Assembly (NCBI GenBank): GCA_021234155.1
Contig: JAJEKV010000139.1
Span: 1,360,386 to 1,424,385 of the forward strand
Source: Isoetes taiwanensis
Taxonomy: Eukaryota; Streptophyta; Lycopodiopsida; Isoetales; Isoetaceae
Direction: 5' to 3'
DNA length: 64,000 nucleotides
Shown: piece by piece, positions 1 to 64,000 of the stretch
How the letters are laid out: each line of letters begins with the position of its first letter
How positions within the stretch are numbered: the first letter of the stretch is position 1
Program-made: the position numbers and the translations under genes
Notes under the pieces: generated by a model
Told to the model about the DNA's origin: nothing
The model's database searches: none
What the model saw: only the letters and a program-made list of their open reading frames with translations

Positions 1-38
1 AATGAAGATGCAATCCAGAATGTAGTTCTAATTAACGT

Positions 39-185
39 TTAGTACAAATTATTGCATATGTTAAAGTGTGATCCACTAACTCAAACAACATAGTATTAGT
101 TAGCGGAACCGCGATTACTTTAATTTAGTTCACTAGTACTAATATCAAAACACGTCACTAGTTAGTATACATATTCCCATTTTGA
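39..185. repeat. Direct repeat, copy 1 (partner at 2778-2932)
   Basis: About 150 bases here recur with small changes at 2778-2932 in the same orientation. Shared blocks include ACAAATTATTGCAT, ATCCACTAACTCAAACAACA and GTATACATATTCCCATTT. The two copies lie about 2.7 kb apart and the second falls inside the transposon-protein relic. No terminal inverted repeats or target duplications were recognised, so the family is open. It may be a short interspersed element or a local duplication. Confidence 0.7.
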
Positions 186-392
186 ATGACAAACAATCAA
201 CGACATAGAGGCATACATGTTCTTGTAGATCATGATTTGTTGAGCTAAGTATTTTCCTCAGTCCATGGTGTTGTAGCATTAAGCTTGTAGTTAGATATTC
301 ATTTTTGTGGTAATCCTTAGTGTTAAGCTAAAGCGCCTTTCAGCGATTGTTTTGTTATGTGAGGGCTTTAAGCATAATATCAGTTAATTAAA

Positions 393-457
393 GAATTCAT
401 ACATGGAGTATTCCATCGTTAGCATGCATCTTATACAAATACTCCATGTATGAATTC
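393..457. repeat. Perfect 18-bp inverted repeat with 29-nt loop
   Basis: GAATTCATACATGGAGTA at 393-410 is the exact reverse complement of 440-457, leaving a 29-base loop. The left arm plus adjoining loop sequence recurs in direct orientation at about 548-583. This looks like the end structure of a small fold-back or MITE-like element. No transposase belongs to it here. Confidence 0.8.
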
Positions 458-837
458 TCCCGATGGACATTGAGCATACTAAAAGATGGACATAATCGAT
501 AAAGATTATGCTCTTGAATATAAACTAATAAATGCGATACATTAAAAAATTCATACATGGAGTATTCCATCGTTAGCATGCATGATAGTTTAAGATAGTT
601 TATGCTAATAATAATCGATGGACATAATCGATAAATTATGTATTAAACAAAAAGGAAACAATCACGGGGATCGATACCATTTTCAAAACCGAATTGTTAA
701 TCATGTGCATCATGATGAATCTTTTATAGAAGGCCTGGGAGATTCTCAAGTATTAGTTCTTTTTCTTCTTCTTGAGAGTATAAACCGTATCACAACCTTT
801 GACCTTTGTGTTTGGCAACGGACATATGGATTTTAAT

Positions 838-3800
838 TCACGCAACTTGCTCCACAAACACAATGGCTTTATTATGCGGACAATATTTGTAGCCTTTTTT
901 TGAGTTGTGCAACTTCTCATAGTAATTACCTTCGATGACCTCATCCCCAATGGAAAATTTCTGCCCATGCTGATCTACAAACTCTGTTCAACAACATATC
1001 TTGGCTTTGTACATAGAACAAGATAGAATTCAACATTCTCATAGTTGTTTGTTGGTGCAACAAGCGCAAAAACATCACCAAGTATGAGTGGCTGCTAAGA
1101 TCATCTGACGTGCCAAAATAAATTGCATCGTCATCTTCCTCTCCCCTATCCCCAGTTAAACTTGGCGGGGCTCAATGACAACTAATTTCCATTCTCACAT
1201 GTGTGTTTTATTGGGACAAAATCCCAATTCATCGAGAATGCATTCGTGCATGCCGAAAACAAAAAGCTTCCTTACACGTAAATGTGTTGGATTAGTTGAA
1301 AATCCAAGAATGCAATGCAAGCTTCTTGTATCTTTAAGCTGTTTTTTTGCGGCCCATTCATTTTTTTTCTATCCACCTCGCTCTTTCCAATTTCCCGAAG
1401 TGCCTCCACGACCACACTTTGTTTAAGATAAGATGTTGGGCTGCTGTTTCCATGTATTTCCGTAGCCACTCGACAATATCTTGAGCATTCCTTAATGTAA
1501 CACCTCTCAACTGTGCTGCCCTTAATGCCCTCTTGATTACTGCACCTGCACCATCGTGTTCTCCTTTACCGTGACCTGAACCCCAAAAGTTCCACATCAT
1601 GTCCATGTCTGTCAAGCCCTTCGATCTCGAAATGAAGTAGAATCCTCTCAGTTTGAATTGGGAAGCTTGCTCCATCCGAGAAAAGCACATGCATTTTTGC
1701 TTTTATGTTGTTTTCAATCAACCAATTGTGATGTAACATAAAGGCGATCTTTGTCTGAACAACGAATCATGTTGCCTATCATCGAGATGTAAAAATGCTC
1801 TTCTTTGATAATTTCTTGCGTTTTAGAATCCCTTCTATATGTCAAATGAACAAGAATAGTAACCTGTTCATTGTGCCAGTGCATTGATTGAACTTCATTC
1901 TGCTCTTTCAGAGTGTAATTTTCAGCAAAGTCAAGAATAGATACTATGGTATCTTAAAACCTTTGTAAGAGCTTTCTAAATTGTGATTCCCGCCACTTGT
2001 AACGGAAATTATGGCCGACATATTCCTTTGCCTTCTTCTAAATGTCTCCATCAAAACTTTTGGTTCGGTTTCTAGAATCTTGGTGTTGTAATCTAGTCTT
2101 CTTTTGCCCTTCTTATCAAAGCCAACATCCTCATAGTCCAAATACTCCCACTTGAACTTTGGTATTGCTATCATCAACTTCCTCCTTTGGGCAAATAGGA
2201 AAATTTTTAATACCACAAGTTTTGCACTCACCTCTGAGACAATCATTTTTGTGCCAATCATCTTCCTCGTCTTTTCGGACACACCATCTTCTTCCACATC
2301 TCACTCTTTGGGTTCATCTTCCACTTTGATGCGCTACAACCTACTGCGTCCGGGTTAAGCTATTGCATATCGGACATGTACAATTGCAATCAAGGGTGCA
2401 CCAATGAAGAACTTCTCATTTTGTTGATCCCTTCCATAACATGGTTATCCTCGATGGTGCATGCAACAACGGTATTGAAATCCTTCAACTTCACCACAAA
2501 GTAGGGTTTCAATTTCTCAAAACTCCTCTGCTTTTATTTCAACATGGGAAACTCAGCCTTGAAGCCCAAGAAAAATTCAATCTACAATTACAACGGCTAC
2601 AAAGTATACTTTCGTGAGAACACAAGCATAAACACAAAATTAGGGTCTAAGCTAACGAGAAAAAGTCATTATAGTGCTAAGCACCACTACATCCATGAGT
2701 AGTCCTACCTTACATAGCATAGCACTAGTTAGCAAGCGTATGCTACCTCCCTTGGATAGTACTAGAACAAACATACTAGTACAAATTATTGCATCTGTTA
2801 AACCGCTGATCCACTAACTCAAACAACATAGTACTAGTTAGCGAGACCACGGTCCTTTAATTTTGTTCACTATTACTAATATCAAAACTGTCACTAGTTA
2901 GTATACATATTCCCATTTCGCATGGGAAGTACTAATTCCATTTTTCATAGTATTCATGCAAGTATTAAAAGATAAGAAGCTATTTAGTACTATTGACTAC
3001 AAATGAGGCAAACAAGACCTAACCACATAAGCAATTTAGCACTAATATGCTACTTAATCAACTAGCAATATAGCAAATTTAACAATGCTTTATAATTGAA
3101 TATAAAAAATATGGCGGGACAAAACTCACCGCTCACTTGAGATAATGTGTCGGATGTTTAGGATACTTCCCTCTTCCTGATCTAACATCTTTAGCATTTG
3201 GAGATACTCTGGTGTGGTTTGCCCAATAAGATTTAATACAATCAATAACTTCTTCACTGAGACAATCAGTCCTTTTTTTCCTTCCTTCAAAGTGCCAACT
3301 TACGTTCTCCTTTTTGCGAAATCATATGCCTTCTAGCTAAAGATATGTTCCTTGGATGGATACCTAATGCTTTAGCGTAACGCCTTCTCTTGCCATGAGG
3401 TGCATGCGCAATTGACATAGAAAGTGCTGCCCTTTTAGCTGCAAGCTTATCATTGCTACATGCTGATTTCACTTGTTGCAGACCATCCTTTAGATTGCAT
3501 ACAATATCAGCGTCAATTTGCCTCTCTTTATCAAGCTCGAAATTACACCGACCTATTATTCTTAACAAGCTCCCATACTTTTTTGCCGTCATCATTGTTA
3601 AGATCTTTGGTAGTATTCAAATAGTATCTTACAATTTTAAGAGCCTTGTACTTCAATCTCCATAGTGGAAGCCCCGAATTTGACGCATTATCATCATTAC
3701 AAACCAATTGAGTTGCCTCCTCCTTTTATGTCTTTGACGTTGAGCTCTCTTTTTTAATCTAGCCTTTATTTTTTGCTCTTCCTTTCTTCGTTTTTGTACT

Positions 3801-3874
3801 GCATCAGAATCTTCCATGCTTGTATCAGTCTCTGGATTTCCATCCCTAGTGGCATCTAATCCTGCAATCTCCAT
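838..3874 (-). pseudogene. Decayed transposon-type protein (GHGKGEHDGAGA family)
   Basis: Reading the minus strand from 3874 down gives, in order: a lysine/arginine-rich segment (3874-3653); a segment with KRRRYAKALGIHPRNISLAR (3595-3287); WEYLDYEDVGFDKKGKRRLD (2297-1944); DFAENYTLKEQNEVQS and VTILVHLTYRRDS (about 1925-1790); SQFKLRGFYFISR, then GSGHGKGEHDGAGAVIKRAL (1690-1358); GDVFALVAPTNNYENVEFYL (about 1075-1015); and a C-terminal piece with IGDEVIEGNYYEKLHNSKKG that ends at a TGA near 838. I recognise this order from a family of uncharacterised plant and animal proteins that behave like transposon products; GHGKG followed by an acidic residue is its hallmark. Assigning it a DDE-type transposase fold is inference. 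Several frame changes and the 2778-2932 repeat break it, so it is not functional. No terminal inverted repeats were found. Confidence 0.6.
2778..2932. repeat. Direct repeat, copy 2
   Basis: This is the second copy of the 39-185 repeat. It sits between the N-terminal and central parts of the minus-strand relic at 838-3874, in a stretch where no relic coding similarity is visible, so it may mark an intron or an insertion. Confidence 0.65.
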
Positions 3875-3879
3875 CTGAA

Positions 3880-5770
3880 GAAATAATGTACAAAAACACC
3901 TGCGAAAAAATTTAGAAAGCTAGATCGTATTTAGTCAAACATTAATATTATATTGAAGTGCAAAACCTTAAAGAGTTAAAAGCATAGTGCTCCAAATATC
4001 TGAGGTAGATCTGACCATTACTACATATATTATAGGACTAGGGTAGAATTATCGGAGTACTTTCAAGTTTAAAAAAATATTGATATCGATTGGAATTCTA
4101 TTTCCATATACGGACTCAAATTTACTTTTCGAGTGCGGACTCAAATATATCGATGGAATTCTATTTCCATGTCCGATTCATGAGGCAAGGATTCGGATAC
4201 ACTAATTACTTAGAAAATGAATTTGGCAAATAGTAAAAAAGAAACACAATAAACATTGATCCATTCAAACACAGGAACAAATCGGTGAGCGAAGCGAGAA
4301 GCATGAAGATTTCGATCTTCTAGTTTTCCTTTTCGGGAATGCCTTATTTCTTTGGCCAAAAATTTTCCAAGAATCGTGCAATTCAATTTTTACTATTTTT
4401 TTGTTTTTTTATGAAATTTGAAATTGCCTCCAAGATTCCTAACAACCTCCACGTGGCTTTATTGGTTTTAGTACTAAAATGGGGGACAAAGGGGACAAGA
4501 AAAAAATGAGGCGCCCTATTGTGCTTGGACCCATTCGGAGAAAAGAAAAATCTGAAAGACCCCCAGGTCTCAAATTGATATGACCGGGGATGCACCTCCC
4601 CGTTAACATCAACCCCAAAAAGGAACTTCAAAAGGGTTCTCGGCAAGTTAAGGTGCTCTACAATGCTGGACCATCGAGCTAATAGCATCAACAAGGTCAA
4701 CAGTCTACCACGATACTTTGAACAAAATCATTTTAGATGCAAAAACCTAAACACCAACAATAAGAGTTCACACCATTTGAACTCTAACAGGGTAAAGTAG
4801 TTCATTAATCAAGAAAGGCGGTCATGAAGAGGTCTTAAAAAGCGAGGTCTCTATGACCAATGATCAGCTCCTTTGTGAGGTAATTGACCCGAAGGATACT
4901 TTGGTTGAAATGGTGCACAATCCAATTCACTTCGCAAGTGATAAAGATTTTTCTAAATCAAAGGAGAGGACCTGGTCTTATGCAATATTGAAGATTCAAG
5001 GGACAACACCAAAAATCTAAGTGGTAACACCAATCAATTTCGGTATTGGCTAACCTTAATTCTGAGATAGATTTGATGTCTCATTGGGCAATTCCTATAT
5101 TGATCCACTCAACCATTCCCAATCTCCTTTTATTGATCTCTCTCAGCCTCTCGATCCTTTCTTCCCTCCACCATCCCTCATAGACGAGTAATATTGCCGA
5201 GCAATTAGCTTCCTTTGCAAGAGGGTCTTTGCTCTCGATCACGCAAGCATGCCATATTATGGGAGGATGAGATTGTGTAAGATACTCCCGGAAAGAGAAC
5301 CGTGAGTTTTGAACATGATCGGGATAATTATGAAGAAATTTACAAGAAAGAGGACTCCCACAAATTGATTACTCATGAGGTGGTCTGCTGAACTATCAGT
5401 CAGGTTTTCTCTCCTCCTTGTCATAATCATTTGGAGACTCCTAATTTTAATTGTGATCTTCCCGCTAGCATAAATGAAATGTTTGAATTCATTCTGGTGG
5501 GGCTTCGATGTCGATGATATGGAAATTGATAAGGAAAAACTGGGGGAGATAAATACCTAGCCGAAAAGTCCTCATAAAGAAGATACTTCTAGACATGCCC
5601 CACTAGTGAAGGAAAAACTCGGCCAAAGCTAAAAAGTTTGATACTCCTATCGAACTCATAAACTTGCATAATACACTGGGCTGCCAACACTAGAAGTAAA
5701 GCTAGAAAGGGAAAGGGAAAAAGAAAAGATATTAACCTTTATCCTAGCTTCTTCTCTTCTGATCTTGTAA
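3880..5770. other. Intergenic; possible decayed LINE 5' part
   Basis: No supported gene. The stretch 4780-5700 precedes the LINE endonuclease and could hold a worn ORF1 (short plus-strand pieces such as EVIDPKDTLVEMVHN near 4880), but no RNA-binding or zinc-knuckle motif is clear enough to claim it. Confidence 0.4.
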
Positions 5771-5771
5771 G

Positions 5772-8700
5772 TTGTCCATGAAGATCATATCCTGGAATGT
5801 TAGGGGTATTAAAGGCCCAATCAAAAGAAGACGTGCCATCTCCCAGCTTAGGAATTATAACTCACGATATAATTATCTTTGCGGGGAAGTTAAGCTTCCC
5901 AAATTTGAAATCTCCAACCTTGGAGATTGGATTTACTCCCTGAGCCTCTTCCACTGGATTGAGGCCTCTCGGTAGAAGTGGAGGTATTATCATGATATGG
6001 AAAAATCGAAACATCTCTCTTTCCATAACTCCCCTCTAAGATGTGGCGAATTTGTCATTTTCCAGGTTACAAGATTCCACATTTGGAGTTATCAATGTCT
6101 ATGCTTCCACCAACCCAAAAGAAAGAGAGGTTCTTTGGTCTGAAATTAAAGATTGGATGCATGCTAATCCTATATTGGACTGGATTATAGGGGGGACTTT
6201 AATAATACTCCCTCTTGGAATATGAAGCTTGGCAACCATCTCAATATGTCTACAGTGGAGAGATCTAAACGGGACTCTTTTATCTCGAGACACTTCCTTG
6301 GTTTATGTGCCTTCCTCTCTTGCTTCCTTTACTTGGTCTAATAAGCAAAAAGGGACAAAAGAGTTTATTGTACCCTAGACGTTTTTTATGTGTGTAGTCC
6401 AACCTCATCCCTTTGGGATAATTGCTATGTCACTAGTGATGAAGGAAATATTGTATCGGATCATCACCTCAATTTTTTATGTACTAAGCGGTGACTCAAA
6501 CTCCCGGGGATGGTAATGTATCTTATAAATTTAATGTGCTCTTCTAGAAAATGACTCCTTTATTAGAGATTTCAAAGATTTCTACCTCAATATCCCTGAT
6601 GAGGGTAATCGCTCAATGAAAAGATTCTATAGCAAAAATCAAGAAGGTCAAGAGTTGGATTAAAGGTTGGTCTAAAAGCAAACATTTGGCCAAAATCAAT
6701 GAAAAAGAGCAATTGCTTGCCAAGATGAGGGAAATTAGATCTCTCCTTCAAAGAAGATCCTCACAATCTTAATCTTCATATAGGAGAGGAACTTCTAGAA
6801 AATTACCTAAAAGTGTTGAAGAAATTGAGGCCAAGAGCTCTTCTATCAAATGTAAGATTAAATTTAATAAGGACATGGACTATGGTAGCTCAGTTTCTTC
6901 TTCAAAATGGCTAAAGTCGAGACTTCTTAGAAATGCTATCACTCAAGTTCAGACCGACACTGAATATCTCCGAATGACTCCAAGCTTATTAAATCTTTCT
7001 TCCAAGAGAACTATGCCACCCTTTTTCCAAAACTCATTTCAAAGAAATTGACCTAGTCAAGGAAAGGAAAATGTGGACTACCGGATGTGATCATTCCATC
7101 TTCTATGGATAATATGGATGATTCTATTGTGACTCCCCAGAAGATGAGATTTTCAAGGTTCTCAAATCCTTTGGGCGGCAAAGTCCCCCGTCCCGATGGC
7201 CTTCCTAGTGAATTCTATGTTCACTTTGGGATATTCTTAAACATGATATAATTTCCATGGTTTCAAGGTTTTTGGGGGCCAATTTTCTTACATCCTTCAA
7301 TCTCTGCTGGTTTTATCTCCCTCATACCTAAAAAGTGGATAACCCATCTACTTTCTATTGGAGGCCGATCTCTTTAACCAATACCTCTTATAAGATATGT
7401 GCCAAGATAATTGCAAATAGAATCAATGCATTTTAAACGAACATATCTCTATCGGTCGACCTTTCTCCCTAATAGATTTATCTTGGACAACTATATCAAT
7501 CGCTATGGAAGGTCTTCAACTTTGGAATAGCATCTCCAAACAAAATTGTGTGCTCCTCACTTTGATTTTAAGAGAGCATTTGATACGTGAAAAGAGATGG
7601 GATTTTCTTGATCTTGCTCTCTCAAAGTTTGGGTTTCATCCTAAATTAAGGCTTCTTATTCATGGTTTGAATTCTTTCTCTAATTCTGTTTGTCATTATC
7701 AATGGCTCCCCACCCAATTCTTTCCTCTTGCTAGAGGAGTCGGACAAGGTTGCCCCTAGCCCCCTACTTATTCTTGATAGTAGCTGAAATGCTCACAAAG
7801 GCTGTTTCTTCATTTCAAAGAGCTTGGGATGATTAAAGGTCTCAAATTGCCAAATAGTGATGAGTCCCTAACTCTATCGATATCTTTGATGATACCTTTG
7901 CCTTTTTAGATGCTGATATATCTAACATTGACTTCTTTCTTGACATTATCAAGCAATTTTCAGTCTGCTTACGGGTCCACCTAAACTTGGCTAAATGTGT
8001 GATCATTGGTGATAATATTCACCAAACTTTGCTAATCTCAAGGTTGTTAATATTCATCATGCCTCTACTCTTTTTAGGGTATGCCTTTGTCTCTCAATCC
8101 TAATCTCAAAGGCCTCGGCAGCCTATAATTGAGAATAAGGAAAAAGCTAAATAATTTTGGAGGTGGTTTGTCCTTTCTTGGTAGATCTATTATTGCAAAC
8201 TCATCACGCCGAAGAAATACATTTACTTTTCCTCCCGCTTTAGTGGCCCCTAAGTCTATCTATTCCGAGATTGAAAAGATTATCGAAAGTTCATTTGGAA
8301 GGCTCCCATCTAGTTGGATGGAATTATGTTTCAGGGCCTAAAAAACATGGTGGTCTTGGTCACGTAGGATCTTTATTTACAAGCACATTATACGGCCGGC
8401 AAATACATTTGGAAATCCTTCATGAATAGTGCTGGTCCATCCTCTCATTTTATCGGAATCGGGCTTTCTGCTCTCACAGTTGGCCATCCTACAATTGAGC
8501 ATATTTTACGATTCTGTTTTTAATGTTCTTCTTTTTGCTGGTGCAAATACTTCCCCCTCTTATGAGAAACTTCATTATGGCTTGGAATAAGGTGCAATCT
8601 GCCCTATGTATATGAGGATCCTCATGATCTTAACTTGCAAATGACTATTTTACTCGAATCCAATTACAAGAATCATCCTAGTAAGACTCTTGCCTTGAGA

Positions 8701-10395
8701 CATCCTAGAATTTATAAGAAATGGTCCGACTATGGCCTCCTTTTCCTTGGTGACCTATATATGAACAACAAACTCATCTCTTGGACCAAGCCAAAAAACT
8801 TAGTTCATGGCACTTCTAGTGATAAAAAAGATCTATTTGCATATTAAGTCTATCCTTCCTCGGACTTGGTTAAATAATATTGTCCCCAAGGCAACCAATT
8901 GGAGCATTGCGGGTAAGTGTTTATATAAGGTCGGTCAAATCTATTACGCTGTATTAGCAATTTTGACAATCATTCCAAAGCTGGTCTCAAATGGTCTATC
9001 ACTATGGAGGAGGCCAATTCTCTATTTCATAATGTCTCGGAACTCCTATTGCTTCCCCAAGGTCAACTTCTTTCCGGTTTGTTAGCCAATAAAAAGCATT
9101 CCCAATTTACAACTTCTCTCCCTCGAATGACAACATCTACGCCTTGTGCGGCTTCATTGTAGTCTGGAGGAAGATCTTGAGCACATCTTTATCGCCCTAA
9201 GCTTTAATTCTTTTTGGTCTTGGTTTGATGATAAGCTGGGTCAGTTTTTTCCCAACAGGATCTGTGGAAATTTGCTGTCTTATGTCCAAAATGATTGCAC
9301 TTTTGCTAATACTATCATGTTTATTGCTCTTTGGAATATCTGGAAGGCAAGAAATAGAGTAGTTTATGGCAAAAAGAATTTCTCGATTTTTTGGATCAAA
9401 TTGCATTTTCAACTAGATGTTCAGTCTATTGCTACAGCTCACAAAAGGAAGCAACCTGATAAATATGACAGAAAATGGGATTTGGTTGGTCATTTTCGGA
9501 GGGTCTTTTGATTTATTTGTAGCTAACTTCAATGTTATAAATTCTAATGTCGCTTTTGGGGATGATGTTAGCCTACTTGGAGAAATGCAAGAAGAGCATG
9601 GGTGATTTGGAGGATAATCTGCTCAAAAGGAAGGCGATCTTGATCTCAAACTATTCTTCAACAAACTCTCGAAAATGAAGAAAAATTGGACACGACTATT
9701 GCAAGAATGTTCTCGCAGAAGTGGTGCAAGTCTACACTATGTTTGATTTCCTCTCCATGTACCACGAGATACATGGATCGGAACAATTCTCAAGATTCGA
9801 GAGCGATTACACACTCCACGGTTCTTTGGCTGATTTGTTTGGTTCCCCTCGCTTTGTTTGGATCAGATCTGACCTATCTTGCATGGATAGCATTGTTTGA
9901 AGCGGACTCGGGTAGTTACACCTTTGGATCTGTTGACTCTTTCTATGCCTTCTTCAACTCTAAGCTTGACTCCCTCTCATTTCGGACCAGTAGCCTCATC
10001 CTTCTATCTCGACTTCCAATCCAAGTCTGCTAAGACATTTTGCTCAATGGTATCTCCTAATCTTGCAGAATTTTGGTTGATGTTACTTTCGTGTTTTAAC
10101 ATTAATTACCGGTTGGGGTCGTGATCTCCACACATTTTGAAGACTATCTTATTTTTGGAAGACTATTTCTACTCAACAAGTATCTTTTGGCCAATTCACA
10201 TCACCTCAGGGTCTAATTTCTGCTACATACTCTTCATACTACACATCACAACATTTTGATGGACGTTTATGTATAAAGATCTTTGATATGCTTTAATCTG
10301 CTGACCAAAGCAGATCTATGTACTGTGTTTCTTGATTAATGGAAAAACTTACTCTTACTCTCAAAAAAAAATAAAAAAAAATAAAAAAAAAAAAA
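5772..10395 (+). mobile_element. Broken L1-type LINE (endonuclease, RT, zf-RVT, poly-A)
   Basis: The plus strand opens with an exonuclease/endonuclease/phosphatase start, KIISWNVRGIKGP, as in plant L1 ORF2. FGVINVYASTNP follows near 6085 and a worn GGDFNN-like site near 6190. The RT spans about 7180-8080 with SLIPKK, YWRPISLTN and FFPLARGVGQGCPLAP; the catalytic YADD box is degraded to a FDD-like remnant near 7890. A C-terminal zf-RVT segment (EEDLEHIFI, then LWNIWKARNRVVYG) lies at 9146-9430. Noncoding sequence runs to ACTTACTCTTACTCTC and an A-rich tail at 10363-10395. Stops and frame changes are numerous, so it is dead. The target duplication and true 5' end were not found. Confidence 0.85.
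10363..10395 (+). repeat. A-rich tail of the L1-type LINE
   Basis: Runs of A broken by single T residues (A9-T-A8-T-A13 pattern) directly follow the LINE 3' untranslated sequence and mark the 3' end of the retroposed copy. Confidence 0.85.
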
Positions 10396-10710
10396 GTTCT
10401 TAAAAAACATAGCATATAGAATTCTGAGTTAACCAAAGTCCATAATGCTCTTATCTTATCTAAAGCTCTTTCCTTCTACTCTAGACTTTAATCTCTAGCA
10501 AAAAATAATAACGATAATACTCCTCCGTGTTGAAGTAAAGTACCCTCTTTGCACTTTTAGAAGATCAAGGTACAAAGATACACTGTTGTTTTCGTTATTG
10601 TGCAGAGCATATCCCCCCCTTGCTATGCCAAAGTTATGTTGTTGTTTGACCTAGCAACTGTCTGCAATTGTATGGGATAGTACCCTGCAATATATACGGC
10701 ATAGTATAGT

Positions 10711-10832
10711 ATTGTAATACCCTTTAAATTCTTCACTTGCCACTTCCACTTCAAGAAAAAACCTATCATTGATTGTAGTACCCTTTAACTTCTTCACTTG
10801 CCACTTCCACTTCAAGAAAAAACCTGTCATTG
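10711..10832. repeat. Tandem duplication, 61-bp unit x2
   Basis: The unit containing CACTTGCCACTTCCACTTCA occurs at 10711 and again 61 bases later at 10772, nearly identical. There is no coding meaning. Confidence 0.85.
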
Positions 10833-10839
10833 TGTGTCC

Positions 10840-11780
10840 ACTCTCTACCCTAGGTTAGATGAGATATTCGTAAGCATACATATTTGGTTTGGATGGTGGG
10901 ATGTTGATTGGGAGACATATAAGGATATTATTTTGAGTGACTTCCATGTGTGCAATTTATTTTGGACACAAAGCTGTGATGATGTGACTTCATTTTTTAA
11001 AAACTTGGTATAGCTTTGGTGGTGTTGTCTTGTTCAAATCATTATGGATATGATTCTGTAGATTTCGTGGCATAAATATCAGCCTCATTTTTGTAACTAA
11101 TGCACAAATTAGCTTTAGGTCAACCAAACAACATCTTGTTTTAGTGAATGGGTAAAACATTGATCTAATTCAAAACGCATGTTCTTGTTTATATTCTTAG
11201 CAGGACTTATCTGGTCCGATGTTCCATAGAAATATGGACTAAAAGGGAGCAAGAGTTGCAAAATGTCGAATTAATCTGAATTTGCAATGTTCAAAGTCAA
11301 TGACTATTGTCTTATTGCTTTTAGGTTGCAAAATCAACTCCTTATAATCTGCGGTAATGGCTAGAAGGAACATGAATCCATGGCGGCCACTAACCACACT
11401 ATGAGCAAGAGTTGCGAAATTCCAAAGTCAATGATTACTTATTGCTTCTCGGTTGCAACATCTCTATTTAGTTTCCACATCGTGAGAGTACTTCAATTGG
11501 TGGCGGTTCTCTCGAAAGTTAGATTTCCATTGACCCACAATTGAAGAGAGTACTTCAATTGGCTTGCGGCATCTGACTCCTTCAAGCTTTGATGATTTAC
11601 TACATTCTCCAATTCAAGCTTTGATGATTTACTCCACACCATGACTTTGTATCGCATTTCATAGTATAATCACAAAAAGGATTTCTGCAATATGGCATGT
11701 ATATTTTGGAAGTTAAGATAATGGCTAGCTCGTAAGACCGACTTCTAAGCTTCAAGAAAAGTAACCAGTTTTATAGAGGT
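10840..11780. other. Intergenic with short internal repeats
   Basis: No gene is supported. Short direct repeats occur, for example TCAAGCTTTGATGATTTACT twice near 11580-11630, and GCAAGAGTTGC near 11250 and 11405. Confidence 0.5.
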
Positions 11781-11784
11781 GTAG

Positions 11785-12146
11785 TCAGTTTTGTAAGGAT
11801 GAGCCATTTTGCACAACGATAAAGAGACTTAATAAAAATGATAATGTGGATTCTTTAAAGTTACTGTTTGGAGCAGTATCTATAGTTGTGCCCCTTGTGA
11901 GCTGCGAATGTGTCAAGGAAAAGCATCTTCCAAAGCGTCCACAACCTTCTTTGCCACATACATGATATGAGCAATTATTAGAAAAGAAATAAACAACTCG
12001 AGGAGAAAAATGATTGCAATAATAACAAATGATTGAAAACACAAATGGAAATATTGGAGTAAGATAGCCAATTTTATGTCCATTACCATATGCATTGGTT
12101 GCAGCATCTCAAGAGTGAAATGGATGGGCAATGTGGTCCTCTTCAT
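11785..12146 (-). other. Unrecognised hydrophobic ORF pieces
   Basis: Minus-strand reading gives a strongly hydrophobic stretch (SFVIIAIIFLLELFISFLII) followed by MYVAKKVVDALEDAFP, resembling one membrane segment with a charged tail. A second overlapping frame is cysteine rich. I do not recognise a family. It could be one exon of a membrane protein or chance. No convincing splice sites or start were chosen. Confidence 0.2.
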
Positions 12147-12149
12147 TGT

Positions 12150-13370
12150 CCTACAAAAAGCTTACATATACATTGGGTTTCTAACCATTTATTTAGTAAA
12201 TGAATTTCATGGACGCTTTCACACTAACTATTAAACTGTTAGAACCCCATAATATATAACCGTTGCAATTTGAGTGAAGCACTTTTTAGAACAAACGTAA
12301 TCCAGAGACTTTAATGCAACATATCTTAGCACATTCTAATGCAGCATACCTTAACAGATTCTAATGTAGCATTCGAGCTTTAAATAGCAAGTCTTGAGAT
12401 ATTGTTGTATGGCATTGCCATCTTACAACTTTACTGGATCCTCCATATCTACCTCAAAATGCCTACCAGAGAGTAAGAATAATAATAACAATGAAAATGC
12501 CACATAAAATACATGGACAATCCCATAACACTCTAAGTTGAAAAGGAGTCAATAAACCAAAAACTAAGAATCCGCGAAGGAAAAACTTACTTCAAAATCT
12601 AGAGCTAGAACCCTTTAAAAGAGCAAACATACAGATTTGCATCTTTTCCTTCTAAAAGTAGCTTTTCTTCCATAACATGGCAATGTGAATATTCAATACA
12701 CTCACCGGGAGGCAGGAAGATTGTTGGAATGAGACACTGCATATGTTGTTTAAGCCACCAATTGATCCCGTCTGAATGGCTCCATCCTCGGGTTGCACTA
12801 TCATTTTTATGGATAAAAAGCCAAAGAAATCAAGCGATGCACACAAAGACCCAGGATATTTGGCGGTAAGCGAATGAGAACCAGCCCCTCAGGCTATCTT
12901 TGTTCAATGCTCCTAAGATGATGCATTTGTGAGTCCACATGCTCCTTTGTATCATCTGTGATTATGTTAACCACCTTGTCAAGGCAATAAAACCTACCAA
13001 CAAAATCGCGGGCATCTTATACTCCGATTCTCATCGTGGTAGAGACAAATGGAGAGAGAAAGCGCTTCCGCGGTGCCATCGTCGTTCTTGGGATCCTTCT
13101 TCCATTTACCTTTGCCCTAATGCACCACGACCTATTATTATCCTCCAAAATATTTAGGTATGCGTTAAGGCATGCAAAACTTTAGGTCGGCTATGGCAAC
13201 CAAAGGAAAAGGGAGGCTGCAAGGGTCGTGAGCTTTACCACCCAAAATCAAAACCATTGAGAAAAGACCTTGGTAAAATCTCATCTGGGATCTTCAGAAA
13301 AAAAAAAACTGAGATCTGCCTGGGCCATCCAAAACCTTAAGCGATGTCGGAATGCTTCGACAACCTCAAA
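12150..13370. other. Intergenic, no recognised gene
   Basis: This holds a weak triplicate of about 30 bases around 12298-12375 (variants of TAATGCAACATATCTTAGCA) and AT-rich sequence. Nothing else could be supported. Confidence 0.5.
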
Positions 13371-13375
13371 CCCCG

Positions 13376-13540
13376 TGTGAATATGCACCCAAACCAAATG
13401 GGGTTTTAAGGGGATTTTAATTTTAATGTGTTGGATGCAATGATTTGTGTTAATTAATGTTAATGGTAGTTATGTGTTAGTTGTTATGTTAAAAAAAAAA
13501 ATCTAGGCCCTTTGGGCCCTAACAAAAGCAAACATATGCA
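13376..13540 (+). repeat. Interspersed repeat 'GTGTGAATATGCACCC', copy 1
   Basis: The unit runs from CCCCGTGTGAATATGCACCC through a GGGGTTTTAAGG block, an AT-rich centre with ATGTTAATGGTAGTT, an A-run, and ends near GGGCCCTAACAAAAGCAAAC. Two further copies lie head to head at 27195-27365 and 27584-27718. No coding capacity. It behaves like a small non-autonomous element; class unknown. Confidence 0.75.
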
Positions 13541-14000
13541 AACTTTAAGGGCCTTGGGAATTGTATAGTGAATGCAAGAAAAAGATTATGTTCCGAGATA
13601 ATCATATAAGCACATTGGATGATGAATATGAGGAATTAGTATGATTAAGCTTTGTATCTAATAAGCAATACCAAAAGATGTGCCTTCCCCATAACTACAA
13701 ATAAAATAGAGCTTTTTCATCCTAAAATAACTAAAAAGCTTCACAAATTCCAAAATATCCTTTCACTTGTTTGAGAATCTTAAAAAATCATGCATTACTT
13801 GATCAATATATAAACAACAAGCTAGTTGCTTCTTTGCTTTTTCATATGAGCTGCCCTTAGGGAATAAAAGGATAGCAACATATCTTGAGTAGAACTATAA
13901 AACCTCTATTTCTCTTTGCAATGCAATATGCAGAGTTGACACAATTGGAGATTCTCACTTCCACTGAGGTGAACATACCCAATCAAAAACATCCAGGATT

Positions 14001-14182
14001 GATAGCATAGTAATAATCATGCAATTTTCTCAAGCAACCTTTTTCTTCTTAGTCTTTGATTTATTGCATCAAATTCACTGCATTGCATACTGATAGCATA
14101 GTAATAATCATGCTATTTTCTCAAGCAACCTTTTTCTTCTTAGTCTTTGATTTATTGCATCAAATTCGCTGCATTGCATACT
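14001..14182. repeat. Tandem duplication, 91-bp unit x2
   Basis: A 91-base unit beginning GATAGCATAGTAATAATCAT is followed immediately by a second copy starting at 14092 that differs at only a few positions. This is a recent tandem duplication. Confidence 0.9.
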
Positions 14183-14316
14183 GAGGGCCGCTCAATACAC
14201 TTGGCTGAAACTTGAATAGAATTCTGTATTAATCCTCGCATTAAATGTATTTCATATCAATCAGCATTGCGAATCTAGCTAGCCTTCAAAATGTGCCAAC
14301 TTGTGTAGAGAGTTCT

Positions 14317-14830
14317 ACTCCCCTTTCCAAAACTAGCTCAATCATCTACCGTCTCATTCTCCATATCAAAAATATAAAAAAATCAAGATCTGACTTCAAA
14401 AAGGAAAACTTAGTTTTACGATTCTCAAATTGTAAATGTAAAATCTTTGCTTTGAAAGGGCATATACTAAATCTGCATGGAAGTCATATTCGAAATAGTT
14501 GCTAACCATTCAAGCATTGCCTAGCTATGCATGCACTACCATAAAATCATAGGGCAACTAAAATGGATGGATGAACCTGCTAGGCACAAATGGAATACAT
14601 AAGTAACTATGAGCATAGATACATGAATAAGCAGTAAATACATGGGCCTTTCCTTTCCAAAACTAGCTCAAACACTCAATCTCCATATCAAAAAATAAAA
14701 ATAAAGATCCAGCTTCGAAAGGGAAATTTAGTTTTTCCATTCTCAAACTGTAATGTAAACGCTGCTTTGGAAGGGCATATACTACACCATGTTGTATTCT
14801 CTTTCACATGGAAGCCATATTTGTAATAAA
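14317..14830. repeat. Direct duplication, about 170 bp, spaced
   Basis: The segment starting CCTTTCCAAAACTAGCTCAA near 14322 recurs near 14650 with indels; both copies go on to a GGGCATATACTA block. The copies are about 330 bases apart. No gene is involved. Confidence 0.75.
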
Positions 14831-15504
14831 TTTGCCATCCCGATTCTGAGATTACTTCTTTACTTTGTGGAACAAAGCAACTGCCTTCTTAATGTGCCCA
14901 TTTTGAAATATAGAAATAGAAATAGAGAAATAGCTTTGCAAAGCAAACAAGAGAACTTACTATCATAATTCTTGCCATAGCCTGTGAGAGAAAGAGAAGG
15001 CATAGCCTATGATGCTAGCTTCAGCTTCAATGATAATTCGATTTGGATCTGCCATGGTAGAATATGCACCACAAAATTAATTTGGATATGCACCACAAGT
15101 CTGCCATCGGAAAGCATGGCCTATGATGCTAGCTTCGGGTTCACTGAGATGTACCAATTAGTACGTCTCATGGAATACGGTGATCAAATCATATAAAAAC
15201 CGTAGGAAAAAAAAGTACAAAAATACAAAAGAAACCCCCTCTTATTATGCTATATATTCTTGATAATTTGTAAACAATTATTTATTGCAAAATCTGTAGT
15301 TTCAATATGCCAACTACAAGGATTGTAATAAGGTAGAAATTGTGGAGTCTTGGGTGTATCCTTTGTTGTATCTAATGCAATATACATGGAAATGAGTTCG
15401 AAGTACATTTTATATGAAAAGATGGGATTTAAATATGTACCTTTCCAAAAAATTTACTTCGCGAAGGGCCATCATTTATGTTAATAATAAATTGTAAAGA
15501 TGTT
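14831..15504. other. Intergenic left of the retroelement fossil
   Basis: It contains two partial copies of a CCTATGATGCTAGCTTC block (near 15005 and 15118) and two of a TTTGGATATGCACCAC-like block. No gene was recognised. Confidence 0.45.
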
Positions 15505-15712
15505 AGATATTGCATGAAAAGCCCTTAATGATACATAAGGTGATACGATTCAAGAAGAGGGCACAATGCTGCATATGTTGCCAAAATAGAACAAAGCAAA
15601 TTACTTTGAATCCTATAGAGGGGCGTGATCGAAAGTTTAATTGTAAAACCAAACCCAAATCGGTGAAGATGTGTCTTCAGAAGATGAAGATATGCAGGTA
15701 CTGAATATGTGT

Positions 15713-15732
15713 TCCTTTTTTTTAAAAAAAAG
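15713..15732. repeat. T8/A8 palindrome inside repeat A
   Basis: A run of T is followed directly by a run of A, bounded by CC and GG, giving a perfect short hairpin. Copy C keeps it (near 29558); copy B has an expanded T-run instead. Its function is unknown. Confidence 0.7.
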
Positions 15733-16552
15733 GAGAGTTTGCACATGAACAAGGAGGCTAAGAAAAGCTTAAAAGTTGTGACAGACACGTCTTTCTCCAT
15801 ACCTACAGACTACTAAGTAGTCTAGTGAAAAGGTAGATTAGATTAAAAGGATCTGAAAATAGTAACAGAAAATACATATTGTTGTTTGCTTATGTATTTA
15901 GAGTATTTGATAAGCACATTTTTTTACTGGCTATTACTAATCTCAAGGGCAAAAAAGAGTACATTGGGTAAAGGGCGTGAAGCCAAGAAAACCCAAGTAC
16001 CCTTTGGCCTGCACCATTACTGGGGTTTCATCGCTAATGTGTGTATTGATTGGTCAGCAGTACATGGTTTTTCTTTTCCCAATGTGTTGTTTTTGCTGTT
16101 ATGAAGTGTTTTTAGCTCAAAGGAATGTGTGGATCGATTTCAAAAGCTCAAAAATCGTACAAGACCTTATGAGGCAGAAAAATCTAAGTTTTGAAGACGG
16201 ATATAACATCTTAAGGATGCAAAAACTGCTTAAAACTTTGTGGTATTTATATTCCAGTTTTTAAGTTGACCATGCTTTAAGAATAGAATAGAAAATACCA
16301 ATCTTTCTACCAAGTATGAAAAGTTATAAGGCTTATATTTTGGGAGCAAGATTGATAGCTGAACCTAAACACAGGGATAAAACTATGGGTTGCTATTGTA
16401 TCTGATACACTTGAGAAATATAAACAGAAATTTTGTCCATATGTAAAAGAATGAATATTTAGGAAATGCATGAGCTGATGATTTTAAAAGGTGAAGGGAA
16501 TATAGACCTTTCAACTAAGAAAAGGACATACAGTAAAGCATGTAATAGAGCA

Positions 16553-16607
16553 TAATAGAATAGAATAGAATAGAATAGAATAGAATAGAATAGAATAGAA
16601 TAGAATA
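16553..16607. repeat. (AATAG)n microsatellite in repeat A
   Basis: About eleven copies of the pentamer lie at a point where copy C (near 30388) has none, so the expansion arose after the copies separated. Confidence 0.95.
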
Positions 16608-17181
16608 AACCATGATTGAGTAACAAATGGTTATTCCCCTCCCCCTCCCCCTCTATATGTAAAAATCTGTTTGGAAGGGAAATATGTAAGGATTCAGTTT
16701 TGACTATTAAATAAAACCATAGAATGTAACCTATTGTTGCAAATATTAGGTGCATGGTGGACATGCAAAAGGAATAATTATAGCAGGAATACAAGTTAGC
16801 AATCATGATAATAAAAAGTTGCAAATGTATGCAGATACACATATCTATTAGAGGACAAAAGTTACAAATTGAAAGGAAACTTATGGAATTAAGGTTCAAA
16901 GATAATTTTATACAAAGTCAGGAGACTTTTGAGACCACAGTAAGATGTAACGTCTATAACTAGCTCAGTTATTGTACGAAATGATAAAACTACTGAAGGA
17001 TTGACTGAAGTAGTATGAATGGCTAATAGGTCTGATGACCAAGTTAGCTAGGTCCGGGTTTTTTTTAGATATTTCATGGCATTGGTCTTATCAGTGCTGC
17101 ATCTTATCTGTTGGTATTATTATGAGCATTATTATTCAAATTACTAAGAAAGTTTGCACTGGAGCATGATTAAAATTGCAG

Positions 17182-18726
17182 GATGATGAAGAAGCCCAAA
17201 TCAATGTCGAGTTTGTGCCACCAGTATGGAATAAGGATCTCGTAGCCATCGGTTATGCTGCAAGCAAGATCATGTGCCCGAGTTATGATGTCCAGACACT
17301 GCTTTGCTGCATCAAAAATCCAAAAGTACACACATTACTCATTGAGAAGGAGCTACTAAGGAAGCCAGACCAACTGTCTGCTATTGGCCATTTAGAGTTC
17401 AGTGAATGGCACACATGTGTGCCAAAACTGAATAAAACAGGAGAGGATTGGGATGAGGCCATATTATTAGCGGAACAAATATACAATGGGCTACCAAGCA
17501 AAGTATACAAATGGACTATGTAGGAAGACAAAGCCAAAACACAATTGTACATTGGGGTCCCTGCTTTGGAAAAAGCCAATAACATAAAAAAGCCAAGCCT
17601 CAGCAGCGCCAACATGGAAAAAGGCAAACTGAGTGCTAAAAAGGATACAGATGAAGATCCGTTTGGGAAAAATCTTCTATCAGAAGAGGACAAAAAAACC
17701 ATGGCTGATAAATCTGGTTGTGGTAGTATGGAAGATGACAAGGAGTTTAAATTTACACTCCACAACAGTCAATTATTTCCCATTATTCCAGAAAGGTTAG
17801 TAGAAGGCCATGCTATGTTTTGTAACCAAGGAATATGGCGCACCAAAATTTTTGGTGCACTAGCACCTATCAGCAGAGAAGCTTGGGTTATGTTAGGACA
17901 TATTACACCTAAACAAGAATAAGGAGCTAGAATGGCTGCTGAAAAAATGGAGAAAATAATATACAAAGAAAGAATTAAACTGAAAATAGACCACAGATTC
18001 TTTGACAAGAAGTGTGACAAGGATGATTGCATCTATGTAAGACAGAAAGGCCATATGGCGTATTCAACTATTCGCAGGGATGCATTTTATCTTAAAAGAG
18101 TTTGGAATAGCCTATGCCCATACTTCAAATGCTTATGTGAACCTAGAATCAAAGGAAACAGTTGCAGGGATAACATGACATGGTTAGATCATGCAATCTG
18201 GTATATGTTCAACAATTTTGATTGTATTTTTCCAGACATGTCAACAGTAGCTCATATGGTATCTATGAGAAAGTTCATGAAGACTACACTCAAAGACAGC
18301 ATAATAGCATACCTATCCTATCTGGAAATCAGAGGTACATTGATTGAAATGACGTTTGTAATGGCTGCTGACCTTTGGGCAGATCTTAAGATTGTGTGCC
18401 CTAGTACAAAGATGGCTATAATTTGTGAAAAAAGTATTAAGCCCATAACATTCATGTTAAATTTGGAAGCAGGCTCCAGCAATAATCAAGGCAGAAAGGC
18501 AAAAATGGCAAAACCTAGAACCAGTACCATGAGTACAGGGAAGGGGTACACTCCACCTCGAATAACAGTAGCACCTGGAAGCTACAGCTCAAGCATGGCC
18601 GAGAACTCGGCAATAGAGCATATGAGTACACCAGGAACTCTGAACAACTCTGTTACGAAGCTGTCTCAGGAACCTAAAGTCAATATGGCAGATGGTGTCA
18701 TACAACAATTGAAATATGACAAATAG
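17182..18726 (+). pseudogene. First coding region of the fossil retroelement, unknown family
   Basis: One reading frame covers about 515 codons with roughly two interruptions. It begins after a good splice-acceptor-like TTGCAG rather than at an ATG; introns are known in Penelope-like elements, so a spliced leader is possible. The encoded protein is rich in Lys, Met and Asp. It has a region with VEFVPPVWNKDLVAIGYAA, an acidic linker, a cysteine-containing middle (KKCDKDDCIYVRQKGH and YFKCLCEPRIKGNSC), and a Ser/Thr-rich basic tail (about residues 420-515) that looks disordered. The paired cysteines might bind metal; that is speculation. I recognise no family. Confidence 0.5.
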
Positions 18727-19123
18727 GTACAAAAAAATGCTTTTCAAGTAATACTGTGAAAGTTTCTGTTGTATATCTTGCAAGTTGCATTGATAGGGCC
18801 CCCTTTTTTTAAAAAAAAAGGCATAACCTATGTTAATAATATGATATGAATCTATCAAAAGATCCTAAATATAGAGGACTATGAATTGTAAATATAGGAA
18901 GGAGGTTCCTTATGACAAAAGCAAGCTAGCATGCCATTGATCCATGCACAGCAGGAAAAAGGATAACATGAAATCCACCTATATGAGCTAAGGAAAGACC
19001 ACGGAAATAGATGGTCAGCCGCATAATAAGAGTGAGTACAGTAGGAACCATACTAATTTATAATGATTTAATTGGCCACAGAAGTCCAAAACTATCCTTA
19101 AAGACTGTCAAGGGAGACTATAC
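18727..19123. other. Spacer between the two coding regions of the fossil
   Basis: AT-rich, with a GGGCCCCC/T-run/A-run stretch near 18797-18821. No gene. It probably belongs to the element. Confidence 0.5.
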
Positions 19124-22083
19124 ATGTCAGAAAGGGAGGAGAAATGTAAAAAGAAAATAGTGCATTGTTTCTTCTTGTCAAAAATATTGGACAAGATCTG
19201 CGTCCCCAAAATAGTGCATAGATACATGAAGATGATTTTAGAGGAAGCTGGAGAGCAAATGATGGAAGAAACCATGTTTGCTTGGAAATACATTGAAAGC
19301 CGTAAAGAATTATGCTATAAACCGTATTATATCTTTGCCCAAGATGATGAACCAGGTTGTCCATTCCTTAATCCTAATCTGAAGAGCTTCATTGACAAGG
19401 AGGTGGGGCATATTAGAACTACCAACATCAATATTATACGAAACAAAGTACTTAGGAACCTTTTTAAGAAGAAGAAGAGATTTTAACGTCACGCCACAAG
19501 GCAGCGTCCTATCGGACATGTTCCTGATAGAATGCTAGTGTGGAAAGACATGAAAGCAGAGCTCAAAAAAATTTGTAATTCCATTTTTGAATTGCACAAA
19601 TACCAGTTTCCACATATTGTGGATGATGAGAAAGAGGAAATTATCTCAGGAGTATTGGAACAGGTGCATCAGGAGATAACTGAGGCATATAAAAAAGAGA
19701 AAAGTACTAAATTTGCTGCCCAAAGCATATAAGGGAAATGGCCTTAAAAAGACTGTCCAGTTCAGATTTTCTAGGGCAGGAAAAGGAAAACCTATGCATG
19801 GATATCCAGAAAGGAATACAAGAATGTATGGTGGATATCAGTTTTGAATCCCAAAATCTACCATATCTTTTAGGGTTATTCAAAGCACACAAGAACGAAT
19901 ACAGGTGGATAACCAATGCACACGGTTCTATATATACAGAAATAGCTGAGGTAATTATGGTTGTTCTAAACTCAGTTTTAGATATATGGCCACAAGTGTC
20001 AAAAGACCTTTGTGCTAGTATGACTACATTCCTGCCCAATATATTAACTCCATATATGATGTGGTCCTAAATTTGCCCAACAGAATAGAGGAAGTATTCG
20101 TTGCAGACATTACCAAATGTTATGAACGCATCCCCCTGTTAGGAGATAATGATATCTGTTCCATTAGTGAAAAAGTGATCAATACTACATGGGGTTTTAT
20201 GAAAAGAAAAAATAAAAGACATGAGCTATGGTTTAAGATAACCATCAATGGAAAGATTATGGTCAAATGGTTCAAGGTAGCACCACAGGGAAAATGCTGG
20301 AAGATGATGAGTCAGCAAAGATTTATTAAAATCAACAACTAGTTATTAACCAACTGTTTTGTAACTCTAGGAAAAGGAGTGTGGCAGCAGATAAGTGGTA
20401 TACCAATGGGCTTTTCTTGTAGCCCTAACTGGTGTAATATATATTTAGCATGATGATTTGAGATGGATTTTATAAAGAATCTTGCAAAACAAGGAAGATT
20501 TCAGGAGATTAAACTATTCAGGCATGTATTTAGATACATGGATGATCTACTAGCCATTAACTGCCCAAATATAAAAAACTTTCTAAATAGGAATTATGGG
20601 ATGGATAAAGAGGAAATACAGATATATGACATGGAGATCCTAGGATTAAGGAGGAGACCAGATACACGGAAGCTACCCCTAATGTGTATTATGCCATCGA
20701 TCCGAGCCCGCGGATCGACATTCTAGAAGGAGCAAGCATTGTTGTCTTGCATGCATGCATGCCTTCTCTGGGAGATCGCTATATTAGGCGGGGTTCTTCA
20801 TCAACGTTTCATCGGCGCTTCCTCTTCTCTCTCAGCAGTACCCTATTCTCTTTTCTTTGAAACCATGCAGGGGAGGGGCTTCTCCTTGCTTGGATTGACC
20901 AGTTTGGCGTTTCTTTCATGCTGTGGCATGTCCTTTCTCGGCCTTGCCTCTTCTTTAGCCATAATCTTTTGATCTTCGTCCTCGATCCCGTTTTGATATG
21001 GAAGTTCTCTTCTATTCGGGAGGTTTTTGTCGTTTTCATGCGAGCTCCTTCTAGAATGCCATCGATCCGAGCCCTCGGATCGACATTCTAGAAGGAGCGA
21101 GCATTGTTGTCTTGCATGCATGCATGCCTTCTCTGGGAGATCGCTATATTAGGCGGGGTTCTTCATCAACGTCTCATCGGCGCTTCCTCTTCTCTCTCAG
21201 CAGTACCCTATTCTCTTTTCTTTGAAACCCACCCTCCTCCCCCTTAATTGTTTAATGTATTTGTCGTCTGGCACGCGTGACCAGCCCCTCTATTTGAAGA
21301 GGTTTTTATTTTGTTGTCGCGTGGCACGCGTGATCAGCCCCTCCACTTTGGGAGGTTTGTTTTGTCATATTTGTTCTTGTGTTGGTGTTGTGCTTGCATA
21401 CAGGTTGGCAAGCATCGGTAACCGACTTCTCATTCGTTGGGTTTTTGGGAGCCCGAATTCTGACCCCTTACGTTTGTCCAAGCCCCTTGCCGGTTGGCGT
21501 ATCACTAGGGTTTTCCTCGAAAACCAAAAAGCGGGTTTTTAATCCCTTGATAAGCTTTCGGCAAATACACAAACAAACATCTATTAACATTGTATTTCAT
21601 GGGGTCCAAGTTGTATAATTGGACGTTCCTTTTATTTTTCTTCATGGGTAGTTCGCATGTGCGCGGCTACCCACTATCGAAAATCTGCTGAGATGAATGA
21701 GAAGCCTATCTATCGGGAGGTTTTTGTCGTTTTCATGCGAGCTCCTTCTAGAATGGTTATCAGGCACACTTCTTGAATATGACTATTCAAGTTTATGATA
21801 AGGTAATGGGAATGTTTCAAACTTTCCGATATGACAAAAGGGATACTTTACCCTTTAAGGTCATGAAATATGTACATGCATGTAGCTGCAGACCATACAT
21901 GCAAGCTAGAAATGTTATCCTTTCGCAGATTATGCCATTCATGTACATCAATTCTAGCCCTATCACTGCTGCACATGATATCCAGGAACTGATGAAAATG
22001 CTCGTCAGCAATGGTTTTGATGAAAAGGGAGTCAAGAAGCAAGTTATCAAATACATCAAAAACGGGGACCTCCAGGATTGAAG
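19124..22083 (+). pseudogene. Penelope-like reverse transcriptase region (fossil)
   Basis: Successive plus-strand pieces hold an N-terminal charged segment, LLGLFKAHKNEYRWITNAHG (the block before the catalytic core), ADITKCYERIP with the first catalytic Asp, WFKVAPQGK, GIPMGFSCSPNWCNIYL, and RYMDDLLAIN with the catalytic Asp pair. After a 1.06 kb insertion come VYDKVM, RYDKRDTLPF and a helical tail ending near 22083. The GIPMG box and the YDKRD block after the catalytic boxes are what link it to Penelope-like and related non-LTR RTs. The region carries several breaks and is inactive. Confidence 0.6.
20694..21755. mobile_element. Tandem MITE-like insertion with 15-bp inverted ends, two units
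   Basis: Two units stand head to tail inside the RT region: 20694-21058 and 21059-21755. Each begins with a 25-base leader starting CCATCGATCCGAGCC, then CATTCTAGAAGGAGC, and ends with GCTCCTTCTAGAATG, the exact reverse complement. The first about 140 bases and the last about 45 (GGAGGTTTTTGTCGTTTTCA) are shared, while the interiors differ in length and content. The leader itself has 7-base inverted arms (CGATCCG/CGGATCG). No transposase is encoded and no clear target duplication was found. It is a non-autonomous DNA element or a fold-back type. Confidence 0.75.
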
Positions 22084-22209
22084 TATGACATTGACACACT
22101 TGTGCAAGTACTGAAAGAACCATAAAAGGTATGGGTTTTATCTGATCAATAACACTATGGTTGAAATACATATGGAAACTGAAAACTAAGAACATAGGGT
22201 TGTAACAGG

Positions 22210-22231
22210 CCCCTACTGTAACAAGTAGGGG
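22210..22231. other. Perfect hairpin 127 bp after the RT region
   Basis: CCCCTACT, a 6-base loop GTAACA, and AGTAGGGG form a perfect 8-bp stem. It lies in the 3' untranslated part of the fossil, upstream of a second hairpin. Confidence 0.75.
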
Positions 22232-22297
22232 TCAATCCACCCCATAGTTACAGTTCCTTTTATAATGTTTAAAAGTAAAATAAAAGGGGTCTTTTAT

Positions 22298-22328
22298 AAT
22301 CCTACGGTAAGAGGTAGGATTTTTTTTA
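22298..22328 (+). terminator. Hairpin followed by a T-run (terminator-like)
   Basis: AATCCTAC and GTAGGATT form a perfect 8-bp stem with an 8-base loop, running straight into eight T residues. The form is that of an intrinsic terminator, but in a plant nucleus it more likely reflects RNA structure at the element's 3' end. The function is not established. Confidence 0.4.
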
Positions 22329-22439
22329 TGAAAGCCTAAAGAATGTGAAAATTCTAAATTGAAGGCTGCATAAGTACTATAAGATTTATTGAAAATGTAA
22401 CACTATGAACCATAAGCAATAAATACCTAAATAGGCTGA

Positions 22440-23994
22440 AAATAGCTAAAGGTATATGGCATAGACCATAGGGAATATGGAGTTAAAAATATAAGGAATA
22501 AAATCCTTAAGGTAACTATGAGATAATATGGAGTGTATGGAAGCGAAGGCGAAGAAAGGTCTTTTATGATAAGTTTATTTCTTCTCGGTGGTGCTTCAAG
22601 AAATTGTGAAGAAGTTGTATAATTGCTTCGGATCTCCAATTGGTCCGATCGTATTAAAATTCCAATATGGAGTGATCATCTAAAAGTGATTGATGCTTCA
22701 GGGACATTTCTTACTTCTGGAAGTACTTTGTAATATTTTGAGTGTATAATATGAAGTAAAACACGTTCTTCAAAAAAAAAAAAAACTATGAGATAAAGGG
22801 ATTTGTAGCATGATTCAATTTGTGGAAAATAATTAAGCATTTGAACATTCAAAAGGTTTTTTTTTCGTGGAAAATAGAAGACAGGAAAATTGGGTATGTC
22901 CAAAGATCCAAAATTTATGGCATGGGGAGAAGCGAGGAAATGGCGGTCGACCACGGATAAAAATCCGGTCGCCTTGTTCCATCAAAAGCTAAGGTTAATT
23001 ACACCGCAATCTTTATGACTTAGCATTTTCCCTGGCAAAACCCCCAATAGCAAATATGGGGTATTTGTCCAGACGTTTACGATAATAGTGTCTCGAGAGG
23101 AAGATAAAAAGCATTTGAGACGGATAGAGAGTCGCCTCCGTGTAGAAACACGGTTAGATTGAAAGCCCTAAATATGGAAAAGAAAGGGCAATAGAGGGAT
23201 AATGATTCAAGAAGAGGGCACAATGATGCATATGTTGCCAAAAGAGGGGTGGATTCAACAAAAGAGTCTTTGGATCCTATAGAGGGGGTGACCCGAAGTT
23301 TGTATCTGAAACCCAAATCGGTGAAGATGTGTCTTGAGAAGATGAAGATATCACAATCTTGAATATGTGTTCCCTTTTTCTTTTTTTTTTTTTTTTTTTA
23401 GAGTCCGCACATGAACAAGGAGGCTAAGAAAAGCTTAAAAGCCGTGGTAGACACGCCTTTCTACCTACTGGAACTACTAAGTAGTCTAGTGAAAAGGTAG
23501 ATTAGATTAAAAGGATCCGAAAATAGTAGTATGAGAAAATACATATTGTTGTTTGTTTATGTATTTAGAGTATTTGACAAGCACATTTTTTTTACTGGCT
23601 ATTACTAATCTCAAGGGCAAAAAAGAGTACATTGGATAAAGGGTGTGAAGCCAAGAAAAACCCAAGTACCTTTTGGCCCTTGCACCATTACCGGGTTTAC
23701 TGCTAATGTGTGTATTGTTGGCTGGGCAATTACATGGTTTTTCTTTTCCCAATGTGCTGTTTTTTACTTTGTCATGAAGTGTTTTTTAGCTCAAAGGAAT
23801 GTGTGGATCGATTTCAAAAGCTCAAAAATCGTACAAGACCTTCTTAGGCAGAAAAATCTAAGTCTTGAAGACGGATATAACATCTTAAGGATGCAAAAAC
23901 TGCTTAAAACTTCGTGGTATTTATATTCCAGTTTTTAAGTTGAGCATGCTTTAAGAAAATACCAATCTTTCTACTAAGTATGAAAAGTTATAAG
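22440..23994 (+). repeat. Long repeat, copy B (right of the fossil coding region)
   Basis: It starts near AATAGCTAAAGGTATATGGC and matches copy C throughout and copy A from about 23205 on. It is interrupted by a 259-bp poly(A) insertion (22526-22784) and stops abruptly at 23994, where GC-rich sequence begins; A and C continue past this point. Confidence 0.85.
22526..22784 (+). mobile_element. Short poly(A) retroposed insertion with target duplication
   Basis: A 259-bp segment ending in 13-14 A residues is flanked by the 11-base direct repeat ACTATGAGATA (22515-22525 and 22785-22795). Copy C of the same repeat (near 28972) has a single TTATGAGATA and no insert, which is the empty site. The insert could be a 5'-truncated LINE, a SINE or an mRNA retrocopy; its last half reads through a short frame but matches no family I know. 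Confidence 0.85.
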
Positions 23995-24600
23995 GTAGCG
24001 TGGCCGAGCGTGTCCAGCGGCAGCGAAGCCCGGGCGCCGGAGAGGTCGAGCCAACCGTAGGCGTGCCGGCCGGCACGTGTCGAGGCCCGAGCCGTGCGCG
24101 CGTCTTGAAGAGGACGAACCGCCACGGGGCTGGCAGCGGGCCGAAAGCATGTCAGGCGAGCTAGAGGCCGGGCGCAAGACCGAGAGGCCGAACTCCTCTA
24201 GGGGGCGAGAGAATAGCCACGGCAGCGGGGCGAGTTGGTGCACTGTGAGGAGGCTGGAGTAACCTTATATGGGTACGGAATTGCCGGGCAAAGCATGCAG
24301 CCTGCACAATTCGTGAGGCGTTTGCCACCGCAGTGGCGGGTACGGGGCCTGCTGCCACGGGCAGCCTACAACCCGCGCATTCGAGAGGTGCGGAGCCGCC
24401 TGGGGCGTGCAAATGGCCGAAGCGTGGCTTCCGCAAAGCGAGCCGCGGCGCATCTCGTGAGGACGAGCCGGGCCGCAGATTCGGGCAATGAGCCGAAGCG
24501 CAGCCTGCAAGCCGGGCTAGTCAAGCACTCCATAGAGGTCGGCGCCTCCAGGTGGGCGAGGCCGGGCGCGAGGCGACGGGCAAAGTGAGCCGCCGCGCTT
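23995..24600. other. GC-rich island with abrupt borders
   Basis: About 600 bases of very GC- and CpG-rich sequence replace the AT-rich background at both edges: the left edge cuts repeat B, the right edge cuts an LRR coding segment on the minus strand. Frames are open on both strands, as expected from composition, but the predicted proteins are Arg/Ala/Gly-rich and match nothing known. It may be a fragment of a GC-rich transposable element that filled a deletion. Confidence 0.6.
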
Positions 24601-24602
24601 AA

Positions 24603-24880
24603 AGAGAATGATGTTTTTTAAAGATATCAAGGGATTAGAAAAAGCTGGAAGCATATTCGAGGAAGAGAGGTTCAAACGCCAAAGGTTTTGTAAATGCTCT
24701 AAGTTGCCAAGAGAATTTGAAAGCATATGTAATTGCTTATCTTCTCTAATTTCTATAAAACGCAAGTTGCTAAAGCATTTAAACGAAAAGGAAAGAAGTT
24801 GGTGATGTACCTGTGTTGATTCTACTCCATATTTAAGGCCTCCAACAGACAAGACTTGTAGGTCCGGAAAGCACTATAAT
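24603..24880 (-). pseudogene. Leucine-rich-repeat exon fragment of a resistance gene
   Basis: Minus-strand reading gives FPDLQVLSVGGLKYGVE, then FSNLRFIEIRED, LGNLEHLQNLWRLNLSS and ISLKNIILF: at least three LRR units of the LxxLxxL.I form spaced as in plant NB-LRR proteins. It opens after an acceptor-like ATTATAG on the minus strand and is cut off by the GC-rich island at 24600. It may be the LRR end of the NB-ARC fragment at 27740-28820 on the same strand, about 2.9 kb upstream. Confidence 0.65.
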
Positions 24881-25318
24881 CCCAAATATTGAAGATAGAT
24901 TAGTTATTTTGATTTCGTATAAATATGTAGCATAATAACAGGGGGTTTTCTTTGTGTTTTTTTACGCTTTTCACAAAGGTTTTCTCAAGATTTCATGGCG
25001 TATTCGAATAGATGTACTAATGCGTACATCTAGAGTGCACCATTTCTTAGTCGTTGATTTAGTTTTTTTTTTTTTTCAATGGTCCAACATCCAAGGGCTC
25101 ACAACAAAAGCCCTCTTTTTATTTTAGGGCTGAACATGCAAGCCTCGTGGATAGCATTTTAGGGCATTCTCTGCCCTAAAGCTTGGCCGTGAACCATTGT
25201 TGGGGTTGGCCGACATCACGGCACATCGGATTTGAAGCAGGGGATTTGCTAACCCATATTTCTGGTCTGCAGAACACATTAATATAAAGGATACCCGACT
25301 TTTTTAAGTCTTTGGTGC

Positions 25319-25540
25319 ACGCATTTAAAGAAAAAGGCCATTCTGGTAACTTTCAGAGGCACTGAAATATTCAACGCTTTCGATTGGGCCACAGATTTCT
25401 CTTTCCAGCCTATAGACTTTGGAAAAAATTTCAGCGTTCATGCTGGTTTTCTTACGGGCTTATTTAGGGTTAAGGTTGGGCCTTGAAACCCCCAAACGCT
25501 ATGGACTTCGCCACAACATGAGGATTCCAATGCAGTTATG
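25319..25540 (+). pseudogene. Class-3 lipase fragment (oil-body lipase-like)
   Basis: The plus strand encodes KAILVTFRGTEIFNAFDWAT, then a stretch leading to NFSVHAGFLTGLF, and ends at a TGA at 25484. Plant class-3 (alpha/beta-hydrolase) triacylglycerol lipases have the pattern FRGTEPFNAxDWSTD...GKVHxGFLxALGL. A further piece, LGLETPKRYGL, follows in a shifted frame. The catalytic GHSLGG exon was not found downstream. A fragment or single surviving exon. Confidence 0.55.
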
Positions 25541-25559
25541 CCTGAGATCCCTCTTTGAT

Positions 25560-27190
25560 TGAACATGATGTAATCCGTTGTTGCAGACGTGTATAGAGGT
25601 GTTTCATGAGTGCGGCTTGCCTTCTAGCACTTTGGAGGTATGTGCAAAACCCCCCAGGCTTAGCTTTTCTTCTGCGGCAAAAACCCTTTCATTCTAGCTC
25701 TGTAAGAATAAGGCAGCTGCATAGTTTTTTTTGGACGACCTGCCACAAAAAGGCTTTGAATCAGATGCACTGATCCATCAAACAGCTTTGGGGACAGAGT
25801 ATCTTCTAGATGAGCATTTAAATCCGGCCATAATCTTGCACCAAGTGCTGTAGAATCGAAAATATTCTGTATCATTTGTTAAACAATGATTTATTAAGAT
25901 GATGCTGGCTGTTCTTTTTATGTTCTTTCCATCTCGACATCTTCATAGTACTGCAAAGTATTTCTGTTACATGCATGTCTTACAGGGCTATCAATGGCTA
26001 ATATCAATGAGTAAGGATGGTTGTGTTGAGCAAACTTTGGAGCATCATAAAACTGCATTGTTGACCTCCTAGGGCGGACATGAGAGTTGGACGTGGCCGA
26101 AGCTTTGATTAATAGTATACCATTTGGGGGATAATTCAACCTCTTGGAAAGCCTTGCTTGGTTCTTGTCTAATATTTGGTGACATAGCAAGAGGAAAGCA
26201 TCTTTTACTGTCTGGTGGTCAATTTGGATCCGAGAACATCCAAAGACCTATGTGTTGTTGTCAAACATGTGTGCTCTATAGATGAGGAAAGGCAAGCTGT
26301 TAGTGAATTACTGATCCGAGTGTTTGTGTTTATATTGATACATCTGAAGTAATTGTTGGGAGTATCCAAAGGAGGATCTTTGCTCCTAGCTGATAAAGAA
26401 CATTGGATTTTCCTACACCCTAAAGGTCTCTTAAAGATGTTTCCTTTCCTTACTAGGTAAGGGGCCAGGAAAAAGAAAAAGCTTAATGGCCTTTTGGGAC
26501 GTGCAGGGTATACTGCGTGGCAAGTAAGGGAATTGATCAATGGAAGGCACACGTTTTTGAAAGGATGCCATAACAGCCAAGACAGTTCCATTCAACATGT
26601 CTTTGCTTCTTGTTTGGGGGTAACCGCCCCCGGACTTTGGGAACATCTGACCTAGCAAGTAAGGGAACTGATGAACGACAAACACGAGATGCCAGGACAA
26701 TTATCAGATTTTGGATCATGCTTTTGCTATAAGAACAAATTGTCAATGAAAAGATCCATCCAAGTACATGCAGAGTGAATATCTATTCAAGTACCTGCAG
26801 GGAACATTTTTGGCTTAGTGACAATAGGGTCTGTTGTGGTTGGATTTGTTGGGCATGTACAGAGGTAAGCCGTAATCTGTTTTAGTTTTGGTAAGATGAA
26901 ACTTTTGTTTACTCAACTCATGTCGATGTAAGATTGCGATGTTATAGGATGCCTTGAATAAACCCAGTATGGTGAATCTCGTTACCATATTACCCTGGCC
27001 TCCATGGACAATTATCAAGGCAGGTTTTAAGTTTTTGTTTGCTCAGGAGTACAGTATTTTGTATTCTATAAGCAACTTCAATAAATAAGAGAGAGTTGGC
27101 AACTTCAATAAATAAGACCAAATCTGTTGCTGTTGCTGATGAAGATAATAAATGGTTTTTTTTTTTGGAAAAAGCGCACCGCAAGTTCAC
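25560..27190. other. Unassigned; isolated exon-like pieces
   Basis: No complete gene was recognised. A plus-strand piece between CTGCAG and AG/GTAAGC at about 26800-26871 reads NIFGLVTIGSVVVGFVGHVQ (membrane-like) and could be one exon. A minus-strand GVGKSNVLYQL near 26400-26430 recalls a P-loop but stands alone. Confidence 0.25.
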
Positions 27191-27194
27191 GTGC

Positions 27195-27718
27195 CTATGT
27201 TTGCTTTAGTTAGGGCCCGAAGGGCTTAAAATTTTTTTTAATATAACAATCAACACACAACTACCATTAACATTATTAACACAAATCATTGCAATTAACA
27301 TATTTAAATTAAAATCCCCCTTAAACCCCCTTTGGTTTGGGTGCACATTCACACGGGGGTTTACTCCGGGCAACGAGAGCTGTCGGATGGGCATATTTGC
27401 CCATTATTCCAAGATCTGGACCGTACATAGCGATCCTCGTTTGTGGGGTATGCATGTACAAGTTTTTGTATACTGTATATTAAGGTTTGCAAAATACTAT
27501 AAGGTTTTGAGAGAATGTACTTAATGGTGTTAATTTTGTACATGTATTGTAAAAATAGTTTTGGGGCTCTCGCTGCCTTACGTAACCCCCCGTGTGAATA
27601 TGCACCCAAACCAAAGGGGGTTTAAGGGGGATTTTAATTTAAATATGTTAATTGCAATGATTTGTGTTAATAATGTTAATGGTAGTTGTGTGTTGATTGT
27701 TATATTAAAAAAAAATTT
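27195..27718. repeat. Fold-back pair of the 'GTGTGAATATGCACCC' repeat
   Basis: Copy 2 (27195-27365, inverted) and copy 3 (27584-27718, direct) face each other. Short complementary GAGAGC/GCTCTC blocks just inside extend the arms, leaving a loop of about 180 bases. Transcription across it could give a long double-stranded RNA stem. Confidence 0.8.
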
Positions 27719-27764
27719 CTTGTACCATTTTCTTGTACCATTTTCTTGTACCATTTTCTTGTAG
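27717..27764. repeat. 13-bp minisatellite (TTCTTGTACCATT), about 3.5 units
   Basis: The unit is repeated without change next to the right arm of the fold-back repeat. Confidence 0.95.
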
Positions 27765-28820
27765 GAGGCAACATTCCAAACCTGGAGAAGGCTCAGATCG
27801 ACACTATGAGATAATTCAAATGCTTTGAGATCATAGTTTTTATCTTGTGAAGTGGTACTTGCACCATACGTAGTAAAATTACCATCGCATCTTAGGTAAA
27901 GTAGATTCTTTTGCAACGGTAGAAATCCCAAATCAATGGTAGATTCTCGGTGAATGTGTAATGCACGCACTCCTGTTCTTTCTTTTGAAACTTGCATCTA
28001 CATTCAAGTAAGAAAGTTGGTTACAAAGGCGAACAAGGACATAGATTTCTATAAAGGGACAAGCACATGCCTCTGATGTGAAATATTTCCAACCCTTTGT
28101 CTTTGCATGCTTCTCGATGGCAAAAAACAAGTCGTGGCAGTCTAAACTGAGCAAAGCGTCGTTAAAGTGTCGTGTGATTGTAAAATGAATTTCTTTCTTG
28201 GAATAAATAATGGACTCTTGCAACAAAACATCCAAAATATCTTCATCCCGAATAGATAGAGCACATCGGGCCATTTCGAGTGATCGTCCACGCCCAAAAA
28301 GCGCGGCATCAATGAATGCATCTTTCACCTGCTCACTTTGAGCATCAATGCTAGCTTCTAACGATCGTGGAACTTCGTCATCGTCATCAGCAGTTGATGG
28401 GGTTTCGGTAGATGTCAAGATCCGTTGCTTAACTTTTCTCCACTCTGTTTCGTTGCGTCTCTCTAGTCTTCTAAAGTAGGTACCATGTGTTTTAATTGCC
28501 AATGGAAGCCCACTAGTGGGACTATTTCATTTATGAGATTCCACTCTTCGTTCTTATTTTCATTTCTGCACACTTCATGAACAATTGTTCTGCTTCTTGT
28601 GTGTCCATCAAGTTGGGCTGAAAGAGTCGGAATGCACTTGCATTTTTTGCATTTTTTGGACAACAAATATCACCAAACTCTTTGGCTACTTCTTGGGAGC
28701 GTGTGGATATCATTAAACAGCTTGATTGTGGAAGATGAACATGTAGGTGTGCTGGCAACAACTCTTTCAAATGTCTTACTTTGCACACATTATCGATTGA
28801 CAAGCACAAAGTTGAGCCCT
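27740..28820 (-). pseudogene. NB-ARC (NBS-LRR resistance) gene fragment
   Basis: Minus-strand order: LSIDNVCKVRHLKELLP (kinase-2-like, about 28816-28745), SCLMISTRSQEVAKEF (RNBS-B), LMDTQEAEQLFMKCA, GLPLAIKTHGTYFRRLE (GLPLA motif at 28497-28511), then an open stretch with VKDAFIDAALFGRG (RNBS-D-like) and CHDLFFAIEKHAKTKGW (MHD-like, with Cys for Met), and finally KNLLYLRCDGNF, an LRR beginning. The family is a nucleotide-switch immune receptor of the cytoplasm. The P-loop and N-terminal domain are missing: the fragment is cut on its 5' side by a CCTT microsatellite and repeat C. Frame changes lie in the RNBS-B to GLPLA stretch. Confidence 0.75.
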
Positions 28821-28831
28821 TTTCCTTTAAA

Positions 28832-28864
28832 CCTTCCTTCCTTCCTTCCTTCCTTCCTTCCTTT
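28832..28864. repeat. (CCTT)n microsatellite
   Basis: About seven tetramer units lie at the junction between the NB-ARC fragment and repeat C. Confidence 0.9.
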
Positions 28865-28883
28865 AAACCTTGTAAGCAATACT

Positions 28884-30594
28884 CCAATCTAAATAGCTAA
28901 AGGTATATGGCATAGACCATAGGGAATATGGAGTTAAAAATATAAGGAATAAAATCCTTAAGGTAATTATGAGATAAAGGGATTTATAGCATGATTCAAT
29001 TTGTGGAAAATAATTAAGCATTTGAACATTCAAAAAGGTTTTTTTAATGGAAAATAGAAGACAGAAAATTTGAGTATGTCCAAAGACCCAAAATTTATGG
29101 CATGGCGAGAAGCGAGGAAATGGCAAATAACCACGATAAAATCCTATTGCCTTGGTTCCACCAAAAGCTAAGGTTAGTACACTGCAGCCAGTCTTTATGA
29201 CTTAGCATTTTCCCAGGCAAAACCCTGCAATAGCAAATATGGGGTATTTGTCCGACGTTTCTGATAATAGTAGCTCGGGAGGAAGATACTGCAAGCATTT
29301 GAGATCGGATAGAGAGTCGCTTTCCCGTGTAGAAACACGCTTAGATTGAAAGCCCTAAATATGGAAAGAAAGGGCGCAGAATAGAGGATAATGATTCAAG
29401 AAGAGGGCACAATGATGCATATGTTGCCAAAAGAGGGGGTGGATTCAACAAAAGGCTGCTGGATCCTATCGAGGGCGGATCGAAATGAAAATTACAAACC
29501 CAATCCGGTGAAGATGTGTCTTCGAACATGAAGATATGCGTGCTTGAATATGTGTTCCTTTTTTTTAAAAAAAGGAGAGTTTGCATACGAACAAGGAGGC
29601 TAAGAAAAGCTTAAAAGCCGCGGGTAGACATCGCCTTTCTCCATACCTACGACTACTAAGTAGTCTAGTGAAAAGGTAGATTAGATTAAAAGGATCTGAA
29701 AATAGTAACAGAAAATACATATTGCTGTTTGTTTATGTATTTAGAGTATTTGATAAGCACATTTTTTTTACTGGCTATTACTAATCTCAAGGGCAAAAAA
29801 GAGTACATTGGGTAAAGGGTGTGAAGCCAAGAAAAACCCAAGTACCTTTTGGCCCTTGCACCATTACCTGGAGGTTATCGCTAATGTGTGTCTTGATTGG
29901 CTGTGTACATGGTTTTTTCTTTTCCCAATGTGCTGTTTTTTTCTTTATGAAGTGTTTTTAGCTCAAAGGAATGTGAATCGTTTTTAAAAGCTCAAAAATC
30001 GTACAAGACCTTCTGAGGCAGAAAAATCTAAGTTTTGAAGACGGATATAACATCTTAAGGATGCAAAAACTGCTTAAAACTTTGTGGTATTTATATTCCA
30101 GTTTTTAAGTTGACCATGCTTTAAGAAAATACCAATCTTTTTAACAAGTATGAAAAGTTATAAGGCTTATATTTTGGGAGCAAGATTGATAGTTGAACCT
30201 AAACACAGGGATAAAACTATGGGTTGCTATTGTATCTGATACACTTGAGAAATATAAACAGAAATTTTGTCCATATGTAAAAAAATGAATATTTAGGAAA
30301 TGCATGAGCTGATGATTTTAAAAGGTGAAGGGAATATAGACCTTTCAACCAAGAAAAGGACATACATTAAAGCATGTAACAGAGCATAAAGGAAAACCAG
30401 GATTGAGTAACAAATGGTTATCCCCCAATATGTAAAAATCTGTTTGGAAGGGAAATATGCAAGGATTCAGTTTTGACTATTAAATAAAACCATAGAATGT
30501 AACCTATTGTTGCAAATATTAGGTGCATGGTGGACATGCAAAAGGAATAATTATAGCAGGAATACAAGTTAGCAATCATGATAATAAAAAGTTT
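28884..30594 (+). repeat. Long repeat, copy C (third copy, away from the coding region)
   Basis: It matches copy B from its start and copy A from about 29390 to its end at AGCAATCATGATAATAAAAA. It has no poly(A) insertion at the site used in B and no AATAG expansion as in A. No retroelement coding sequence adjoins it, so it is a solitary repeat or a rearranged end. Confidence 0.85.
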
Positions 30595-30728
30595 TTTAGC
30601 CTTTAAGAATTTGTCTATATCTGAATGCTTGATCATGGTTTGACACCTAAAGGTCGGTCTTACACCATAGAAATTGATATGGTGACATCAAATATGCATG
30701 TTCCAAAATGTTGACAGAGTGAATAAGA

Positions 30729-31968
30729 CTCCTGCTATAAGTAGTTAGGATCGGATGGTTCTTGGCGCTGTTGCCTCCGCCTGCGGCTAGGGCGGCGGAG
30801 AGGGAGAGACCGCCTCTCTCTCTCAAATCCGGCACTACTACTTCTAATTGAGGGGGAATTTTCCATGATCTGGGGCTAGCAAGGCCTTTGGTCACCGTGG
30901 AGAGGTTTCTTGGTGCAACAAAGAAAAAACAGTTCTTGAAGCGGCATCGTATGCTCCTTCTAGTTTAATCGGTAATGCCACTAACGTGGTTTTTTTGCTC
31001 TCTTGCTTCAGATTTTCTGAAGCATTATGCAAGTTTGCATGTAAGCAATTTATGCAGTTTTCCAGCAATCTTTAGTATCATTTCTTCAAACACGAGACAG
31101 CGATGGGTGCTTTCTAGCAAATGCACATTGAAACGGCCTTGAGATGCCTATAAGATGGAGCAAATTTTAGGCGATTGCTAGGAAAGAGGTGCGGTTCCAA
31201 GTTCTTGTAGTTCCTTCTTTTCTTGTCCAGGTTCTTTTACTCTTGGCCATTCCTGTCTTCATACTCTTTCTTTCTAGCAGAAAGGTACAGTTTGCGCTTT
31301 GGATGATCAGAAAGACTCTTGTCTAGTTAGTGGAATTATTTGTGTTAGTACAGTTTTATTGATTTTTGGGATGGAGAAAACAGAGAAAACAGGTTGTATT
31401 TTGTGATAGCAAATTGAATGATTTCATAAGCACTCGGTTCCTGCTCTGGTACTGCTATGTCGGAGTGGTAGATTTTCAAGCATGACACTCGGTTCCTGCT
31501 CTGGTACTGCTATGCCGGAGTAGTAATTTTTTTCAAAGTTTCATGTTTGATGAGTGAGAGCTTGTTCAAGTTTTAAACTTGAACTTTCATTCTTCTGCAG
31601 CTGGCAGACTGATTGCTAGACCTTACACTGTACGGTGAGATACTTCTATCCTTTATTCAGCATCACAGGAACTTTCACAGGATTCTGCTACATGATTTGA
31701 TTCATTCAGGGGCCTCTAGGGCTTTTCCTTTGTATCATCAGTCACTCTCTGGTTACTATGTGTGAAGATTCATGAGAACTATCATGACTATCAGCTATCA
31801 GAGCAGTATTTGGGCTTCATGTATATCAGTAAGCTTGTGTTAGTAGAGAATGAAGATGTCGAGATTACTCATGTAGTAATTCTCTATTAACATCAAGCAT
31901 TGTACTTCTTTATTTATATATAATATAAAAAAATCTCTTACCTTAAAAAAAAAAAAAAAAAAAAAAAA
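30729..31968 (+). mobile_element. 1.24-kb noncoding poly(A) retroposon with target duplication
   Basis: The 12-base direct repeat GAGTGAATAAGA (30717-30728 and 31969-31980) flanks a segment that ends in about 24 A residues. The 5' part is GC-richer with a CT-rich block (GGGAGAGACCGCCTCTCTCT) resembling a LINE 5' UTR; the 3' end, ATCTCTTACCTTAAAA, resembles the tail of the L1-type copy at 10363. No ORF of note lies inside. It is therefore either an internally deleted LINE or a non-autonomous family mobilised by one. Confidence 0.85.
31432..31530. repeat. Internal duplication in the 1.24-kb retroposon
   Basis: CACTCGGTTCCTGCTCTGGT plus about 20 more bases occur twice, about 55 bases apart, differing mainly at TGTCGG/TGCCGG. 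Confidence 0.9.
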
Positions 31969-31980
31969 GAGTGAATAAGA

Positions 31981-32820
31981 TAGAATCCTCTAATCATCTA
32001 GATACACATTTGATTGGGCTTCAACATACAAGCAAGTAATTCCTATCTAGACATTTGCGAAGGAAAGCCAGCGTAAAGAATATTAGACATTTTCCTTACA
32101 TTTGAGTTTTAGTAATTTTGGAATGATGTTTGATCTAGCTTAGAGAAGTTGAAATACATTGTTGCTTCCTTTGAAATACATTGCTTGCTTCCGTTTCATT
32201 TGTTGACATATTGTTTTGTGTCCACAAGAACGAACTGCCATTAACTATTTTTATTTTTACTAGTAATTTAATGTCAAGAATTGAGATCCAATGATAATGG
32301 AATCTGGCAATAAACAGCTGGTGGTAAATATTTAACATGGCATTTGGATTGTTAGACATAGTGGGTACAAATGGGTTTTTATGTTGACAAACATGGGGCT
32401 TTACTGGCCAATTTTCCCCAAGTAATTCTATGTACCCAATGATTAGAGGGACCAATGCAAATATCCAAAGTAGTAACTCAATTTGTAGTATAAGAATAAT
32501 TTCAGAAAAGTAGAAACTTGACATTGGTGAAAAGAAGTGGCACTGTCCATACACTTTGATTCAACATAGCCCAGTGTTCGGAGGCAACTTGGAAACTGGA
32601 GAAACAGAATTCAAGCCTTAAAAAGCCATTCTATTTGTGAAATTACACTGGTTGGACTTCCTTTCTCCCTTTCTCCTATTTATGGCAGCGGGAAATCAGG
32701 ATGGAGGTTTCAATTTACATATTTATAAGTATATATGTAAAAACAATTTCAAACAACAAAAGCATAAGAGTGTCCAGCACAGATAAAGAGCTCTCCCTGT
32801 GTCCTTGCGGGTCCTCTAAA
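31981..32820. other. Intergenic, no recognised gene
   Basis: AT-rich sequence that continues the locus interrupted by the 1.24-kb insertion. No supported coding region. Confidence 0.5.
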
Positions 32821-32828
32821 CCTTGCAA

Positions 32829-33330
32829 TCATATTTGACAAGAGAAAGTCGAGCTGTCGCTATAACTTATCTGATAATAATACTTGCGCAATTTACAACA
32901 TTCAAGCCAAGAGTAGTGCCTGACTCTGTACAGATAATATGCATCAGGAAACTCCTTATGCAACTTGTTACGCTCCACAATTTTGTATGCTACCTTATAC
33001 AATCCCATGTCCATACATTGTTGTACAAGGAAGCAGCATGTTTCAGCACCGAGATAAGCTACCCATGAAACTATTTTGATAAGAAATTCCTGAGAAGTAA
33101 AATCTTGCATATCAAACTGCTCCAAAATAGAGACTGTAGAGTTATAGGAGCATTTCTTTACTAGGTCTAGAATAATCTAGAAGACATTTAGTTTCATTAT
33201 GTTTGCCAGCTTCATCAAGCACTTGTGCATCACAACAATCTGCGATATCCTTGATTTTAACTCCGAAAACAATGACAAGCTTGACAAGAACTTTTTCATC
33301 CATATCAATGAACTTTTTTTTTCATCCATA
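32829..33330 (-). other. Unrecognised protein-like ORF
   Basis: The minus strand reads FTSQEFLIKIVSWVAYLGAE, then CCFLVQQCMDMGLYKVAYKI, then VERNKLHKEFPDAYYLYRV: an evenly amphipathic, helical-looking stretch of about 80 residues, in a region whose upstream part (about 33300-33140) reads in another frame with KIKDIADCCDAQVLDEAG. It looks like decayed real protein rather than chance, but I do not know the family. Confidence 0.3.
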
Positions 33331-33768
33331 TTAATCACTTCTTTAAACAATATAACTTTTTTTTGAAAGGAAGGTATCCTCATCCCTACCCTAAGAGAGT
33401 GTGTTACTAGATGGCTAAGGCCTTGACCAAACCGAGGATCCGTGGTAAGCAAGCATTGATGGTATAGTTATCTTTAAAGAAGCATTGATGGTATGGGGAG
33501 ATATTTCTCAAGGGTCCCCCTTAGCTTCTAGAACATGACATTAGAAATAAACACATCCATTCCATGCGCATTGCATCTATCAATGCCTAATCTAAGTGCA
33601 TTTGCTATAATAAACTATGGGTAGCCATTTGAAATGCTCTTATCCCTTCAACGCCCTCAAAACTATCCTCAAGTGTCTTGTTATTACTGCTGCAAAATGT
33701 GCTTGTGTTTTCGGATTACGGATTGTTGCCAATTGCACCCCATATGTCTCCTTCATGCCATTTTCCGT

Positions 33769-35266
33769 TCATATTTTACTCGATTGCATTTCTTCCATTA
33801 ATGCCATATAGATATCCAACAAGACCATATCATATTTTTCCTTATTCCGCGACCTCCAAAGCTTTGATGCCATTAGCAACAACTTGGGTTGTGAATCCCA
33901 ATCTTTGAGCATTGATATTGCAACCACCATGTTTACCTTGTTGTCCTCTGCAAGCAAAATTTAGGCACCTTTCTAGGTTTTATGCTCTGGATTTTTGAGG
34001 CGGGGAAAGTAGAAACAAAGCTCTTTGGAACATCTTTGGTAGGAGCAATGTTTTACTTTAGGGATTTCATCTTCGAATGAAATTTTCCTCCTTTTTTGAT
34101 CAACAAAATGTTTTTTTTGAAAACAAAATGTTGAATAAAACAATCCTTTCCCAACTTCATTTGTGGGCCATCAGCTCACTTCCATTATTTACGCCAATTA
34201 CAAACATTAACAAATTTCAACTAAAGAAAATGTTCAACTCCCTTTTAAGTTAAACATATTGAAATATGGTAGTACAGACACTGTTTTACTCTTGATGACA
34301 GCATTGCATTTACAAGATCCTTTTGTTTCTTCTTTAAATCGGTCCAGAGAGGGCTTACGCCACACCTAGTAGACCATTCAATGGTGTGTGTATTTCATGG
34401 GACATGATGGCAAGGAATATATACTTTGCCCATATGGTTTCCTCTGCCAAAAATATCAATTTAGCTTGGAGGCCCCTTGTTCCAAATATGCGAGCACGGA
34501 AAGGTTTTTTGTGTTTCCTATTCTTTTACCATCTCCATCTTTTTCAACTCAAGCAACCCCTCACCACGGTCTCTAAATTCTTCTAACGACGGTGAGACAA
34601 TAAGGCCATCCGCATTTAAATGTTGTGTTTTTAGTAGTTCTAGATGAAACATTAGCATCCAACTTCGGTTTGACACCATATAATTACACCTCAATAGATA
34701 TGAAATTGCATAAAAGGAAGAATCACCCGTAAGATGCGGTCTGTGCCGCAAAATTTCGCTTCTTGGGCTATTTCTGCGGTATCCGGCCAAATTACATATC
34801 TCTTGGACATGCTCCCCAAGTTCAAGCTAGCTACATAATAGGCAAAGTTCAGTTTATGCACTTGGGCAAAATTAGCAAACAACAAGAATATTTGTTCCTA
34901 AAAAGGTCTTGTGTTAAACTCCATTCTTAAGCAAATCTTAAAGAGGACAAAATGCCTACAATGATGTTCAATTTCAGAAAAGATCTATAAAAGATATTAG
35001 AATACATTACTACCTTTTCAGTAATGTCAATGAATATGGTCAATATTCGGTCGGAATCGTCCTTCTTGAAGCAAGGAATTGCTGCAATGACCCAGTGCAT
35101 GTTTGCTAGCGAAGCACAAATTCCAATCTCTCCTACTTGTGGCTTTCCATTGATCAAGGCATCCTTTTTCAACTTCATAAGCTTTTCGAGTCCTTCCATT
35201 GAAGGAGGAAACAATTCCTTACCTAAAACCTCCCGTATGAGCAGATTCATCAGGGCTATATTTTAA
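33769..35266 (-). pseudogene. Hybrid sensor histidine kinase relic
   Basis: Minus-strand order: a PAS/PAC-like end, HWVIAAIPCFKKDDSDRILT then IFIDITEK (about 35150-35020); a poorly preserved linker; a HisKA phosphoacceptor box, IFLAIMSHEIHTPLNGLLG (about 34435-34365); and a receiver domain, LLAEDNKVNMVVAISMLK ... YDMVLLDIYM (33957-33769) with its acidic pair and phosphoacceptor Asp still present. Plant AHK-type kinases use this H-to-D relay for hormone and stress signals. The HATPase domain expected between HisKA and receiver is absent (only about 400 bases separate them), and frames change between domains, so this is a deleted pseudogene. Confidence 0.65.
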
Positions 35267-35269
35267 GTG

Positions 35270-36750
35270 ATGCTAAAATTGACATGATACTTAAAGTACA
35301 TTTATACACCTCTTCCAACTTGCTTAATGCTTCCGCACAACTCAAATCCCCGCATGTGAAACTATATTTTGCAAGAACTCATCCCAGTATTGTATTATCA
35401 ATGCAATGATGGATGGCAAAATTTGACAAGCAACTTTAAGTCATGCTTCAATAACATGTAACAAAATCAAAAGGCCTACTCATAAGATTGTTCAACGCAG
35501 TTTGAGTAGTGCTCGGCTTAGAGCGAACATCCGACATACTTTTCTTTTTCTATTTTCTAAAAAGATAAAAAGAGGAGAGCTTTTAGGTTGAATGTTTTGT
35601 CAAACGTAAAATTTGGACCCTCGCTATGGCCTTTTTCATCCAAATTTTAAGCATCCGTTGTTCCTTTGTCGCGACTTTTCCTTCAATGCTTGTACTTCTA
35701 GTGCCAAGGCCTTGTTACATTCCTTCAATTCTTAAGTTCTCGCTTACGCTTTTTCTTAACTTTAAGATGAGATCAGCTTCATGTTACGCATTTTAGGTCC
35801 CGATCTTCATAAAAGAAAAAAAAAACACGAAGGGAAACAATGGCAAAAGAAAGAGACAAGAAACCGGGAGAAATAGCATGTCAATTCTCGAGGAAATAAA
35901 ATAAGAAAGAGATCCGCAAAGTCAAGTCTCTACTAAAAGCCTCCATTGAAGACCTTCAAAGAATGCAAAGAATGCATGGCCCTCGGAATCATGGGCACTT
36001 GTGCAGACTCACAATACCAAAAACAAAAGAATCAAATTCGTTCTTAGATACCTTCACACTGAAAGGCTCTAATTTGAATAGACTCTAGCCATCCCATTCT
36101 ATTTTTTCATTACTCATCTCTCCCATTGTTAAATGCAGAGTACAAGCTTAAAAACAATAAATGAGATTTGCAAAGACATTCGATGCGGTTTTGCATACCT
36201 TAGTTCTTCGATTTATCTCCATATCCAAAGGGAAGAGAACTCTACTCAAAGAAAGCATGCCATTTCTAGCTTTCGATTCCATTCAAGTCGAAGCCCCCAA
36301 TCAAGACCTTCAAGGAATGCAAAAAGATGTATGGCCCTTGGAATCATGGGCACACAATGCTGAACCCACAATACAAAAACAAAAATCAAATCCGTTCTTA
36401 TGTACCCTCTGCCGAAGTGTTTGGAAGATAGGCCGCGAGACCTCTTGATTGTTTGGTTGAAACAAATGATCTATGAACTCGAGATCGGAACTCAATTAAG
36501 GATGTCACACAAACTCTGAGATCGGAACTCAATTAAGGATGTCACACAAACTCTGCCAGGCCACGAATGCATGTACACCCCATAATATGCAACATACTTA
36601 GAATATCTAATTTCCTTTCTGTGCGATTCAACTGGTTCAGATGCCGATCTCCACAGAGCGACCTTGAGCACAGCAAAAGAAAGAAACTGGCTTCAAGAAA
36701 TGAGACGTCAGAGTTCTTTACCAGCTGACCGCCAGTTTACAGGAAATAGG
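35270..36750. other. Intergenic with duplicated segments
   Basis: The stretch around 35945-36060 recurs around 36290-36410 (shared GACCTTCAA.GAATGCAAA and GGAATCATGGGCAC blocks) in the same orientation, about 345 bases apart. No gene is recognised. Confidence 0.6.
36481..36554. repeat. Perfect tandem duplication, 37-bp unit x2
   Basis: GAGATCGGAACTCAATTAAG and the following 17 bases are repeated exactly, directly head to tail. This is a very recent duplication. Confidence 0.95.
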
Positions 36751-36754
36751 AGGT

Positions 36755-37132
36755 TTGGAGCAGGGATATTCTAGCATATACCTAGGATATGCCAAAAGCC
36801 CACATAAACAAGGCAACCCAAAAATAAAAGCATATCCTTCATATGTAATTCTTATTGGGAAGAATCAACAAGAATATACCTATGATTCGTGCGTCATCGG
36901 GCAAAAAATGTATGAAATTATGAAAGGCGAAAAAAAGAACTTGAAGACAACCGGCAAAGAGAAGGGATTTTCTGGTAGTAACCATTCAGAACGATTTGCT
37001 TCTAAAATTGGATGGATCCCGGAGCGATTGGGTTTGGATCCACAGGCAACCCCTATTTCAACTGCAGCAAGGGGTCCGATGGACGTCGCTGGGTCTGCCA
37101 TTGTTTTTGGCGCAACAAGACTTGCCAAGTAA
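36755..37132 (+). CDS. Hypothetical ORF, 125 codons
   Basis: An open frame with an ATG start reads YSSIYLGYAKSPHKQ..., a Lys-rich centre, then GLDPQATPISTAARGPMDVA and ends GATRLAK. No motif, signal peptide or family is recognised. It stands between duplicated intergenic sequence and the 3' end of the dehydrogenase relic on the other strand; it may be chance. Confidence 0.15.
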   Translation: MEQGYSSIYLGYAKSPHKQGNPKIKAYPSYVILIGKNQQEYTYDSCVIGQKMYEIMKGEKKNLKTTGKEKGFSGSNHSERFASKIGWIPERLGLDPQATPISTAARGPMDVAGSAIVFGATRLAK

Positions 37133-37352
37133 GTTATAAATCCTTCCAGGTCTCTGAAGATCTATAGGAGAAGAGACGACCCATAGATTCCTTCCCTTGT
37201 TGAATGGGCCGATCTTGATGATGCCTGTATTCCTGAATGTTCGAGTTTGATACAACTCTCATCCGTCAAGGTATTGGTCTGTGCTAGAACTAGAAAGCAT
37301 ATGTAAGTACCACCAGACTAAGCAGCTCTTGGTGTGTATGCAAACCACAGGA

Positions 37353-38252
37353 TCAGTGTGTTGCAGCTTTCAGACCTGCTCCGGTGCTGTAAGCCCCATC
37401 TATGACTAAATTGTGGCCGCTTATGTATGTTGAATTAGCAGCAAAAACAGCACAGTCTGAGCAATTCGTTAACATTTAACTGAGTGATGCCCCTGCAGTG
37501 CAGCTTGGGCTGCAAAGATTAGTTCTAGGTCTTGAGCTTTTGATCCTGGTAGTATCCTTTGGAACCATTTCACTGTTAATGGTGTCACCACTCCGTACGG
37601 CGAGATGCCATTTACCATAATCCCATGCTCTGCAAATTCCGCTGCGGCTGCCTTTATAATTCCAAGCACTGCATGTTTGCTTATGTTGTATGCAGGCATT
37701 GATTTGCTTGGAATTAGACATGTGACGCTGCAACTGTTGAATATGACCCCCTTTTTTGCCTTTGCCATAATCTTGGATGCATGCTTTATTCCAAGCAAAT
37801 CTGTTGTATGAGTAGATCATACTTTGCCATGTCCATGTTAAAAAAACTGTTCTTTTCGTCTGGAATGCCTGCATCGTTGAACATGATATCTAAATGATCC
37901 CAACTTGACATTGCAAAGTTCACTGCTGCTTCTATGTCATCTTCTTTAGTCACATCATAGTGCATAAATTGTGCCCTGGAGCCAATTTCCTTGCATAGAA
38001 GTTCGCCTAATTCATTCTGGATGTCGGCAACAATAACATACGATCCATTCTCCACAAATAGCCTCGCATTCCATTGCCACTGGCACCTCCAGTTATGATG
38101 GCCATTATATCTTTCAGTAATCTGCATGAAGATATGCATTTCAACATGTGTATATATATCAAGAAGGGCATACTCAAAATCTCGTTTACCTCTTTGATAA
38201 ACAGTTGATGCTGTGGTACTGTTGGATTCCAATCAGCTGATACATTTGTCAT
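37353..38252 (-). pseudogene. Short-chain dehydrogenase/reductase relic (plant SDR110C-like)
   Basis: Exon 1 (38252-38190) encodes a 21-residue start MTNVSADWNPTVPQHQ and ends at a GTAAAC donor; exon 2 opens after CATGCAG at 38121. Motifs in order: AIITGGASGNG (cofactor loop), ARLFVENGSYVIVADIQ, MFNDAGIPDE (NNAG-like, with Asp), the catalytic Ser region FNSCSV, YNISKHAVLG (catalytic YxxxK), VNGISPYGVVTPL, and SDCAVFAANSTYISGHNLVI, ending at TGA (37353-37355). This family oxidises alcohols with NAD(P) in secondary and hormone metabolism. Frame changes fall between the GGASG loop and ARLFVENG, near 37810, and near 37450-37520, so it should not make a working enzyme. Confidence 0.75.
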
Positions 38253-39480
38253 GAATATTCTGCTGTGACATCCTGCAATCCCAAACAAAGTAGTCTTCAC
38301 AAGCCATCATTAACAGATTAGCTGCTAAGAGTAAATGACAGTATATAGACAATTCTGCTGAGATGCTGCTTCAACAGCAAAGCAAATTGCCAACTCTAGT
38401 CAATTACTATTAAACAGCTAGCTAGCCAGTATGAAGGTCAAAGCATGCTGAATGTGTTGCTATAATCTCTTGCTTCTAGCTGTAGCTACTAGAAAATCAA
38501 TTTCTTCATTGGAAACATCATATTTTGTTGACAGAAGGCTTGGGCGCTGTTTAAGGAGGATAACCAGCCACACTTGCTGGATTTGACTAGAACTAGCTTG
38601 TGTTGATAATCGTAACACTAACATTCATATATAGTATTCCTTCTAAGCAACCATGAATCATATGTTAGTAGCTAATATATCCTATGTGCACGTGAGAAGA
38701 ATTTTCAGGTCAAAATTTAAAGAACTGACTAGAACAATTGGAGAGAAGCTATTTTAGTGTCAGAACTTTGGATCTATCAATCAAATTTATTCAGGAAAGG
38801 AATGTTTTAAACTAAAAGAGAAATATTCGCGGCGGCCTTGGCCGCCGCGATAAATTTCTTGTAGGGGTAATAGGAATGGGGGATAATATAATGAATGGGG
38901 TCAAATGATAAAATGGAAGGCAAAATAATAAATAGGGGTCCATGGCTAGGCAAAATATTTGAGGGGAGGATTTATGATAGAATGGTAATGATATGGGTGT
39001 AGGGAGTAATGGCTATGGGGCATGACATAGACCAACGGTAAATAATATGAACATTCCCAAGAGTCAAATATGGAAATGTAGGAAAATGGCTAGGCAAAAA
39101 GTGTAAGGGTAGATAGAAATGGAAAATGGATGTGGGAATGAGAGAAAATAGCATATACCATGGGGTCTTCCAAACTCTAACTTCCAAACTTCAAACAAGT
39201 AACTTCCAATCTTCTTAACCCGGAGTCTTCCATGATCATGCTTTGGCCAAATGTTTAACCACAAATTTAGTACCTCCCATGAAGTTTGACCTCAATTGCT
39301 TTGTGTTGACCTTGAAGATGAGTTGTCTTTGACCTTCACACCAATGTTGCCTATCAAAGTCTTCCAAGCTTTGACCTAGTCTTCAAGCATATACCAATGG
39401 TTAGCATGGGGCAACATGCCTCAAACATATGAAATGTGTCACCACATAGAGATGCTAACTAAGTTGAGAACTACACAAAA
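38253..39480. other. Upstream flank of the dehydrogenase relic; AT-rich intergenic
   Basis: No gene. A GC-rich hairpin stands at 38827-38850; to its right the sequence is A/G-rich on the plus strand with repeated AAATGG-type words. Confidence 0.5.
38827..38850. repeat. GC-only hairpin, 11-bp arms, 2-nt loop
   Basis: TCGCGGCGGCC, TT, GGCCGCCGCGA: a perfect inverted repeat in otherwise AT-rich DNA. It may be a transposon terminus or a cruciform-prone site; nothing else of an element was found beside it. Confidence 0.85.
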
Positions 39481-39834
39481 CAGAGTCTTTGCAGTTTAAA
39501 ATTATATAAGATGAAATCCAATGGGGAATGGATATGGTAATTTTGAGAACCACATAAAATGAAATCTCCACCAAAACCAATATGCTAGCTTCCATATCCA
39601 ACTCAAAACAGAAACAAACAACGCTTGAAAATCATACAAAAAAATGAATTCCACCAAAATCATTATGCTAGCTTCCATATCCAACTCAAAATAGAAACAA
39701 ACAACGCTTGAAAATCATACAAAAAAATGAAATCCAATGGGGAATGGATAAGGTGATTTTGAGAACCATACAAAATCCCTAAAGCATTATGCTAGCTTCC
39801 ATATCCAACACAAAAAGAAAACAAACAAAAATGA

Positions 39835-39906
39835 TGTGCCTGGTAGGGATCGAACCTACGACTGCGTGCTTAAAAGGCACATGCTCTCCCACTGAGCTAC
39901 AAGCAC
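39835..39906 (-). tRNA. tRNA-Lys(UUU), copy 1
   Basis: The 72-nt minus-strand sequence folds into a full cloverleaf: acceptor GTGCTTG/CAGGCAC (one U.G), D arm GCTC/GAGC, anticodon arm TGTGC-CTTTTAA-GCACG with anticodon TTT, T arm GTAGG-TTCGATC-CCTAC, discriminator A. The internal polymerase III boxes are intact (TAGCTCAGTGGGAG and GGTTCGATCC). A run of five T lies just downstream on the minus strand. No intron and no encoded CCA. Confidence 0.93.
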
Positions 39907-40606
39907 AAATAATAATAAAACATATTTTGCATATAGAAGTAGAATAAATATAGATGTTTTTTGTTTTTTTTGGTCAAAATACCATTTAAAGGTACTGCGA
40001 CATAAGGTACCCAAATTTTACAATTGAAACTGGTTGCTCTCCCTAAAATGAATTTATGAAATCCTTGAATTGTGATTGGATTAGCTATCTTCTATATCTC
40101 AAAATCATTATGCATAAAAGCTTTCTTCTTGCTATCTTTTGCATGGTGCAGATTTCGAACAGCAAAATTGTTCAACATTTATTGCGTCATTTTTAACTGA
40201 AAAGAAATATGTTAGATATCGAAACAACTATGCTCGTGGCCCTATCTCCAAACTGAAAGGAACATGTTACATCTAAATTACAATCAATACTAACATCTTA
40301 GGATGAGGAGCCATCGCTCTTGATTATCTAAGCGCTGAGAAGAGAAAAAAACATAAAGAAATTTTTAACCATCCACTTGAGACTAGTATATGATATGCAC
40401 ACATAACACTAAACAATGTTCATTGAGTTGTTCTCCAATCACTTTACATTTAATGCATCATCAATCCCTTAGCAAACAATACTTGCAAATCATACAAAAC
40501 TAATCCAATGGAGAATGGATAAGGTGATTTTGAGGACCACAAATAATCCCAAAAGCATTATGCTAGCTTCCATATCAAACTTGAAAAAGATACAAACTAC
40601 ATTGAT

Positions 40607-40658
40607 GTGTCTGTGGTAGGGATCGAACCTATGACTACGTGCTTAAAGGCACATGCTC
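40607..40658 (-). pseudogene. Truncated tRNA-Lys pseudogene
   Basis: The 3' half is recognisable (GGTTCGATCC B box, T arm, anticodon region with one T lost). The 5' third, including the acceptor 5' strand, D arm and A box, is missing and replaced by an A-rich run. It corresponds to the second unit of the array. Confidence 0.85.
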
Positions 40659-41817
40659 ATAATGCAAAAAAAAAAAAAAAAGAAAAAAGAAGAAAAAAAA
40701 CTATATTTTGCAAATTATAAACCTAATGCATTCTTGTCCAAATGATGTATAGAACTATTGCAACGCAACTTTGGGTGATATAGGTATCCAACATTTTACA
40801 ACTAGACCTAGATTAACTCTTTGAAATGATTGTGAATCGATTAGCTATCTTCTATATCTCCAAATCATTTTTATCTCGAAATCATTTTGCATGGAAGCTT
40901 TCTTCTTGTTATAAATTTGGTGCAAATTTCGAACAACAATTATGTTCAAGATATATTGAGAGTCATTGTTAACTGAAAAGATATACATTAGATGTTGAAA
41001 CAACTATGCTCATGGCCAAACTGAACATCTAAACAACAATCAAAACTAACACTTTAGGCTATGAATCACCAACTCAAAACATTAACAAACAATCGTGAAT
41101 GCATCATGAATCATCAATTTAAGACATTAACAAACATGAATCACCAATTTAAGACATTAACAAACAACGTTTGACAAAATGAATGTAATGGGGAATGGAT
41201 AAGGTGATTTTGATAACCACACAAAATTCCAAAAGCATTATCCTAGTTTTTATATCCAACTCAGAAAAGAAACAAACAAATGTGATTCCAAAGCTAGCTT
41301 CTATATAAAAAAAAAAGCAAACAAATGTGATTCCAAAGCTAGCTTCTATATCCAAAGCAAAAGAAATGAATGTAATGGGGAATGGATAACGTGATTTTGA
41401 TAACCACAGAAAATTCCAAAAGCATTATCCTAGCTTTTATATCCAACTCAGAAAAGAAACAAACAAATGTGATTCCAAAGCTAGCTTCTATATAAAAAGC
41501 AAACAAGCTTTTATATCCAACTCAGAAAAGAAACAAACAAATGTGATTCCAAAGCTAGCTTCTATATAAAAAGCAAACAAATGTGATTCCAAAGCTAGCT
41601 TCTATATCCAAAGCAAAAGAAATGAATGTAATGGGGAATGGATAACGTGATTTTGATAACCACATAAAATTCCAAAAGCATTATCCTAGCTTTTATATCC
41701 AACTCAGAAAAGAAACAAACAAATATGATTCCAAAGCTAGCTTCTATATAAAAAGCAAACAAATGTGATTCCAAAGCTAGCTTCTATATCCAAAGCAAAA
41801 GAAACAAACAAACGTGA

Positions 41818-41889
41818 TGTGCCTGGTAGGGATCGAACCTACGACTGCGTGCTTAAAAGGCACATGCTCTCCCACTGAGCTACAAGCAC
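41818..41889 (-). tRNA. tRNA-Lys(UUU), copy 2
   Basis: Identical over all 72 nt to copy 1, with the same intact A and B boxes, even though the surrounding unit has diverged and expanded. On the minus strand a TTTT run follows about 20 bases after the gene. Confidence 0.93.
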
Positions 41890-42462
41890 AAAATACGTGA
41901 ATAAATATTTTGTATTTAGAAGTAAAAGAATTTAGAGATTTCTTATCCAAATACTGTTTAAAACTATTGCAACGCAACTTTATGAGATATAGAGTACCCA
42001 TGTTTTAAAATTGGAACTGGATTAACTCTATGAAACGAATTTATGAAGTCCTTGAGTTGTGAATAGATTAGCTATCTTTTGTATCTTGATATCATTTTCA
42101 TCTCAATATCTTTCTATATGGAAGCTTTATTCGTGCTATCTATTTGGTGCAGATTTCAAACAACAATAGTGTTCAACATATATTGAGTGTTATTGTTAAC
42201 TTAAAAGAAACATGTTAGATATTGAAACAACTATGCTCATGGTCCTGTATTCAAACAAAAAGGAACATGTTCCATCTAAATTGCAATCAGAACTAACATT
42301 TTAGGATGAGAAGTCGCCGCCCTTGTTATATTTAAGAGCTGAAAAGGGATAAGTAAAATAGCAATTTTTAACATCCACTTGAGACTGGTGTATGAGATGC
42401 ACACACAACACCAATATTGCTTCTCGAGCCCTTCTCCCAATCACTTTACTTCGAATGCAACA

Positions 42463-42520
42463 TGTGAACAGGCTCGAACTCAAGACTTCATCATGTATTA
42501 CTACTAGACCAAGCTCTAAA
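42463..42520 (-). other. tRNA-like SINE-head candidate
   Basis: The minus strand holds TGGTCTAGTAG (A-box-like) and, about 30 bases on, GAGTTCGAGCC (B-box-like), the spacing of a polymerase III promoter. The stems do not make a good cloverleaf. It could be a SINE head or a decayed tRNA. Confidence 0.3.
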
Positions 42521-42689
42521 GTGCAAACAAAAACGAATATATGATATAAGTAAATATTTGTTTTGTGGTTTTTTTTTGTGTGGGGGGGAGGAGGAGTATA
42601 TTTTCGACCATAAGAATGGCATCAAATATTGACTAAGCAAATGCATGCTCCATATCCAACCCAAGAGCAGAATAAACAACAATGTTGCG

Positions 42690-42880
42690 CCTGGTACTCA
42701 CGATATATTTTCAACCGTAAGAATGGCATCAAATTCAAATACATAAGAATGGCAACAAAAATATTCACTAACCAAGATGATGTATGAATATACCATTGCA
42801 ATTTATAGAACTACACCTGCTACTCAAAATATACTTTCAACTATAAGAATGGCATCAAATATTCATATTTATTCATTCTT
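42690..42880. repeat. 'AAGAATGGCATCAAAT' repeat, copy 1
   Basis: Repeated blocks GGTACTCACGATATATTTTC, AAGAATGGCATCAAAT and CATTGCAATTTATAGAAC recur in the same order near 44990-45110, immediately before the third tRNA. They belong to the same amplified locus. Confidence 0.7.
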
Positions 42881-42907
42881 TATCGCTTTTTTTCTCATCT
42901 TTAGTTT

Positions 42908-44880
42908 GTGACCATTGATCTCTGGAATATTCTGAGTTTTATACCAGATCAAAGGCCATTAAATTTTCCATCAGGAATTTGCCTACCACTTCCAATGGTC
43001 CAAATCGAGCCCAAAAAAAAGCGACTGAAAAATGAAAAAAGCAATGCAACGGCGATGCATTCTCGTTCGGCGTCGAAGTCTACTCCGACCTTCAATCCTT
43101 GCCCCAAACCCTCTGACATGGTTGCAAGTCCCCAGGCAGCCTGTGTCTCGCCCCAGATGATAAGTGTGGTTGCAAGTCCTCAGATCGCAGCATCTGTTCG
43201 ATGATTTCTAATCGCGGGGGCGTGGCGGCAAATGGCGCTAGTAAAAGCGCTGCTTCGTCACATCATGGTCAGTAAACACACGTATCTACACGGAAACACA
43301 CAAAGACGGCCGAGCCGACACCAGGCTGAAGGATTCGAACCCTCTAAACTAAGCCAAATAAGCCAAATCTAAATTCCCATGTACTCCCTTTCGAGTGCTA
43401 AGGAACTAAAAGAAGAAATCTACTGTAAACCTTACGATATATTCGTATAGCAATATTTTGTCGAAAATTAGAAAGTCTGCGTGAGAGAGCTTTGCATCGG
43501 CGAACCCTTTCCATCTACCTTCATCTGGAACCCTTTTCATCTCGCCCCGGCCGGGAACTCAATGAGCCTCAAATAGGAACCCTTGCACAAAGCGGCCCCC
43601 AAAGAAGAAAGGGCTATCCATTCTTATCCTTCCATTCTCAGACCATGCACACAAACCAAGAAAAAAAAACACATCCCAGAGCCGATTTTGGAATGCTACA
43701 TTGACTGGCCAACAAGCAGCTCAAATCGCTCAAAAAATACACTCTGACTATGGTTTCGCATACATACACGCCCGAAATCTAGGCGTAACCATCAGTGAGA
43801 TACCCTCCCCAAATACCAAACAAAATAATTAGAACATTATGAATATAGTGTGCTAATTTCGTTTTGGGTTGGGGGAGGGTTTTCAGGCAGTGGTTTGGAC
43901 TATGATTTTCGTATAGTATTGTATAGAAAACGGTATAATTTGCCATGTGGGAGGAGCTTGAGTGTTTTTTGCTATTTTGGGCGATTTGCAACTCGCTTTT
44001 TTCATGGATGTTTTTGCATTTTTTGCAATGGTTGGAAGGAAAAGATTCGAAATTTTAGGGCCACGGATAAGATTGCACGCTGGTTTCTTTTTTAGGTGGC
44101 GTGGCATCCGAAATGCGGGATCTGGGCTTCATCGTGGTATTATGTGGGCCGGGAGTTTTGCGCGGAGCTTGGAGGAATGGATAGCGGCATGGAGCAGCGC
44201 GGTTTGACCGTGCCTTTGGTGAAGCAAGCTCTGCTTGCTTGTGGGTTCAAACCCCATATTCTTTGGAGCCCCGGTTTTTTTAGATCTCAGGGGCCCCGGA
44301 GCTCTCGTGCATGCAACGAGGTTAGGCTTCCTTCACCGCCCGATTCGGCCGCTTTCATTCCACACACAGATTATGGCGAAGGGTTTGTAGGTGCAGTCGA
44401 CAAACTCAAAGTTATTGAAGCCCGGTACCTGCAAGTCCGGCAATCTCGCTTCTGTTCGCGGCAATCTACGCTTCTTTCCACAATGTTTTGTTAAGCATGG
44501 TCTAGAGAGGGCTTCAGAGCATCATTTGCTATCTAATAGCCTATTAGAGCTGAAGCATCAAAGCCTCATGTTTCTCTCTTGAATGAGGCAAATTGGAAGG
44601 GTTCTCGTGAGGCCTTTGCTTTGGCACGGAGGTTCCCAATCCTCCAACCCCTTTTGTCTTAATTTTGGCAAAGTGGTAGAGGATTGATCCGTGGAGGGAG
44701 AGGATGTAGTCCCAAGCAGCCGTCGCTTGAACGAGTCTTCATTCGACTATTGGTTTTTTTTTTTTTTTTTTGGTTTTGGCTTTTTTATTTTGCTTCTTTC
44801 TTGTGCTTCAACCATGTGTTCGATCGACACCATAGGAAGTGGTTTTTTATTTTTGGGTGAAAATCTTAATGGCCATTGAT
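42908..44880. other. Unassigned segment between tRNA repeats
   Basis: Plus-strand open frames at 42908-43204 (a basic, Ser/Pro-rich 98-codon ORF) and 44096-44494 (132 codons) have no recognised domains. A T-run of 22 lies at 44752-44773, and an A-box-like TGGCAAAGTGGTAGAG at 44667-44682 without a matching B box. I cannot assign a function. Confidence 0.25.
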
Positions 44881-44989
44881 CTGGGACAATACCAGGGATA
44901 TCCCATAGATCAATGGCTCTGAATAAAACCTGGAATCAAACCGATAAAGATAGCAAATAACGAATGCATAATATTGGCACATAGATATA

Positions 44990-45110
44990 GAACCACACCT
45001 GGTACTCACAATATATATTTTCAACTATAGGAATGGCATCAAATACATAAGAATGGCATCAAATATTCAAGAATGAACCATTGCAATTTATAGAACCACA
45101 CGCATGCCCA
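44990..45110. repeat. 'AAGAATGGCATCAAAT' repeat, copy 2
   Basis: Second copy of the block at 42690-42880. It abuts the third tRNA-Lys gene. Confidence 0.7.
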
Positions 45111-45134
45111 AAAGCGGAATAAACAGAAACGTTG

Positions 45135-45206
45135 TGCGCCTGGTAGGGATCGAACCTACGACTGCGTGCTTAAAAGGCACATGCTCTCCCACTGAGCTAC
45201 AAGCGC
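45135..45206 (-). tRNA. tRNA-Lys(UUU), copy 3 (compensated acceptor pair)
   Basis: It has the same 72-nt body and TTT anticodon as the other copies, but the acceptor is GCGCTTG/CAGGCGC: the second pair is C-G where copies 1 and 2 have U-A. Both strands changed, so base pairing is kept. A and B boxes are intact. It is transcribed away from the hydrolase gene that starts 185 bases to the right. The nearest downstream TTTT on the minus strand is about 20 bases away. Confidence 0.93.
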
Positions 45207-45289
45207 GAACAGATCATATTATATATTTTTCTTGCTAAGAAAAAGTATATTGTGCTTCTATGCTTGCCCAACCATGCATGAAACTGGAA

Positions 45290-45390
45290 CACAGGGCACT
45301 CAAATTTTGCAACCGGACCTGGTTCTACCCCGTGAAATGAATTTATGAAGTCCTTGAGCTGTGAAAGGTTTAGCTATCTTCTGTGTCAAG
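45290..45390 (+). promoter_or_regulatory. Hydrolase 5' flank shared with the tRNA repeat units
   Basis: AATGAATTTATGAAGTCCTT, GAGCTGTGAA and TTTAGCTATCTTCTGTGTC match the flank beside tRNA copies 1 and 2 and the pseudo-tRNA (near 40045, 42030, 40820). The match ends at the hydrolase ATG (45391). The segment probably acts as the 5' UTR or promoter of the hydrolase and the 5' flank of the divergent tRNA. Confidence 0.6.
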
Positions 45391-48300
45391 ATGGCTTTGA
45401 AGCAGATAATCTACAGAAGCCCAACATGTTCCCCCTTTGCATTCGACTCTCAGATCCGAGGCCTCACTACAAGGGTCAGCTTCGAAAGACTTTTAGGGAA
45501 CCCACGTAATGGGCACAAACAGGTGGATATTGCATTGTTGAAATTGCTGTGTTTGGGTTTCAATTTGCTTACTTAACCCGCTGGCATCATAGTTTACAAA
45601 AAGTCATCGATGGCAACAGACAATTCAAATGACCCTCACGGCAAAGAGGCCTCCCACAACTCCCATTCCTGCAACAATGCTGGTGAGCAGTCCCATTAAG
45701 AGTTTGCATGTATTACCTCAATCTTAAGGTTAAAGACCTTTTGCTTTTTGTTTTAAAAATGGAACGATTAAAGAATATGAAATGTACACACCAGCTCGAC
45801 ATGCGTTATAAGTAAATGCTCCAAAGTCATGGCTAATGCTGCTTTCTCTTTGAATCGTTAGTATTGCCATGTCTGTGTAATTGAGCTAATTTTTGGTAGT
45901 TTGAATCTATGTTGGCAGGCCTATGATCTCGTGCAAGGACCCCTGGTATATGGCTGATTTTTCAAGTAAGTTTGATGGTTCATATATGAGAGTAAAGGAT
46001 ATTGTTTCTTTGTTTTTGGGATAGGTGCGCTGGAGTGAGGCTAGAGATAAATCTTCTCTTGAACCACCTACAGCTGTATTTGTCCACGGGATTCTTGGTG
46101 GAAGAAGAAACTGGAGTAAGAATAGGATCTGAAGTGCTTTGTATTTGCATTGACTATATGAACTTTGTCTCTCTCATTCGGGTCGAATAACTGCTCTAGA
46201 AGAAATAGTGCCTGTCCATTCTGTATTTACTGCAGTTCACAAAATGTTGGTTTATTTCTTATTAGAAAAATTTGAAACCAGAAAGTTTAATCTATTGCAG
46301 CAAGCTTCACAAAACGCATGGTGGATGAATTTCCTTCATGGCAGGTATGAGCACATTAAATTCAACTTAGGGTATTGAGGCATGAGCATCGTGAAGATGA
46401 AGCTACAGTTGTGTTACTCTAATTTCACATGAAATGTTGATTTTGGCATCTTATAAGCTTTCCTGTTTTTTCCTAGTTCCTTCTGGTAGATCTTCGTTGC
46501 CACGGTGACTCTACGTCCATGACTGGTCCTCACACTGTTCAATCTGCAGCTAAAGATGTACTACAATTAGTAGGTTCATCTTCTAATCCTTATTTTGATT
46601 TCTAAAAGAAAATCATTCAAAAGGTGTATTGAAAGGATTGTAAGGCTTTGATGATGTGTGCCACGCCACCTAGTACCTCTGTGTTATCTCGCTTCTCATA
46701 TATATCCAATATCTACAAACACATTAAGCAAAGTCTTAACATCTTGACATCATTTTTGCCAGACAGAACACTGGCATAAAATCAAACAGCTGGTTAGAAA
46801 TATCACAGCACCTGGATTTTATAATATGCTAATGGCAATTTTTAAGCTCGAGTCCTGCATTTTCCATCCACTGTATTGAGCAATTGTTGACTTATGTTAC
46901 TAATTTCTGAGGTTACTTCGTTGATATTTTATAGCTTGGAAAGCTTAAGTTGACTCCCCGAATCCTTGTGGGTCACAGTTTTGGTGGCAAAGGCAAGTGC
47001 ATTAGTTTTTTCGGTGGCATTCATAGAAATAATGTCCTTTTGAATCTAAGTTGGATTTTTTCCTATTGCAGTTGTGCTTAGCATGGTTGATCAAGCTCCC
47101 AAACCTTTGGCTCGTCCAGTACAAGTAAGATTTACCCATTGGTTTTGTATTTTCTTGGATGGTACTAAGTTAGGGATGTCTTAAGGAGTCAATTATATAA
47201 CGTACTGTTTTGGACATTTTTGACTTACTGTAAACGAATCCATGTATGCTTGTTTGAACGTTTTCAATATTTGGTGGAAGTCCATTTATAAGTTGAATAT
47301 TGAAGTTCTTGTTCTTCAAGAATGTCCTTACTTAGGAGTCATCTGGTTATGGTTCCGTTGTATATCTACTTGGATTTACATACTTACTCTGGACTAATTC
47401 GAGATGCCAACTCTTAGGTCTGGTCACTTGATGCAACGCCTGGAAAGGTCCGATCAGGAGGAGATGGAGAAGACCATCCTGCGGAACTTATTGCTGCATT
47501 GCGAGAAATGCCACATCAGGTACGTCTACAATTTACAGAACTCATAGGCTGGTTTTTCAAATTCTCATTCTTATCAGGCAGATCTACTTTTACCTGAAAC
47601 ATTGATGGTTTTATAAGATTTTGCCTATGGATTCACGTTTATCTCAAATTTTTACTAAAACTATTAGGATAGGTGTAGCTACCCCTCAATAATCTACGGT
47701 CAGTCGTTACCATTCCTGTCCTATTGTTTAGCTGGCATGGAAGATGGGTATCATTTTATTCATTTCACAATAGTCTTTGTGAGGATGCGAAGGCCATGAG
47801 TATACGAAACTAATTCCTGTCAACGGATGCATTTTTCTACAGGTCCCTTCCAGAAAATATGTAGCAGATGAACTTCTGAGAAAAAAGTTCTCAGTAAACA
47901 TATCACAGATATTGCAAAAAGATGATGTTTTACTGATGGTAATCTAACTAACTTGCCCTTTTTTGTACATGTTAGTGGATGACGACTAATTTGCGTTCCA
48001 GCAAGGAGTCTGGTGGTCTTTCATGGGTGTTCCATCTTGATGGAATTGCTTCAATGTACAAGTCTTACGAGGAGACAAACTTATGGTCATTATTAATCCT
48101 GGTGACAAGAGACGTTCTTTTTTTGTTCTTCCTTCCTTTTTGACGTTTTAAATGCGGGCCTCTGGTTGAAAATATTCCTCAAGGAGTATTTTCTGAGGGC
48201 GGAAAGGAGTTTGCATCGGTGGGCGCATGAAGATATTCATAGAATTCATGAGGCAGAACTTGTTGCTTCAGATGATGGTGCAGGGGTAGAATTGCATGTG

Positions 48301-48459
48301 TTGGAAGATGCAGGTCATTGGGTAAGTCAAAATTCCCATTGTACAGGCTTTTTGGTGTTTAGGATACTTGATCTTATTTTTATTCTGCAGGTTCACACAG
48401 ATAACCCTGATGGTCTTTTTAAAATTTTGTTGCCATCTTTCTTGGGGCAATTCAGTTAA
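45391..48459 (+). CDS. Alpha/beta hydrolase, ABHD11/YbfF-like, many exons
   Basis: Exons: 45391-45522, 45593-45682, 45919-45945, 46025-46115, 46301-46344, 46477-46569, 46935-46992, 47072-47124, 47418-47519, 47843-47938, 48006-about 48101, about 48165-48321, 48391-48459. Exon phases join correctly through the tenth exon. The N-terminus (about 44 residues, Arg/Lys/Ser-rich, few acids) looks like an organelle transit peptide. Motifs: MLAYDLVQGPLVRW, AVFVHGILGGRRNW (oxyanion region), LLVDLRCHGDS, ILVGHSFGGK (nucleophile Ser), SLDATPGKVRSGGDGEDHPA, MYKSYEETNLW, AERSLHRWAHEDIHRIH, HVLEDAGHWVHTDNPDGLF (catalytic His). It would hydrolyse an ester or thioester; the substrate is unknown. Oddities: a GC-AG intron after exon 7, a 27-nt exon 3, and an unresolved junction between exons 11 and 12 with an apparent frame break after IPQGV. 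Confidence 0.82.
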
Positions 48460-48960
48460 TTGAAGAAGGCAAAACAGTAACCATTTAGCTTTTAGACAGG
48501 AAAGCGCTGTGGCAAGATAAACAAGGAAGCATAATTCCAAAGAAACTCTTTTGTTGCTTTCAGCCTATTCACGGGGGATTCTACAATGACAATCCCCAAT
48601 AATAAACTGCCCAATATATTCATTTCCTTTACACATCAGGCAAAAGACAATATTTTACGATCATTCTCAATATCCTTTATGGTTCCTAACATGATAATCA
48701 CCATAAAGAAACATATGTACGTAAATTATTTTCTTTGTATTCAAGATCATTCAAATGTTAAATATTCATTGCACCGGGAAGCATCCTCCATTAGTTACCT
48801 TTGCGGATGTTTAGTTGTGGAACTCCCTAAGTGACTTGGGAACATTTTGTATTACCATCTAGGGCCCATTGGCTATGCACTTAAGCACATAAACGAATAT
48901 GCAACCATTAATCATCTCAATGGCTGCCCACTGGGATGGTCTACATATGTCAATTGCTAA
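48460..48960. other. 3' flank of the hydrolase
   Basis: Noncoding and AT-rich. It probably includes the 3' UTR; no clear polyadenylation signal was chosen. Confidence 0.4.
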
Positions 48961-48964
48961 TTCG

Positions 48965-49735
48965 ACCACGTATGTCAATTGCCAATTCGGCATCTAACAC
49001 TTGAACTTATGAGATGTCAAAATAGTCGGGGTGCTGCTACCACCAAGACTGAGGAGCAGCCTCCATAGGAGATCAGGTGGCCATTCAAGGCTACAATTGT
49101 GCTAATGCAACAAACTTAGCAAATGAATTAAAAACAATCACAACAATCCTTAAAATATCAATTTGCCTTTAAAATTAGGAATTCATACAACAAACTTTGA
49201 AAAGTATCAATGTGCCTTGAAGTTAAAAACATTGTCTTAAATTCCTATAATCGACTTAAAATATTAAGAAAACATAAAAGACAAAGATTGTATTTGCTAT
49301 TGGTCGCCATATAACCATCTCAATGGCTATCCATGCCACATTGTGATGGTTATCCATGCCACATGGTAGGATGCCCACTAGGACGATCTATATGGTAAGT
49401 CATGTCAATTGCCAATTCGACATCTAACACTTGAACTTATGAGATGTCAAACTAGTCGGGTACTATCACCAAGGTTGAGGAGCAGCGCCCATAGGAGATC
49501 AGGGCGGCCACTCAAGGCTGCAATTGTGCTAATGCAATAAACTTAGCAAATAAATTAAGAATAATCATAACAATCCGTAAAATCATCAAATTGTCGTCAA
49601 ACCGTTGTTAGAAATTCATACAAAGTATCAACATGCCTTGAAGTTATAAACATTGTCTTAAGTTTCTATAATCGACTTAAATAAGAACATGAAAGAAAAA
49701 GATTGTATTTGCTACTGGATGTATCTAGAACTGAA
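48965..49735. repeat. Tandem duplication, about 430-bp unit x2
   Basis: The unit with CATCTAACACTTGAACTTAT, AGTCGGG, GAGGAGCAGC and CAATTGTGCTAATGCAA appears at about 48975 and again at about 49405 with scattered differences. No coding content. Confidence 0.85.
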
Positions 49736-50114
49736 GCACACAATGCATTATCATAACACGTACTGGAGTTTGAAATCTAGCAAGCACACAATTGCATTTT
49801 CATAACCTGTAATAACTTGGAGTTTGAAAGAATTTTAATGTGCTGATTGAAAGATACTTACAATAGGTTAAATAGATATGTTACTAGAAAAAATGCCCAG
49901 GCCCCAGCATTGCTAGGCATTCTGTCGGGCATAGATTAATAAGGATTTAATATTATATTGTTTTAATTTGTAGAGGCATTGTAGAAGTAGGTTTACTAAT
50001 TTGATTGTAGATGTCGATGCAGGAGTTATAGGTTTTAAATATTAAGTGCACTCTATTTTTGCATTCTTTCACAATCTTAGTCTGACTATAAATTCGAAAT
50101 TGACATCAATGTTG

Positions 50115-51855
50115 TACGTTTGCAAAACTTCTCGCTGGAATTCTTGAGAAGCAGTTGACGGGTTGGGCAGAGGCAACAGAGGTGCAGGCCCTCACCCAGG
50201 CAGGATTCAGACCCTGACACTCAACCATTGACCACATCTTCACATTGCGGACTCTACAGCGGGAATTGCCAGCAGGATCTATATTGTTGCTTCGTGGATT
50301 TTGCGAAGGCGTTTGACAATGTGCCTCGGGAAAAACTATAGGCAAGATTGTGACAGCAGGAGATTCCTGTAGATTTCCGGAATGCGGTGTACAGGTTATA
50401 TGAGAGATGCTCGGGCCAGTTGCAATTAACAAGCCAACCATTTGATAGTAGTATCGGGGTTCTCCAGGATGTCCTCTCTCCCCAGGCTTTACATTGATCA
50501 GTTGGAGAGTTGGCTTGCTGATAATGGGGGCGACGGAGCTCACCTTCTGCATCAAATCATCAGGCAGTTAATATATGCTGATGATGTGGACCTCTTAGCT
50601 TACATATCAGCAGACATGCAATGCCATCTCGATACCACGACACATTCATCGCCACTAATATGCGTGTCAACCTGTCCAAGACTAAGGTGGTCCTCATATC
50701 ATCCTCACGTCGGCCGAGGATCCCTTCCTTCTGTTACTGAGGGTAGAATGTGGAAGTGGCACCCACATACAAATATTTGGGAGTGGAGTTTCTTTCTACT
50801 ATACATTGGGACACATCCATGCGGCTACGGGTGACGGCGGGCTGGAAGGCACTATATGCAATGCAAAACAATAATGATAGAGCAGAGCTGTATGATTGGG
50901 CACATCAGTCGCACCTGTTCAAGATCTTAGTAGAGCCTGTCCTTTTTATACGGGGTTGAAGTATAGGGCCCAGTAGTGTTCCTCACTACCTAGAATGACT
51001 TGGAGCAGGTGCAAAAAGCCTTCTTGATACGAGAACTAGGGGTGAAGTCCACAGTCCCATATCAAATTCTACTGCAGGAGATGGGTTTCTTGCCTCTTCA
51101 GAGGGCGGCCCTTGATCGCCACATTGTCTACTTTCAGAAGGTGGTCAATATGGATGAGCTCGTCTCTCTAACCTCGTTTATATCATGGCAATAGGGCAGC
51201 AGAGGCAGATCACCATAGCTTGAGGCAATATCTTGACGCTTCCTTCCTTAGCAAGCTTTGGGATGCCAGTGCTCTTGAACAGGTCAAGATAACACACTAC
51301 CAGCGCCACATAAATCCCACATTAGAACGAGGCCCGCAATGCTACCTGCGTACCCACTTGCCTATGAAAAAGGCGCAGACTAATTGCCTCCATTCGCATA
51401 GGGGCACACCATCTTCGAATTGAGATGGGCAGATGGATTGGTGAGCCATGCCAGGACAGGCTTTGTCAATGTTGCCAAATGGAAGTCATTGAGGATGAAT
51501 CTCATACCCTTCATGATCAAATCCAGACGCGCTATGCTGAGTTGGTCAGGCTTGGCCAGCCGCTACATGTGACATTGAGCACGGCTTTCGTACGGATGTT
51601 GGGATCATACTTTCAGAAGGTCATGGACATGCGAGATCAGCTATGTCCTGGGGCACACACTTGATATGTATATATACATATATTTTATGATGATGTATAC
51701 TTGTACAGTTTGACAACATTCTTATTACTGCCACGATTTTTCCCTCGAAAACCCTTCCGGGGGAGGGGGGAGGGGTTTTACCCGGACAATAATAAGTTTG
51801 TTGTGCTCCTTTCTGGGTCCCATAGGCCGATTGGTCTCAGAGGACAATAAAAATT
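50115..51855 (+). mobile_element. 5'-truncated LINE, second family (RT to 3' tail)
   Basis: It starts inside the RT with LTQAGFRP.HSTIDHIFTLR, then CCFVDFAKAFDNVPREKL, LIYADDVDLLAYISADMQ (catalytic YADD intact), VAPTYKYLGVEF (thumb), and a C-terminal region with CQDRLCQCCQMEVIEDESH, a CCxH-type finger, ending LCPGAHT at 51664. The 3' UTR has CCCTCGAAAACCCTTCCGGG and a CT-rich low-complexity end near 51855. The motifs are unlike plant L1 (no zf-RVT) and nearer to the I/Jockey/RTE group; the exact clade is open. Several stops and frame changes. Confidence 0.8.
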
Positions 51856-51859
51856 ACTC

Positions 51860-53950
51860 TTCCTTTCTTACTTTCTTTCTTCTCGTTTTTAGCTATATTT
51901 TTTTCTCCATATTTGTATAAACTCTCAATGGTTCAACACACACAAAAAACCCCTATTTTTTAATAAACCTTTTTTCCTCCGAAAAAAACTTGTAAAAACC
52001 ATTTGCCAATTGCCAAAATAATGATCCTTGAGTGCATGATTTATTAATTAATTCATTAATTTATTTTGTTTATAATCCATGTGAAGCTGAGGCATCTAGA
52101 AAGTCGCTTGATAATGGATCTTTATGGGTTACCAGTCTATTGCAAAGAAGAAGGGTCGATGATCTGAACCACCTCCTCATCTCTATTGTGTGTTGCCATC
52201 TGCACACACATGATAAGATATAGGTCCTGCTCTGCTACAAGTACATAATCTACCATGCTAGATCTCCAACCCAAATTCTCCTACCGACGAGTACAGAAGG
52301 AGGATGGTCATTATGAGAGTCCAATGTAAATAACCAAGTCGAAGATGTTGCACATCTAAAGCAACTACCTTTCAAATTGTGTGACAGGGTGGCCTTCGCC
52401 AGCTGACGTGCATGATCAAAAATATTTTGTCGTATGGAGCTGTAACATGTCCGCAACCAGAGGGTTGAACTTTATAACTGCTCGGTTGTTGTGCATGCAT
52501 TTTACACTGTCCAATTGCCTTTGCTGCTAAATGTCGTCATATACATCGACATGTGGATCTATTATGTCCACATCTAAATGCTTCTGATAGAAATTTGAAT
52601 ATGCATGTGGAATTTAACATGCAACCACATACAGGGGTTTTCCACACGGACTTTTCACATGTATCCACATGTAGAGGGGATGTGGCATACTACATCGGTA
52701 CGATAGAATTGCTGGAAAGCTTGACCCTTCCGTAGGACAAAGCTTGCTAATGCAGGATGGACGATGTGCATAGTTATTTAAAGACTATTATATACTAGAA
52801 AATAATATTTTGTATTGCCATGCATAAGCTAGGATGGATGTTAATGAACATCTAAGGATCATTTCATGTATTTATGTTCTTATATATTATAAAATTCACA
52901 TGGATATGGGGACCTTAGGCTGAAGCTAAAAGTCTCCGCTTTGTGGTGACACATACAATTAGATACAATGACATACATTAAGACCCACACATAATTTCTC
53001 TAAATATAACGGTTTGTAAAATATAACCCCTTTTCGAAAAAGAAAAAGGGCTTCCATTACTTTAGTGTATATGTGGCAGTTGGGATGAGATTTTTGGAGA
53101 ACTTGCACCATTATGTAGCAGCTCAACTGTTTGACGAGGTGATATACAACAGATTCAAGGAATTCCACACATTTTGAGAATTCATAAAAGTTGAGCCGGA
53201 TGGGAGCATTAGATTGATTAAGTTTGGTATCTATTGGCATTTTCTGTAATTATGTTTGTTCTATAGCGGTGATAAGAAAATTTGTTTGTTTATTTCTATA
53301 CAATGTATAAGGAAAAGGAAGCAGGGGCTCCCTTTCTGCAATAGAGGCATACATGATTCTAGCCATGAGTGGTACTGTTGCTATTGTGAAAAGAGAGCCC
53401 ATGCTTCCCTTCAACTACAAAATAGAAAGAGGGAGCCAAAAAAATTGACTTGTTGCTCTGCCTCTGTTGCCGGATGGGTGACTTGTTCCACTTCTGTACT
53501 CGGATGGGCGGAATCGTTCGTCCATTTCTATTTCCAAAGTATTAGCGACTGCACATGGTGTCACCAAAACAATCTCGCAAAGTGGACGACCCACTTTCTA
53601 TTTTGTATAGGCAGGGGTATTTTGGTTATTTTGAAACATGTAGGGAAAAATGGTAATTATGAGAACTTGTAAGGGCATTTTGGTAGTAATATATTGCAAT
53701 AAATTATGGGGATTCAAAAGTGGTTGTGTTGTAGAATACATAAAAATAGGTGGTGGTATATTCCCTTGTTCCGCGATGATATGGATGGGAAGGACCAACA
53801 TGATGAAGAAATCCAAATGTAGATTAATGATGGGGCAATATTAAACAAATGGCAAAGACAATGGATATGGCATGGGAAGTCAACCAAACAACAAATGCAA
53901 CATGGGAAAAAAAAATGCAAATTATGGAAGCATGGCATGTGAAACAAAGA
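51860..53950. other. Intergenic, no recognised gene
   Basis: AT-rich with short unrelated open frames on both strands; none has a recognisable domain. Confidence 0.45.
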
Positions 53951-53952
53951 AC

Positions 53953-54148
53953 GAGACAGATGAGGAGCCATTATGCAGCCTTAGACTATAGTGTTGACAG
54001 AGAAGCAGTGATGGACATGGTGGTTAGAATAGTCAGCAATGCACGAGAATGAGACAATTGAGGAGCCATTATGCAACCTTAGACTATAGTGTTGATAAAG
54101 AAGCAGAATGATGGACATGGTGGTTAGAATAGTCAGGAGGGCACGAGA
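53953..54148. repeat. Tandem duplication, 98-bp unit x2
   Basis: The unit starting GAGACA.(A)TTGAGGAGCC and holding GCCTTAGACTATAGTGTTGA is at 53953 and again at 54051, with a few changes. Confidence 0.9.
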
Positions 54149-54250
54149 GGGGAGGACGATACTGGGAGGAAGGTGCGTGAGGTTAGAGGGATGACGCGGA
54201 GGGGAGGATGATATTGGGAGGAGGATTCTTGAGGCTGGAGGGATGACGCG
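54147..54250. repeat. Tandem duplication, 52-bp unit x2
   Basis: GAGGGGAGGACGATACTGGG... at 54147 is followed by a diverged copy at 54199; both end GGATGACGCG. It directly abuts the 98-bp repeat. Confidence 0.9.
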
Positions 54251-54700
54251 TGACACACAATGTCTGACTACGGGGGATGAAATTCTTGGGGTGATGCTTG
54301 GAGTTTCTAAGGCTGGGTTTCGATGTAGCCTCGACGTCTCTCGACAGCACATGTGAACCCGACCTAAAGGAGGCGTGGGTAGATCAAAGAGTCTAGTCGG
54401 TGAAAAAAAAAAGACACAAATTGCACATACTATACACCCCCCACAAGACCCCCACCATGACCAAGACCTCCAAAGCCAAGCAGAAGCTTCTTTACCATTT
54501 ACTATGATTAAAAAAAACGAGAAATTCCCGTCAACTAGCCATCAACGCTCCAGATCCTCTCCGCCTACGTGGCCCCTTCTCACCCGCGCACCCCCCGTGC
54601 CGGACATAGAAGCATTTTCTCACAACACGCAACTCAACTCGCGGAGATCTAACGGTGTAGAACTCTTGGGCATCATTCTGACGGATCTTGATCGTCTCCC

Positions 54701-54709
54701 CCACGTGTC
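54701..54709. promoter_or_regulatory. G-box/ABRE-like element upstream of the MAP kinase
   Basis: CCACGTGTC contains the palindromic CACGTG core bound by plant bZIP and bHLH factors, about 205 bases before the MAP kinase start codon. Its role in stress or ABA control is inference; a single site is weak evidence. Confidence 0.4.
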
Positions 54710-54912
54710 AGAGGGGATCGTATATTCATCCGTGTCATGGCCAAACAACTGAGAGCTCTCAGCCGTGCTTGCTGGCGATCCACGGCAAAGTGGTGCCAGT
54801 TTTGATCTTCGAAATACCTTCATAGCTCCGGATTTGATCGCCATAGCCACCTTGCCTTTGATCGCCTTCAAAAACAGCTCACTTTGGTGTATTCTGTCAT
54901 TATTTTTGGGCC

Positions 54913-57339
<2,427 letters not shown>

Positions 57340-58019
57340 ATGGTTATGCTGCAATCAGTTGGAAATTTTTTGATTTTCAAAATATTATCAAACTGCAGTC
57401 CAATTGCCGGTCTTTCACTGGTCGGAGTTTTTGGAACTGCACAAAAACAAGTTGCAGCTCAGATGCTCAGGCTTGGCTTGTCTTTGGAGATACCATTTCA
57501 ATGCCAGTTGTGCCTAAGAGATTGCTGTTTCTGAGAAACAGCGTCTTGGGGTTCGTGTGTATCTTACTGAAAATCTGGCATTTAGATGTATATTGGATAT
57601 GCAGTTTCGTCGGTCTGGAGACCAGCAGTACACGATGATTGTTGGGAGATGAAATGATATAGAATAATCTGCCCCTTCAGTTCTTGTAACTGCTGATTGA
57701 ATCAGTAACTTATATTGGTAATATATTTGTAAATTTTTATTCATTTTAAGGATTTGCCTTAATTGAGCTGTTGAAAAATTTGTGATCGGTAGCTGAGATA
57801 TGACATAGGTTAAAGATATTGAACGCATTGATGTATGGGCATTTTGTTCTACAACTACGATTGCACTATAACTGATGAAAGAAACCATGAGTCATCATTG
57901 AACAGAAAATCAAGGAACTAGGAAATATATAACAAGAAGTTCAATTATATGCACGTTGTTTAAATGGAGACCATTGTGCAGAGGTATTTTTGCGGAGTAT
58001 AGCCTAGAGCAAATGGATT
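57340..58019. other. MAP kinase 3' UTR and flank
   Basis: AT-rich sequence after the stop. The transcript probably ends in the AT-rich stretch around 57700-57760 (GTAATATATTTGTAAATTTT). Confidence 0.4.
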
Positions 58020-58165
58020 TGAAATACGAAGGGGAGAGACCAATAGGTCTATGAGACCCAATCAAATGGCACAACAAAGGTATTAAGATATTACTATCAA
58101 ATTAAAAACCCCTCGTCCCGAAGGGTTTTCGAGGGAAAAGCCTTAGTAGTAATAAGCATGCTGAG
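58020..58165 (-). mobile_element. Inverted solo 3' tail of the second LINE family
   Basis: Read on the minus strand, TTATTACTACTAAGGC, TTTTCCCTCGAAAACCCTTC, GTTGTGCCATTTGATTGGGT and CATAGACCTATTGGTCTC follow the same order as the 3' UTR at 51715-51845. Only the tail is present, as in a severely 5'-truncated insertion. Confidence 0.75.
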
Positions 58166-58545
58166 AGGAGTCTAGCGGTTAGTTTTGTTCTAAGTCTTGC
58201 CACCTCCATTTCGATCGCTAATGGAACTCCAAAAATGCAGCATTCCACTCAGATTCAAGAATTATGTTGCAAAGCATTGTTGGTTGATCAATCTGTGTTA
58301 CTAATAGACATACCAGAATCTAGGAAAGCAGTGGCAGCTTCTACAGATAGAATGGCTAGTCTATTCTTCTTTCTATTTCTTTTCTACATTTTTGTTAATG
58401 GTTAGAGGATATTGCATTTCAGAAGGACGCATCTGTACACAAATACTTTCTATCAGATCCTTGAGGGTCGTTTATGTAAAAATGCCTGAACTTTAAAAAG
58501 AACAAAAGAAATATGTCGCATGTATTAGAATCTAATTATTCATAG
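58166..58545. other. Short AT-rich intergenic
   Basis: Nothing is recognised between the LINE tail and the GC-rich LINE copy. Confidence 0.5.
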
Positions 58546-61500
58546 GTGGTGTTAAGTTGGTTCGAGAAGAACGCTTTTCTCTTGCCACATCGACCTCCCG
58601 CAGCCGAGGCACACTGGGAAAAAACAAGAAGGCCACCAAGGAGGCAGCCCCGCTCGTGCACGACGAGCAAGGAGACATCCTCCATGAAGAAGGAGGCCCC
58701 CGCCAGCCCACATACGCAGTGGCCGCTCGGCCGGCCGAAGTTATCGCCAGCCCTTTCGAGGCCCCCGCTGGATTTAACCTTCGGCCGCCATCCAAGCCGG
58801 GGTTGAGGCTAATAGTGCCGCATTGGGGGCCCGAGATCGAGATGAGTCCGCAACATCCCACATGTTGCGCCAGAGCCGGAGGTGATAAACCGAAACAATG
58901 AGATCACCGAAGTTGGAGACCCAAGCACACCGGGCCGACGACAACATCCGCTTGTGCACTCGAGAGGCAAAGAAGAGACGGCGTGGTGCTCGCCGGTTAC
59001 ATGCAAAGCCGCATGGATACCCCCCGGACGCGAGCGGAAGATAGTGGACCGCGAGCCGGCCAGACACTTGGTAATCACGCCTCAGCCTCTCCCGAGGTTG
59101 ATGAGGCCAATGCCATGGCACGGCGCGACAGGCCACACTCCGGTTGGAAGTTGAGGAGGCTCACCGCAGGATGGAGGGTTGCGGCCGCCGGAAGTTAACC
59201 GGCAAAGATCGAAACTTTCTTCGAGAAGGATTTGGCGCGGGACCGGGAAATGCAGAGTCCGACCGTCATCGTTGCCTTTCAACAAGAGCCTCCGTGCGTA
59301 GGCGCATGAACAATGGCGGCACCGCTGTGGGAGATGGCAAGACATGACCAAGTCTTGCAAGAGCCGAGCTCCGCACTTGAGAGAAACGTAAGCGGCACAC
59401 GACACACCGGTATCTGTAAGCCCAACAACCGCAAGGCGTCAATCGGGTCACAGTCGCCAAGCCGGTCACCGCCAGACCGCCTTCGCCACTGCCGCATTCA
59501 TCATCACGCTGCGTGCCGCCACCAGGCGAGTGGGCGGTGCCCTCCATTAATCCGATCTCGCGTGGAGCGCAGCGACGGAGCCACAACCTGGTGGTTCGGG
59601 CCTGCCGAAGAGCCGGAGAGAATCTCACCCGAAGATACACACAAAGATCCTTACGCATGACGCTTCCTGGTCCAGACCGTTTCGAAGTTACGCGACCAGC
59701 CCGGTGTGGGTCCGGCCGAGTGCCACAGCCGAAGCCGTGGTGTTCCGTCCGGTTCGCGGATGCATAGTTCGAGAGGCCATAATTGCGGCGGAGGCAAGTC
59801 ACCGGCGTACATCTCCTCATGTGAGCCGGGATCTTACTCGGTGCAATAGGAGGCATCAGCGAGGAGGGAGTTCGGCCGAGTCGAGGGGCGCCCGCCCGAT
59901 GCGACCAAATCCGCGCGGCACCGCCACCAAATGCTACCCACGCCGCCTCTGCTCTGATCCTCCGCAATCTTGCCCCTACAACTCTGGGCTTTCAGCCGCA
60001 ACGCCCTAAATCATCGCCGCTTGTCCGATTTGTCCGTGCTCGATGCAACTCAGCTGGCACGGTCCATCCGTGAACACACACACTACAAAGCATCTCCGGC
60101 GCTCAATAGGAATTGTGCCTCCGGTGGTGGTGCAGAACCTGCCGGGTTTTCGTAAGTGTATGGGCGATAGCCTCAATTCATTAGGCTGTGGACATTGACC
60201 TCATCTTCCTCATGGAACATGGAACACCCAAACCCTGAGTCGCCTGGTCTGCCGGGTACCAAAGATTTTTCGGTGTTCAATGGTTTATGCAGGAGATGGC
60301 AAGACGCGATGGGGTTACTGCTACTCTGGGGTAGCCTTGGCACATTTGGTTTCCCTCGAGGAAGATCGATGGACATAACCGCTACTTGTGGGTCCGAGTG
60401 CACCACCCCTCGGGCGATCCTTTCTTCCTAGGCGCTTGCTACTTTCCCCATCGCGAGAGTCCCTTCTATCCGACCCACGAGGAGGTGGACATGATGGACC
60501 CGTATGTCGATCTATATGATGACATACAACAAAGACAAGCGATGGGGCGAGTCATGCTCCTTTGGAGACTTCAATGCCAGGCGAAGTGGTGGAACGAGCC
60601 ATGCGGTTTGGACCCCTCGCGGATGGCGTCTTTGCGGTTCGTCCGCAGAGGCGGCTTTGCACCACGGCACTCAAGATGACGGTCGGGTCACCCGCTTCTA
60701 GAATAATTGCTCCCGATGTGCGGTATCTTTGACTGCTCATATGCAATGGCCTACCACAATGGCCCTCTTCCGTGGGTACACTTGCGCAGGAGACAATCAC
60801 GGGCGGCGGAACTAGTGTCGTGGATTATGTTATAGTGGCTACGCAGGATGCACACCTTGTCGCCCATTTTCACGTCGGCACGGACGTCCCGGGCGAGGAG
60901 GCCTAATCACCTCCCACTCTATGTGAAGCTGGCCCGGCCAGCTCGGCCCCCTCAAGCATTACCTTGTCGACCTCGGTTGCGCTTGGATTATGAGCGGCGG
61001 AGGGTTACACCGACATACTCAGAGAAGCCTTCCCGACGATTCATGCGGGCCCATTACTGAGGCGAGAAACCACCAGTTGGTTGAGCTCCTACCGAACAAG
61101 GCGCAGATGCTTTGGGAGACCTCAACCTTCCCGCAACGATGGTTTGATGCCGAAAGTGTAAGAACGCGAACGCGGCATTCAGCCTCATCGTGGATCGTGA
61201 CACGCCAGCTCAGGGCCACCACCATTACCGCCCTTCCTCAAGGAAACAAAGGCAAGGTACCGGCAAGACACCAAGGAGAAATGTTCCGCCCATCGACGCT
61301 TGCAACGGAACTTTCGGGTGTAGGGTAATCTATGCCAAGCCAGCGACCCACGGAACATCACGGGTGCAATGGGAGCGCAATGTACTGCAATGCCTTTACG
61401 ATCCCCGAACACGGACGATGTGCCCCTCAAGAATATGGCCCAATCACCGGGTGATCACGTAAGAAGATGTCAAGAGGGGCTGCAACGCCTGAAAAATGGG

Positions 61501-62345
61501 AGGGCAACAGACTTAGACGGCTACAAGCGCAATGAGTTGTTCAAGTGGGCAGACAACCCATGGTGCCCGCCCTGTCGCATTGTTCAACGGTATTGAAGAG
61601 GGTTTTTCCCGTCATGGACCACAGCGTGGTTGTTCCGACGACAAGGCGGGGGACCCATCTTGTCGACCAATTCACCAGAACCATCATGGTCACCAAAGGC
61701 TTGCGCGGGCATTCTCGAAAACGGCCGTAAACGGATGGGGCGAGGCGCGTGAAGTCGGGGCACTTACCGAGGCGGGCCCGGCCCCAGGAGCATTCAACCA
61801 TTGATCACATCTTCACACTCGGGGCCCCGTGAGGGCAGCGGAACCGTCCGGGAGGACTCAGATCTTGCTATTTTGTGGACTTTGCAAAAAAGCTTTTGAC
61901 CGCGATGCCGGGGAAAAGTTGTGGGCGAGATTGCACCATCCGGGGGCTCCCGGATGGATCTCGCGAGCAACGCAAAGTCTGCACTATCTGAGGCCGCACG
62001 AGCCGCATGCAACCTAAGGGCGATCATTTGCCCGATAGCATTGGAGTTAGGCAAGGTTGTCCTCTCTCACCCACACTCTTTGGACTTTACATTGACCGGT
62101 TAAGCCCGGCTTGCGCCAATGGGGATCAGATACGCTGACTCTTGCACCGTGTCATCCCGGCTCATCTATCGCGGATGATGTGGACCTCTTGGCCCATACA
62201 CTGGAGGGCATGCAAGCACACCTAGATGCCCCTGGACACATTCTCGCCAGCGACGGACATGCGTGTCAACCCGCCAAGACTAAGGTGGCACAACAAACGT
62301 ATTACTATCGGGTTAAAGAACCTGCCCTGGGAGGTTTTTGGGGGA
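58546..62345 (+). mobile_element. GC-rich LINE copy, second family, lacking its 3' end
   Basis: About 3.8 kb of GC-rich sequence. From 60175 the plus strand shows endonuclease pieces (VDIDLIFLMEHGTP, HPSGDPFFLGACYFPHRESP, a GDFNAR site near 60560), and from about 61790 an RT related to the copy at 50115: IDHIFTL, VDFAK, FDRDAGEKLWARLHHPGAPG, GCPLSP-like and ADDVDLLAHTLEGMQAHLD near 62173. The part before 60170 may be ORF1 and 5' UTR but shows no motif. Frame changes are frequent. It stops inside the palm/thumb near 62345, so the 3' end is lost, which retroposition alone does not explain. Confidence 0.7.
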
Positions 62346-63176
62346 AACTCCGTGACAGGAATAAGAGTGTTGTCAAACTGTATAGACATCTATCATGAGT
62401 ATATACATATATCAGGTGAGTATATGAGGAAGAAATTTACATTGTGTCACTGCTACTTATATTACATTGCCATTAACTATCTAGAATCTCACATACATAC
62501 ATATGTTTCATCACTAAAATTGGTCCAGCATAATTTCTGCCACTTAAACCAAAAGGAATTTTCCTTTTACAAGATATCATCAACTTTTTGAATCTGCAAC
62601 TGATTCTTTATGATATGGAAGATTTCATAGCCGATAGATTTACTAATATGTTGTGGTGATTGTTTAAAGCTTAGAGAGTTGAACAGTTTTTACACCAGGC
62701 AAGAATTGCATTCTTCAACTTTTCTAGCATAAGGGGGTCCAAACCTTTCTAAAATTGGAAGTAATTGACATTTTATGATAGAACATGTTTTTGCATGCTT
62801 TCATGTTTCGCTGCTTTCAGATGACATTATGTGAAGTCGTCAAACCATATTTAGCTCAAAAACGTTGTTTGAGGTTGTGAATTGTTTCTTATTTACTATA
62901 ACAAGTTTTAATATAAAACTTGCAGTCATAAGTTTTCAACTCTAGGAGCTACAGTCCAAGAGTTTGTGAAGTGTTCTTAAACCATTTTGAACTTAATTAT
63001 TAGTAAAGAAGCTTTGATACAGAATCTAGGACAAACACAAAATTGAAATGATTTAATTAAACTCATATATAAGCTTACCAAGGGCAATAAATGATGCACC
63101 ATATATTCCATTTTTATCTATATAATAAACAATTTTATCAACTTAAATATAGTGAATAACCATGTATTCTTTATAT
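62346..63176. other. AT-rich intergenic
   Basis: No gene, RNA or repeat is recognised. Confidence 0.5.
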
Positions 63177-63449
63177 AAGGAAGGAAGGAAGGAAGGAAGG
63201 AAGGAAGGGAAGGAAGGAAGGAAGGAAGGAAGGAAGGGAAGGAAGGAAGGAAGGAAGGAAGGAAGGAAGGAAGGAAGGAAAGGAAGGAAGGAAGGAAGGA
63301 AGGAAGGAAGGAAGGAAGGAAGGAAGGAAGGAAGGAAGGAAGGAAGGAAGGAAGGAAGGAAGGAAGGAAGGGAAGGAAGGAAGGAAGGAAGGAAGGAAGG
63401 AAGGAAGGAAGGAAGGAAGGGGAAGGAAGGAAGGAAGGAAGGAAGGAAT
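63177..63449. repeat. (AAGG)n microsatellite, about 270 bp
   Basis: Near-perfect AAGG repeats are broken about five times by GGGAAGG or GGAAAGG variants. The strand is pure purine, so triplex or H-DNA formation is possible. The open frames within it (Lys/Gly/Glu and Pro/Ser/Phe/Leu) are artefacts of the repeat. Confidence 0.98.
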
Positions 63450-64000
63450 GAATTTATTTTAAAGTGGTTGCTACTAGACAATATTGGAGTTTAGCTAAGG
63501 TAATAGTACAAATAACTCAATTTTTTATGATAGACAATATTTTTATAAACGTAATCCCTCGACAATATAGATCTCCCGTAAATTTCATGTTAAAATAACA
63601 TATATCATTATCTTGAATTTGATTATAAATAGGTATGGACCATTTCTGGTTCGCACTTAGGCTTGCCATATTTTGAAGCAATACAACAGTTTTTTCAACT
63701 CATGATTGACGAAACTTGTGATAGATGTTCCAAATGTAGTTTCTATCATCTTAGTGCAAACATACAAAGAAATCTTCTTATTTCTTACTATCATAAGCTT
63801 AGTACATGTGTTTGCTGTTTAGGTGTGTCGCAGTTTATGCATGATAATAATAATTCGATATTAAAAATAACATACTGCTATATGCAAGGTTTGAATATAA
63901 CTAGGCATGGACCATTATGATCTACAATTAGACAAATTGTGTATAAAAGTAAATCTATCTATCCCCAATTATATTTATGATTTTCTACCTTCTGAAATAT
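63450..64000. other. AT-rich intergenic to the window end
   Basis: No supported feature. A short open frame at 63663-63920 has no recognisable domain. Confidence 0.45.

Follow-up and report, generated by a model that had tools for sequence, protein, structure and literature searches.

Penelope-like elements (PLEs) carry a reverse transcriptase (RT) whose clade is sister to telomerase RT. In Penelope RT, a DK motif lies upstream and the YxDD box is followed by a thumb block, and hammerhead ribozymes have been reported in Penelope repeats. Some members lack an endonuclease, EN(-), Coprina among them, and raise the question of how such elements enter chromosome interiors. A review describes EN(-) elements with two ORFs and a measured size of 4 to 6 kb (PMC6431247). 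Two further sources report them from Selaginella and conifers (PMC9033089, PMC12477314), within a distribution of plant PLEs that a review calls patchy (PMC9033089).

The window, the whole stretch of 64,000 nucleotides analyzed here, is from Isoetes taiwanensis and includes an old copy, now decayed, of a large Isoetes retroelement superfamily. A sequence-only reading had described this copy as a Penelope-like fossil in a plant. Two ORFs, terminal direct repeats, and an RT without a recognized endonuclease were seen, as that reading had it, and a plant is very probably the host. Endonuclease-less Penelope-like retroelements are our best reading, to which we give, with the A/T-tract priming mechanism described below, a probability of roughly 0.6. 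Among the papers searched, none of those that mention both Isoetes and Penelope is, judged by title and abstract, on this element.

The window copy and its terminal repeats

Repeats A (15547-16331) and B (23204-23995) lie on the same strand and are 84.8% identical over 817 alignment columns, far beyond chance. They bracket the coding region in the same orientation, as had been proposed, but are truncated pieces of longer terminal repeats, each about 2.1 kb in length. Comparison with other copies places the full repeat between the T8 at 22320-22327, after the RT, and the T8 at 17059-17066, before ORF1, for a length of about 2.15 kb once the insert at 22527-22783 (+) is set aside. That insert, SINE-like by its sequence, carries poly(A) and a duplication of 13 bp (AACTATGAGATAA); it is missing from the third copy described below and does not belong to the element. 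The left terminal repeat (15519-17066, +), defined by alignments with copies in the same genome, holds repeat A and ends in GTCCGGG-T8; its 5' side is truncated, with homology from about 15519-15547, and its outer 3' end recurs elsewhere at the homologue of 17066. The right terminal repeat (22320-23995, +) holds repeat B and is truncated on its 3' side at 23995; five loci share an outer 5' end at the position homologous to 22320. A third copy, a solo-like terminal repeat cut on both sides (28891-30593, +), runs unbroken in the order 3'UTR-repeat-5'UTR, and the stretch around it is partly duplicated on contig C1067. Canonical ends are missing from several repeats (window A, B, and C and a further two on C1067), and A is 15% different from B, so that the window copy may be something other than one clean insertion.

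ORF1, the reverse transcriptase, and the genomic family

ORF1 (17182-18723, +; 514 codons) is decayed in the window, with a single frame open over 17170-18723 save for two in-frame stops (17521-17523 and 17920-17922). An AG resembling a splice acceptor lies immediately 5' of its start at 17182. The RT ORF remnant (19124-22122, +) is spread over three frames with stops: pieces at 19067-19483 and 19487-19729 are followed by 19711-20067, then by 20022-20339, 20343-20450, and 20457-20690, with the C-terminus at 21752-22078. All four motif blocks named in the sequence-only reading, ADITKCYERIP, GIPMGFSCSPNW, RYMDDLL, and YDKRD, are found there. The RT is interrupted at 20694-21752 (no strand assigned) by a secondary insert of about 1.06 kb that contains internal repeats. 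This insert is present in many copies in the genome (best matches 94 to 96% identical) and is foreign to the element.

In the same genome, relatives have no stops in either ORF, and they too have the extra upstream protein claimed for this copy. Across the family, ORF1 is about 510 to 540 aa long, without a known domain, and the RT ORF, of about 690 aa, carries RT motifs behind an N-terminal extension. The catalytic D..DD is invariant in 16/16 uninterrupted RTs, and 16/16 RT rows match Pfam RVT_1 under an E cutoff of 1, the best at 5.9e-8; a 700-aa RT ORF gave RVT_1 and one chance-level match. Separate window pieces searched with Pfam and NCBIfam gave nothing informative. Between subfamilies, ORF1 has a dN of 0.11 to 0.17 and a dS of 2.6 or saturated. 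Judged from the intact relatives, ORF1 and RT are both real genes under purifying selection.

The genome search with the RT, in which the best 90 of 4187 first-look candidates were scored, gave matches 55 to 100% identical. Since 68 of these best 90 have no stop, the word fossil is not supported for the family. Many RT copies lie deep within large scaffolds. One array holds six RT units spaced 6.30 to 6.34 kb apart, and a second has a period of 6.79 kb. The search with ORF1 gave 85 matches from 84 scored, the best of 3834 candidates. Among the best matches listed, a same-strand RT match lies 0 to 4 kb downstream of 38 of the 85 ORF1 matches, whereas two neighbor pairs are arranged otherwise. 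No partner is listed for over half of the matches to ORF1 and RT, both lists holding best matches only. In all six diverged RT copies retrieved together with their upstream sequence, ORF1 precedes RT, and it lies directly upstream in diverged subfamilies. The repeat-ORF1-RT order recurs in other copies, and the link between repeats and coding region is upheld. The family appears to be a large set of copy-and-paste elements with apparently recent activity.

Pfam searches of ORF1 and RT recognized no GIY-YIG and no LINE endonuclease of the APE or restriction-like type. With 121 genomic GIY-YIG matches (150 scored of 263 candidates), none of the 90 RT matches scored has one within 5 kb and one has it within 10 kb. 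A DIRS reading is not supported, as no tyrosine recombinase Pfam match was obtained in either ORF. PDB searches by phmmer and with profiles gave chance matches or none. AlphaFold2 runs with 8 and 14 rows had a mean pLDDT of 41.8 and 28.9; because the structure models are too poor, a nuclease fold hidden in ORF1 is possible. Scans of viral and prokaryote contigs with motifs, sequence P0003, and alignment A4 found no relative, and two motif scans of the viral contigs found no canonical Penelope motifs.

When 681 local segments were scored with the RT profile, a host telomerase exon came out on top (13.6 bits, E 8e-4, around motif B), and fragments of gypsy and LINE elements, identified by eye, scored at chance level. 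The Penelope-like character proposed earlier gains some weight from this match. Membership in the clade, which we regard as weakly supported, is based on that match to one exon and on motif order; a match to a group II intron RT model (E 3.7e-4) counts against it.

Poly(T) ends, border motifs, and rival readings

Among 30 repeat loci and further ones, outer ends were mapped where homology set in at the counterpart of 22320 or broke off at the counterpart of 17066; the others continue into ORF1 or RT or stop elsewhere (the window repeats A, B, and C, a pair on C1067, L042, and short matches such as L041 and L045). All 14 mapped ends lie in T-runs of at least 10, namely, 13 to 39 at 5/5 outer 5' ends and 10 to 26 at 9/9 outer 3' ends, the latter equal to eight independent ends, as C46 and C1105 share a 3' flank. 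Poly(T) at the ends could be partly RT slippage, and a target-site duplication of short fixed length is indistinguishable within it. Doubled TTTAGGG or TTAGGG was absent from the window and three array loci.

The inner borders between repeat and coding region carry T7-T9. The degenerate junction motif CCGGG-T8-AGATATTTCAT (17054-17077, +) has 134 exact matches genome-wide, versus 0 in a reversed control. T7-T9 followed by AGANAYTTC is present in 14 of 15 copies examined, with varying bases before it; the other, L052, had no T-run at the place searched. Where the RT region meets the right repeat, a hairpin (ATCCTAC/GTAGGAT) plus T8 (22299-22327, +) is kept with few changes in 10/10 loci examined, whose RT C-termini are 59 to 100% identical to P0003.

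These borders bear on a different reading, in which the family would be a new order of LTR-type retroelements. A PBS/PPT cycle would produce true LTRs of 2 kb, the RT would come from the telomerase/Penelope side, and ORF1 would supply integration machinery of an unfamiliar kind. Purine-rich GGTAGGAGGTAGGA directly before the right repeat and the fixed motif directly after the left one resemble the PPT and PBS of LTR elements in position. As in Gypsy and Copia, there are paired similar terminal repeats (98% identical in a pair taken as one insertion, although 34 kb apart with other DNA between) and solo repeats, of which one on C1097 has both ends. However, Pfam searches of both ORFs in several subfamilies recognized no RNase H, integrase, protease, or gag, although diverged domains can escape. 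In addition, the ends and junction, read directly, show neither TG...CA nor a TGG directly after the repeat, and poly(T) stands in place of a visible fixed-length duplication. We consider this reading unlikely.

Considerably less probable is a pararetrovirus-like episome integrated as concatemers, with the 6.3-kb head-to-tail units and a run-on repeat as traces of a circular genome. The evenly spaced array and the third copy, which passes through its repeat unbroken, would agree with it, but outer ends in separate loci fall at the same two T8 borders rather than at random places, and no plant pararetrovirus domain was recognized in ORF1 or RT. An ordinary LINE or LTR element with repeats arising by later duplication, compatible with the decayed, interrupted window copy and its diverged repeats taken alone, is highly improbable, as many loci share the repeat-ORF1-RT order and keep the junction motifs.

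Proposed priming at A/T tracts and comparison with known systems

For endonuclease-less Penelope-like elements, we propose that a full-length RNA would start within the repeat, with ORF1 probably read from RNA spliced to the acceptor just 5' of it and its protein acting as an RNA-binding partner. Where an A/T tract is nicked or broken, the repeat-terminal U8 tract would pair with the oligo(dA) 3' end there, the RT would extend this primer, and the T8 at the opposite repeat end would join the other side likewise, as an A/T-tract counterpart of telomere-primed EN(-) elements. Arrays may arise by repeated insertion, template jumping, or unequal exchange. More tentatively, and with less confidence than in this reading, we suggest a separate retroelement lineage in which long LTR-like repeats go together with a telomerase-side RT and an uncharacterized ORF1, and which would need no endonuclease of its own, using U8 pairing at A/T-tract nicks or breaks. 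Such a lineage would parallel, in the chromosome interior, the telomere-primed Penelope elements, and would make up a large and recently active part of the quillwort genome.

LINE elements have an APE or restriction-like endonuclease and no terminal repeats; in the Isoetes element, neither endonuclease was recognized and terminal repeats are present. Telomerase RT, which has an insertion between motifs A and B, is its best local profile match (the A-B spacing here is 97 to 98 residues), but the Isoetes element is mobile and multicopy, and its RT has no Pfam match to the telomerase RNA-binding domain. The motif order, with DK upstream and a thumb block after YxDD, is presumably that of the EN(+) elements Penelope/Poseidon and Naiad/Chlamys, which carry the GIY-YIG that the roughly 700-aa Isoetes RT ORF lacks.

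Closest are the EN(-) elements of Selaginella, Pinus, and Picea and the rotifer Athena, which are alike in being compact, with two ORFs, no endonuclease, terminal repeats, head-to-tail arrays, and a lycophyte relative (PMC6431247, PMC9033089, PMC12477314). The Isoetes unit, at 6.3 kb and with ORF1 plus RT, agrees with the review's definition of EN(-) elements as having two ORFs, no endonuclease, and 4 to 6 kb (PMC6431247). The sequence-only reading had thought the arrangement undescribed; it is not new, because two-ORF EN(-) elements are already described (PMC6431247), Selaginella included (PMC9033089, PMC12477314). Where those elements have telomeric repeats, the Isoetes element has interior poly(T) sites, and it differs also in its T8-bounded repeats of about 2.1 kb and in that Rfam found no hammerhead at E up to 5 in 15400-24100 of the window and five loci, although minimal ribozymes can escape. 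The poly(T) siting and the T8-bounded long repeats look like the new aspects. The lycophyte set is large and apparently recently active, with a conserved ORF1, and its uniform units, fixed poly(T) ends, and conserved border motifs make the question of priming testable by sequence.

The window copy and its terminal repeat

Repeats A (15547-16331) and B (23204-23995) align in the same orientation at 84.8% identity, and between them lie ORF1 (17170-18723, a single frame with 2 stops in translation) and, downstream of it, an RT remnant, as the sequence-only reading had described. The RT motifs listed in that reading are all present, though over the three frames into which the remnant is split. The RT is broken by an insertion of ~1.06 kb (20694-21752), inside which a 174-nt stretch is duplicated and whose centre (21038-21104) is near-palindromic. 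This insertion is itself multicopy: a genome DNA search gave tens of matches, the best of them 94-96% identical. The 3' region is broken by a second insertion, which is SINE-like and carries a 13-bp duplication. The A-to-B distance minus both inserts is ~6.34 kb.

A and B, first taken as the bounding repeats, are real repeats but only truncated pieces of a longer terminal repeat. In comparisons of copies, homology starts at the homologue of 22320 in five loci and stops at the homologue of 17066 in nine; by these limits, the terminal repeat spans most of the non-coding sequence, from ~200 bases after the RT to ~115 bases before ORF1. A third copy (28891-30593) is continuous from 3'UTR through repeat to 5'UTR, and a solo repeat with both ends present was found at one locus, on contig C1097. 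The repeats at 8.37 and 8.41 Mb of contig C1028, with RT and other DNA between them, we take as one insertion; they are 98% identical, compared to 15% divergence between A and B.

Parts of the stretch 24416-32940, among them the third repeat copy, have a second copy at C1067:4945257-4952192, mostly at 89-97% identity. A leucine-rich-repeat-like reading frame (24520-24873, in that stretch) and a long GGAA-type simple repeat (63120-63491) were noted by eye. Three minus-strand tRNA-Lys(TTT) genes lie in a locally repeated block (39567-45392).

Poly(T) runs and border motifs

Runs of T7-T9 occupy the inner borders of the repeats. At the outer borders, the runs measure 29, 34, 13, 39, and 27 bases at five mapped 5' ends and 21, 26, 14, 18, 16, 10, 11, 11, and 13 at nine mapped 3' ends, the two 11-base ends having one flank in common. 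All 14 are at least 10 bases long and 11 at least 12, which is beyond chance, since background runs of 12 or more T are so rare: the 64-kb window holds three, and 47.6 kb of flanking DNA another three. On contig C952, a repeat end, T13, and repeat-start-like sequence follow in succession, forming a direct repeat-to-repeat junction.

The left repeat is followed by T7-T9 and AGANAYTTC in 14 of 15 copies examined, including subfamilies whose RT is 55-75% identical; upstream of the T-run the sequence varies. A stricter pattern, CCGGG-T8-AGANAYTTCAT, has 134 exact genome matches versus 0 for the reversed pattern. The right repeat is preceded by CCTACGGTAGGAGGTAGGA-T8 or a near variant at all 10 loci examined, and this region is able to fold into a short hairpin. 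By manual reading, AG sits exactly at the 5' border of ORF1 in 13 of 16 copies, several of them from one array, and within nine bases or shifted by one base in the other three. A splice acceptor directly before ORF1 is likely from this pattern, and because of it part of ORF1 may lie upstream.

Copies, arrays, and selection

A first DNA search with the RT revealed a tandem array of six RT copies on one scaffold, spaced at 6301-6339 bases, and further copies at other places. In the RT stretch used for comparison, five of the six array units are 91.7-98.2% identical pairwise, and one dispersed copy is equally close. At C1028:6945617-6957246 the tandem array is interrupted by ~11.6 kb of unrelated-position DNA, and ~300 bases of ORF1 occur on both sides.

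Protein searches revealed a large superfamily, with 4187 RT and 3834 ORF1 first-look candidates, which are not confirmed copies. The best 90 RT matches scored have 55-100% identity, and 68 are stop-free within the match (manual count from the match table); the best 84 ORF1 candidates scored gave 85 matches at 52-100%. Among these best matches, 38 of 85 for ORF1 are followed 0-4 kb downstream by a same-strand RT match, and ORF1 is found upstream of 38 of the 90 for the RT; the majority have no listed partner, and partners may be missing from lists so composed. Only two neighbor pairs show another order or strand, and all six diverged copies taken with upstream DNA have there an ORF1 that is 37-88% identical.

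Between subfamilies, dN is 0.11-0.17 for ORF1 and 0.15-0.17 for the RT, dS being ~2.6 or saturated; comparisons inside one subfamily give w values of 0.1-0.6, except for an array pair at w = 1.2, a value resting on six differences. Both ORF1 and the RT were maintained as working genes.

Class assignment and proposed mechanism

The quillwort elements have long repeats, the ORF1-RT order, and poly(T) ends, occur in arrays, and carry no recognized nuclease; GIY-YIG domains have 121 matches in the genome, in open frames no longer than 200 aa and unlinked to the RTs. The catalytic aspartates do not vary among the RTs, whose motifs are almost constant in spacing. With an E-value limit of 1, all 16 of 16 RTs match RVT_1, the Pfam RT family (best, 5.9e-8), the RT protein P0003 scoring 26.7 bits, under the Pfam cut-off of 29.6, and the NCBIfam group II intron RT model gave E 3.7e-4. 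ORF1 had no relative in Pfam or PDB. We take the DK motif and thumb block to resemble Penelope RT, and the RT presumably also resembles unnamed RTs of algae and dinoflagellates. In a small test on fragments, 681 local segments were scored with the RT profile, and an exon of the host telomerase came first, in its motif B region (13.6 bits; E 8e-4). Every other segment, including those taken by eye for gypsy and LINE fragments, scored below 5 bits. The Penelope-like placement made from sequence is probable but not proven.

We suggest that a U8-ended RNA would prime on oligo(dA) at A/T tracts; ORF1, at a guess from its position, could be an RNA-binding partner. No description of the poly(T) siting and T8-bounded 2-kb repeats was found in open-licence full text, a coverage that the main Penelope papers lie outside. 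The arrangement itself, which had not been recognized as described, is in print: PMC6431247 describes two-ORF endonuclease-less Penelope-like elements, and PMC9033089 and PMC12477314 list endonuclease-less Penelope-like elements for Selaginella. For endonuclease-less Penelope elements, PMC6431247 proposes priming on telomeric overhangs by means of short complementary repeats that follow a 3' fold, and the U8/oligo(dA) priming proposed here would parallel it.
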